Source: Chitinispirillaceae bacterium (GTDB lineage: Bacteria > Fibrobacterota > Chitinivibrionia > Chitinivibrionales > Chitinispirillaceae). From it: a DNA stretch of 41,145 nucleotides. A program made the position numbers and the translations under genes. Each line of letters begins with the position of its first letter. Within the stretch, counting starts at the first letter, position 1. Positions 1-41,145 of this stretch are shown one piece after another. Location: positions 1 to 41,145 of the forward strand of contig JAFGNB010000172.1 of assembly GCA_016927235.1 (NCBI GenBank), read 5' to 3'. The notes beneath the pieces were generated by a model. It did no database searches. It saw only the letters and a list, made by a program, of their open reading frames with translations, and had not been told where the DNA came from.

Positions 1-29
1 GGAGATTGCACCCCGCCGGAGCTTGCCGG

Positions 30-2402
30 GTGAAACGTCGCGGCATCGTCGTCACCGGCATGGGGGTCGTCTGCAGCGCCGGAGGAAACTGCAATGAATT
101 CGCCCGCACGCTCGAGCGGGGAGCGTCGGCGCTTACAATGCTGACAGACCCGCGCGTGGCGCATTACGGCGAAATCCATGCCGGCCTGGTCGCCGACGAT
201 GCGCCGGGTGATTCGCCGTTTCCCGACGAAGATCGTTACCTCAGGTTCGCCGATCGGGCGATGCGGGAAGCGATCGGTCATGCGCGGATCAATTTTGACG
301 GATGCGATCCCCGTTCGGGGCTCTTCATGGGGACCTGTTCGGGACCGATGCTGACCATCGAAAAAAGCTTCGATCCCGACGGCGGGCGCAGGGCGCTCGA
401 TCGCACACAATTACGGAGAAAACAGTACTACCATGCGGCGCGCCTGCTCGCCGAGGGCTATCGGATCGGAGGGCCGGTCTGCACCGTCACGACGGCGTGT
501 TCCGCCTTCTGCGCCGCGCTTGCCGCCGCCGTTGACCTTATCCGCGCGGGACTTCTCGATACCGCGCTGGTGGCCGGGGCGGATTCATTCAGCCTGACGA
601 CGCTGGCGGGATTTATCGGTCTGAAAGCCGTCAGCAACGCCCCCTGCGCCCCTTTTTCCCGGCCGGTCGGCCTCAATCTCGGCGAGGGCGCCGCTGCGGT
701 GGTGCTGGAGGAACTCGAACGGGCGCGAAAACGGGCCGCCCCGGCGGTCGCCTCGATCGAAGGGTATGGCCTGTCGAACGATGCGTTTCACAGCAGCATG
801 CCCGATCCCACGGGAAAGGGGGCTGCCGCGGCGATTGCCGGGGCGCTTGACGATGCAAAGGTCGCCGCCGGGGATATCGCGTACATCAATGCACACGGCA
901 CCGGCACCGAGGCGAACGACAAGGCGGAAACAAAGGCGATCAGGCGCGTCTTCGGGGAGGGGCGGTGCGTGCCGCCGGTCAGTTCGACCAAGGGGATGAC
1001 CGGCCACTGCCTCGGGGCGGCCGGCGGGATTGAAACGGTCGCCGCGCTGCTCTGCGCGCAGCGGGGAGTACTTCCTCATACGGTCAATTTCTCAGGCGGG
1101 CGCGACGGGTGTACGCTCGATTACATCGGCGAGAGGAACCGGCCATGGCGGGCCGGGAAGCGCTGGCTTAAAAACAGTTTCGCTTTCGGCGGCAACAATG
1201 CGAGCATCGTGATAAAAAACGGCGCGCCCGCCGCTTATGAAACCGAAAAGAACGGATGCATCGACGAACCGGTGGTCGTCTCGGCGGCCGGCGTCGTTTC
1301 CGCGGCGGGTGTCGCTCCGCTCGACCTTCCCGAGGGTTACTTTACTATTGCATCACCGCTCCGCGAGCGCACCATACCGCACCACGGGACATGGCGGGTC
1401 CGCGAAGTTCCTCCGTTGGGCAATTACGCCGTCGAGCGGCGTTTGCCGCTTCGAACCATGGACCGTGCGGGAATGCTCGCCGCGGTGGCATCGGCGCATG
1501 CGCTAAAAAACGGGCGGATTCCCGAGCGCCCGGCATCGCGCCGCGCCGTCGGTTTGTTCATGAATATCGCGCAGGGATCCTCGTGGGCGGAACGCGAGCA
1601 CATCGGGCGGCTGCTGAAAAACCGCTATCGTATCGACAAGATCAACGCCTTTCCGTCTATCGTTCCCAACGCGGTTACCGGTACGGTCGCACGCGCGCTG
1701 TCGCTGAGCGGATGCAGCAACACCTTCTGCAACGGTCCCGGCGCGGCGCTTTCGGGGCTGGTTCTCTCATGGGCGGCGGTGAAAAACGGACACGCCAAGG
1801 CGCTTCTTTGTGGAGCGGTGGACGACCTGACCGAAACGGGACTTTACGATTGCGTTGCAGCGGAACGTACGGGTGGGGGGCGGCCGGTACTGGGCGAAGG
1901 GGCGGTGACGCTGCTCCTCGAACCCCGGTCGCATGCAATGCAGCGTGACGTCGACTATCTGGGCGCCGTCGTCGATTGCGCGTTTGTCGAGGGCGGAGCG
2001 GGCGCGGGGTGCGGAAAGGCGGTGTCCGCCATGGCATCGCTTTGTGAGATCCACGGGATCGCCCCCGCCGAAACGATAGCGATCGGCGTACCGGGCGGCG
2101 GGCATGAGCTGTTTCACGCAATAAAAAATCGCTTCCCCGGATTTGTCCGCGTCGACCAGACGCCGATGACCGGCTGGATGCCGGCGTGTCAGCCCCTTTT
2201 CGATATGGTTGCGGCGCTGGTGCGGAGGAGGGTTGGCGGAAAAAAGTGCGAAAAGTATATTTTTATAATTTCAAGCTTGCCGCCGGGAAAGACGATTATT
2301 GTTCTCCTGGAAAAGAGTGGTGCACGAAAGAGCGAAACGGAGCATGACGGAAACACTACGGGTACTGATAGAGCGGCGCGCAGCGATAATCAACCGGTTT
2401 AA
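30..2402 (+). CDS. Fused beta-ketoacyl synthase / chain-length-factor-like protein
   Basis: Decarboxylating condensing enzyme of a type II fatty-acid or polyketide pathway (thiolase fold), about 790 aa. The N-terminal KS domain (about residues 1-405) has the full triad: Cys157 in TTACSAF, His289 in NAHGTGT, and Lys321/His326 in KGMTGH, plus the SFAFGGNN signature near 383-390. A second KS-fold domain (about 412-762) is degenerate. Its nucleophile region reads NTFCNGPGAAL, but both His motifs are gone (TGWMPACQ replaces TGHCLGAA). It therefore resembles a chain-length factor fused in cis. I chose GTG at 30 because GGAG lies 8 nt upstream and MKRRGIVVTGMG is the usual KS start; an in-frame TTG at 6 is poorly spaced. 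The last ~29 residues lie beyond the fold and overlap the downstream ACP gene. The operon may begin upstream of the window. Confidence 0.88.
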   Translation: MKRRGIVVTGMGVVCSAGGNCNEFARTLERGASALTMLTDPRVAHYGEIHAGLVADDAPGDSPFPDEDRYLRFADRAMREAIGHARINFDGCDPRSGLFMGTCSGPMLTIEKSFDPDGGRRALDRTQLRRKQYYHAARLLAEGYRIGGPVCTVTTACSAFCAALAAAVDLIRAGLLDTALVAGADSFSLTTLAGFIGLKAVSNAPCAPFSRPVGLNLGEGAAAVVLEELERARKRAAPAVASIEGYGLSNDAFHSSMPDPTGKGAAAAIAGALDDAKVAAGDIAYINAHGTGTEANDKAETKAIRRVFGEGRCVPPVSSTKGMTGHCLGAAGGIETVAALLCAQRGVLPHTVNFSGGRDGCTLDYIGERNRPWRAGKRWLKNSFAFGGNNASIVIKNGAPAAYETEKNGCIDEPVVVSAAGVVSAAGVAPLDLPEGYFTIASPLRERTIPHHGTWRVREVPPLGNYAVERRLPLRTMDRAGMLAAVASAHALKNGRIPERPASRRAVGLFMNIAQGSSWAEREHIGRLLKNRYRIDKINAFPSIVPNAVTGTVARALSLSGCSNTFCNGPGAALSGLVLSWAAVKNGHAKALLCGAVDDLTETGLYDCVAAERTGGGRPVLGEGAVTLLLEPRSHAMQRDVDYLGAVVDCAFVEGGAGAGCGKAVSAMASLCEIHGIAPAETIAIGVPGGGHELFHAIKNRFPGFVRVDQTPMTGWMPACQPLFDMVAALVRRRVGGKKCEKYIFIISSLPPGKTIIVLLEKSGARKSETEHDGNTTGTDRAARSDNQPV

Positions 2403-2631
2403 GGAAGATCTTATCCAGCGGCTCAATCTTCCTTACGAACCGCAGGATCTGCATGAGGATGTTTCGCTGCTGGGAGCGGGACTGGGACTCGATTCTCTTG
2501 ATGCGCTGGAAATCGTTCTCTGCGTCGAGAACTGTTTCGGGATAAAAATACCGGATCAGAACACGTCGATCCTTCGTTCGATCAACACCATCGTCGATTA
2601 TGTCATCGCCCGACAGGAGAAGCGGGGATGA
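2344..2631 (+). CDS. Acyl carrier protein
   Basis: Small acidic four-helix carrier protein of 95 aa that tethers acyl intermediates on a phosphopantetheine arm. The attachment motif is LGLDSLDALE with Ser51 as the modified residue, followed by the typical helix II/III pattern (VENCFGIKIPDQ...SINTIVDYV). The start ATG at 2344 lies inside the 3' end of the ketosynthase gene, with GGAG directly before it, so translational coupling is likely. An in-frame GTG at 2320 would add 8 residues. It presumably serves the ketosynthase, reductase and acyltransferase encoded beside it. Confidence 0.9.
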   Translation: MTETLRVLIERRAAIINRFKEDLIQRLNLPYEPQDLHEDVSLLGAGLGLDSLDALEIVLCVENCFGIKIPDQNTSILRSINTIVDYVIARQEKRG

Positions 2632-2635
2632 CCGG

Positions 2636-3736
2636 ATGAGAGTATCTCCGCTGAAGAACCGTTTCGTGCGGAACAACGCCTCATTTTCTGAACGGTACGG
2701 CATCGAAGTCGTCACACGGGTTCGCGACGCGCGCACCGAGTATGATGCCGTACGTGAAACGGTCGGAATCACCGATTTTTCGTTCATGCAGAAATTCCGT
2801 TTTCCCGAGGAGGCGGGGCTCGATCATCTCGACGGTTTGATGGCGGGGAATGTCGCGAAGATCCGTTTCGGCCGGGTGCTGCATACGTTTCTCCCCGACG
2901 ACGAGGGCATGCTTCTTGCCGATTGCTATATCGCAAACAGCGACGACGAGTTTATCGTGCTCTGCGAAAGCATTGCCGACGATGCCGACGTACGGCGGCG
3001 CTTTCTCGCAGGGGGAGGGCGCGACGGTGAAGATTGGACCGAGTCGCATGCGGTAATCGGCGTCGACGGCTACAAAGCATGGGAGGTCGTGCGGCAGCTC
3101 TTCGGTGCCGATATTCTCGGACTGCCCTATCTTTCGATCGAACGGTATCTTTTCAACGATATTCCGGTGCGTGTGCTGCGATGCGGCAAGACGTCGGAAT
3201 TCGGGTATCTCATTGTTGCGCCGCAGGAGCTCGCCGGCGCGCTGTTCGATACGGTAATGACCATCGCACAAAGTCTCAACGGCTCGCTCTGCGGAACCGC
3301 CGTCCACAACGATCTGCGGCTGGAGGGGAGATTCTTCAATATTTTCGCCGAGGGCAGGGAGGTGCGCGACCCGCTGGCGCTGGGGCTTCAATGGATGATC
3401 GATTTTGAAAAAGAGCGGTTTATCGGCAGGGATGCGCTGGTAGCGCGGCGTTCGGCCGGGGTGCGGAAGAAGATCATCGGCATCCGGGCGCCGGATTCCG
3501 TGACGTTCGAAACGGGAAAGACGCTGTTCGACGGCGATACGGAGGTGGGGGCCGTTAAGGCCGCCTGCTATTCATACCAGCTTAACGCTTCTCTGGGGTT
3601 GGCGTTGTTCGAGAGCGACGTCGCATACGCCGGACTGCCCTTTCATTACGGATCACCCTCCGGCCAGGTAGTACAGTCCATTTCCATGCCGCCGATCATG
3701 CCGAAGAGCCTGACGGTCAAACTTGATGAGCTGTAA
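2636..3736 (+). CDS. GcvT/T-protein-like (aminomethyltransferase-fold) protein
   Basis: 366-aa protein of the GcvT/YgfZ/DmdA folate-binding fold. Family-like segments occur in order: EYDAVRETVGITDFS near the N-terminus (the 'R..VG..D.S' block), LADCYIANSDDEFIV in the middle, SEFGYLIVAP (the T-protein 'TGE.GYE' region) and MIDFEKERFIGRDAL (the 'dK..fIG..aL' block), then a C-terminal barrel. Family members move one-carbon units to or from tetrahydrofolate (glycine cleavage, DMSP demethylation) or act in Fe-S maintenance. The substrate here is unknown. The gene starts 4 nt after the ACP stop; GGGG is 8 nt before ATG 2636. No gcvH or gcvP is nearby, so a glycine-cleavage role is unlikely. An accessory one-carbon step in the acyl pathway is an inference from context. 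Confidence 0.72.
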   Translation: MRVSPLKNRFVRNNASFSERYGIEVVTRVRDARTEYDAVRETVGITDFSFMQKFRFPEEAGLDHLDGLMAGNVAKIRFGRVLHTFLPDDEGMLLADCYIANSDDEFIVLCESIADDADVRRRFLAGGGRDGEDWTESHAVIGVDGYKAWEVVRQLFGADILGLPYLSIERYLFNDIPVRVLRCGKTSEFGYLIVAPQELAGALFDTVMTIAQSLNGSLCGTAVHNDLRLEGRFFNIFAEGREVRDPLALGLQWMIDFEKERFIGRDALVARRSAGVRKKIIGIRAPDSVTFETGKTLFDGDTEVGAVKAACYSYQLNASLGLALFESDVAYAGLPFHYGSPSGQVVQSISMPPIMPKSLTVKLDEL

Positions 3737-3854
3737 GGGGCGCAACCTTTTTTCACGAAACAACGATTTCCATGGCACCAGGGCCGGCGGAGCGGCATGA
3801 ATTATTGCATTTTAAATCGCGGCGAGAGGGCGCTATAGTCGCTGAGGGCTGATA

Positions 3855-4595
3855 ATGGAACAATTTTCCGGCAAAACGGTCATTGTTACGGGAGGCTCAC
3901 GCGGTATCGGCAGGGCAATCGTCGCCGCGTTTGCCGCGGAGGGCGCATGCGTCTATTTCACCTATCACCGCCACAAGGAGGCGGCCGACACAACAGCGGC
4001 GGAAACGGGAGCGCGCCCGGTACTCTGCGAACAATCCGACGAGCCTGCAATCGTCGCCGTGGTCGATGACATCACCGCGGCAAGTGGCGCGGTCGACATT
4101 CTGGTCAACAATGCCGGCATCGTTGCCGATCAGTTTTTGATGATGATGCCCCGTGAAACATGGTCAAAGGTAATCGATACCAATTGCGGCGGCGCTTTCC
4201 TGTGGACCAAGGCGGTGTCGCGCTGTATGCTGAATGCGAAACGGGGCGCTATCGTCAATATTGCATCCGTTTCGGGGATGGTGGGAACCGCGGGGCAGGC
4301 GAACTACGCCGCTTCAAAGGGTGCGATAATCGCTTTTTCCCGTTCCTGCGCAGCGGAATTCGGTCCGAAAGGAATACGGGTCAATAGTGTCGTGCCGGGG
4401 TTTATCGATACCGATATGACCGCACGGATGCCCCGTTCCATCAAGCGGCAAAGCCTTGAGAGGATTTTACTCCGCCGCTTTGGTACCGCTGCCGAGGTGG
4501 CCGCCGTCGTAACGTTTATCGCGTCCGACAAAGCTTCCTATATCGCAGGACAAACGGTTGTCGTCGACGGCGGTTTGACGGGAACGGTCGTTTGA
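3855..4595 (+). CDS. fabG: 3-oxoacyl-ACP reductase (FabG-type SDR)
   Basis: NADPH-dependent short-chain dehydrogenase/reductase of 246 aa that reduces 3-ketoacyl-ACP to 3-hydroxyacyl-ACP. All classical SDR landmarks are present: TGGSRGIG (12-19) for cofactor binding, NNAG (85-88), and the catalytic set Asn110, Ser138, Tyr151, Lys155 in YAASK, followed by the VPGFIDTDM loop. Length and motifs match FabG. The gene lies 118 nt after the GcvT-like gene and its stop overlaps the start of the acyltransferase (TGATG), so the two are translationally coupled. A GAGGG sequence precedes the ATG. Since it sits in a secondary KS/ACP operon, it may be a pathway-specific paralogue rather than the housekeeping FabG. 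Confidence 0.9.
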   Translation: MEQFSGKTVIVTGGSRGIGRAIVAAFAAEGACVYFTYHRHKEAADTTAAETGARPVLCEQSDEPAIVAVVDDITAASGAVDILVNNAGIVADQFLMMMPRETWSKVIDTNCGGAFLWTKAVSRCMLNAKRGAIVNIASVSGMVGTAGQANYAASKGAIIAFSRSCAAEFGPKGIRVNSVVPGFIDTDMTARMPRSIKRQSLERILLRRFGTAAEVAAVVTFIASDKASYIAGQTVVVDGGLTGTVV

Positions 4596-5536
4596 TGGGA
4601 AAAAGGGCCTTTCTCTTTCCTGGTCAGGGATCTCAGGAAACCGGCATGGGGAGCGACCTGCTGCGTCACGACCCCTTCACCCGTGCGCTCTTCGTTGACG
4701 CATCCGACACCGTTCATGAGGATCTCGAAAAGCTCTGTCTGCACGGGCCGGTTCGGCAATTGATGCATGCGCGTTTTCTACAGCCGGCACTGGTGTCGGT
4801 TTGTCTGGGGTATTGGCATCGTCTGGTTGAAAACGGCATTCGACCGGATGTCGTACTCGGTCATTCGCTGGGGGAGATCACCTCGCTGGCTGCGGCGGGA
4901 ATCGTTGCCCCGGAGGTGTGCCTGCAGATTGCAATCAAACGAGGCGAGTTGATGGATAGCGTCGCTCGCAACTGCAAAGGCGGGATGCTGGCGATTCTGT
5001 TCGTACCGCTTGCAACGGTTCAGCGGCTGATCGCCGAAATCGGGGAGGGGCGCATTGTCCTTGCGAATGATAATGCGCCCGAACAGGTGGTGGTATCAGG
5101 TGAGTCCCTTTTCCTCGATCGCATCGCGGCGCATATCGCCCGTGAGAAACTCGGAAAATGCCGCAGGGTGGAGGTTGTCGGGCCGTGGCACAGCCCGTTC
5201 ATGGATGCTTCGCGTGCTGTTTTTGAAACGTGGGTTGCATCGATTCCGTTTTCAGTGCCGAACGTGCCGGTTGTTTTTAATGCCACGGCGGCTCCGGAAC
5301 GGGATCCGTTGATCATCAAACAGTTGATATCCGGTCAACTGAACCGACCGGTATTCTGGCGGAAGTGTATGGAAAGCCTTAAAGCCATCGGCGTGGACAC
5401 CCTCTATGAAATCGGGCCGCAACGTGTATTGTCGGGACTTGCACGGATTAACGGTTTTAGAAAGGGGACGGCGATCCACACCGTATCCGGCCTTCGTGAC
5501 ATCGATCGGGTAACGGTACTGGCGCTCGTTGAATGA
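4595..5536 (+). CDS. fabD: Malonyl-CoA:ACP transacylase (FabD-type)
   Basis: 313-aa acyltransferase that loads malonyl (or another acyl) groups from CoA onto the carrier protein. PGQGSQ lies at 9-14, the nucleophile Ser91 is in GHSLGE, and the catalytic His is in WHSPFM near residue 200. The oxyanion/substrate region follows the FabD pattern. The start ATG at 4595 shares its A with the fabG stop codon. It is the last gene of the operon; a hairpin with a T-run follows at 5604-5636. No dehydratase, enoyl reductase or FabH is encoded here, so those steps must come from elsewhere or from genes upstream of the window. Confidence 0.9.
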   Translation: MGKRAFLFPGQGSQETGMGSDLLRHDPFTRALFVDASDTVHEDLEKLCLHGPVRQLMHARFLQPALVSVCLGYWHRLVENGIRPDVVLGHSLGEITSLAAAGIVAPEVCLQIAIKRGELMDSVARNCKGGMLAILFVPLATVQRLIAEIGEGRIVLANDNAPEQVVVSGESLFLDRIAAHIAREKLGKCRRVEVVGPWHSPFMDASRAVFETWVASIPFSVPNVPVVFNATAAPERDPLIIKQLISGQLNRPVFWRKCMESLKAIGVDTLYEIGPQRVLSGLARINGFRKGTAIHTVSGLRDIDRVTVLALVE

Positions 5537-5603
5537 TCCGCCGTATCCGGTTGAAAACGGCCGCATTTAATCTGACAACGTACTGAGTTTGCAGTATATT
5601 ACA

Positions 5604-5636
5604 GGTATGGTGTGGAACAATCATACCATTTTTTTT
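5604..5636 (+). terminator. Putative intrinsic terminator after fabD
   Basis: GGTATG (5604-5609) pairs with CATACC (5622-5627) around a 12-nt loop and is followed by a run of eight T. It lies 67 nt after the acyltransferase stop. The stem is short and AT-rich, so efficiency may be modest. Confidence 0.5.
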
Positions 5637-5742
5637 CGGTGAGGAGGTTGAAATAGGCTACTTGCGTCTATTATTTTGCTCCAACACCGGGTATGTTACG
5701 TGGGGGGCTCTCATTCAGGCCAATCAAAGGAGGCTGCTTGCT

Positions 5743-6960
5743 ATGAAGAAGATGCATATCGCGTGTCTCGCATTACTGCTGGGTTCCGTTGTCGCCTCGT
5801 CCGAGGAGTGGCTTAACGGAAAGGTCACCGATGCGTTCGGTGATCCGATTGTCGGCGCGTTGCTCTGGTTTTCCACCAATGAAGCGACGGCGGTGACCGA
5901 CTCGTCGGGAGAGTACCGGTTTGATTCGGCCTCGATAAATCCCGTCCGTCTCACCCGGCAGCGATGGGAAGCGACCGGCCCCTCTCTATCCCGGAATTCA
6001 ATCTCGTTCACGGTCGCCGGACAACCCGCGGCAATCCGACTTGAAATCATGGATCTCGCGGGCAGATGCGTTGACGGGGTCCTAAATGAGCGGCTCTCGC
6101 CTGGCAGTTACTCGTTCGCGCTGCCTGCCGGCGGGCTGCCCGTGGCAATGTATGTCATTTCTTTACAAATAAACGACCGCCGTTTCACCTGGCGGGCGCT
6201 TGGGCGGGAGAACGGTACGCTGCAGAGCGGCGTGCAGTCGCCGGCGGCGGCATCGCCGAACCACCGCCGTACGGCGGAGGAGGAGCCGGAGGATGAGTCG
6301 CTCGATGATACGCTCCATTGTACATGTGAAAAGTACTTCAGGCGGGACACGGCGATCACCTCGTATGAAGGGACGATCGACTTCGAGATGTCGTCCATTC
6401 TTCCCAAAGGGCCGTACGTCAAAGTTTTGGGTGGCGACACCGTCCAACATGCATTTCAGGAATCGGAAATATGGCTCAAGTACTGGACTCCGGACAGTTT
6501 CTTCGTATATCTTGAGTATGATACCAGTTTATCGTATTTATCGCCTCCGACAAATACCAATGAGGATATGTATTACAACCCTTCTTTCACCCTGCTGCCG
6601 TATCGTATAGGAATGTACGATGGAACTGCCGACACGACCGCGCACCGCCTGATCGTTCTCTTCGATTCGTCAAAGACGGATGAGGATGCGCCGGTCATCA
6701 CGCTTGATCCCGAGACGGTCGAGCTGACCAAAGGTACCTTCTTCGATCTCAAGGAGGGGCTGACCATTACCGAAGAGGGCGATACGAACATCGATTTTAC
6801 GCAATGGGTCAACATTACCGATGATATCAGAACCACCGAAGAGCGGCAGATTTATCGGATAAACTTCAATGTGCCGGGTACCTACACCGTCACCTACCGG
6901 GTCATGGACACGCATATGAACATGGCGGAAAAGCAAAGAACGATCGTCGTCACCAAATAA
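5743..6960 (+). CDS. Secreted modular protein with CarboxypepD_reg-like and DUF5011-like Ig domains
   Basis: 405-aa exported protein of unknown function. A signal peptide covers about residues 1-20 (MKKMHIACLALLLGSVVAS). Next comes a carboxypeptidase-regulatory-like beta domain (WLNGKVTDAFGDPIVGA...TDSSGEYRFD). It is followed by a segment like FlgD/type-A sorting modules (IRLEIMDLAGRCV...LSPGSYSFALPAGGLPVAMYVISL), here in the middle rather than at the C-terminus. After an acidic linker and a ~100-aa region, the last ~90 residues read like a DUF5011/Ig fold (VELTKGTFFDLKEGLTI...VPGTYTVTYRVMDTHMN). The start was chosen at ATG 5743 because AAAGGAGG is 9 nt upstream and the signal peptide begins there. 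It stands alone between two terminators. A cell-surface or adhesive role is plausible; no catalytic motif is seen. Confidence 0.7.
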   Translation: MKKMHIACLALLLGSVVASSEEWLNGKVTDAFGDPIVGALLWFSTNEATAVTDSSGEYRFDSASINPVRLTRQRWEATGPSLSRNSISFTVAGQPAAIRLEIMDLAGRCVDGVLNERLSPGSYSFALPAGGLPVAMYVISLQINDRRFTWRALGRENGTLQSGVQSPAAASPNHRRTAEEEPEDESLDDTLHCTCEKYFRRDTAITSYEGTIDFEMSSILPKGPYVKVLGGDTVQHAFQESEIWLKYWTPDSFFVYLEYDTSLSYLSPPTNTNEDMYYNPSFTLLPYRIGMYDGTADTTAHRLIVLFDSSKTDEDAPVITLDPETVELTKGTFFDLKEGLTITEEGDTNIDFTQWVNITDDIRTTEERQIYRINFNVPGTYTVTYRVMDTHMNMAEKQRTIVVTK

Positions 6961-7002
6961 GGGGCGGTCCCGTCGCATCAGTCCGATACTCTTTTTCAAT
7001 AC

Positions 7003-7033
7003 AACGGCGTCCGGTGGTCCGGGCGCCGTTTCT
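7003..7033 (+). terminator. Intrinsic terminator after the secreted modular protein
   Basis: AACGGCG (7003-7009) pairs with CGCCGTT (7024-7030), and an inner CCGG/CCGG pair extends the stem around a TGGT loop; TTTCT follows. It lies about 43 nt after the stop codon. It separates the secreted protein from purD. Confidence 0.62.
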
Positions 7034-7161
7034 ACAAGGGCTGCCTTTTGGAAAGCTGCCGTCGCCGCGAACGGTCAACCGACCCTTCGATATTGCGTAC
7101 AACCGCTTCGGGAGCTATTTTTCCACCGGTTATTCTGTAACTCCGTTGCCGGAGGTTTATC

Positions 7162-8529
7162 GTGGAAGAGTGTATGAATTCCGTCCTTATCGTCGGGAGC
7201 GGCGGACGGGAGCATGCGTTACTGAAAGCGTTTCTGAGGTCGGACCGGCCGCTCTGCATGTTCGCCTATCCGGGCAATCCCGGAATGGAGCGTGACGGAT
7301 GCATGCTGGCGGATACGCCGATCGGTTCGTGGGAGGAGCTGGCGGACTGGGCAGTGGAAAACAGAATCGATCTGACGGTAATAGGGCCCGAGGCGCCGCT
7401 GGTCGACGGCATCGCGGATCTTTTCAATGAAAGGGGGCTGACGGTTTTCGGGCCCTCGCGCGAGGCTGCTGCTATCGAGGGAAGCAAGGCGTTCTCAAAG
7501 GAACTCATGAAAAAATACGGAATTCCGACCGCCGACTTCTCGATTTTTTCTCAAAAAAGCGACGCATGGGAATATATCAAGAAAAAGGGCGCGCCGGTCG
7601 TCGTCAAGGCGAGCGGCCTTGCGGGCGGAAAGGGCGCGACCGTATGCGATACGCTTCCTGAGGCGGAAAACGCCCTTTCGGCGATCTTTGATAAGAATGC
7701 ATTCGGGGAAGCTGGAAACACCGTTATTATTGAAGAAAAAATGAGCGGTGAAGAGATTTCGGTTTTTGTCGTTACCGATGGACGATCATACCGGATATTG
7801 CCCGTTTCGCAGGATCATAAAGCAGTTGGCGATGGAGATACCGGCCCGAATACCGGAGGAATGGGTGCGTATGCTCCGGCGCCTGTCGCAACAGCGGAGT
7901 TGATGCAACAGGTTGAGCGTGAAATTATAGCGCCCACGTTAAACGCAATGGAGACAGAAGGGAGACGGTATCGCGGACTGCTCTACTGCGGGCTGATGGT
8001 AACGCCGCAAGGGCCAAAAGTAGTTGAATTCAACTGCCGGTTCGGCGATCCCGAGACCCAGGCGGTATTGCCGCTGGTTACCGGTGACTGGTTTGAGCTG
8101 TTTCGCTCCGCCGCCGCGGGAAAACTCTCGGCAACGCAATGGAAGCTTTATCCGGGCTTCGGCGTGGCGGTGGTGCTGGCGTCAAAGGGGTATCCGAAAG
8201 GTTATGAAAAGGGCATGGTAATCAACGGCCTTGATGAAGCGGAGCATGCGCTCGGCAACCTCGATATCTACCATAGCGGGACCGCCGTCGACGAGCAGGG
8301 GAGGATAGTCGCCAATGGCGGCAGAGTGCTTGCCGTCAGCGCATGGGCGGAGACGCTGTCCGACGCGATCGCGTACGCGTACGAAGGGGCCGCAGCCATC
8401 TCATTTGATAATATGTTCTTCCGCAGGGATATCGGCGCGAAGGGTCTGGCGCGGCTCAACGGGCGGGAGTCCTCCTGCAGGCGTACCCTGAAGAAGCAGC
8501 GGGCCGCCACACCACCGAACGCGAAATAG
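7162..8529 (+). CDS. purD: Phosphoribosylamine-glycine ligase
   Basis: ATP-grasp ligase of de novo purine synthesis that joins glycine to 5-phosphoribosylamine to give GAR. The N-terminus carries the family signature [13 protein letters not shown]. The ATP-grasp core includes [27 protein letters not shown] and a metal-binding [11 protein letters not shown] segment, with a typical C-terminal domain. About 455 aa, slightly longer than the usual ~430 because of a Lys/Arg-rich tail. GTG 7162 has GGAGG 6 nt upstream. ATG 7174 (MNSVLIVG) is the more family-typical N-terminus and has only a weak GGAAGAG, so the start is uncertain by four residues. It leads a purD-purE-tsaC cluster. Confidence 0.95.
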
Positions 8530-8542
8530 AAAAGGGTCCGGA

Positions 8543-9001
8543 ATGTTGAAAGTCGCGATAGTCATGGGCTCCGAATCGGATATGCCGGTCGCCGAGAAGG
8601 CTGCCGAAACCTTGAAGAAGTTCGACGTCGAGTATGCGGTCAGGATTATTTCCGCGCATCGCATGCCGAATAAACTCCGTACCTTTGCTCTTACTGTTTC
8701 CGACGAAGGTTTCGGCGTCATTATCGCCATCGCCGGACTGGCGGCCCATCTGCCCGGCGTCATCGCCGGCATGACGCTGCTGCCGGTTATCGGCGTCCCC
8801 GCCGCGACGGGACCGCTCTCGGGGAGAGACGCGCTGCTCTCCATAGTTCAGATGCCCCCGGGAATACCGGTCGCCTGCGTGGGCATCGGAAATGCGGGAA
8901 ACGCCGCGCTGCTTGCCGTTCAAATGTTAAGTCTTGCAGAACCGGCGCTCGTTGAAAAAATGCGCGCGTATCGCCTGAAATTCGGCGACGATGCCGCCTG
9001 A
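8543..9001 (+). CDS. purE: N5-carboxyaminoimidazole ribonucleotide mutase
   Basis: 152-aa PurE, which converts N5-CAIR to CAIR in purine biosynthesis. Conserved segments are [11 protein letters not shown] (phosphate binding), ISAHRMP (catalytic His) and a modified [13 protein letters not shown] loop, then [30 protein letters not shown]. The SAHR form points to class I (mutase) rather than the AIR-carboxylase class. It starts 14 nt after purD with AAGGG upstream of ATG, and its 3' end overlaps the next gene by 11 nt. No purK partner is visible in the window. Confidence 0.95.
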
Positions 9002-9614
9002 GCGCATCGATCTCAACGACCTTCTTGCCTCAAGAGGCGCGCGGCGCTTCGCCCGAATCGCCGAGCGTATCGATCGCGGGGCGGTTTTCATCTATCCGAC
9101 CGAGACGATCTACGGCATCGGCGGGAGATATGACAGCCCCGCCGTGCTCACACGAATCCTCTCCATCAAGCAGCGGCCGACCGGTAATGCGATGATACTC
9201 CTGGCGGCGGACGTTGCACGGTTCGAACCGCTCAATCTGTTTTTCCCCCCCAAAGCGAAACGGTGCGCGGAAGCCTTCTGGCCCGGCCCCCTGACTATGG
9301 TGCTCACCGCTCCATCGGCGCCCGACGGCATCGCGATACGCGTTTCGAACCATCCGTTTATCGGCGCGCTTGGGCGTTTTTTCATCCCGCCGATTTTCTC
9401 CACCAGCGCCAACATCAGCGGCGACCCCTATCGTCCCGATCCCGAAACCATCTACCGGACCTTCGGCAACCGGGTCGATTTCATGATCGATGCCGGAACG
9501 CTCCCCTCATCACCGCCGTCGACGGTAGTCCGGTTTATTGACAACGGCGAACCGGCGATCGTACGCGAAGGGTGTATCCCGGCGTCGGAAATAACCTCGA
9601 TCGTTAATCGCTGA
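8991..9614 (+). CDS. tsaC: L-threonylcarbamoyladenylate synthase (TsaC/YrdC/Sua5 family)
   Basis: 207-aa single-domain YrdC-fold enzyme that makes threonylcarbamoyl-AMP from threonine, bicarbonate and ATP for the tRNA t6A37 modification. Motifs in order: [56 protein letters not shown] and SPPSTVVRF. It has no C-terminal Sua5 extension, so it is a TsaC/YciO-type protein. The YciO subfamily cannot be excluded by eye. The ATG lies inside the 3' end of purE, indicating cotranscription and coupling. Confidence 0.88.
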
Positions 9615-9692
9615 TGAGCGACGGAAGGTTCGTGCGTCGCGAATCGGTGAACGGAAGTTTCGATGCGGTCCCTAAAGCGCACCCGTCGGGAT

Positions 9693-9721
9693 TTGCACGG
9701 GGCAGGCCGCCATGGTATAAT
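9693..9721 (+). promoter_or_regulatory. Sigma-70-type promoter upstream of the GT-C-like pair
   Basis: TTGCAC (9693-9698), a 17-nt spacer and TATAAT (9716-9721). Predicted transcription start is near 9728, about 80 nt before the first membrane-protein gene. Confidence 0.62.
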
Positions 9722-9810
9722 GAACACCATCGAATATCGTTCCGTAAAGTATCGCGGCAACGGGGCGGCTTCGCCGGTTAATGGCCTGAAAAAGAGTGCA
9801 TCGTAGAGCT

Positions 9811-11871
9811 ATGTTCCAACCGCCAGACCTCAGCGTTGTCGAATATGCCTGCTGTTTCTTGGGCATGGCAATGCAGGCCGTTTGCCTGGCGGCGCGCAAG
9901 ACGCCGCTCAAATATCTGTTGCCCGCTCTGGTCGCCACGGCTCCTGTGACGGTGCTTGCCGCCTCCTCGTTTACCCGTTTTCTCGGCTGGGACGAATCGT
10001 ATATCTTCTACGATATCGTCAATTTCCGTTCAAGCCGGTTGCCGCAATGGGAGATGGGCTCGTTCCGTACCTCTATTACCGTCTGGGGCCCGTTGTTCAG
10101 TCTCGTGCAGACGCTCATCCCCTTTACCAAGGACCAGGTGCTGGTCATGGCGAAAGCGGCGCACTGGTTGACCGGTGTGGCGTTGATCACGCTGATCATC
10201 GACCGGACGTATCGCATTCTTTCGATCACGGCCGAACGCTGGTTCTTCCATACCGTTATGTACAATCTTATTGTAGCGCTGCCGGTCACCGTGTGTGCGC
10301 TCAAGACACTCAATTACGACCTCCTCTCGATGCTGCTGGGGGTACTGGGGTGCGTATGGCTGGTTGCCGGTGCGCATCCGGTAAGAAAGGAGGCGCTTTT
10401 TGCCGGTATTGCCGCTCTCACCCTTGCCGCCCACGAAAAGCTCATCGCCTCTCCACTGCTGTGGGCGGGCGTTATTTTCACCGTCGTCCGCCTGGTTGAC
10501 TCAAAGAAAGATTCGTCATGGCTGAAATTCGCCGTAAGGAACGGTCTATGGTCGGCAATGACGACGGCGGTCCCCCTGCTTCTTGTCGGATCGTCATTCC
10601 TGTTTGTTCATTTGACGCACGGATCGAACGGGCCCGGCATCGATGCCGGTCGACTCTTCGAGGTATTCACCTCGGGATTCTGGCCGTTGGGGCGGCTGGT
10701 ATCCGCACCGTTATCGGGACGACCGTTTTTCGCATCAATCGACAATGAAACCGTCAACCTTTTATTCGGGTATGCCGCCGTTACCGCAATGGTCGGCTTA
10801 ATTGCAGGGCTTTTTCCGGGCGCCGTCCGGATAGGAAGAACCGTCAATCGCCGGCCGCCGGCATTATCATCCGTCGCTGCGGCGGCCGCGTGGGCGAAAT
10901 TGTCGTTGCTGCTCTTTCTGACAATGACGGGAATCATCGCCGGATATGCGCTCGACGTGAAGATCTGGCCGCACGTACCGGTGCTTCCCGGAAACTATGT
11001 GCCCCGCGCGACATTCAACGGCATCGCCCACCATTTCGGCAGCGGAACGCTCTTCGCCCATGGAACGGCTTCAACGGCGTGGGCCTGCGCGGTATTCGTC
11101 AACGCGTTGCCCACAACGCTGCTGGGGCTTCTGATTATCGCTTGTATAATCCCTCTCCGTGCGATAAAAAAAAGATCGCCTTCGCAGTACGGGCTCCCGT
11201 TGGACATGGCGGCGCTTCTGTTCATGACGGCTCCCCTTCTGTACGGTGCATTGCAGATTCCTCTCTACCCCCGTTATTTGAATCTCTTTCTTCTGGGGAC
11301 AATCGTCACCGTCATCCCCGGCCTCTTTACAATACGATTACGACAATTTGTTCCAACGGCATGTCTCGCGGTTATCGGTCTGCTCCTGCTGATCGGCGAG
11401 TGCCTTCCGTTTCAGCCGCTTTGCGCCGCCTTTCGTCCGATATGGTCGAACTATTCAAAAGAATGCCATAACGATCCCTGCTTCGGAAAGGTGACCCCGT
11501 GGTATCCCGGCTGGGGAGAGGAATTATATGCGGCCTATCGACGTATCAGACACATGGAGCCCGCCTGCTGCGGGAAGGTGAGGCTTTTTTATAATTTCCC
11601 CGCCGACGTGATACACCCGCCGGAAAAGGTGGAGACGTTCTCAATGCCGGTCGAAACCGGACAATTTGAATATGGCTATGGGGATTGTGACTATTATATA
11701 CTTTCAAGAAATGGCGTTTCAACTTATCTCACTATTCCCTTTCCCTACAATCGTAAGCCGGTTTTTACGATTTCAGACAGGGAATTCGTCAAAGCCTGGG
11801 TCTTCAGGGGGAGGGAACTTGCCGGGGGAGGATTCGGGTTCGGCAAGGAGCGCCTCGGCGCTTCTCCCTGA
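9811..11871 (+). CDS. Polytopic membrane protein, GT-C glycosyltransferase-like (paralogue 1)
   Basis: About 686 aa with a dozen or so hydrophobic segments and a soluble C-terminal stretch. The first periplasmic loop carries an acidic pair, D61-E62 in GWDESYIFYD, placed where GT-C enzymes (PMT/ArnT-like, lipid-phosphate-sugar dependent) have their catalytic acidic residue. The protein is similar throughout to the next gene: shared blocks include FVNALPTT, PLLYG, RYLNLFLL and GWGEELY. Start ATG 9811 was chosen over GTG 9796; a weak TAGAG precedes it. No donor-specific motif is recognised, so transfer of a sugar to lipid or protein is an inference. The neighbouring - strand glycan cluster fits that role. 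Confidence 0.62.
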   Translation: MFQPPDLSVVEYACCFLGMAMQAVCLAARKTPLKYLLPALVATAPVTVLAASSFTRFLGWDESYIFYDIVNFRSSRLPQWEMGSFRTSITVWGPLFSLVQTLIPFTKDQVLVMAKAAHWLTGVALITLIIDRTYRILSITAERWFFHTVMYNLIVALPVTVCALKTLNYDLLSMLLGVLGCVWLVAGAHPVRKEALFAGIAALTLAAHEKLIASPLLWAGVIFTVVRLVDSKKDSSWLKFAVRNGLWSAMTTAVPLLLVGSSFLFVHLTHGSNGPGIDAGRLFEVFTSGFWPLGRLVSAPLSGRPFFASIDNETVNLLFGYAAVTAMVGLIAGLFPGAVRIGRTVNRRPPALSSVAAAAAWAKLSLLLFLTMTGIIAGYALDVKIWPHVPVLPGNYVPRATFNGIAHHFGSGTLFAHGTASTAWACAVFVNALPTTLLGLLIIACIIPLRAIKKRSPSQYGLPLDMAALLFMTAPLLYGALQIPLYPRYLNLFLLGTIVTVIPGLFTIRLRQFVPTACLAVIGLLLLIGECLPFQPLCAAFRPIWSNYSKECHNDPCFGKVTPWYPGWGEELYAAYRRIRHMEPACCGKVRLFYNFPADVIHPPEKVETFSMPVETGQFEYGYGDCDYYILSRNGVSTYLTIPFPYNRKPVFTISDREFVKAWVFRGRELAGGGFGFGKERLGASP

Positions 11872-12046
11872 CAATCAAAATTCGTGCGGCGTTCGCGCGG
11901 AAGCCGCCGGGCGGAAGCAAACAACAAGTATGTGGCCCCCGCGGCGGCGGTGATTATATACTGTACGCCGAGCGGTACACCCGGAACGGGAGAGTATCGT
12001 TCCGGCTCAGCCGTCAATGAATACATTGGGAAGGACGCCCGATTGT

Positions 12047-14095
12047 ATGGGACTGTCTTTGATGCTTGAGATGCTAACGGGATTTTCCGCGGTGATGCTG
12101 CAGGCAGGGTATCTTTATGTCATGCGAAAGAGGTCGGTTCGAACGGCGGTGGTAACGGCGCTTCTCACGTTGCCGGCGCTTTACCTCTCGCTTGAATCGA
12201 TGAACTCATTCTTAACCTATGATGAAAGCTATATCGTCTATGAGCCCGTTGATCTTGTCAACAACTCCCTGTTGCAATGGAACATGGGTGCACTCCGGAC
12301 GACCGATCTGCTCGTCGGCATTCCGATTGCGGGCGTCAAAATGGCGACCGGCGTATCGATGAATATCCTGGCGGTTTTCGCGAAATCGCTTCACTGGTTT
12401 CTTTCGTTGTTGCTTATCCTTTTTATCATCGACTTTTTATACCGGCTGCTGAACAAGCAAAAAAACTTTCCGTTATTTTATTTAGTCGCATTTTACTCGA
12501 TCGGCGCACTCCCCGTCGTGCTTATGGCACAGAAAATTATCACCTACGATGCGTTCTCGATGCTGCTCGGTGGTGCGGCGGTGCTGTTGCTTGCGGCGGG
12601 GTGGCGGGAAAAGCGGCCGCTGCATCTCTATGCAAGTGTCGTCGTCGCCGCACTCGCCGCTCAGGAGAAGCTGATCGCCTCGCCGCTGGTGTGGATCTGT
12701 TTCGTACTGGTCCCGTTGAGAATAGGGTGTTGGCGCGGCCTTCAGCCGTTGGGGAGAACGCTGCGAAGAACAATAAACGCGACCTGTATCGCCGTTGCGT
12801 CGGCGCTTTCGGTATTCATGGCTTCGCATCTGCTTATTTCGTTGATCAATAGTGCCGGAGGACCCGGGAGGAATGCATTCAACGTGTTGCACCCGCTGGT
12901 ATCCGGATTCTGGCCCCTGTTGCGCGCAGCGGGGATCGATACCGCCGCCCTCTTTACAAATCCCCTGTTCGAGCGCGGGTATTTCATTCCACTGTTGGCG
13001 GCAGCGGTCGTCGCGGTGATGACAGGCGTCACTACGGCCGGAGCGGCGGTGATCGGCTTGACGTACCGCCTGCGGAAAAACGCCCCCGCCTTCGGGCGGG
13101 CAGCCTGGAGAATGGAAGTTGTCAATTATCTCTTTTTCTTTGCCGTGTACGCGGGCGGCATTGCGGGAACATTTCTGATCAGGGCCTTTCTTGCGCCGCA
13201 CTATCCCGTTGCGCCCGGCGCCTATGCAGGGTATACCTTCAACCGCACGTTTGTTTATTTCGGGGCGAAATCACTCTTGACCCACACTGCGTTTTCAATC
13301 GGATGGGCATATACCTTTTTTGTCAACGCACTGCCGACCGTTTTCCTGATAATGGCGATTGCGAATTTCGTTTCGGCGATCAGACGCAGGAGCGCACCGG
13401 GAAATTTCTTGAGCGCAGTATTTACCGGCGCGCTGCTGATGCCGTTGCTGTACGGACTGTTTCAGGTGCCGGTCGGCAACCGCTATTTCAATCTGTTTCT
13501 TCTGTTCGTCGCCGTCAAAATAGCGGCGGATTTTGCCGACGTCCTCGCCGGTATTCGCCGGCCGATTCTCGCGGCGGCAATGATGATTATTCTGATTATC
13601 GTTGAAATAATGCCGTTCCGGCCGCTCTTCGGATCATTCCGGCCGCTGTGGACGGACTATTCGTCCGCCTACAATCAAACCCCGTCAAAAGCAATCCTCA
13701 ATCCCTGGTGGATGGGGTGGGGAGAAGAGGTGTATCTCGCCGGGCGACAAATAAAAAAACAGATGAAACGCGACAATCCTTATCTTAGTGGGGTTACGAT
13801 CTATACGAATTACCAGGGCGAGTGGCTGTACCGGAAGAACAGCGCGCATGTCGTCCTGCTCGATACCGTCGACAGCATCGGGTATTCCGAGAATGATTTT
13901 TTCGTTTTGAACAGAATGGGCATCGCACAGTCGTCGATGAATTTTCCCGGAAGCGTCGCTCCGTTCGGCACGATCGGTTTCAGAGGCTTCGTTCAGGGAT
14001 GGATTTTCAGGGGGAGCGATCTGAAGGCGGCGGGGTTTAGGTTTAAACGGAAAAAGTCGTATTCGAAAAATAGTCTTTTTTCATTAAAGGTATGA
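12047..14095 (+). CDS. Polytopic membrane protein, GT-C glycosyltransferase-like (paralogue 2)
   Basis: About 682 aa and clearly paralogous to the preceding gene over its full length. Shared blocks are TYDESYIVYE (acidic pair D59-E60), AQEKLIASPLVW, SGFWPL, FVNALPTV, LLYGLFQVP, YFNLFLL, RPLWTDYS and WWMGWGEEVYLAGRQI. It begins 175 nt after paralogue 1 with no clear terminator between them, so cotranscription is likely. GGGAAGGA lies 11 nt before ATG 12047; an in-frame ATG at 12017 would add ten residues that are not hydrophobic. The acidic pair and topology suggest a lipid-linked-sugar transferase, but the substrate is unknown. It ends convergently with the glycan cluster, with no obvious terminator in the 110-nt gap. 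Confidence 0.62.
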   Translation: MGLSLMLEMLTGFSAVMLQAGYLYVMRKRSVRTAVVTALLTLPALYLSLESMNSFLTYDESYIVYEPVDLVNNSLLQWNMGALRTTDLLVGIPIAGVKMATGVSMNILAVFAKSLHWFLSLLLILFIIDFLYRLLNKQKNFPLFYLVAFYSIGALPVVLMAQKIITYDAFSMLLGGAAVLLLAAGWREKRPLHLYASVVVAALAAQEKLIASPLVWICFVLVPLRIGCWRGLQPLGRTLRRTINATCIAVASALSVFMASHLLISLINSAGGPGRNAFNVLHPLVSGFWPLLRAAGIDTAALFTNPLFERGYFIPLLAAAVVAVMTGVTTAGAAVIGLTYRLRKNAPAFGRAAWRMEVVNYLFFFAVYAGGIAGTFLIRAFLAPHYPVAPGAYAGYTFNRTFVYFGAKSLLTHTAFSIGWAYTFFVNALPTVFLIMAIANFVSAIRRRSAPGNFLSAVFTGALLMPLLYGLFQVPVGNRYFNLFLLFVAVKIAADFADVLAGIRRPILAAAMMIILIIVEIMPFRPLFGSFRPLWTDYSSAYNQTPSKAILNPWWMGWGEEVYLAGRQIKKQMKRDNPYLSGVTIYTNYQGEWLYRKNSAHVVLLDTVDSIGYSENDFFVLNRMGIAQSSMNFPGSVAPFGTIGFRGFVQGWIFRGSDLKAAGFRFKRKKSYSKNSLFSLKV

Positions 14096-14205
14096 TAAAA
14101 ACCAATGCTTATTGAGAAGATCGATACCTGCATTAGTCAGGCAACACCACACAGCATACCTGTTCTTTGATTACATGAAATCCGTAGACAATAGGGAAAA
14201 TCCTG

Positions 14206-15174
14206 TTATGATAAAGACGCCCCGTTGTTTATGGATGTTGATTTTATTGAAGTAACTATGAATGTTACCCCTGCAATACCCATGACGACCAATTCGAAAA
14301 AATACCCTATCAAATTAAATGCGATGACATTTTCCATGGAGATGGAATACGCCGATAGAAGATAGAAAAAACCACCTTCTCGTACACCGATTCCCATGAT
14401 GCTGATAGGAATCATTGTCAGTAACGAATTGAGTGGCAGGACGGCCATCGAGTAGAAGAAATCAATGTCCAGATGAACAGCCTTGAGCAAGCAGAATGTA
14501 CCCACTTGAATACAACCATTCATGACTATACCGAGTGCACAGATCGCACAGGCCCTTTTCCAATCGGCGAAAACAATTGCAGGGAAATAGACACATTCAT
14601 CCACCCCCCCTTTTTTCATCCATTTTTTCAGCATTTCTTTCATCGAAAACGGGTTGAAAAAATAAATAATGACAAAAAATATAGCCGTCATGGCACCCGC
14701 ACTTAACATCCCGATGATGATGGCTCTCACGTTGTGAGGCACCTCAGAGTAAATAAATGGTAAAAAAACGATCATAATACAAACGATCGAAGGGATTGAC
14801 AACAAACGATCGAGAAGGAACGCGGCGACGGTCGTTCGAAGGCGGTTGTCCTTTGATCGCAATGAAAGCACGATACTCACATCGCTTCCCAAAGTTCCTG
14901 GAGCAAAGTATCCGTAGAGTTTTCCCACTAATAATGAATAAAAGATTTTTTTTAAAGGGATACTGACAAAGTATCCAAGACTCGTCCGAAGTCTAATTGA
15001 CCAGAAGAAAAGAGTGAACAATCCCAATAGAAAACTTATGATGACAAATCGAATATCCGCCTTTTTTATTTCGGTACCTATTCTTGTGAAATCAAAGAAA
15101 AAAAAGGCACTAACAATAATGGATATTGCCGTAGCAATACGTATGTAGAAAAAGATTCTCTTATGTTTTTTCAT
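14206..15174 (-). CDS. Flippase-like membrane protein (LPG-synthase TM region / UPF0104 family)
   Basis: 322-aa integral membrane protein with about eight hydrophobic helices. FAPGTLGSDVSIVLSLR and LDRLLSIPSIV resemble the conserved 'P.g.G.d..r...l' and 'DR' motifs of the lysylphosphatidylglycerol-synthetase membrane domain (AglD/MprF N-terminal type). Such proteins move or modify lipids and are common in polysaccharide clusters. There is no C-terminal aminoacyl-transferase domain. The gene is more AT-rich than the rest of the cluster. It is the last gene on this strand, 124 nt after the GT4 gene, and may have its own promoter. Confidence 0.66.
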   Translation of the reverse strand: MKKHKRIFFYIRIATAISIIVSAFFFFDFTRIGTEIKKADIRFVIISFLLGLFTLFFWSIRLRTSLGYFVSIPLKKIFYSLLVGKLYGYFAPGTLGSDVSIVLSLRSKDNRLRTTVAAFLLDRLLSIPSIVCIMIVFLPFIYSEVPHNVRAIIIGMLSAGAMTAIFFVIIYFFNPFSMKEMLKKWMKKGGVDECVYFPAIVFADWKRACAICALGIVMNGCIQVGTFCLLKAVHLDIDFFYSMAVLPLNSLLTMIPISIMGIGVREGGFFYLLSAYSISMENVIAFNLIGYFFELVVMGIAGVTFIVTSIKSTSINNGASLS

Positions 15175-15298
15175 TCGACCATAGAGCTGTAAACACTATA
15201 AAAAGCCCATCCTTTAAACGTGCTGCCGCAGTAAAATCTGTTTTCGCTTCCGTTTTATCCCATCTCCATCTTACCGGAAAGAGTAAGAAAAAGGAGTT

Positions 15299-16429
15299 TC
15301 ATCGTGTGCAATCAACGGCGCTTATATATTGATTAATTACAATATCTTCGGTGAACTGTTTTTGAAAAGTCAGGTAGCCGTTATCCGACAGTGTCCTCCG
15401 TAACGCACTGTCTGCAATCAGTTTTAGGAGTGCGCCGATGATGGAATCGGCATCACCCTGATTAACCAGAAGACCGTTTTTACCGTCGTCGATGATATCG
15501 AGAGCGCCGGATGTCCGTGTGGTAATAACCGGTAACCTGTATGCAAATGCTTCAATCATACTCATACTGAGTCCCTCGGTGAGAGAACTCTGCAAAAAGC
15601 AATCAGCCGCCTTCATGTAGGAATAGAGCTCTTTTTTCCCTACTACACCATGGAACCGGACGTCCGCACTCAGCCGTGTCGAAAGGCGCTGATACATTTC
15701 TCTGTTCGGTCCATCCCCAAAAAGATGTAGCGTAGCGTCCGGTATTGTCGATATAGCCCGTATTGCGAAACTGAAGCCTTTTGTTTCGGTGCAGCGCTCA
15801 TAAACCATTCTTCCGATGCCGATACAGTGAAACCTTCCATCATCCATTCCGTATCGATGCCGCAGTTCATCTTTACTACCGGGAATACTGTCCGGAATGA
15901 AAATATTGCGTGCAATAAACGGATTCACCCTGGGCACCATTTTTTTGACTTGAAAAGCATATTCGTTGTTTGTCGCTAGTACCACTTTGTTGATACAATA
16001 TGCCAATCGGGCGAGCGCTAAAATCCTATTCGCGTGAAATATACTGCCGTGAGTATGGACAAGAGATATTCGTTTTCGACTAAGAATACCTGAAACCCCT
16101 GAAAGAATACCGCCCTCCCATGGTGTCTGACCCAGCACGTAATCGGGGCATATCGTGAACTGAAGCAGGAACAGCCCCCGCAGGAAAAAATAGCAATAAA
16201 AACCGTAAACCAGTATTCCATATTTTTCTAAAAATCTTCCGCCGATTCTGTATATGGCGATTTTGTCAACGACCTCAAATCTATTAAGGATACCGTTCGA
16301 ACGTGGAGTAAGCACTGACACCGCGTAGCCTTTGCGTATTAGAGCACATGCGAGGGTGAACGATGAATTGCCCACACCGGCGGATTCCGGATAAAAACGG
16401 TCGACGATAATACACCACTTTTTTTTCAT
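15299..16429 (-). CDS. Glycosyltransferase, GT4 family (GT-B fold)
   Basis: 376-aa retaining glycosyltransferase. The N-terminal Rossmann half begins CIIVDRFYPESAGVGNSSF. The C-terminal donor-binding half has IGIGRMVYERCTETKGF, LHLFGDGPNREMY, FHGVVGKKELYSYM and the E-x7-E region (SLTEGLSMSMIEAFAYRLPVI). The start is ATG 16429, which overlaps the stop of the upstream flavoprotein gene (ATGA). A longer frame exists but would lie entirely inside that gene. It is somewhat AT-rich. It acts on the cytoplasmic face, adding a sugar to the surface glycan built by the cluster; donor and acceptor are unknown. Confidence 0.86.
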   Translation of the reverse strand: MKKKWCIIVDRFYPESAGVGNSSFTLACALIRKGYAVSVLTPRSNGILNRFEVVDKIAIYRIGGRFLEKYGILVYGFYCYFFLRGLFLLQFTICPDYVLGQTPWEGGILSGVSGILSRKRISLVHTHGSIFHANRILALARLAYCINKVVLATNNEYAFQVKKMVPRVNPFIARNIFIPDSIPGSKDELRHRYGMDDGRFHCIGIGRMVYERCTETKGFSFAIRAISTIPDATLHLFGDGPNREMYQRLSTRLSADVRFHGVVGKKELYSYMKAADCFLQSSLTEGLSMSMIEAFAYRLPVITTRTSGALDIIDDGKNGLLVNQGDADSIIGALLKLIADSALRRTLSDNGYLTFQKQFTEDIVINQYISAVDCTR

Positions 16430-17733
16430 CGACAAATGGTCTCCACCGTGCTGCAGGCCTGTAGCATACTTGTTTCCATATCGGAATACTCCCATGCACC
16501 ATAGCGACCGATTGAATATATCCCCTGCGCCTTGAGCCAGGCGATGATGCTCCTGCGGGCATGTTTCCAATGTTTATCGTACGTAACATAGGCAAACGGC
16601 AGATCAAGAAGGCATCGTTCGATAATATCGTCCGGTGATTTTATTATTCCAAGTTTCCCGAGGCGACGGACTGATTTATCAAGCAGTGCCTGCCGATCGG
16701 GCGTGTGATAGCGGTAGGCAATCTCCGCGTAAAGCGATGTGGTTCCTTCCAGACAGTTTTCCGGAGCGAAAGATGAATAAAAACCGATCCGGTAGAAGGG
16801 ATACTCTTTTTCAGGATAATAAATCCATGATATTCCGTCGGGTGATGCGCCTTTTACGGCAAGATTAATATTGTAGACTCCCGAACATTTCAATGTACTG
16901 TTTAATTTCCTGATTTCCGTCGGAACTTCCTGCATACGGCTTATCAGCAGCTTAAGGGGCATCGTGGTGATCAGGGTATCATAGGTCAACTCCATGCCGT
17001 CGGCGGTGGTGACTGTTCTGAGTTTCGGATTAACGGCTGCAACGTCTTTCCGTGGTACGATGCTGTCGCCGACCTTGTCCGCCAGAGCCCTGATGAGCGA
17101 TTCGATTCCTCCCGTTTTCGGGTATTGAAAGCGGGCATTGTAGCCCGATTCCGAAGCCATCGGCTGCAGTGCACCGCTCAGAAGGCAGTGTAGATCGGTT
17201 GAAGGGACATAATGCCCCATCCATTCCGTTGTCAATTTATAGGGATCGATGACCCATAATTTCTCGTTGTAGGGGAGCATGAAATGTCGCGCAATTCCTT
17301 CCCCGAAGTGGTTGACCACCCAGGAAGCGAAGGAGGTATCGTCGGTATGAAGCGGTTTTTCAAACCGGGCGCGAACGAAGCCCTCAATGCATTCGACCAC
17401 CACCGATGCGGGGAGGCCGTAAAGATTGCATTGAAAGGGGTAGCCGGTAAGTCGCCCGAAGGAATAGATCTTGCTGTTTCTTGTATGGGTACAGAGGTTT
17501 CCGCCAAGGAGGTTTTTGACAAGACGCTTCATTTTATCAGAGTCGAAATGCAGGAGGTGCCCGCAGCGGTCAAAGAGGAACCCCCCTTTACGTTCGGTCC
17601 TGCAGAGTCCTCCCGGGCGCAGTTCCTTTTCAATGACAACAAAATCCTTTTGTCCGGATGCCTGGAGAAAATATCCCGCCGACAATCCGGAAAGCCCGGC
17701 GCCGATGATAATATGATTATAATGAGATTTCAT
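16426..17733 (-). CDS. FAD-dependent amine-oxidase-fold protein, UDP-galactopyranose-mutase-like
   Basis: 435-aa flavoprotein. The N-terminal dinucleotide-binding motif is HIIIGAGLSGLSAGYFL, followed by the ADP-ribose Glu (VIEKELRPGGLCRTE) and GHLLHF. FGRLTGYPFQCNL and LPYNEKLWVIDPYKL resemble the group of glf/HemG-like enzymes found in polysaccharide loci. The exact reaction (sugar ring contraction versus another oxidoreduction) cannot be told from sequence alone. No Shine-Dalgarno sequence precedes the ATG. A TTGTTC-18-TACAAT promoter ends about 10 nt upstream, which would make the transcript nearly leaderless. Its stop overlaps the GT4 start by 4 nt. Confidence 0.8.
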   Translation of the reverse strand: MKSHYNHIIIGAGLSGLSAGYFLQASGQKDFVVIEKELRPGGLCRTERKGGFLFDRCGHLLHFDSDKMKRLVKNLLGGNLCTHTRNSKIYSFGRLTGYPFQCNLYGLPASVVVECIEGFVRARFEKPLHTDDTSFASWVVNHFGEGIARHFMLPYNEKLWVIDPYKLTTEWMGHYVPSTDLHCLLSGALQPMASESGYNARFQYPKTGGIESLIRALADKVGDSIVPRKDVAAVNPKLRTVTTADGMELTYDTLITTMPLKLLISRMQEVPTEIRKLNSTLKCSGVYNINLAVKGASPDGISWIYYPEKEYPFYRIGFYSSFAPENCLEGTTSLYAEIAYRYHTPDRQALLDKSVRRLGKLGIIKSPDDIIERCLLDLPFAYVTYDKHWKHARRSIIAWLKAQGIYSIGRYGAWEYSDMETSMLQACSTVETICR

Positions 17734-17742
17734 AACAATAGT

Positions 17743-17772
17743 ATTGTAACTTTGTTAAGACGGACAGAACAA
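17743..17772 (-). promoter_or_regulatory. Sigma-70-like promoter giving a near-leaderless transcript
   Basis: On the minus strand TTGTTC (17772-17767), an 18-nt spacer and TACAAT (17748-17743). The predicted start of transcription is within a few nt of the ATG at 17733. Confidence 0.38.
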
Positions 17773-17873
17773 GCTTTTTAAAGATATATATATTCTGCTC
17801 CACGGCCTAATTTTACTCATGCCGCAACTGGCAGGCTACCGTAATGATGCCGATACGGTTTAACAATATTGAA

Positions 17874-18172
17874 TCAGCTTTTCCTGAAAATAAACTCGTT
17901 ACATCCTGTCGGCACCTGCGCCGGAATTATACTGCTGCAGGTAAGTCCATAGGGCTCCACCATGGCTTTAACCTCCTCCGCCGTCGCATACTCATACGGG
18001 TATCCACCGATCCAGTCTATAACATCATGAAGGAATATCATTCCACGTCGCTACCGGAACGGATACCGTCGAGTAATTTCAAGAAATCGCTTCTGGCGAA
18101 TTCGATGCGTTCTTTAGTCAAGGCATTACGTGAATAAGAGATCCAGTTCTTGCCGATATCGAAATGTTTCAT
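17874..18172 (-). pseudogene. Class I SAM-dependent methyltransferase remnant with internal deletion
   Basis: Only the two ends of a UbiG-like methyltransferase remain. The N-terminal end starts at ATG 18172 (MKHFDIGKNWISYSRNALTK...FLKLLDGI) and overlaps the upstream GT4 stop as ATGA. After about 42 codons it shifts into a different frame (RGMIFLHDVIDWIGGYPYEYA, then the C-terminal end ...PTGCNEFIFRKS, stop at 17874-17876). The whole SAM-binding core (GxGxG motif and following strands), probably 130-150 codons, is missing, and the two ends are out of frame. The family's usual length is about 220-250 aa. The original gene was clearly part of this glycan operon. It cannot encode an active enzyme as it stands. 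Confidence 0.75.
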
Positions 18173-19320
18173 CGAACGCTCGCCTTTTCGGAGATGATCG
18201 TATGGAGTTCCGCCGTGACCGCTTGCCATGAAAATCGTTCGCAACACATCTTTCTTCCCTTGACGCCGAGCTCGATGCCGATCGAGCGGTCGTTTGCCAA
18301 CGCCGCCATTTTGTCAGCCAGTTCCACCTGGTTACGCGGCTCGAACAAAAAACCGTTTTCCCCGTTGACGATTATGTCCCTGTTGCCGATGCAGTCGCTG
18401 CCGAGCACCGGCAGTCCGCACGCCATGGCCTCGAGGACGGTATTGGGCATTCCCTCGTTGACGGATGGATTAACGAGGCAGTGGGATGACCGGTAGAACG
18501 CCCTGACCTCATTTTTCGAACGCCAGCCCGCCCACGTGACGTATCCGTCGATGCGGAGTGAACCGGCAAGCGATTTGAGCTGCGAGTAGTGCGGACCGTT
18601 TCCCAGCAGCACAAGTCTGACTGCGGGACACCGCGACAGACACGCGGCAAAAGCGGTGATGAGCACACCGATGTTTTTCTGCTCGCAGAACCTTCCCACG
18701 AAGATAAAGCGGAAGTGCCCGTCAGCGACAGGGGGTTGTTCCGGAGGCGAATAGAAAACGGTGTCGACTCCGTTTTTTACGACGTCGATGCGGAATCCCG
18801 GGTCGGCTTTGAGGGCAAGGTTTTTCAATCCCTCCGAATTGGCGATGATCGCGGCGCTTCTCCGGTAAATTTGTCTTCTGATCGGCATAAGGAGTTTATG
18901 CGCCATGGTCAGGCGGGCGTCGGAACCCGGCACATCACCGCCGCGAAGAAGGAGCGCATAGGGAATTTTCCAGAAGCCCCGGGCAATCAATGCTATCGGA
19001 CCGCAGGGAAAGCTGAAAAAGATGATCAGCGCATCGGGATGCTCCCTTGAAAGAACGTACGGTAAATGCGCCAGTGCCGATATGCCGTACAGTATCATCT
19101 GAAATATCGATGATTGATCAGCCCTCATCCTGAAGGCGGGGATCCGGTATATCGTGACACCCTTCTCGACCGCACGGCCGTGCCTGGTCTTGTACGCCGA
19201 GGTCAGAACGCTTGTTCTGATTCCCTTTTTTACCATATTGATCGCGAAATAATAATTTGCATTAGCCGCGCCTGCGCCTACGGGGGGATACTCATAGTTG
19301 ATAAAGAGTATCGATTTCAC
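18169..19320 (-). CDS. Glycosyltransferase, GT4 family (GT-B fold)
   Basis: 383-aa retaining glycosyltransferase. The N-terminal half begins ILFINYEYPPVGAGAANANYYF. The C-terminal half shows FRFIFVGRFCEQKNIGVL, RLVLLGNGPHYSQL, TWAGWRSKNEVRAFY and PSVNEGMPNTVLEAMACGLPVLGS, which holds the E-x7-E donor site. The start is GTG 19320, which overlaps the stop of the amidotransferase gene (GTGA); the longer in-frame start would sit wholly in that gene. It is translationally coupled on both sides: upstream to the amidotransferase and downstream to the methyltransferase remnant. Substrates are unknown. Confidence 0.88.
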   Translation of the reverse strand: MKSILFINYEYPPVGAGAANANYYFAINMVKKGIRTSVLTSAYKTRHGRAVEKGVTIYRIPAFRMRADQSSIFQMILYGISALAHLPYVLSREHPDALIIFFSFPCGPIALIARGFWKIPYALLLRGGDVPGSDARLTMAHKLLMPIRRQIYRRSAAIIANSEGLKNLALKADPGFRIDVVKNGVDTVFYSPPEQPPVADGHFRFIFVGRFCEQKNIGVLITAFAACLSRCPAVRLVLLGNGPHYSQLKSLAGSLRIDGYVTWAGWRSKNEVRAFYRSSHCLVNPSVNEGMPNTVLEAMACGLPVLGSDCIGNRDIIVNGENGFLFEPRNQVELADKMAALANDRSIGIELGVKGRKMCCERFSWQAVTAELHTIISEKASVR

Positions 19321-21185
19321 GGCGTATCGGTGCTGTTGATATGCCGCTCCAGCAGCCACATGTTCCAGAGAAAGGCCCTGTTGTCGGCGGAATGACACAA
19401 ATGCTCATCGATCTGAAGGTCGATGAACGCGGCATTCATTCCGGGAGGTGCGGTATTATTTACAAGGGAAAGCGAACCCGTCATAAACCATTTCCCCACC
19501 GGCACTCCGAATCCCTTCTTGCTGCGGTACAGGATGCGGCGCGGAAGAAGCGGCTCCAGCGCCTTCTTTAAAATATATTTGGTCCGCCCGCGGCGATATT
19601 TGTATCCGGCGGGAATCCGCCGCACAAAATCCACCAGATCGCTATCGAGGTAGGGAGCCCGCACCTCCAAAGAGTTCATCATGCTCGCCCGGTCGATTTT
19701 CGTGAGGATATCGTTCTGGAGGTACAGTTTCGTGTAGAATTGCAGGGTTTTATCGATCAGGCCGGGCTGCCGGCAGGAGTCCCAGCAGTCGATTGCCTCT
19801 GAGTAAACGTCGTCGAGATCGATCGCATCCGTGAAAAGCTCACGGAGTTCCCGCTGATCGAGCGCTCCCAGCCATACCGGGTTCCACAGTTTCCGGTCGT
19901 AGGAAAGTCCCCGCAGCGTGCGTTTCAGTTTGAAGTCGAGGCTCATATTGACATGCGATACCGGCAGCCGCCGGATCAGCAGTCCGATTGCGGTGTGCAG
20001 CGGTTTGGGGAAATAACGGCCGTACAGCTCCGCCGCCCGCAGTGCCCGGAAGGGGTCGTACCCCGCGAACAGTTCGTCGGCGCCGTCGCCCCCCAGCGCG
20101 ACGGTCACCGATTGACGGCTCTCTTTACACAACAGGTAGGTGGGAAGCAGGGAGCTGTCCCCGAAGGGCTCGTCAAGCTTTCCGGCAATGTCGGGGAGGA
20201 GCGATTTCGCGGTTTCGAGGGAGAGGGTGCGGTGATGGTGGTCGGTTCCGAGAGCGGCCGCGGCGAATTGCGCGTATGCCGATTCGTCGAAACTCGGTTC
20301 TTCAAACCCGATGGAGAACGTCCGAAGCGAAGGCGGTTCAATGTGCCGTGCGGCGAAATACGAGACGGACGTGGAGTCAATGCCGCCGCTCAGAAAAATA
20401 CCGAGAGGAACGTCCGACATCAGCCGCCGCCTTACCGCCCGGTCGATAAGCTCGCGGAGCTGTTCGCACCATGCCGCCTCGGCGTTTTTCGGAATGGTTT
20501 CGAACGGCTCCAGCGCAAATTCCCAGTACCGTTCGACGCGATGCTCCTTATCATCGATGGAATAGACGAGATTGCATCCGGCAGGCAGTTTGTACACCGA
20601 CTCGTACAGAGAACCGGGCGCCGGAATATAATTATAAGCGAAATATTTCTTCAGCGACCGGATCGAAATCGAATGGTTGAATAGGGAGTGCTTTCGCAGC
20701 GACGACAATTCGGAAGCGAAGATGAACGTTCCGCAACGGAAGGTATGGTAAAGCGGTTTTTTTCCGAACCGGTCTCTGCTGAGAAAGAACCTGCCGCGAT
20801 CCCGGTCGTAAATGGCGAACGCCCACATGCCGTTGAGCCGCGACGGAAGTCCGGCGCCCCATTCACGGTACCCGTGGAGCAGCACCTCCGTGTCCGAATG
20901 ATCGCTGAGAAACCGGTGTCCCGCTTTTTCAAGCGTCGCACGCAGTTCACGGAAATTGTAAATCTCCCCGTTGAAGGTTACGCCGATCCTCCCGTCGGCG
21001 GTCCACATCGGCTGGGTGCCGCCGGCGATGTCGATGATCGACAGCCTCTTATGCCCTATGTAAATGCCTTTCGAGGAATCGCTCCACAGTCCCTCCGCGT
21101 CGGGACCTCGGTGAGAGAGGGCGTCGTTCATCCGTCTGAGGTCATCGATGGTTCCGTTTCCGGAAAAGCCGCAGATGCCGCACAC
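19317..21185 (-). CDS. asnB: Asparagine synthase (glutamine-hydrolysing) family amidotransferase
   Basis: 622-aa two-domain enzyme. The N-terminal Ntn glutaminase domain has the nucleophile Cys2 (MCGICGFSG), HRGPDAEG and NGEIYN. The C-terminal ATP-pyrophosphatase domain has the PP-loop SGGIDS at 266-271. At more than 600 aa it belongs to the long AsnB forms that are common in capsule and exopolysaccharide loci, where they are thought to amidate a sugar acid or peptide. True asparagine synthesis remains possible. It starts 7 nt after the GT2 stop and overlaps the GT4 start by 4 nt. Confidence 0.88.
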   Translation of the reverse strand: MCGICGFSGNGTIDDLRRMNDALSHRGPDAEGLWSDSSKGIYIGHKRLSIIDIAGGTQPMWTADGRIGVTFNGEIYNFRELRATLEKAGHRFLSDHSDTEVLLHGYREWGAGLPSRLNGMWAFAIYDRDRGRFFLSRDRFGKKPLYHTFRCGTFIFASELSSLRKHSLFNHSISIRSLKKYFAYNYIPAPGSLYESVYKLPAGCNLVYSIDDKEHRVERYWEFALEPFETIPKNAEAAWCEQLRELIDRAVRRRLMSDVPLGIFLSGGIDSTSVSYFAARHIEPPSLRTFSIGFEEPSFDESAYAQFAAAALGTDHHHRTLSLETAKSLLPDIAGKLDEPFGDSSLLPTYLLCKESRQSVTVALGGDGADELFAGYDPFRALRAAELYGRYFPKPLHTAIGLLIRRLPVSHVNMSLDFKLKRTLRGLSYDRKLWNPVWLGALDQRELRELFTDAIDLDDVYSEAIDCWDSCRQPGLIDKTLQFYTKLYLQNDILTKIDRASMMNSLEVRAPYLDSDLVDFVRRIPAGYKYRRGRTKYILKKALEPLLPRRILYRSKKGFGVPVGKWFMTGSLSLVNNTAPPGMNAAFIDLQIDEHLCHSADNRAFLWNMWLLERHINSTDTP

Positions 21186-21192
21186 GTTTTTT

Positions 21193-22158
21193 CTACTCCA
21201 GGTTGCGGGTATAGGCGACGAGATACGGGGGGCGGTCCTGCGATTCGTAATAGGTCATCATGGTGATCTGCGCAAGAAAGCCCATGAATATCGAGATAAA
21301 TCCGATCAGCAGGAACAAAGCCGTGAGAAGCGGCAAGGGAGTCTGGATAAACGATTTCCCCCCGAAATACTTGAAATAGATCATAGCGCCGAAGGATAAA
21401 AGGGATAGCGCAAAGCTTGCGAGCCCGAATCCGCCGAATACATAGATGGGTCTCTGGAAGTAGGTATGGATGAAGGTGATGACCATGAGGTCGAGCAGTA
21501 CCTTGACGGTTCGTTTCAACCCGTAGTGCGATTTTCCGTGACGGCGGGCGCGGTGATTCACCGGGACCTCGGCCACCTTCGCGCCGTTCCATGAGGCGAA
21601 GATCGGAATGAACCGGTGCATCTCCCCGTAAAGCCGGATCTCGGTGAGTATTTCCCGACGGTAGGCCTTGAGCGTACAGCCGTAATCGTGAAGTTTGACG
21701 CCGGAGATTGTTTTGATCAGCACGTTCGCCGCTTTGCTCGGCAGCGTCCGCAGCAGGGGGTTGTCGTGGCGGTGCCTGCGCCAACCCGAACAGACATCGC
21801 ACCCGTCGTCGATTTTTTCGACCAGCAGAGGAATGTCGGCGGGGTCGTTCTGCCGGTCGGCGTCGATGGGAATGATGACCGCCCCTTTCGCGCGATCGAT
21901 CCCCGCCATCATGGCTGCCGTCTGGCCGCAATTTTTCCGAAGGTGGATGACTTTACAGTTTTTATCCTTTTCGGCGAGATCGTCCAGAAATTCCCGCGAA
22001 TTGTCGATTGAACCGTCATTGACAATGATGATCTCGTAACAATACGCATGCCCCTTCAAGGCGCCGCGGATCTCTTCGACGAGCGGTGGTAGCGACGCCG
22101 CTTCGTTGAAGGCCGGGACGATGACGGAAATGTAGGGTTCGCCGGCATTGGTGGACAT
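21193..22158 (-). CDS. Polyprenyl-phosphate glycosyltransferase, GT2 family (DPM1/ArnC-like)
   Basis: 321-aa GT-A enzyme that transfers a sugar from a nucleotide donor to a polyprenyl phosphate at the inner membrane. The catalytic half has ISVIVPAFNEAASLPPLV, IIIVNDGSIDNS and the metal-binding DxD (PIDADRQNDP), then KLHDYGCTLKAYRREI and the HRARRHGKSHYG loop. Two C-terminal membrane helices follow (about 230-255 and 270-295), as in DPM1/ArnC/YfdH proteins. It opens the operon behind a TTGCAC-17-TATAAT promoter. A lipid-linked sugar product would be a fitting donor for the GT-C-like proteins at 9.8-14.1 kb (inference). Confidence 0.87.
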   Translation of the reverse strand: MSTNAGEPYISVIVPAFNEAASLPPLVEEIRGALKGHAYCYEIIIVNDGSIDNSREFLDDLAEKDKNCKVIHLRKNCGQTAAMMAGIDRAKGAVIIPIDADRQNDPADIPLLVEKIDDGCDVCSGWRRHRHDNPLLRTLPSKAANVLIKTISGVKLHDYGCTLKAYRREILTEIRLYGEMHRFIPIFASWNGAKVAEVPVNHRARRHGKSHYGLKRTVKVLLDLMVITFIHTYFQRPIYVFGGFGLASFALSLLSFGAMIYFKYFGGKSFIQTPLPLLTALFLLIGFISIFMGFLAQITMMTYYESQDRPPYLVAYTRNLE

Positions 22159-22167
22159 ACGCTTCCA

Positions 22168-22196
22168 ATTATAGAATTCACGGATGTCGGGTGCAA
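22168..22196 (-). promoter_or_regulatory. Sigma-70-type promoter of the glycan operon
   Basis: On the minus strand TTGCAC (22196-22191), a 17-nt spacer and TATAAT (22173-22168). It uses the same hexamers and spacing as the promoter at 9693-9721. The predicted transcription start near 22161 is only about 3 nt from the ATG at 22158, so the transcript would be leaderless or nearly so. Confidence 0.62.
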
Positions 22197-22293
22197 TGGG
22201 AATGTGGGGGAGGGAAACTGTTCGGCCGGGGAGGGTGACGGAGGGAGGCGATGAACTCTCTTAAAAAAAAATAGTTGTTGTTCTATCGGCGAA

Positions 22294-23628
22294 TTACACC
22301 TTCTCCTCTTTAAACTGCTGCAGTCTGCGATACAGATTGGAGAACGACATCCCCAATGCATCGCTGGCACGTTTCTTGTCGCCGCGGTACTTTCTTAAAA
22401 TGGCAAGGATATGTCTTTTTTCCACTTCGCGGAGATTTTCGACATCTTCGTCGACTTCGGTCGACGGGTGCACGCCGTTGAGACCCGGAAAATGGAACGG
22501 GGTGAGCGGACGGCCATGGGAGAGAAGGAGGGCGCGTTCCAGCATGTTTTTAAGCTCCCGCACATTTCCCGGCCATGCATACTGTTGCAGCAGTTCAATG
22601 ACGTCCGAAGAAAGGGGAAGATGGGTGCAGCCGAAGTTGTTGAGAAGATGTTCCGCAAGCCCGGGGATATCGTCCACCCGTTCGCGCAGTGCCGGAACCG
22701 TGACCGGGAAAACACAGATGCGGTAATACAGATCGCTGCGGAAGCGGTTGTTTTTTACCTCCTGCAGCAGGTCGCGGTTCGTAGCGCAGATAAGCCGGAA
22801 ATCGCTTTTCCGCAGTCTGTTTTCGCCGATGCGCCGGAACGACTTCTCCTCGATGGTCTTGAGCAGTTGCGACTGCATCTCCAGATCCATATCGCCGATT
22901 TCATCGAGAAACAGCGTCCCGCCGTCGGCGACTTCGATGAGTCCCTCCCGTTCCTTTATCGCAGAGGTAAATGCTCCCTTTGCGTGCCCGTACAGTTCGC
23001 TTCTGATCAGTTCTCCTTTCAAGCCGGAACAGTTCAGTTCGACGAATGCTTCCGCCGAGCGTCGGCTCTTTTCGTGTATCCATTTCGCCAGAACGCCTTT
23101 GCCGGTCCCCGTCTCACCCTGAAGAAGAATAACCGAATCATTGCGTGCCGCAAGTTCGGCATAGGTGAGAAGTTCGGCACTTTTTCCCCCCGTGCCGAAA
23201 CAGGGTTCCTCTTTCCGCGAAAGCCGCTGCTGGATAAGACTCTTTTTCCTCAGTACACTCAGTTCGAGGCATTTTTCGAGGGCCTCCCTCAACTCATCCA
23301 TATCCACCGGTTTGGTGAGAAAGTATTCGGCACCGTTTTTCGTCGCCTGTACCGCGGTCGGGATGTCTCCCGTGCCGGTTATGACGATAATCGGCAGTTG
23401 AGGGTTGGCCTTTTTCTGCTCCGGGATCCAGTGGAGCGCGTTGCCGTCGGGAAGTTTCAAGTCGAGGAGGATGATATCGAACGGATCGGTCTCGACCGCC
23501 GTGCATGCTTCTTTCAGTGTAGAGACCGTTTTGACCGAATACCCGCTGTTCGTTAAAAAGCTTGTGTAGCCGAAGGCTGCGGCGTCGTCATCTTCGACGA
23601 TAAGGATTGATTGATAGTGCGTCGTCAT
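22294..23628 (-). CDS. Sigma-54-dependent response regulator (NtrC family)
   Basis: 444-aa activator with three domains. The receiver (about 1-120) has acidic residues in VEDDD, phospho-acceptor Asp56 and Lys106. The AAA+ domain (about 145-370) has Walker A GETGTGKG (170-177) and Walker B GGTLFLDEIGD (Asp241-Glu242). The sigma-54 contact loop is GAFTSA (217-222) instead of the canonical GAFTGA. A Fis-type helix-turn-helix lies at the C-terminus (KKRASDALGMSFSNLYRRL). It binds upstream elements and opens sigma-54 promoters by ATP hydrolysis. No histidine kinase is adjacent. It is the obvious candidate to drive the cluster of -24/-12 promoters found downstream (inference). Confidence 0.93.
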   Translation of the reverse strand: MTTHYQSILIVEDDDAAAFGYTSFLTNSGYSVKTVSTLKEACTAVETDPFDIILLDLKLPDGNALHWIPEQKKANPQLPIIVITGTGDIPTAVQATKNGAEYFLTKPVDMDELREALEKCLELSVLRKKSLIQQRLSRKEEPCFGTGGKSAELLTYAELAARNDSVILLQGETGTGKGVLAKWIHEKSRRSAEAFVELNCSGLKGELIRSELYGHAKGAFTSAIKEREGLIEVADGGTLFLDEIGDMDLEMQSQLLKTIEEKSFRRIGENRLRKSDFRLICATNRDLLQEVKNNRFRSDLYYRICVFPVTVPALRERVDDIPGLAEHLLNNFGCTHLPLSSDVIELLQQYAWPGNVRELKNMLERALLLSHGRPLTPFHFPGLNGVHPSTEVDEDVENLREVEKRHILAILRKYRGDKKRASDALGMSFSNLYRRLQQFKEEKV

Positions 23629-23947
23629 ACTATTTCACGGTAAATTCGATCTTGGAAAGTCAAAATAGATAATGCCGTGGGAGAATTGTAGCGGGAAACC
23701 CTCTTTTTCGGCGATTTCGTTGCGAGATCTGTTTTCAGAGGTACGAATGGGAACCTCATATGCCCTATAATTATGCGCGATAATCAGCCGATGCTATTAT
23801 AAATTTTATCATCTTAACGTATGCTTCTCCGGCAGATGATCGGTTGAAGAGGCGTTTTCAACCGTTAAATGATACTCATCTCCAGGTTGCTTGCCATTAC
23901 ATTTTTCGAAGTCGGATATGATTCCGGATGAACATGTTAAAACATAC
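23629..23947. other. Intergenic region between the NtrC-type regulator and ptsI
   Basis: Holds the leader of the regulator gene; no convincing -35/-10 pair or Shine-Dalgarno sequence was found. An 8-bp inverted repeat, CGGTTGAA (23841-23848) with TTCAACCG (23857-23864), lies about 84 nt beyond the ptsI stop. It may be the ptsI terminator, though no T-run follows on either strand. No gene is seen. Confidence 0.4.
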
Positions 23948-25606
23948 TCAAGTCGTTTCCGAACCGTTCCGTCTATTCAATCGAACACTTCTGATTTTCT
24001 CTTTTACCACAGGTATCTGAAACGGGGCTACACTCAAAATACGGATTCCGATTTTCAGAAGTTGAGGAATCGATTCCAGGTGCGATGCAAGTTCACCGCA
24101 GATCTCAATCGGACGATCCGATGCCTTTTCCACTACCATTTTCAGCAGTTGCATCATGGCGGGATGGGATTCTTTATAATAATCGAACACCATGTTGTTT
24201 TCCCTTCCCGTTGCCATTGTGTACTGGGTGAGGTCGTTCGTTCCAAGGCTGAGAAAATCGGCATATTCGGCGATTTGCGATGCGCACAATGCCGCGGCAG
24301 GTGTCTCAATCATCGCACCCATTTTCGGAAGACGTGTAATCTGTAATTCATCGGCCAATTTGCCGATGATCGTTTTCGTCGTGTGCAGATCATCGATAAA
24401 AGTAATCATGGGGACAAGTATGTTTATCCTGAATTCTCTTGATAGACGCAGCAATACCTTCAGCTGGCACTCCAGTATATAGTCATATTTTAATAAGAAA
24501 CGTATACCGCGCAAGCCGAGAGCTGGGTTCGGCTCATTCGGATAACGTAAAAACGGTATCCGTTTATCACCACCGGTATCAAGTAGCCGGATGTTAATGG
24601 GTAGTTCTTTTACGGGTTGCAGGGTTTCTCTTATTTTTTCATCGAGTTCATTTTCATCGGGCATTTTTTTTGCCGACAAATAAATCCGTTCGATGCGATA
24701 CAGTCCTATTCCGTCGGCTCCGTTATTGAAAGCTGTAACAGCATCGTTTCGATCACCTATATTTGCCATGACGGGAATCCGGGTTCCGTCAATCGTTGAA
24801 GCCTTTAGCAGGCAATTTTCCTTTGCGTTTTTAACAATGAGGTCAAAGGTACGCTTCCGTCCCTTGAATTCTTCTTCCTGTAATCCATTGGGGTTTATAA
24901 CGACATCTCCCAAATTGCCGTCAACGAGAATCCGTGCGTCATTGAAGATTATTTGTGTCGCTTCCGATATTTCGGAAACCGCCGGGATCCCTATCTCGCG
25001 GGTAAGAATCGCTGCATGGGAAGCGGGGCCGCCTATCTCCAGTACAAGCGCATTGATCCGGTTTTTTGCGAGTATGACTGCATCGGACGGAAGGATTCTT
25101 TTCGTTATCAGGATGGTATCCGGAGGTATTTGAGCGAATGCATCGGTATTCCTGCCGGTGAGTTTGTCTAGAATCCGTTTTGCAAGATCCATGATATCAT
25201 CGCTGCGTTGGCGCACTATCGAGTACTCCGATCGTTTAATATTCCGTTCGAAACGGTGAAAAACGATTTCGACGACTTTCTCCGCATTGTAAAGCTTTTC
25301 AACGAGCATTTTCTCGATTTCCGCAAGAAGCACCCGATCGGTGAGCATCGAAATCTGCGCCTTAAAAATATCGGCGAAACTGTCATCCATGATTTTTTTT
25401 ACATGTTGAATAGACTCAGAAAGATCCTCGATAACGTCATCGAACGCACGCCGGATACGTTCCTGTTCATGATCGATTTGCGATTCGTCGATGGGCGTAC
25501 CGGGTGCCGATACCCTTTGCGAAGGGATGATTACATGAGCCTTTCCCGAACCGAATCCCGGTGAAAGGGGGACGCCCTTCAATTGAATGGTATCCGAAGG
25601 AATCAT
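23948..25606 (-). CDS. ptsI: Phosphoenolpyruvate-protein phosphotransferase (PTS Enzyme I)
   Basis: 552-aa Enzyme I, which autophosphorylates from PEP and passes the phosphate to HPr-type carriers. The N-terminal region binds the carrier. The swivelling His is His197 in LEIGGPASHAAILTRE. The PEP-binding barrel has DFLSLGTNDLTQYTMATGREN and the C-terminal Cys motif EICGELASH. Length is slightly under the usual ~570 aa and there is no GAF (PtsP/EI-Ntr) domain. No HPr or EII gene lies in the window. The gene is more AT-rich than its upstream neighbour. It lies downstream of the duplicated ~250-bp region, which carries a sigma-54-like promoter pointing at it, about 230 nt before the ATG. AAAGGA lies 11 nt before the start. 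Confidence 0.92.
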   Translation of the reverse strand: MIPSDTIQLKGVPLSPGFGSGKAHVIIPSQRVSAPGTPIDESQIDHEQERIRRAFDDVIEDLSESIQHVKKIMDDSFADIFKAQISMLTDRVLLAEIEKMLVEKLYNAEKVVEIVFHRFERNIKRSEYSIVRQRSDDIMDLAKRILDKLTGRNTDAFAQIPPDTILITKRILPSDAVILAKNRINALVLEIGGPASHAAILTREIGIPAVSEISEATQIIFNDARILVDGNLGDVVINPNGLQEEEFKGRKRTFDLIVKNAKENCLLKASTIDGTRIPVMANIGDRNDAVTAFNNGADGIGLYRIERIYLSAKKMPDENELDEKIRETLQPVKELPINIRLLDTGGDKRIPFLRYPNEPNPALGLRGIRFLLKYDYILECQLKVLLRLSREFRINILVPMITFIDDLHTTKTIIGKLADELQITRLPKMGAMIETPAAALCASQIAEYADFLSLGTNDLTQYTMATGRENNMVFDYYKESHPAMMQLLKMVVEKASDRPIEICGELASHLESIPQLLKIGIRILSVAPFQIPVVKEKIRSVRLNRRNGSETT

Positions 25607-25770
25607 ACCGTTATAAATCCTTTCATAATTGCAGTTTGAACAGCACGGGTTTCATTCATTGCGCCGGTTGCAGCCGCGTCATCATGTCGTCCCGTCACCT
25701 TTGCGTGCACTCCCCACCCGACATACGATTATCGAATCTTTCGCCGGCAGTATCTTTCAAATAACCTAAT

Positions 25771-25789
25771 CTATCTCATAGTGAGATAG
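25771..25789. other. Perfect 8-bp hairpin in repeat copy A
   Basis: CTATCTCA (25771-25778), loop TAG, TGAGATAG (25782-25789). It lies downstream of the minus-strand sigma-54-like promoter, so it would fall in the ptsI leader RNA. Copy B keeps only a 4-bp core at 33118-33128. Confidence 0.5.
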
Positions 25790-25844
25790 TAATCATGATA
25801 TATAATAAATAAACTTCTTTAACGGCATTGGCTGCCTCTTGTAT

Positions 25845-25860
25845 TGCAAATATCATACCC
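25845..25860 (-). promoter_or_regulatory. Sigma-54-like promoter upstream of ptsI
   Basis: Minus-strand GGGTATGATATTTGCA. The -24 GG and -12 GC have exact 12-nt register and the -12 box is a perfect TTGCA, but the -24 box (GGGTAT) is poor. The same 16-mer is kept in repeat copy B, and GATATTTGCA recurs in the stronger promoter at 27281. Confidence 0.42.
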
Positions 25861-26051
25861 TCCTGCCCACATTGACGGTTCCTTTGGAGGCGGTGCAGCT
25901 GAAACGGGAGGATTGATTATTAATTTTACGAACTCGATTATTAAAAACTAAAACCGGATGAAATATTCCGGAGCTTTTTACTACGTATTCTATACTTTTC
26001 AGTCATTATCCGGGTATTTTTGCATTATTTCAACATCGCTGAAGAAGAGCC

Positions 26052-26067
26052 TGGCATGCATATTGCA
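26052..26067 (+). promoter_or_regulatory. Sigma-54 promoter of the lipoprotein gene
   Basis: TGGCATGCATATTGCA fits TGGCAC-N5-TTGCW except for one base in the -24 box. GG and GC are 12 nt apart. Predicted start of transcription is near 26078, leaving a leader of about 185 nt that contains the hairpin at 26151-26173. Confidence 0.72.
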
Positions 26068-26150
26068 GTTACTTACAGGACGAGTGGGATGTGGTTGTCT
26101 CGACTTTGTGGGCTGGTTCGATCTTTCGTTACAGATTAAAAACGGATTAT

Positions 26151-26173
26151 ATGGCGGCATTCTCTACCGCCAT
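26151..26173 (+). other. Leader hairpin of the lipoprotein mRNA
   Basis: ATGGCGG (26151-26157) pairs with CCGCCAT (26167-26173) around a 9-nt loop, about 90 nt before the start codon. No T-run follows, so it is not an obvious attenuator. Apart from this hairpin, the sigma-54 promoter and the repeat copy, the gene-free stretch 25607-26262 shows nothing I recognise. Confidence 0.4.
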
Positions 26174-26262
26174 GCTTTAAGGTGAATAAAAGAATGATTA
26201 AGGAATTATCAAACTGAACAATTTACCATCACGCTTCCTTAATCCGTAAGGAGCCTTCTTCG

Positions 26263-26943
26263 ATGATAGGGGAGAAACTCGGATCAATAGCCGGTAAATG
26301 TACGGCAGGTGCAGCGGTTATGGTTGCGCTCGGTCTTGTTTCATGCGACGACACTCTTTATGTTTCATTTACCTTCGTGGGTAATGATAAAGCTCTCAGC
26401 CTGGAAAAAAAAGGGATCAAAGTGAATCTACGGCTTTCGGCCGGTGTTCCCGTAGAGCATGAATTGCATATAGTCAATAAAACGGAACGGCAAATCCGGC
26501 TGGACTACCGGAATATCGGCTTGTCGGTCGAACAGACTTCCATCGTCGTTCCAGTCGCGCGGAATTACGACCATTTTATCGGGAAGATCAACCGAAAGGC
26601 GACGCTGAACTGCAACAAATCGGAAAATCCCTATTCCTGCGTTGATGCAGTAGCCAGGCGGGGTAAAAAATATATCGGTAAAGGGTTCTCATTCGGTGCG
26701 ATCAATCCGGGTGAGGAAGAAAGAGGGTATATCGTTTTCGATTTTCCACGACCCGGCGTAAATAACTATCTCACGAAACGCTTTAAAAAGGAGTTGCGTC
26801 GCGGTCGTGAATTTTTTGGAGGGCAGATACAGGTCGAAGTAAAGATGGGGGCGATCGTGGAGTCATTTTCCTTCCCGGTTTCGTTGAGAATTTATGACAG
26901 GCCGGATGAAGTTCCTCTCGAGTTGAAGTCCTTCTGGCAATAG
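26263..26943 (+). CDS. Putative lipoprotein of unknown function
   Basis: 226 aa with a signal sequence ending in a lipobox-like LVSC near residue 28 (ALGLVSCDD), so it is probably lipid-anchored at the cell surface or periplasm. The rest is a beta-rich single domain. It includes a 'VPVEHELHIVNKTERQIRLDY' segment like domains that describe relative strength of surface or vascular components, two Cys in the middle (LNCNKSENPYSCVDA), a FSFGAINPGEEERGYIVFDFPRP strand pair and a basic patch (KRFKKELRRGRE). No family was recognised. TAAGGAG is 9 nt before ATG. A sigma-54 promoter lies upstream. Confidence 0.66.
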   Translation: MIGEKLGSIAGKCTAGAAVMVALGLVSCDDTLYVSFTFVGNDKALSLEKKGIKVNLRLSAGVPVEHELHIVNKTERQIRLDYRNIGLSVEQTSIVVPVARNYDHFIGKINRKATLNCNKSENPYSCVDAVARRGKKYIGKGFSFGAINPGEEERGYIVFDFPRPGVNNYLTKRFKKELRRGREFFGGQIQVEVKMGAIVESFSFPVSLRIYDRPDEVPLELKSFWQ

Positions 26944-27201
26944 AAGCGAAACGACTTGCATTTTCACCTTGTGTTATACGTGCGTCTGGATTTACTCGAA
27001 CTTTTCGCTCGGGGTGAGCTTGCCGCCATACTGATGCCTGTGCATTCATACTCCTCATTTTGCACGACACAGTCATCATTGTGGCATGGCGGCAGCGCTG
27101 AGGTGTTTTTTACCGACGATTTGATTGGCGATACTATTAAAAAATATGATTTGCTATGAAACCGGATAGAGCAGGCGGCATTTGCACATTCGCTGTGACT
27201 C

Positions 27202-27219
27202 ATTCTTAAAAACGATAAT
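27202..27219. repeat. 18-bp shared element, copy 1
   Basis: ATTCTTAAAAACGATAAT, identical to 31937-31954. It lies about 62 nt upstream of the + strand sigma-54 promoter at 27281, within the range used by enhancer-binding proteins. Confidence 0.55.
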
Positions 27220-27280
27220 CCAATGCAGTAAAATATCACGTATAGTGGAGCGCAATGTATCTGCCGCTCATTTTTTTAAT

Positions 27281-27296
27281 TGGCTTGATATTTGCA
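27281..27296 (+). promoter_or_regulatory. Sigma-54 promoter of the receiver-only regulator
   Basis: TGGCTTGATATTTGCA, with GG and GC in exact register and a perfect TTGCA -12 box. Predicted start is near 27307, about 100 nt before the gene. Confidence 0.66.
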
Positions 27297-27405
27297 TCTT
27301 TTATCTGTTCATGAAAATCAATTATTTTGATTGCAATTCAGTCGGGCGAGGCATCATATAAATTCAGCGCTGTCCTTTTTAGAGAACGCTTGAAAGGGGT
27401 GGAGG

Positions 27406-27879
27406 ATGCTGCGGGACAACCCTTATCGATTGATAACAACGGCTCGGCAACATAGAATGAAGGGTATGTGTCATCGCTTTTCCGGAACGGGGTATATGAA
27501 GAAAGGAAAAAGGATTCTTGTCATTGATGATGAAGAGGTCATTTCATTCGGATTTTCAATGGTTTTAAAAGAGCCGGGGGTCGAAGTCGATTGCGCACAC
27601 ACCGTGGAGGATGCGCGGAACCTTATTGCCGCACATCACTATGACGCGGCAATCGTCGATTTGCGGTTGTCGGACTCGACTGAAATGGAGGGATTCGAGT
27701 GCATACGGCTTTTGCGTTCCGCTCAGGGAAAGTGCAGAGTCATCGTACTGACCGCCTTTGGGGACGACGAGGTGAGAAAAAAGGCGACTGTGCTGGGTGT
27801 CGATCGTTTTTATGAAAAACCCATGGAGCCGGAGGTTCTCAGGGAAGCTCTGTCGACATTCAATGTTTACAGGAATTAG
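27406..27879 (+). CDS. Single-domain response regulator (CheY-like receiver)
   Basis: 157 aa: about 33 N-terminal residues, then one receiver domain and no output domain. The receiver begins RILVIDDEEV (acidic pocket), has phospho-acceptor Asp85 in AAIVDLRLSD, the Thr in VIVLTAFG and Lys138 in FYEKPM. It probably acts by protein-protein contact or in a phosphorelay. ATG 27406 was chosen because AAAGGGG is 6 nt upstream. ATG 27496 (MKKGKRILVID) gives a more typical N-terminus but a weaker ribosome site. It converges with the PAS histidine kinase (stops 34 nt apart), its most likely partner. A sigma-54 promoter lies upstream. Confidence 0.87.
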   Translation: MLRDNPYRLITTARQHRMKGMCHRFSGTGYMKKGKRILVIDDEEVISFGFSMVLKEPGVEVDCAHTVEDARNLIAAHHYDAAIVDLRLSDSTEMEGFECIRLLRSAQGKCRVIVLTAFGDDEVRKKATVLGVDRFYEKPMEPEVLREALSTFNVYRN

Positions 27880-27912
27880 GGGGTAAAGGGTTTTCTCCTG
27901 TAAAATCGATTA

Positions 27913-30696
27913 TCATCCGACATGGAGCGGAAGCGTGACCTCGAACGTCGCCCCCGGTCCGTCGGTATTGTTGCAGACGATAACGGTGCCGTGGTGGTTG
28001 TCGATAATGCGGCGCACGATGCTGAGGCCCAGGCCGGTACCGCCTTTTCGGGTGGTGAAAAACGGCTCGAATATTTTCGGCAGTATCTCTTCTGAAATGC
28101 CGGCTCCACGGTCTTTGACTGAAAAGATCACGTGATCGGGAGGACGCTCAAAGACCGCACAGACGATCTCCTCTCCGGCGGGAGAGTGGTGAAAGGCATT
28201 CTCCAGAAAATTAATGATTACCTGCGCCATCGATGTGCCGTCAGCTCTGATCAGACACGTTTCCCGGTCTTCCGGTTTAATGAATCGCACCGACGGCTTT
28301 GACGGCTGCAATGTCTGAAGCCATGTTGCGCAAGTTTTTTCCACAAGCGTTACCATCGAAATCTCGTTGAGGTTCTCCTCGCGAAGAGGCCTTCCCAGAA
28401 CGAGCAGCTCTTCCATGAGCACGGTAAGCCTCGTTACCTGGTTTCTCATGTGCTGCATATAAGACGTAAAGCGGCCGTTATCGGAAAGTTCTTTCGAGAG
28501 AGCTCCCATAATCGCCAGAATGCCGTTGAGAGGATTTCTCACCTCGTGAGCGACACCCGAGGTGAGCTGCCCCAGGAGCTTCATCTCGTTCGCTTCCCTG
28601 AGCTCGGCTTCTACCCGTTTGCGTTCGGTGATGTCGCGGGTGATTGTTGAAGCTCCGATGACTTTTCCGGTGGAGTCGTTGATCGGCGAAACCGCGATGG
28701 AAGCCGCGATACAGCGTCCGTCCTTTCGTATGCGTGTGGTCTCGTAGAACGCCACCCGCACTCCGCGTCGAATCTTTTCGAGAATTTCGGGAATTTCGTC
28801 GGGCCGGTCCGGCGGTACCAGAAGGGAACTCGACCTGCCGATCACTTCATCGGCTCGGTAGCCGTAGATTCTTTCAGCCGCACGGTTCCAGCTCGTTATT
28901 GTTCCCTCAAGCGTTTTTCCGGCAATGGCGTCATCCGATGATTCGACGATCGCCGCAAGCTGATTGACGGCCTCTTCGGCCCGCTTGCGTGCGGTAATGT
29001 CGATACCCATTTCCAATATAAGGGGAGCGCCGTCGATGTCGCTGAAAGGAAAATCAAAAACCTGATAATGCCGGCCGTCGGGTCCGGTCCACTCCCATTC
29101 ACGGGGCGTCATGGTGGCAAGCACCACGTATTTTTTGCATATTTCGCAAGGTTCTTTACGTCCGAAGAGATACTCGAAACAGCGCCTGTCGCCGGACTCA
29201 CCGAACCGCTCCCTGAAAAACCGGTTGGCAAAGGGAATGCGATGGTCAGGCGTCAGGAGAATGACATACACGGGAAGCATATTCAAGACGTCGTTGAACC
29301 GGCGCCGTTCCGTCTCAAGCGTTTCCATTGTTTTTTGCAGGTCGGCGGTGCGTTCCCGGACCCGCAGCTCCAGTTCATTTTTTGCCTTTTTCAGCCTTTC
29401 TTCCGCTTCCTTGTGATCCGTTACGTCATGTACCATGCCTGTCGAGCGAATGATTCTTCCGTTTTCGTCCCGCAGATGCTCGCATTTTTCATGGACGATG
29501 CGGATTTCGCCGGTATATTTCCGCACGATTCGGTGTTCGATTTCGTAGGTATCCCTTCCTTCACGCACCGAATTCCCGTAGGCAGTGTCCACGGCTGCCC
29601 GGTCTTCAGGGTGGACGGCGTCAAGAAACGCCTCGTAGGTGGCTTCGAACTCCCGCGGTACAAAACCGAAGATGCGGTAGACTTCATCGGACCAGTAAAG
29701 CCGGCTGTTGACGAGGTCGAGTTCCCAGCTTCCGAGCTGTGCGATCTCCTGCGCCCTGTTGAGCATTTTTTCGTTTTCACGCAACGTCTCTTCTGCTTTT
29801 CGTCTGAGAAGGTCGGTTCGGTTGACCGCTCTGGCGTTTAACCATAACAGAAGTATGAAAAACAAAGTAAAAATAACCGCCATGACGGCAACGCCGACTT
29901 CCGACCCGAAAATCCCGTACCGTTCCCCGTGCAGCCGCAGCCACCCGATCGCAAGCGGAAGAAGCAGGAGGAACGGGAGAAGCCGGCGGGACATGTCCGC
30001 TCCGGTCCCTTCACTCGTAAAGACATGCATGAACCAGGTGTCGGGCCTGACGCAGAATGCGGCGACGCAGAGGCAGCAGAAAGCGATGCAGGTGTTTATC
30101 GCAACGCTGACGTTACGCCATGTATATAATTCCCTGATGTTGAAAAGGTAGCCTATAACGACGAGATACGACATCATGGAAACGGGAAGTAAAACGGCAT
30201 GGCCGGCCCCGGCTGCACGCCGGTTGCCGGTTCCGAGCAGAAGCAGAACGACCCCGAACAGGGAAAAGAGGATCGCCGTAATGACGGCCATTCTGGAGGA
30301 GGGGGCCAGGAAGAGATGATGCACCGGGTTGTTTACCCATGACCATTGGTGCCCTGTCGCGATTTCGAAACCATATGTCGTCGCGATAAAAAAACCGATC
30401 GAGCCTCCTGCGGCGCCGAATGCAAGCGACAGGCGCTGTTTCCAGCTGACCGGTTTATCGTTGTGCAGGCATGCCAGGGATGCGGCGGACAGCAGGAAAC
30501 AGATCGCCGTAATGACTTTCATCGGTGTGAATTGAGCGTTGATACCTTTAAGTAATGTAAAGCCTCCCGCCCACCCGACAAGGTCAAGGACGGCAATGAA
30601 AAAAACGGCTGCGATCGCCGTTACGCCGACGGATGAGGCGGACACCGGAAGAAGAGAGGGGAAGTGAGGGCGTGCCATAGCAAGTCTGAATATCAT
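27913..30696 (-). CDS. Membrane-bound multi-PAS sensor histidine kinase
   Basis: 927 aa. The first ~295 residues form about eight membrane helices, a MASE-like integral sensor. Then come a PAS/PAC domain (about 305-430), a coiled coil (430-465), and a second PAS (465-575) that carries a Cys cluster (RRCFEYLFGRKEPCEICKK; Cys507, 517, 520). A third PAS (575-695) follows, then HisKA with phospho-His717 in GVAHEVRNPLNG and a C-terminal HATPase_c with N, G1 (VKDRGAGISEEILPKIFEPFFT) and G2 boxes (GGTGLGLSI). No receiver domain is attached. The paired Cys could bind a metal or sense redox (inference). No clear Shine-Dalgarno sequence is seen; MARPH six codons in is an alternative start. The convergent receiver gene is a likely partner. 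Confidence 0.9.
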   Translation of the reverse strand: MIFRLAMARPHFPSLLPVSASSVGVTAIAAVFFIAVLDLVGWAGGFTLLKGINAQFTPMKVITAICFLLSAASLACLHNDKPVSWKQRLSLAFGAAGGSIGFFIATTYGFEIATGHQWSWVNNPVHHLFLAPSSRMAVITAILFSLFGVVLLLLGTGNRRAAGAGHAVLLPVSMMSYLVVIGYLFNIRELYTWRNVSVAINTCIAFCCLCVAAFCVRPDTWFMHVFTSEGTGADMSRRLLPFLLLLPLAIGWLRLHGERYGIFGSEVGVAVMAVIFTLFFILLLWLNARAVNRTDLLRRKAEETLRENEKMLNRAQEIAQLGSWELDLVNSRLYWSDEVYRIFGFVPREFEATYEAFLDAVHPEDRAAVDTAYGNSVREGRDTYEIEHRIVRKYTGEIRIVHEKCEHLRDENGRIIRSTGMVHDVTDHKEAEERLKKAKNELELRVRERTADLQKTMETLETERRRFNDVLNMLPVYVILLTPDHRIPFANRFFRERFGESGDRRCFEYLFGRKEPCEICKKYVVLATMTPREWEWTGPDGRHYQVFDFPFSDIDGAPLILEMGIDITARKRAEEAVNQLAAIVESSDDAIAGKTLEGTITSWNRAAERIYGYRADEVIGRSSSLLVPPDRPDEIPEILEKIRRGVRVAFYETTRIRKDGRCIAASIAVSPINDSTGKVIGASTITRDITERKRVEAELREANEMKLLGQLTSGVAHEVRNPLNGILAIMGALSKELSDNGRFTSYMQHMRNQVTRLTVLMEELLVLGRPLREENLNEISMVTLVEKTCATWLQTLQPSKPSVRFIKPEDRETCLIRADGTSMAQVIINFLENAFHHSPAGEEIVCAVFERPPDHVIFSVKDRGAGISEEILPKIFEPFFTTRKGGTGLGLSIVRRIIDNHHGTVIVCNNTDGPGATFEVTLPLHVG

Positions 30697-30852
30697 TTAT
30701 GGAAGATGAAGTTCGCTACAGCCACGGTACCTCCCTGACAAATGCACCGGTGACCGGGATAATTGCATTTTTTCAATAAATGAAGGCTGCCGCGGTGCCG
30801 TATAGAGCCGCGTATGCGCCGATGCCTGAAAGGAAAGCACGTAATTAACGAG

Positions 30853-30895
30853 AGTGGGGGGGGCATTGGCAAGCTAGGCATCCCCCCCCCGCACT
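30853..30895. other. G8/C9 homopolymer inverted repeat
   Basis: AGT plus eight G (30853-30863) faces nine C plus GCACT (30882-30895) across an 18-nt spacer. It lies just beyond the DUF2934 gene and 157 nt before the kinase start. It could form a very stable hairpin that ends the superoxide reductase operon; no T-run follows. Such tracts are also prone to length change. Confidence 0.5.
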
Positions 30896-30915
30896 ACCTC
30901 TGCTCCTCAGATCAA

Positions 30916-31104
30916 TCACCCTCTTCGTTTATGGTAGGGTCTTCCGTTTGACTTGCTCGCCGGTTTGACGGCGTTGTTCTTGTTGCGCAGCTCGGTCTCC
31001 GCCCTGAACCAGTCCTCTTGGTCATTGCCGTGGATGCCGCCACGCTCGAGAAACAGCTCGAACGCACGCTCTTTCACATTTTCTTCAAATGTCATCGTCG
31101 TCAT
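30916..31104 (-). CDS. DUF2934 family protein
   Basis: 62-aa basic-tailed protein. The core matches the DUF2934 pattern: NVKERAFELFLERGGIHGNDQEDWFRAETEL (helix, 'G..G....DW..AE.EL'), then a Lys/Arg-rich tail (KPASKSNGRPYHKRRG). The function of the family is unknown. The start is ATG 31104 because GGGAG lies 5 nt upstream; an in-frame ATG at 31119 has no good site. It follows the superoxide reductase gene by 66 nt on the same strand, so the two are probably one transcript. Confidence 0.75.
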   Translation of the reverse strand: MTTMTFEENVKERAFELFLERGGIHGNDQEDWFRAETELRNKNNAVKPASKSNGRPYHKRRG

Positions 31105-31170
31105 AATTGCTCCCTTCATAGGCTAAAAGCATTAATAATGGCTGAAATACCATATTTTCGTACTGTCACA

Positions 31171-31608
31171 TCATCCCATACTCATTTCCGTTTTCCAATA
31201 CCCGTGAATATTGCAGTTCTCGACGACGGTGACGTTCGCCCCCAGTTTCTTCAGATGGAAGCACCCGGCCGGGAAGACGCCCGGTGTAAGGGTGATCCTC
31301 GAAACATAGGAGCCGTCAACATAGCAGTCGATAAAGCGGATGAAGTGGGCGGTTTCCATCGGATGGAGCGTCGCGCCGATGCGGACGATACTATCCACAC
31401 ACGACTGATCGGGAATAAGCGTGCAGTTTTTGTTGATGGTTACCGAGGGGATATGTTTGAACGCCGCTTCCTTGCTCTTTTCCGCCGATTCTTCGAAGAT
31501 CCGGTCGTTGCGGGTGAACTTGTCGATCGGTGCATGACAGAACGGGCATGGCGCGGACACCTCTTTAAATTCGATATGACCGCAGACGGAACAGATAAAC
31601 ACACTCAT
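31171..31608 (-). CDS. Superoxide reductase with N-terminal rubredoxin-like domain
   Basis: 145-aa non-haem iron enzyme that reduces superoxide to peroxide without making oxygen, typical of anaerobes. The N-terminal knuckle is Cys-x2-Cys-x11-Cys-x2-Cys (CSVCG...CPFCHAPIDKF), the rubredoxin type seen in rubrerythrins rather than the desulforedoxin type. The C-terminal domain carries the SOR iron ligands: His in FKHIPSV, two His in HPMETAHF, and Cys and His in ENCNIHGYW. The conserved Glu of the EKHVP loop is replaced (AFKHIP), while the catalytic Lys is kept. ATG follows AAAGGAG by 7 nt. A sigma-54-like promoter lies about 200 nt upstream. Confidence 0.85.
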   Translation of the reverse strand: MSVFICSVCGHIEFKEVSAPCPFCHAPIDKFTRNDRIFEESAEKSKEAAFKHIPSVTINKNCTLIPDQSCVDSIVRIGATLHPMETAHFIRFIDCYVDGSYVSRITLTPGVFPAGCFHLKKLGANVTVVENCNIHGYWKTEMSMG

Positions 31609-31807
31609 CCTCACTCTCCTTTGATAAAGTTGGCGTAAGTCGTTTTTTCATGACGTTGAACTCGCGATAGATTGATCTCCCGTACGATTCTTTTACCGTG
31701 CCGTTGAGCGGCTTGATTCTCTCTCTTGTTTTACCTTTTCATTGTTGATACTTCCGCTGCAACGCTTTTTCCCGCACGAGCCGTAACGAGCAGGTGTATA
31801 AATATAA

Positions 31808-31822
31808 GCAATTGGAATACCA
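31808..31822 (-). promoter_or_regulatory. Sigma-54-like promoter of the superoxide reductase operon
   Basis: Minus-strand TGGTATTCCAATTGC, with TGG and TTGC in exact register. It shares ATACTATTGG with the minus-strand promoter at 33965-33979, where that 10-mer covers the same position. Predicted start is near 31796. Confidence 0.58.
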
Positions 31823-31936
31823 ATAGTATATGCTGCTTTTTTGTTTGACCTTCCACGCTGTTTGCCGTTAAACGGGGGGCGGTGAAGAGCAACGAAAAAA
31901 GGAATGGAAATAATGATTCGCAAATCCGCAAAGATT

Positions 31937-31954
31937 ATTCTTAAAAACGATAAT
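31937..31954. repeat. 18-bp shared element, copy 2
   Basis: ATTCTTAAAAACGATAAT, identical to 27202-27219. It lies about 115 nt upstream (minus-strand sense) of the promoter at 31808-31822. Confidence 0.55.
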
Positions 31955-32091
31955 TTAAAATTCAGACAGGCAGGGACGTTTTTTCATTCTCTTTTGATTG
32001 TGTCAATGACGGTCATGCCGTTCCGCTTTGCGGCAGGCGTCTTAATCATCGCACCAGTTTAGGAAAAGAAGCTATCTGCAATTTTTCGGCC

Positions 32092-32295
32092 TTAAAAGGT
32101 TTCATCGAAGGGCGACATATTCACAACGGGGATTCCTTCGGGGTCGGGTACCGAAGGATTTGGTTCCGGTGAGGGAATTTTCCTCACCGGGGCCGGTTCC
32201 ACTTCGGGAGCATGTTGAGGTTCGTCGTCGGGGAAAGGTTCGTGTTCGGGAATGACTGGAGGAGGATCGCCCCCCATTTTTCCATAATGGGCCAT
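32092..32295 (-). CDS. Small proline-rich acidic protein
   Basis: 67 aa. About a quarter is Pro and a fifth is Glu/Asp: VIPEHEPFPDDEPQHAPE, then IPSPEPNPSVPDPEG. There is no signal peptide or membrane helix. It is predicted to be disordered and no family was recognised. AAGGAG lies 11 nt before ATG. It starts 45 nt after the preceding exported-protein gene on the same strand, so the two probably form a two-gene unit. Confidence 0.6.
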   Translation of the reverse strand: MAHYGKMGGDPPPVIPEHEPFPDDEPQHAPEVEPAPVRKIPSPEPNPSVPDPEGIPVVNMSPFDETF

Positions 32296-32339
32296 TTATT
32301 AACGACTCCTTGTTTGAAATAAAAAATGTTGTACCGGTT

Positions 32340-32921
32340 TTATCCCGGGATATTGTTTTTTATGTTAACTTTTCTAAAAATAGCAGGAGCAGTGAATGCA
32401 TCCGGAATTTTAATAGCCTTTCGAATGAAAGACTGCAACTCGACCGTTGAGGCTGTCAGAACCATATATCCGCGCATCATTTTACAGTCAAGCGGAAGAG
32501 TACCCGCTTCAAACTGCCGTTCCATCCATTCAATAGATAACGACGATATAACTAATCGGGGATGAATCTGTCGGATAAGATAGAAGGAATGGACCGGAAT
32601 ATAATGAAAAAAATGGTACTGAGAGATTTGTGTATCCAACTGGATGGGTAAAATGTCCAATAACAGCACTGTGTCCAATTTAACCAGATAAGCATTAAAT
32701 AAAGCTTGTTCTGCGACAGGACCCGTTATGGTTAACACGTAACGGGTCCCTTCTGATTTCCGTATATTATATTCGAGATCCGGTAAGTCGGATTTCCATA
32801 CCCCGATAAGTGCTGGTTTAAAAACAAGATCATCATCGTTGAAAATTGGAAACAGCGATACAGGCACACAGGTCAGAAGACACGAGATAAAGGCGATAAA
32901 ATATATCGTCAATTTTTTCAT
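32340..32921 (-). CDS. Exported protein of unknown function
   Basis: 193 aa with an N-terminal signal or anchor sequence (MKKLTIYFIAFISCLLTCVPV). Its Cys residues might permit lipid attachment but the lipobox is not convincing. The segment DDDLVFKPALIGVWKS...YVLTITG...FNAYLVKLDTVLLLDILPI looks like a small lipocalin-like beta domain: 'LiGtW', alternating strands, then 'L..L....FLDl.P'. That family is uncharacterised. The start is ATG 32921, where the signal peptide begins, six codons inside the longest frame. It lies downstream of repeat copy B with its minus-strand sigma-54-like promoter, about 255 nt upstream. Confidence 0.68.
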   Translation of the reverse strand: MKKLTIYFIAFISCLLTCVPVSLFPIFNDDDLVFKPALIGVWKSDLPDLEYNIRKSEGTRYVLTITGPVAEQALFNAYLVKLDTVLLLDILPIQLDTQISQYHFFHYIPVHSFYLIRQIHPRLVISSLSIEWMERQFEAGTLPLDCKMMRGYMVLTASTVELQSFIRKAIKIPDAFTAPAIFRKVNIKNNIPG

Positions 32922-33063
32922 TGAAAAGTGACCCTCCACTCATATAATGCTTTGTTTTTTACTTCAATAAACGATGCACGATACATTCTCTTTTTTAGCG
33001 ATTTTTTTACAAACTTACCACTATTTTACGACGGCATATTTTTTATTAAAAACGCCCCCGCAG

Positions 33064-33313
33064 ACATACGATTATCAAATTTTCCTCATACAGTATCTTT
33101 CAAATAACGTATTTTGCCTCATATTGAGATAATAATCATGTCATATAATAAATTAGCTTCTTTAACGGCATTGGCTTTCTTTTGTCATGCAAATATCATA
33201 CCCGCGCCTGCTCACATTAATGGTTTCCTAAGAGGTAATGCAGCGTCAACGTGAGGGCCTATTATTAATTTTACGAATTCGATTCTTAAAATTAAAAACC
33301 GGATGAAATAATC
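33064..33313. repeat. Direct repeat of a ~250-bp upstream region, copy B
   Basis: Partner of copy A (25719-25970), about 7.3 kb away. The segment from ACATACGATTATC to AAACCGGATGAAATAAT aligns throughout. The gene-free stretch 32922-33380 consists of this copy plus an AT-rich leader; no gene is seen. To its right the PEBP gene ends convergently, so the only gene it could serve is the exported-protein unit on its left. Confidence 0.8.
33188..33203 (-). promoter_or_regulatory. Sigma-54-like promoter of the exported-protein unit
   Basis: Minus-strand GGGTATGATATTTGCA, identical to the element in copy A. The -12 box is perfect and the register exact, but the -24 box is weak. Predicted start is near 33177. 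Confidence 0.42.
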
Positions 33314-33380
33314 CAAAATCATGGCATGGATTCAATAATGCAATCCCACATCCGGTTGCCGCAATCCGTCAGGCTGGGAA

Positions 33381-33803
33381 TCATTTTCCCAAAACGGAAG
33401 CGGTGCACTCATAATGACACTCAACACCGACGGTGTCGATTATATGTCCCTTCATCGCGATTATAATATCGTGTCCGCCTTTTCCTCCGCCGACGACAAG
33501 CATTTCATCAAGCGCATAAACGATAAAAAACAAGCGACTGCCGTGTTCGGTCTGCTCCGGTCCGATAAATCCATGAACGGAGAAATCATTGACCGCCTCG
33601 ACGCCTTTTTTAAAATGTTCGTCAATGATGTTTGTTACCGGAATGTTGTAGACGACCCAGTGAATTTTTCTCGTTTCAGGATTTACAGCAACAAGTACGA
33701 GGCTTTTCGTTATTTCGGGAATGTTGTCGATGTACAGACATGGATTGGTATCGGCAGGCTCAAGATAAGTTTGATCATTTGATTGACATCTAACTTTCAT
33801 CAT
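33381..33803 (-). CDS. PEBP-family (YbhB/YbcL-like) protein, copy 1
   Basis: 140-aa phosphatidylethanolamine-binding-protein-like domain. Family landmarks: SLVLVAVNPETRKIHWVVYNIPVTN, FIGPEQTEHGSRLFFIVYALDEML and AMKGHIIDTVGVECHYE. The ligand-site DPDxP and GPxPPxGxHRY motifs are replaced by NPETR and GPEQTEHGSR, so classical anion binding may be lost. No signal peptide. The start is ATG 33803 because AAAGGAG is 5 nt upstream (ATG 33800 follows directly). A second copy lies at 37005-37487. A sigma-54 promoter is about 160 nt upstream and is divergent from the next gene. Confidence 0.8.
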   Translation of the reverse strand: MMKVRCQSNDQTYLEPADTNPCLYIDNIPEITKSLVLVAVNPETRKIHWVVYNIPVTNIIDEHFKKGVEAVNDFSVHGFIGPEQTEHGSRLFFIVYALDEMLVVGGGKGGHDIIIAMKGHIIDTVGVECHYECTASVLGK

Positions 33804-33964
33804 ACACGCTCCTTTCATGTCAAACAACGAATCGATGGTGTGTAAAGGACCGTCCCCGTTTTCGCGGTTTCGTGAAGCAAACGGCGCCGTCGCGCGTTTT
33901 AATCCACCGGACACCTGCAGCAGACAATCGTATCAACCGGCTGAGGCGTTATTTCTAAAGTTAA

Positions 33965-33979
33965 GCAAAAAACATTCCA
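33965..33979 (-). promoter_or_regulatory. Sigma-54-like promoter of PEBP copy 1
   Basis: Minus-strand TGGAATGTTTTTTGC, with TGG and TTGC in exact register. The preceding sequence matches that of the promoter at 31808-31822 (ATACTATTGG). Predicted start is near 33953. Confidence 0.58.
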
Positions 33980-34018
33980 ATAGTATGAATCTACAAAAAG
34001 ATATAAAAAGTAGGGCCG

Positions 34019-34038
34019 TTTTGCATATATATGCAAAA
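34019..34038. promoter_or_regulatory. Perfect 20-bp palindrome between divergent sigma-54 promoters
   Basis: TTTTGCATATATATGCAAAA reads the same on both strands. Its centre is about 75 nt upstream of the predicted leftward start and about 155 nt upstream of the rightward one, the usual distance for an enhancer-binding activator. The rest of the gene-free stretch 33804-34251 holds the two promoters and nothing else recognised. Confidence 0.55.
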
Positions 34039-34156
34039 TATTATTGGAAAAGATGCGAATTTTATGCAGTTTATTCCGCACTTCCAATAATAGAAGGAAA
34101 TCTCCGGATATTTCCCTATAAAAATTGGGATATTTCGATATCGGCGAAGAAACGAA

Positions 34157-34172
34157 TGGCATAAATATTGCA
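34157..34172 (+). promoter_or_regulatory. Sigma-54 promoter of the 135-aa unknown gene
   Basis: TGGCATAAATATTGCA, differing from TGGCAC-N5-TTGCA at one base. Predicted start is near 34183, about 70 nt before the gene. Confidence 0.72.
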
Positions 34173-34251
34173 GCTTTTAAAGTAAGTACGGTATTTTGCT
34201 TAATTTTTCAGCATGGACCGGCGGGTCTGATAATTACCGAGGAGAATAAGC

Positions 34252-34659
34252 ATGACGAGAGGGCGTTTCCCATTCCCATTTTTGATTTCAATGGAAACAT
34301 TAACCAGGGAAGAAAAAGCGCTCAGGCAGCTGGAAAAATTGTTAGGCCACTTTGCCGATAGGAACCGGGTAATAAAATATAACGAATTATATCGTTATTT
34401 CAAGAGGCTTAAAATTATCTTTGTCGTTTATATGAAAGAGCGTTACAACCTTACTATTCGGGATACACTGTCCCCGGAGATGGCAAATATAATAGAACGC
34501 TACGGCACCGGCGACAGTTCATTTTTCAAATACTTCTTTGAACGTCTGCAACGCATGAAAACGCAGCAAATGACTTTACGGGGCATCGAAAAACTCTTAC
34601 GCGAGGCTATTTCTTTTTTCAGGGGTAAAGTCGAGATCGCCCGGCGGCAGACGATTTAA
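34252..34659 (+). CDS. Small basic helical protein of unknown function
   Basis: 135 aa, rich in Arg/Lys, Phe/Tyr and long amphipathic helices (LTREEKALRQLEKLLGHF, NELYRYFKRLKIIFVVYMKERYN, FKYFFERLQRMKTQQM, GIEKLLREAISFFRGKVEIARR). No signal peptide, membrane segment or catalytic motif; I do not recognise a family. GAGGAG lies 7 nt before ATG. The presence of a strong sigma-54 promoter and a good ribosome site supports a real gene. It may be a nucleic-acid- or membrane-surface-binding protein, but that is a guess from charge only. Confidence 0.65.
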   Translation: MTRGRFPFPFLISMETLTREEKALRQLEKLLGHFADRNRVIKYNELYRYFKRLKIIFVVYMKERYNLTIRDTLSPEMANIIERYGTGDSSFFKYFFERLQRMKTQQMTLRGIEKLLREAISFFRGKVEIARRQTI

Positions 34660-34781
34660 CGACGATATCGGGTGCTCGGTTTCGATATGTGGGTTTTAAA
34701 AGTAAAAGGAATTTATGAATTTTTTATTTCTCAAAGTGCGATGATTGTCGAATTAAATTTTACCTAGAGAAGAATAGTGCC

Positions 34782-34797
34782 TGGCATGCATATTGCC
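34782..34797 (+). promoter_or_regulatory. Sigma-54 promoter of the BON-domain gene
   Basis: TGGCATGCATATTGCC. The 15-mer TGGCATGCATATTGC and the two C/T bases before it are identical to the promoter at 26052. Predicted start is near 34808, about 70 nt before the gene. Confidence 0.72.
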
Positions 34798-34879
34798 TTA
34801 CTTTATGCTATACATAGTTCGTAAGGGAGTACTTAGCAAACCATGAAGTCAATTCCACCGTTTCTTGCGAAGGAGATTA

Positions 34880-36370
34880 ATGATTATGAAATGGAGGTAC
34901 ATATATTCGCTTCTAGTGACGGCAAGCATTTTGATGCTGCTTAATTCCAATTCCTCATTGTGCAAACCTGCCGCTGTAACCGATTCAGTAATTTATCTTA
35001 CCGTTGTATCGGATTTATCCCATAATGAAGCCGTCGAAGGTCATCTTATCGACGTAACCGTCGACAGCGGTTTCGTAACGCTTACGGGAAAGGTCGATAA
35101 TTTACTGGGTAAAGATCGCGCGGAACGGCTTTGCTATACCATTAGAGGAGTCCGGGGAATCATCAACCGCATCGAAGTCATTCCGGTTAAGCGGAGCGTA
35201 TCCGAACTTCGCGGGGACATCAGTAGAGCCCTTATATTAGATCCGGTGACGGAATCTTTGGATTTAACCTGCAACATCAGCCATGATACCGTATTTCTCG
35301 GCGGGACGGTTCAGTCGATAGTCCAAAAGCAGTTAGCCGACGAAACGGTAAAGGGTATAAAGGGAGTAAGTCATATCGAAAACAACATAACCGTTGTTCC
35401 CGTTTCCATACGTTCCGAGAGGGAAATAAAGAAGGAAATCAAGGGATTGTTGAAATCCGATCCCTTTATATATGATAAAATGATAAAGGTCGCCGTTCAC
35501 AAGGGAGTTGTCCGGCTTTCAGGGACGGTCGGAAGCATTGCCGAAAAATTGTATGCCCGTATTAATGCATATGTTCCCGGAGCGGTAGCGGTCATCGATT
35601 CCGGCATAACCGTTAAGCTCTGGGCAAAAGACCCTCTCCGCCGCAAAGGAAAGCTGGTAATCAAACCGGATGAAGCCATTGTTGAAGAAATGGGGGCTTT
35701 ATTCAAAAGAGACCCGCGTATCTCACCGTCTGATATCCGGATTGCAATGAAAAAAGGAAACGTCATGTTAAAAGGAACGGTCGAGAATCTTAATACAAAG
35801 CGGCAGGCGGAAGAGACCGCGTTAAACCTTATCGGCGTTTATCATGTTGAAAACAACATCAAGGTTCGACCTGAAGAGTACCTCGGTGACGGGGAGATGG
35901 AGAAGAGAATCGCTGAAAAAGTACGATTGGATCCTATCGTCGACCGCCATGAATTGAAAATTATAGTCAGAAACGGTAAAGCACACGTTTATGGAGCGGT
36001 TGATAGCCGGTACGAAAAAAATCATGTTACGGAAATTATCGCGAAGATTCCCGGCGTTATCACCGTTGCCAATTATGCATCCGTAAGAAATGACGACCTT
36101 CCCTGGACGCCTGAAAACGATTCAATCATACGTGCAAATATAACGGATGAATATCTATCCCAGTTTATTGTTGATTTAAGCGATCTTAGCATTTCGGTAA
36201 AAGATGGAATAGCGACCGTTACAGGCGATATCGAATCAATGAAAGAATTGCGGGCAATCGTCGAGAACGCATTCGACGGGGGAGCGAAAATGGTGGTAAC
36301 GAGGTTGATGTTCAATGGAATGAAGAAGTACGGTGTCTATGATTATCGAGGGAATTACACATTTAATTGA
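34880..36370 (+). CDS. Periplasmic protein with six BON domains
   Basis: About 496 aa: signal peptide (MKWRYIYSLLVTASILMLL...) followed by six consecutive BON repeats of 65-75 aa at roughly residues 40-105, 110-175, 185-250, 265-330, 345-410 and 420-485. Each repeats the pattern 'I...i..aL..dp......i.v.v.~G.V.L.G.V......~.A...~..i.GV..v.N.i.V'; for example NVMLKGTVENLNTKRQAEETALNLIG. BON modules (OsmY, Kbp) bind phospholipid or potassium and are linked to osmotic stress. AAGGAG is 4 nt before ATG 34880 and 10 nt before ATG 34886; either may be used. Transcribed alone from a sigma-54 promoter. Confidence 0.83.
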   Translation: MIMKWRYIYSLLVTASILMLLNSNSSLCKPAAVTDSVIYLTVVSDLSHNEAVEGHLIDVTVDSGFVTLTGKVDNLLGKDRAERLCYTIRGVRGIINRIEVIPVKRSVSELRGDISRALILDPVTESLDLTCNISHDTVFLGGTVQSIVQKQLADETVKGIKGVSHIENNITVVPVSIRSEREIKKEIKGLLKSDPFIYDKMIKVAVHKGVVRLSGTVGSIAEKLYARINAYVPGAVAVIDSGITVKLWAKDPLRRKGKLVIKPDEAIVEEMGALFKRDPRISPSDIRIAMKKGNVMLKGTVENLNTKRQAEETALNLIGVYHVENNIKVRPEEYLGDGEMEKRIAEKVRLDPIVDRHELKIIVRNGKAHVYGAVDSRYEKNHVTEIIAKIPGVITVANYASVRNDDLPWTPENDSIIRANITDEYLSQFIVDLSDLSISVKDGIATVTGDIESMKELRAIVENAFDGGAKMVVTRLMFNGMKKYGVYDYRGNYTFN

Positions 36371-36416
36371 TTAATTGCCGCATTATCGGCGGCAAACACT
36401 CTATGCCGCAATTAAT
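36370..36416. terminator. Inverted repeat at the end of the BON-domain gene
   Basis: ATTAATTGCCGCAT (36370-36383) pairs with ATGCCGCAATTAAT (36403-36416) with one mismatch across a 19-nt loop, starting on the last base of the stop codon. It lacks a T-run, so it may act as an mRNA 3' stabiliser or an inefficient terminator. Confidence 0.42.
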
Positions 36417-36530
36417 GCTGTTGCGTAATGTCGGAAAATAGTACAATATATACCCGTCTCGCGGAATTATGATAATTTAATCAGGGAAACCAACCGTCAG
36501 GCGACTCTGAAGTGCGCCGGTACGGTGTCC

Positions 36531-36716
36531 TCATTGCTTATCATTGTTTCGACTCATTTCATCCATAATTAACGTTATCGCATATTCATCAACCAATGAC
36601 AGGGGATCTCCATGCTGATACCGCCTGGCCATTCTAATATATTCATCCTTGACATCACCGTTTATATTGTTTTTTTCTGTCCACCTTACAACATTTTCCA
36701 CCACATTCTTGGGCAT
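36531..36716 (-). CDS. Small conserved-looking hypothetical protein
   Basis: 61 aa, mixed charge, predicted mostly helical: MPKNVVENVVRWTEKNNI then VKDEYIRMARRYQHGDPLSLVDEYAITLIMDEM. No family was recognised and there is no signal or membrane segment. GAAAGG lies 7 nt before ATG. A sigma-54-like element about 150 nt upstream on the same strand (36864-36878) supports a real gene. Confidence 0.5.
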   Translation of the reverse strand: MPKNVVENVVRWTEKNNINGDVKDEYIRMARRYQHGDPLSLVDEYAITLIMDEMSRNNDKQ

Positions 36717-36863
36717 ACAAAAACCTTTCTTTAGGGCAATACGGCCTCATTTGAATAATCGGTTGTTTTGAAAATTGAAAATTCTGTTATTATGGATAAA
36801 ATTCATTACAACCGGCTAACGCCATATCCCGAAAAGTTTATGAATAATTCGGGTTAATAATGC

Positions 36864-36878
36864 GCAAATACCATTCCT
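36864..36878 (-). promoter_or_regulatory. Weak sigma-54-like promoter of the 61-aa gene
   Basis: Minus-strand AGGAATGGTATTTGC has GG and GC in register and a perfect TTGC, but A replaces the first T of the -24 box. Predicted start is near 36852. Confidence 0.42.
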
Positions 36879-37004
36879 TTATTAGACGGCTTGAAGAGTC
36901 CCTACAGGCCAGTGAATAAGCTACGATTCAGAAGAAATTGATTTTGCGAATTATTTTCTAAAAAATGAAAACATATTGAATGAATCGAAATATATATATT
37001 GAAA

Positions 37005-37487
37005 TTAATCGTGCCGTCCCAGCGGAAGATCGAAATTTGCCTGGGAGAAGAACGCACGGGTTTCGTCAAGTGGAGTGCCGCGATCAATAGTTATTTCGGC
37101 ATTATCGAGGACATGGTTTTTAAAGGCATTAAGTATGGAGAAGGTTCCTTTTCCTCCAGCGATGCTGATAATGTCATCCAGTGCATAGACTGAATAGGTA
37201 AGCCTGGTATCAGCCCCACCCTCCTGCGGATCAATGGAATTATCCCGGGTGAATTCATTGACTGCTTCGATGCCTTTTCGGAAATCCGCCTCGATTGTAT
37301 CGGTTACCGGGATATTGTAGACAACCCATTTTATTTTATGCGATACCGAATTTTCGGCGATAACCACAAGGTTTTTCGTTTCTTTTGGAAAGTCGTGGAT
37401 CTGTAAGGAAGGATTGGTCCCCTCTCCACCGAAAAAAGAGCGATTCCTTCCCCCTCCCTCCGCACCCCACGGGCATATCAGCTTCAT
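37005..37487 (-). CDS. PEBP-family (YbhB/YbcL-like) protein, copy 2
   Basis: 160-aa relative of the protein at 33381-33803. Shared blocks: NPSLQIHDFPKETKNLVVIAEN, IKWVVYNIPVTDTIEADFRKGIEAVNEF, and YSVYALDDIISIAGGKG with a C-terminal NHVLDNAEI region. The DPDxP motif is replaced (ENSVSH) and the GPxPPxGHRY motif is eroded (DPQEGGADTRL). About 20 residues extend past the usual C-terminus. No signal peptide. AAAAGGAG lies 8 nt before the ATG. A weak sigma-54-like element lies about 140 nt upstream. Copies 1 and 2 are clearly diverged, so the duplication is old. Confidence 0.78.
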   Translation of the reverse strand: MKLICPWGAEGGGRNRSFFGGEGTNPSLQIHDFPKETKNLVVIAENSVSHKIKWVVYNIPVTDTIEADFRKGIEAVNEFTRDNSIDPQEGGADTRLTYSVYALDDIISIAGGKGTFSILNAFKNHVLDNAEITIDRGTPLDETRAFFSQANFDLPLGRHD

Positions 37488-37621
37488 GGCCCCAGCTCCT
37501 TTTAATTACCCCTGCAACAACGGCCCCGCTTCACCTTATTATTCATTTACCTAAAAATCAAGCGACTGTCGCTCCCGCTGCAAGATAGAATTATCGGTTG
37601 ATTTCCATATATAACAAAATA

Positions 37622-37636
37622 GCGAATAGCATGCCG
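37622..37636 (-). promoter_or_regulatory. Weak sigma-54-like promoter of PEBP copy 2
   Basis: Minus-strand CGGCATGCTATTCGC keeps GG and GC in register and resembles TGGCATGCATATTGC, but it has one mismatch in each box. Predicted start is near 37610. Confidence 0.38.
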
Positions 37637-37758
37637 ACTGAATTTTTAAAATAATTTGCTGTTTGGTGATTCATTTTATTCGTCACCGGTAAGCATTCAA
37701 TTCTCCATAAAACAACAGCTCCTCTAACCAACTTCTTTCATAAGGTCCAAATTAGAAA

Positions 37759-38320
37759 TTATAATGACGTGCTCCCCTTCCGATCGACCAGCAGAAGCAC
37801 AGTGTCGCCGTGTTTAATCTTTCCGGCAACCCGGTCGTATTGTTTCACTGATGCGATTGTCGCGGGTTCTCCGCCGTTTATCCTGATTTCGGTGATGACA
37901 TCGCCTTCCTTCAGACCAGCGCGAGCATCGGTGAAGGACTGGTTGACGCCGACGACGACCATGCCTTCGCTTGATGAGGAGATACCGTATTTTTTCCGCG
38001 CCGAGTCGTTGATATCCGTGACTTGAATGCCTAATTTCCGGTGTATTTTCCCCGTTTCGTGACTCGTTTTCCGACGAGCCCTTTGACAGTTTCTCGACCA
38101 CCTCCCAGCTTCGCTCTCCGACGGTGATGTCGACGCTCATTTTTTTACCATTTCTCAACAGTTCCATCGGCACCTTTGTTCCCGGCTTGATTGTCGCCAC
38201 GGCGTTGCGAAGTTCGTTGGTATTGTCGACTTTTTTCCCATTAACGGAAACGATGATGTCGCCGCGGCGAATACCGGCTTTGTCGGCGGGCTGATGTTCC
38301 GCTGAACGGAACTCAATTAT
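37759..38320 (-). pseudogene. HtrA/DegP-type protease remnant (two PDZ domains, frameshifted)
   Basis: Only the C-terminal PDZ part of an HtrA-family protease remains. The first PDZ reads ADKAGIRRGDIIVSVNGKKVDN, then AVATIKPGTKVPMELLRNGKK. Near 38035 a one-base shift is needed to continue into the second PDZ (KLGIQVTDINDSARKKYGIS, then VNQSFTDARAGLKEGDVITEI). The protease domain with the His-Asp-Ser triad is absent. The homology begins right where the upstream antiporter gene ends, and no start codon or ribosome site introduces it. A full DegP is about 450-500 aa; roughly 185 codons are left. It is probably non-functional. Confidence 0.75.
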
Positions 38321-39581
38321 CGTCAGGTTGCTGCGGACGGCGCACTATGACGTTCGGTTTGTCCTGATTCGTTTCTCCCGACAGCTTCAACGAAACCGTC
38401 GACAGAAGCGGGCCGGCGATTTCATGAACAATGGTTGCACCGATTATCACCGCCAGGATGGTATCGGCAAACTGCCGGTACTGCGGACGTGAAGCGAGCG
38501 TGAGTGCCAATCCAATGACAATTCCTCCCTGCGGGATGAGTCCGAGAGAAATCAGAAGCGAGTCGTGGACAGTTTCGCGTGAGAGCGCCCCCCCGATGAG
38601 CGTTCCGCATACCTTGCCGCAGGAACGGAATAAAATGAAAAAGACAACCGTCAACAGCGAACTCGACAGTGCTGTGAAATTCAGCCGCATGGCGCTGACC
38701 GTGAAAAAATAGACAAATATCAACTCGTCGGTGTAGCGCTCGAGCATTTCGAATGCCCTGCGTTGATACCGCGAAAAATTCGACACGACGATACCTGCGG
38801 TCATGGTCGCAAGGAGTTCCTCGAATCCCGCCGTTTTCGCAAGCCCGAAGCAGAGCATTAAACAGGCAAAAATAACGACAATTTGTGCGCCTTCGGTTTC
38901 GCGTCGTAAAAAACGCAGGCCGAACGCTATCACCGATCCGAAAACCGCACCCGTTACCACCGCTCCTCCGAGTGCGATGCTCAATGATCCGATTACCCGG
39001 GTCATATCCGTCCGGATTCCGGCGGCTGTAGTTATTGCCAGTGACGACAGTATGGTAAAGTTTGTCAAGCCGGCGATGTCGTCGAGACCCGCCACGCCGA
39101 GAATACTGTACGAGACCTTTCCGGTCGCCTTATATTGATGGATGACCGCGAGGGTGGCCGAAGGGTCGGTCGGGCAGGCAAGTGCGCCGAACAGCAATGC
39201 CGCGGGCAGCGACGTGTGCAGCCACGATTGGTGCGGCGACGGCGGAAAAAACCATCCGAACAGTGCAAGGCCCGCAGCCGTAAAAAGAAGCGCGGTCTGT
39301 GCTTCGAAAACCGTGATGAGTGCAATCGATCGTCCGAGATTTTTAAGCGTTTTGAACGACAGGGCGCCGCCGACGGCGAAGGTAATGAAAGAGAGTGCAA
39401 TATCGGTGGGAATTTGGGTATGCCTGATGAAATCAATGGGAAGCAGCGGTGTTATGGAAGGGTTGAGAATCAGGCCGGCGACGATATATCCCATGACTTT
39501 GGGCAACCGGACGACGACCGCACATTCACCGAGGAGAAAACCGACGCTTATTACCAGGCCAAGAACGGTTACGCTGTTCAC
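38313..39581 (-). CDS. Monovalent cation:proton antiporter, CPA2 family
   Basis: 422-aa inner-membrane protein with 11-13 hydrophobic helices and no C-terminal RCK/TrkA domain. The ion-binding core is visible: ACPTDPSATLAVI on one discontinuous helix and VAGLDDIAGL (Asp pair) on the next, as in NapA/KefB-type transporters. LPKVMGYIVAGLILNP near the N-terminus is also typical. It exchanges Na+ or K+ for protons. Hydrophobicity ends near residue 405, and the last ~15 residues are polar, so the junction with the HtrA remnant may have altered the tail. No promoter was recognised in the 165-nt upstream gap. Confidence 0.88.
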   Translation of the reverse strand: MNSVTVLGLVISVGFLLGECAVVVRLPKVMGYIVAGLILNPSITPLLPIDFIRHTQIPTDIALSFITFAVGGALSFKTLKNLGRSIALITVFEAQTALLFTAAGLALFGWFFPPSPHQSWLHTSLPAALLFGALACPTDPSATLAVIHQYKATGKVSYSILGVAGLDDIAGLTNFTILSSLAITTAAGIRTDMTRVIGSLSIALGGAVVTGAVFGSVIAFGLRFLRRETEGAQIVVIFACLMLCFGLAKTAGFEELLATMTAGIVVSNFSRYQRRAFEMLERYTDELIFVYFFTVSAMRLNFTALSSSLLTVVFFILFRSCGKVCGTLIGGALSRETVHDSLLISLGLIPQGGIVIGLALTLASRPQYRQFADTILAVIIGATIVHEIAGPLLSTVSLKLSGETNQDKPNVIVRRPQQPDDN

Positions 39582-39746
39582 GGACCGTCCTCACTGCGCC
39601 ATTTCGTACAACTGATTGTATGCAACCGGCGTTTGATTAACTGACATATATGCATATGACACAAGCCCGCTGAAATGTTGCTGCGGAGGCATGCGTGCCG
39701 TTTCTTTGAGGATCCACCGCGGCAGTCGGACTCAGGTGAAGGTCCG

Positions 39747-40447
39747 TTATTTCTTCTTTACGAAAATCGATGTCGCCTGTTTGAAGACCTCGTCGAGATC
39801 CTTGACGTTTTTTACCTTACCCGATTCCACCTTCATTGCCAGCCGCTGCAGCGCAGCGCCTGCGGAATCGACCCCTGTCCAGGGTTTGATACCCATTGAA
39901 GCGGCCTTGAGCCGTAAAAAAACAGAGGCTTGTCGTATTTCATCGGCGGTCACGGTATTTTGATTCGCCTTCAACTTCTCTTTCGCTTTTTTAAAATGAT
40001 ATTGGAAGGCGTCATCGGATATTGCCGTTCCCTCGACCTCAACCGGAACCATCGTATATTTGTTGTTGATGATATCCAACGCATGCGACGTCACCGAGTC
40101 GAACGGAAGCGTGTCCTTTACAGCGCCACTCGCTATTTTTTCGACAACTCGTCAATCTCTTGAAGGGAGGCGGAGAGCCGCTTTTTCTGGAACGTAAGAA
40201 ATCTTTTACCTCTCGATAATTCGGCCGCTGCCTTTGCAGCGTCGCCCTTACGGAGGTATTCTTTCGCTAGAGAAAAATGGTAGGCCGGAGCGGCCATATA
40301 CACCGCCCAGTCCGCCTGATCCACTCTGACCCACCGGACAGGAGCGTTGCCGGGTATACTTGCAGAACGGCCTTGTTCGGCAAGGGAAGCTGCAATGATC
40401 AGGGAAAAGCACGCGGCAGCAATGGGAACACGTCGGGTGCATGACAT
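39747..40447 (-). pseudogene. Exported helical protein split by a -1 frameshift
   Basis: Two adjacent frames make one protein of about 230 aa. The first (ATG 40447; signal peptide ending near EQGRSA, then VRWVRVDQADWAVYMAAPAYHF and LAKEYLRKGDAAKAAAEL) stops at TAG after a run of six A (about 40133). A -1 shift on that run continues as KIASGAVKDTLPFDSV and then the helical region (FKKAKEKLKANQNTV, ADEIRQASVFLRLKAA) to the stop at 39747. It loosely resembles YfdX-like helical stress proteins, but I cannot assign a family. AAAGGAGGTGA is well spaced before the start and a textbook sigma-54 promoter lies upstream. The break may be a sequencing error, a real mutation or programmed slippage. Confidence 0.66.
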
Positions 40448-40545
40448 AACGTCACCTCCTTTACGGTAGTGTATAAGAGCGAAAGATTCATGGTACTGCC
40501 ACCTTTTTTCAGCAGGTACATGAATCCGTCATCATATATTTGAAA

Positions 40546-40560
40546 GCAATAGTGATGCCA
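40546..40560 (-). promoter_or_regulatory. Sigma-54 promoter of the frameshifted exported protein
   Basis: Minus-strand TGGCATCACTATTGC followed by T: TGGCAT-N5-TTGCT, one base from consensus. Predicted start is near 40534, about 85 nt before the ATG. Confidence 0.72.
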
Positions 40561-40699
40561 ATTGTAGAAGAGATTTCCGTGATGAATGAAATGATGGGAA
40601 TCGGCGGCGGCTGAAAAGGACACGCTCACGACGCATACTCACCCCAGGCCGTTTGTCATCGTGAAGAATGGAGAAAAGATCCCGCCCGGCTGACTTTCA

Positions 40700-41092
40700 T
40701 CATGGAATCTTCATGACACCCTGATACCGGCGATTTCCCACACTGTCCGATCCGAAATAACGGTTGATTGTCATGGCGAGCGGATCGTCTTCATCCTCCG
40801 TCTTGTGCGTGAAAGCGATCCCGCAAAGCAGACTGTTGCCGTTCCTCCATGTCCACCGTACTTCACTTCTGCATTTCGATGTCCCGTTTTTCGTTGTTAT
40901 ATAGCAATCCATCAGCCGGTTTTTTGAGATGGAGGGTACCTTCCCTGATTGATTCATATGGATGCCGAAACAGGCACCCCTCCTCGACAGATCGAGCATC
41001 GAACCGAAATGCAGTCCGCCGTTGCTGTAGAATGTTATTTCAGCCGGCTCGTTCAGCGTTTTCCTTCGTTCATTTCTGCGGTCGTTTTGCAT
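40700..41092 (-). CDS. PilZ-domain protein (putative c-di-GMP receptor)
   Basis: 130 aa, one PilZ beta-barrel. The N-terminal Arg-rich segment (NDRRNERRKT) provides an RxxxR-type motif and DLSRRGACFG provides the (D/N)xSxxG motif; together they normally bind cyclic di-GMP. The barrel continues SEVRWTWRNGNSLLCGIAFTH. No enzymatic or transmembrane domain is attached, so it probably signals to a partner protein. AGGAG lies 13 nt before ATG, longer than usual. Its promoter probably lies in the last ~50 nt of the window or beyond. The 252-nt gap after it holds only the sigma-54 promoter at 40546. Confidence 0.82.
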   Translation of the reverse strand: MQNDRRNERRKTLNEPAEITFYSNGGLHFGSMLDLSRRGACFGIHMNQSGKVPSISKNRLMDCYITTKNGTSKCRSEVRWTWRNGNSLLCGIAFTHKTEDEDDPLAMTINRYFGSDSVGNRRYQGVMKIP

Positions 41093-41145
41093 GCAGCCGG
41101 TTCAACTCCTATGCGTACTCAGACACTACTGTTTCGATATCGATA

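Follow-up and report, generated by a model that had tools for sequence, protein, structure and literature searches.

A conserved operon of fused ketosynthase-chain-length factor genes in a Fibrobacterota bacterium, with a radical SAM domain and a GcvT-like protein as probable partners in acyl-chain synthesis

The window, a 41,145-nt stretch of DNA that makes up the entire contig C277 of a 4.15-Mb genome (396 contigs, 86.75% complete), opens with what gene content and order identify as the 3' portion of a conserved operon (Table 1). In our assessment it is rather likely that this operon encodes a dedicated anaerobic type-II assembly line with radical and one-carbon tailoring, whose product, a polyunsaturated or polyene acyl chain, is passed to lipid. 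An earlier, sequence-only reading had recognized the fusion of a ketosynthase (KS) with a chain-length factor (CLF), and had named ACP, FabG and FabD as the genes that follow. All three families are found at their places, but the GcvT-fold gene directly after the ACP gene had been overlooked, as had the B12-radical SAM-KS-CLF partner. The hairpin downstream of fabD is the probable operon end; this call is a consensus match only, and sites of this kind are no more frequent than in shuffled sequence. No B12 riboswitch was found near the operon in six relatives' loci, on contig C111 of the same genome or in the window. ZMP/ZTP riboswitches, in L033 and L034, were the sole riboswitches found in the search. 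The source organism is an uncultured anaerobic Fibrobacterota bacterium, and its near relatives are Fibrobacterota MAGs.

Table 1. Features of the operon in the window and the basis of each assignment
Feature	Positions	Strand	Basis
Upstream-gene remnant, final 10 codons (GDCTPPELAG) and stop	1..33	+	End matches G001 orthologue; TGA overlaps GTG of next gene
KS-CLF fusion protein: intact KS (~residues 1-397), CLF-like half (~405-765, then tail)	30..2402	+	ORF, Pfam, predicted fold, tree, residues
Cys157 codon, KS nucleophile	498..500	+	Residue count from GTG at 30
Other KS catalytic codons: His289, Lys, His326	894 (His289), 990 (Lys), 1005 (His326)	+	Same residue count
Second half, CLF-like: KS fold without Cys/His/His/Lys	1245..2402	+	Alignment, tree, PDB sequence matches
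Acyl carrier protein (GLDSLD serine)	2344..2631	+	Start overlaps 3' end of fusion gene
GcvT-fold (aminomethyltransferase-like) protein, folate-site residues altered	2636..3736	+	Profile match, fold, alignment
FabG-type 3-oxoacyl-ACP reductase	3855..4595	+	Profile match
FabD-type malonyl-CoA:ACP transacylase (GHSLGE)	4592..5536	+	Profile match
Terminator-like hairpin and T run, 3' of fabD	5604..5629	+	Consensus match only

The fusion gene is a single open frame spanning both halves, with GTG at 30 as its start and Pfam KS domains in the first half. Counting from this GTG confirmed the intact KS proposed before (Cys157, His289 and His326), and the catalytic lysine is present too. The second half was correctly described as a KS fold that has lost both histidines; cysteine and lysine are also gone, the aligned positions being Pro, Pro and Trp, with Thr for Lys, and the cysteine of its 'FCNGPG' segment lies three residues out of register with the KS cysteine. 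A KS with Cys-His-His(-Lys) next to a homologous partner without Cys is the residue pattern of a minimal KS-CLF pair. Such pairs are usually, although not universally, separate proteins, whereas here they are fused in all relatives compared. The match to the FabF equivalog TIGR03150 (298 bits) stayed below the cut-off of 493.75. Among 41 genomes searched, the same fusion was found in nine others from several families at 36-74% identity, and a sequence error joining or splitting two genes, which the sequence-only reading had itself raised as an objection, is therefore ruled out. A plasmid collection searched with the CLF half gave weak, partial matches only.

The AlphaFold2 model of the KS-CLF protein (pTM 0.87, mean pLDDT 75) had its best PDB fold match along the whole length in 6riw (TMq 0.79), the KS-CLF didomain of PfaC from PUFA synthases, in agreement with the KS-CLF assignment. 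PfaC also holds KS and CLF in one polypeptide as an internal pseudo-dimer; the statement that chain-length factors are normally separate proteins thus has to be tempered by this one-chain precedent, while the KS-CLF reading itself is upheld. Unlike PfaC, to which it is 18% identical, the protein ends after the CLF half with no dehydratase domains following, ACP, FabG and FabD are encoded by separate genes, and there is a paralogous partner with a radical SAM domain. The top PDB sequence matches of the CLF half were 9s5h_C, 6kxd_A and 6kxd_B, belonging to type II PKS pairs (chains B and C of 9s5h; ishigamide Iga11/Iga12 in 6kxd). These likewise combine a KS with an inactive partner, but as separate chains, and we know of no radical SAM or GcvT-like partner in the ishigamide system.

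In nine relatives, the gene immediately upstream overlaps the KS-CLF gene and encodes a protein of ~1250 aa composed of a B12-binding/radical SAM region and two KS folds, an intact one followed by a degenerate one. All 17 such proteins compared share the cysteines of CxxxCxxC and the Cys-His-His of the KS without change, and the combination of CxxxCxxC with a B12-binding domain that marks cobalamin radical SAM proteins was found, outside the window, in relatives and on C111. The catalytic residues are complete in the KS domain of this protein and in that of its downstream partner, and missing from the two CLF domains. The genes upstream of position 1, to which the sequence-only reading had pointed, can be followed for 10 codons, the rest being absent from the assembly. 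Yet this remnant matches the end of the orthologue from the same genus (G001, ...QPELPG and stop) with an identical GTGA (TGA/GTG) overlap, so, from the remnant and synteny, we infer that the window is cut inside the 3' end of a radical SAM-KS-CLF orthologue. The radical SAM-KS-CLF gene on C111 was rejected as the missing piece: its product ends in ...VLVRRGN, unlike the remnant, and a second copy of the window's initial 250 bases is not present anywhere in the assembly.

Cobalamin radical SAM lipid enzymes (HpnR, BchE and the ladderane-type family TIGR04072) share the B12-binding and radical SAM domains and CxxxCxxC with the upstream protein. Their profiles matched weakly, all far below the family cut-offs (for TIGR04072, 52.7 bits against 360 with the G012 protein), and here the radical SAM domain is fused to KS-CLF. 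B12 radical SAM genes lie beside PKS/FAS genes also in the sponge swf PKS (PMC3908369) and the ladderane system (PMC2649909), but they are separate and different. In two Myxococcota/Deltaproteobacteria genomes (L123, L125), a separate radical SAM gene is followed by KSa-CLFa and then KSb-CLFb, and in three genomes of this group radical SAM is a separate open frame of 450-510 aa. Whether fused or a separate neighbour, the radical SAM protein probably acts on the same chain as KS-CLF.

In a 60-row tree, the CLF halves fell on the side of the CLFs from other systems and were separated from FabF/FabB; the second half therefore passes the phylogenetic check proposed for it, grouping with chain-length factors. 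The KS domains made up a separate clade that does not include the ketosynthases of E. coli aryl polyene (APE) clusters. The program flagged two long branches, the short E. coli APE CLF row and G034_KS, whose sliced translation contains stops. KSa and KSb are sisters (98/98), as are CLFa and CLFb (99/99), a pattern that fits the duplication of one fused KS-CLF unit.

The GcvT-like gene is immediately preceded by the ACP gene at 43 of 55 loci, a lower bound given that contig ends clip many of them. The model of the GcvT-like protein (pTM 0.86) matched T-proteins (1wos, TM 0.84/0.88), dimethylglycine dehydrogenase, DmdA and LigM in fold. It thus has the GcvT fold, but it scores 93 bits against the gcvT cut-off of 235.85 and does not carry the canonical motif residues. 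Like the glycine cleavage T-protein, it keeps one aligned Asp of the Asp pair and is paired with a swinging-arm carrier. Unlike it, the protein is only ~21% identical, its partner is an ACP, and the Glu and Arg motif positions are changed: in the family alignment GYTGExG(Y/F)E has become GKT(S/G)EFGY, with the final Glu gone, and the RD/RLE segment HN/LRLEG. Several of the changed positions are, we presume, folate-site residues of canonical T-proteins, so that folate is at most a possible cofactor. The family has invariant residues of its own. By analogy with GcvT, the ACP-paired protein may move a one-carbon unit.

Searches by tblastn with four FabZ/FabA-type queries found no dehydratase in the window, as had been stated before. 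As a clue to the product, however, this absence loses its force: a FabZ belonging to the system was found on another contig of the genome, C71, and because FabZ travels with the system, its absence here reflects the end of the window. At 13-16 of the 55 loci the operon is flanked by a trio of genes, for a PlsC-type acyltransferase, FabZ and a flavodoxin/SCP2 (FMN_red/SCP2) protein, which in this genome lie together on C71. Among 41 genomes, 17 have radical SAM-KS-CLF and 17 a full-length FMN_red/SCP2 match, with 16 shared and one exception each way (Fisher p 3e-9, a value that ignores relatedness and shared ancestry). By co-occurrence and neighbourhood, the acyltransferase, FabZ and the flavodoxin/SCP2 protein belong to the same system. 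The same genomes hold a parallel, unfused cluster of B12-radical SAM, FabG, FabZ, KS and CLF genes, which in this genome lies partly on C392.

The 55 loci were obtained by a scan for the GcvT-like family, the relatives' genes being mechanical ORFs labelled by BLAST. They come from Fibrobacterota, Verrucomicrobiota, Lentisphaerae, Kiritimatiellia, Omnitrophota, Deltaproteobacteria/Myxococcota and a few others. By this ORF labelling, a KS-CLF fusion is present in at least 21 and a radical SAM-KS fusion in at least 19, both lower bounds owing to the clipped contigs. KS-CLF and the GcvT-like gene, in most cases along with FabG and FabD, also occur at more distant loci of Polyangium, Labilithrix and Archangium; Polyangium gave no radical SAM match. 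In the phylum of L065 (Verrucomicrobiota), the radical SAM protein was detected at E <= 1e-150 in 2 of 388 sampled genomes. Parts of the system are also carried by genomes not labelled as MAGs, those of Puniceicoccaceae bacterium Marseille-Q1082 and Polyangium fumosum DSM 14668, and such carriers could make the system testable.

In the proposed pathway, FabD would load malonyl onto ACP, the two KS-CLF units would elongate the chain, FabG would reduce and FabZ dehydrate it. Double bonds would persist, as a dedicated enoyl reductase was not seen in the conserved set, and the likeliest product is thus a polyunsaturated chain or a polyene. The radical SAM domain, held beside the first KS-CLF, would methylate, or rearrange in some other way, a carbon of the ACP-bound chain that is not activated. 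The GcvT-like protein would shift a one-carbon unit onto or off this chain, much as GcvT does on the swinging arm of H-protein. PlsC would hand the product to membrane lipid, and its presence suggests such a transfer. The earlier expectation of a specialised product rather than ordinary fatty acids is favored by a separate, ordinary FAS-type locus on C155 (FabD, FabG, ACP and FabF); of the options it offered, a polyene is more probable than a hydroxy-acid, given that FabZ accompanies the system and the conserved genes show no enoyl reductase. Two counterpoints bear on this: the chain could become saturated through a housekeeping enoyl reductase working in trans, and the substrate of the radical SAM domain could be something other than the chain.

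The operon could alternatively belong to an aryl polyene pigment pathway, with an aromatic starter, KS-CLF elongation and export by an MMPL protein, which we regard as unlikely. KS-CLF, ACP, FabG, FabZ and an acyltransferase are shared with APE clusters (ApeO/ApeC), and some relatives are embedded in APE-like clusters. Three relatives (L042, L045, L047) and Opitutales-type loci (L080, L086, L088) have genes for an MMPL-type exporter and for lipid acyltransferases next to the radical SAM-KS-CLF, ACP and GcvT-like genes, and the L047 locus also has an aromatic amino acid lyase. The best NCBIfam match of the window's ACP, below cut-off, was PRK09184, which we take to be the ACP type of E. coli APE clusters. 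However, the window operon has neither an exporter nor a gene for supplying or activating an aromatic starter, PF00221 (aromatic amino acid lyase) had no match in the genome (87% complete), and the KS domains fall into a different clade from those of APE.

A PUFA-synthase-like polyunsaturated fatty acid, or a lipid of the ladderane or polyunsaturated-hydrocarbon type, is to our judgment no better a candidate than the pigment. The fold match to PfaC and the weak TIGR04072 match of the upstream protein speak for it, but PfaA and tandem dehydratase domains are absent, and the operon has no phytoene-desaturase-like gene: FAD amine-oxidase/desaturase-like genes occur in some of the unfused B12-radical SAM clusters, outside the fused operon. 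That the operon is a duplicated housekeeping fatty-acid operon, with the second KS half as a decayed leftover, appears highly improbable. FabG, FabD and ACP are indeed of ordinary families, yet the degenerate half remains in frame in all relatives compared (one is clipped by a contig end) and is the sister of the other CLF, the genome has a FAS-type locus elsewhere, and B12-radical SAM and GcvT-like genes are not FAS parts.

The preferred reading, a polyene-forming assembly line feeding lipid synthesis, can be carried one step further, although only tentatively. The system may represent an assembly line of a novel type: a cobalamin radical SAM domain, as an integral part of KS-CLF, would alter the ACP-bound chain on site as it grows, a GcvT-derived protein would work on the ACP arm in the way GcvT works on that of H-protein, and the product would be a lipid class not yet described, a one-carbon-branched or cyclised polyene. 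In the limited library of literature searched, we found no published description of the system, and nothing relevant on radical SAM-KS fusions, on GcvT-like proteins with ketosynthases or on fused KS-CLF in these phyla. If this proposal is right, radical SAM/B12 chemistry would be physically tied to chain elongation by a gene set conserved in Fibrobacterota, Omnitrophota and some Verrucomicrobiota, and in Myxococcota with a separate radical SAM gene, and the GcvT fold would gain a possible carrier-protein role beyond glycine cleavage.

Beside the operon, a gene of ~464 aa on the opposite strand was observed to be conserved in five relatives (loci L049, L050, L051, L054, and L081), and the L033 neighbor of matching homologue size (463 aa) is a leucyl-aminopeptidase (M17). 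In the Verrucomicrobiota-type loci L053, L061, L065, L067, and L068, a ~588-aa protein is encoded 3′ of the operon; its C-terminal half was determined, for the L061 copy tested, to be a CobD-like aminotransferase. Two relatives also carry a ZMP/ZTP riboswitch near the locus.

A parallel cluster in which a B12-binding radical SAM protein, FabG, FabZ, a ketosynthase, and a chain-length factor are unfused is found in L030 (contig C392 of the window's own assembly) and L116–L122, accompanied in L117 and L119 by FAD amine-oxidase/desaturase-like genes. L119 and L121 (contig C196 of the same assembly) encode such an oxidase fused to a B12-radical SAM domain (932–949 aa).

Within the window, the two consecutive ORFs matched no Pfam family, and G+C drops to about 0.42 at ~14–16 kb, in the region of the minus-strand cluster.

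Coordinates of features in the window and in compared loci
Feature	Location	Coordinates	Strand
Two consecutive ORFs (691 and 692 aa)	window	9796-14095	
LPG-synthase-like membrane protein, two glycosyltransferases, FAD amine oxidase, asparagine synthase cluster	window	14206-21185	minus
ZMP/ZTP riboswitch	L033	18749-18830	
ZMP/ZTP riboswitch	L034	1084-1165	
Second rSAM-KS-CLF gene	contig C111 (locus L029)	2824-6567	

The assembly's second, more divergent rSAM-KS-CLF gene, adjoined by two methionine-synthase-like genes (819 aa and 497+ aa), may be either a paralogue or a contaminant.
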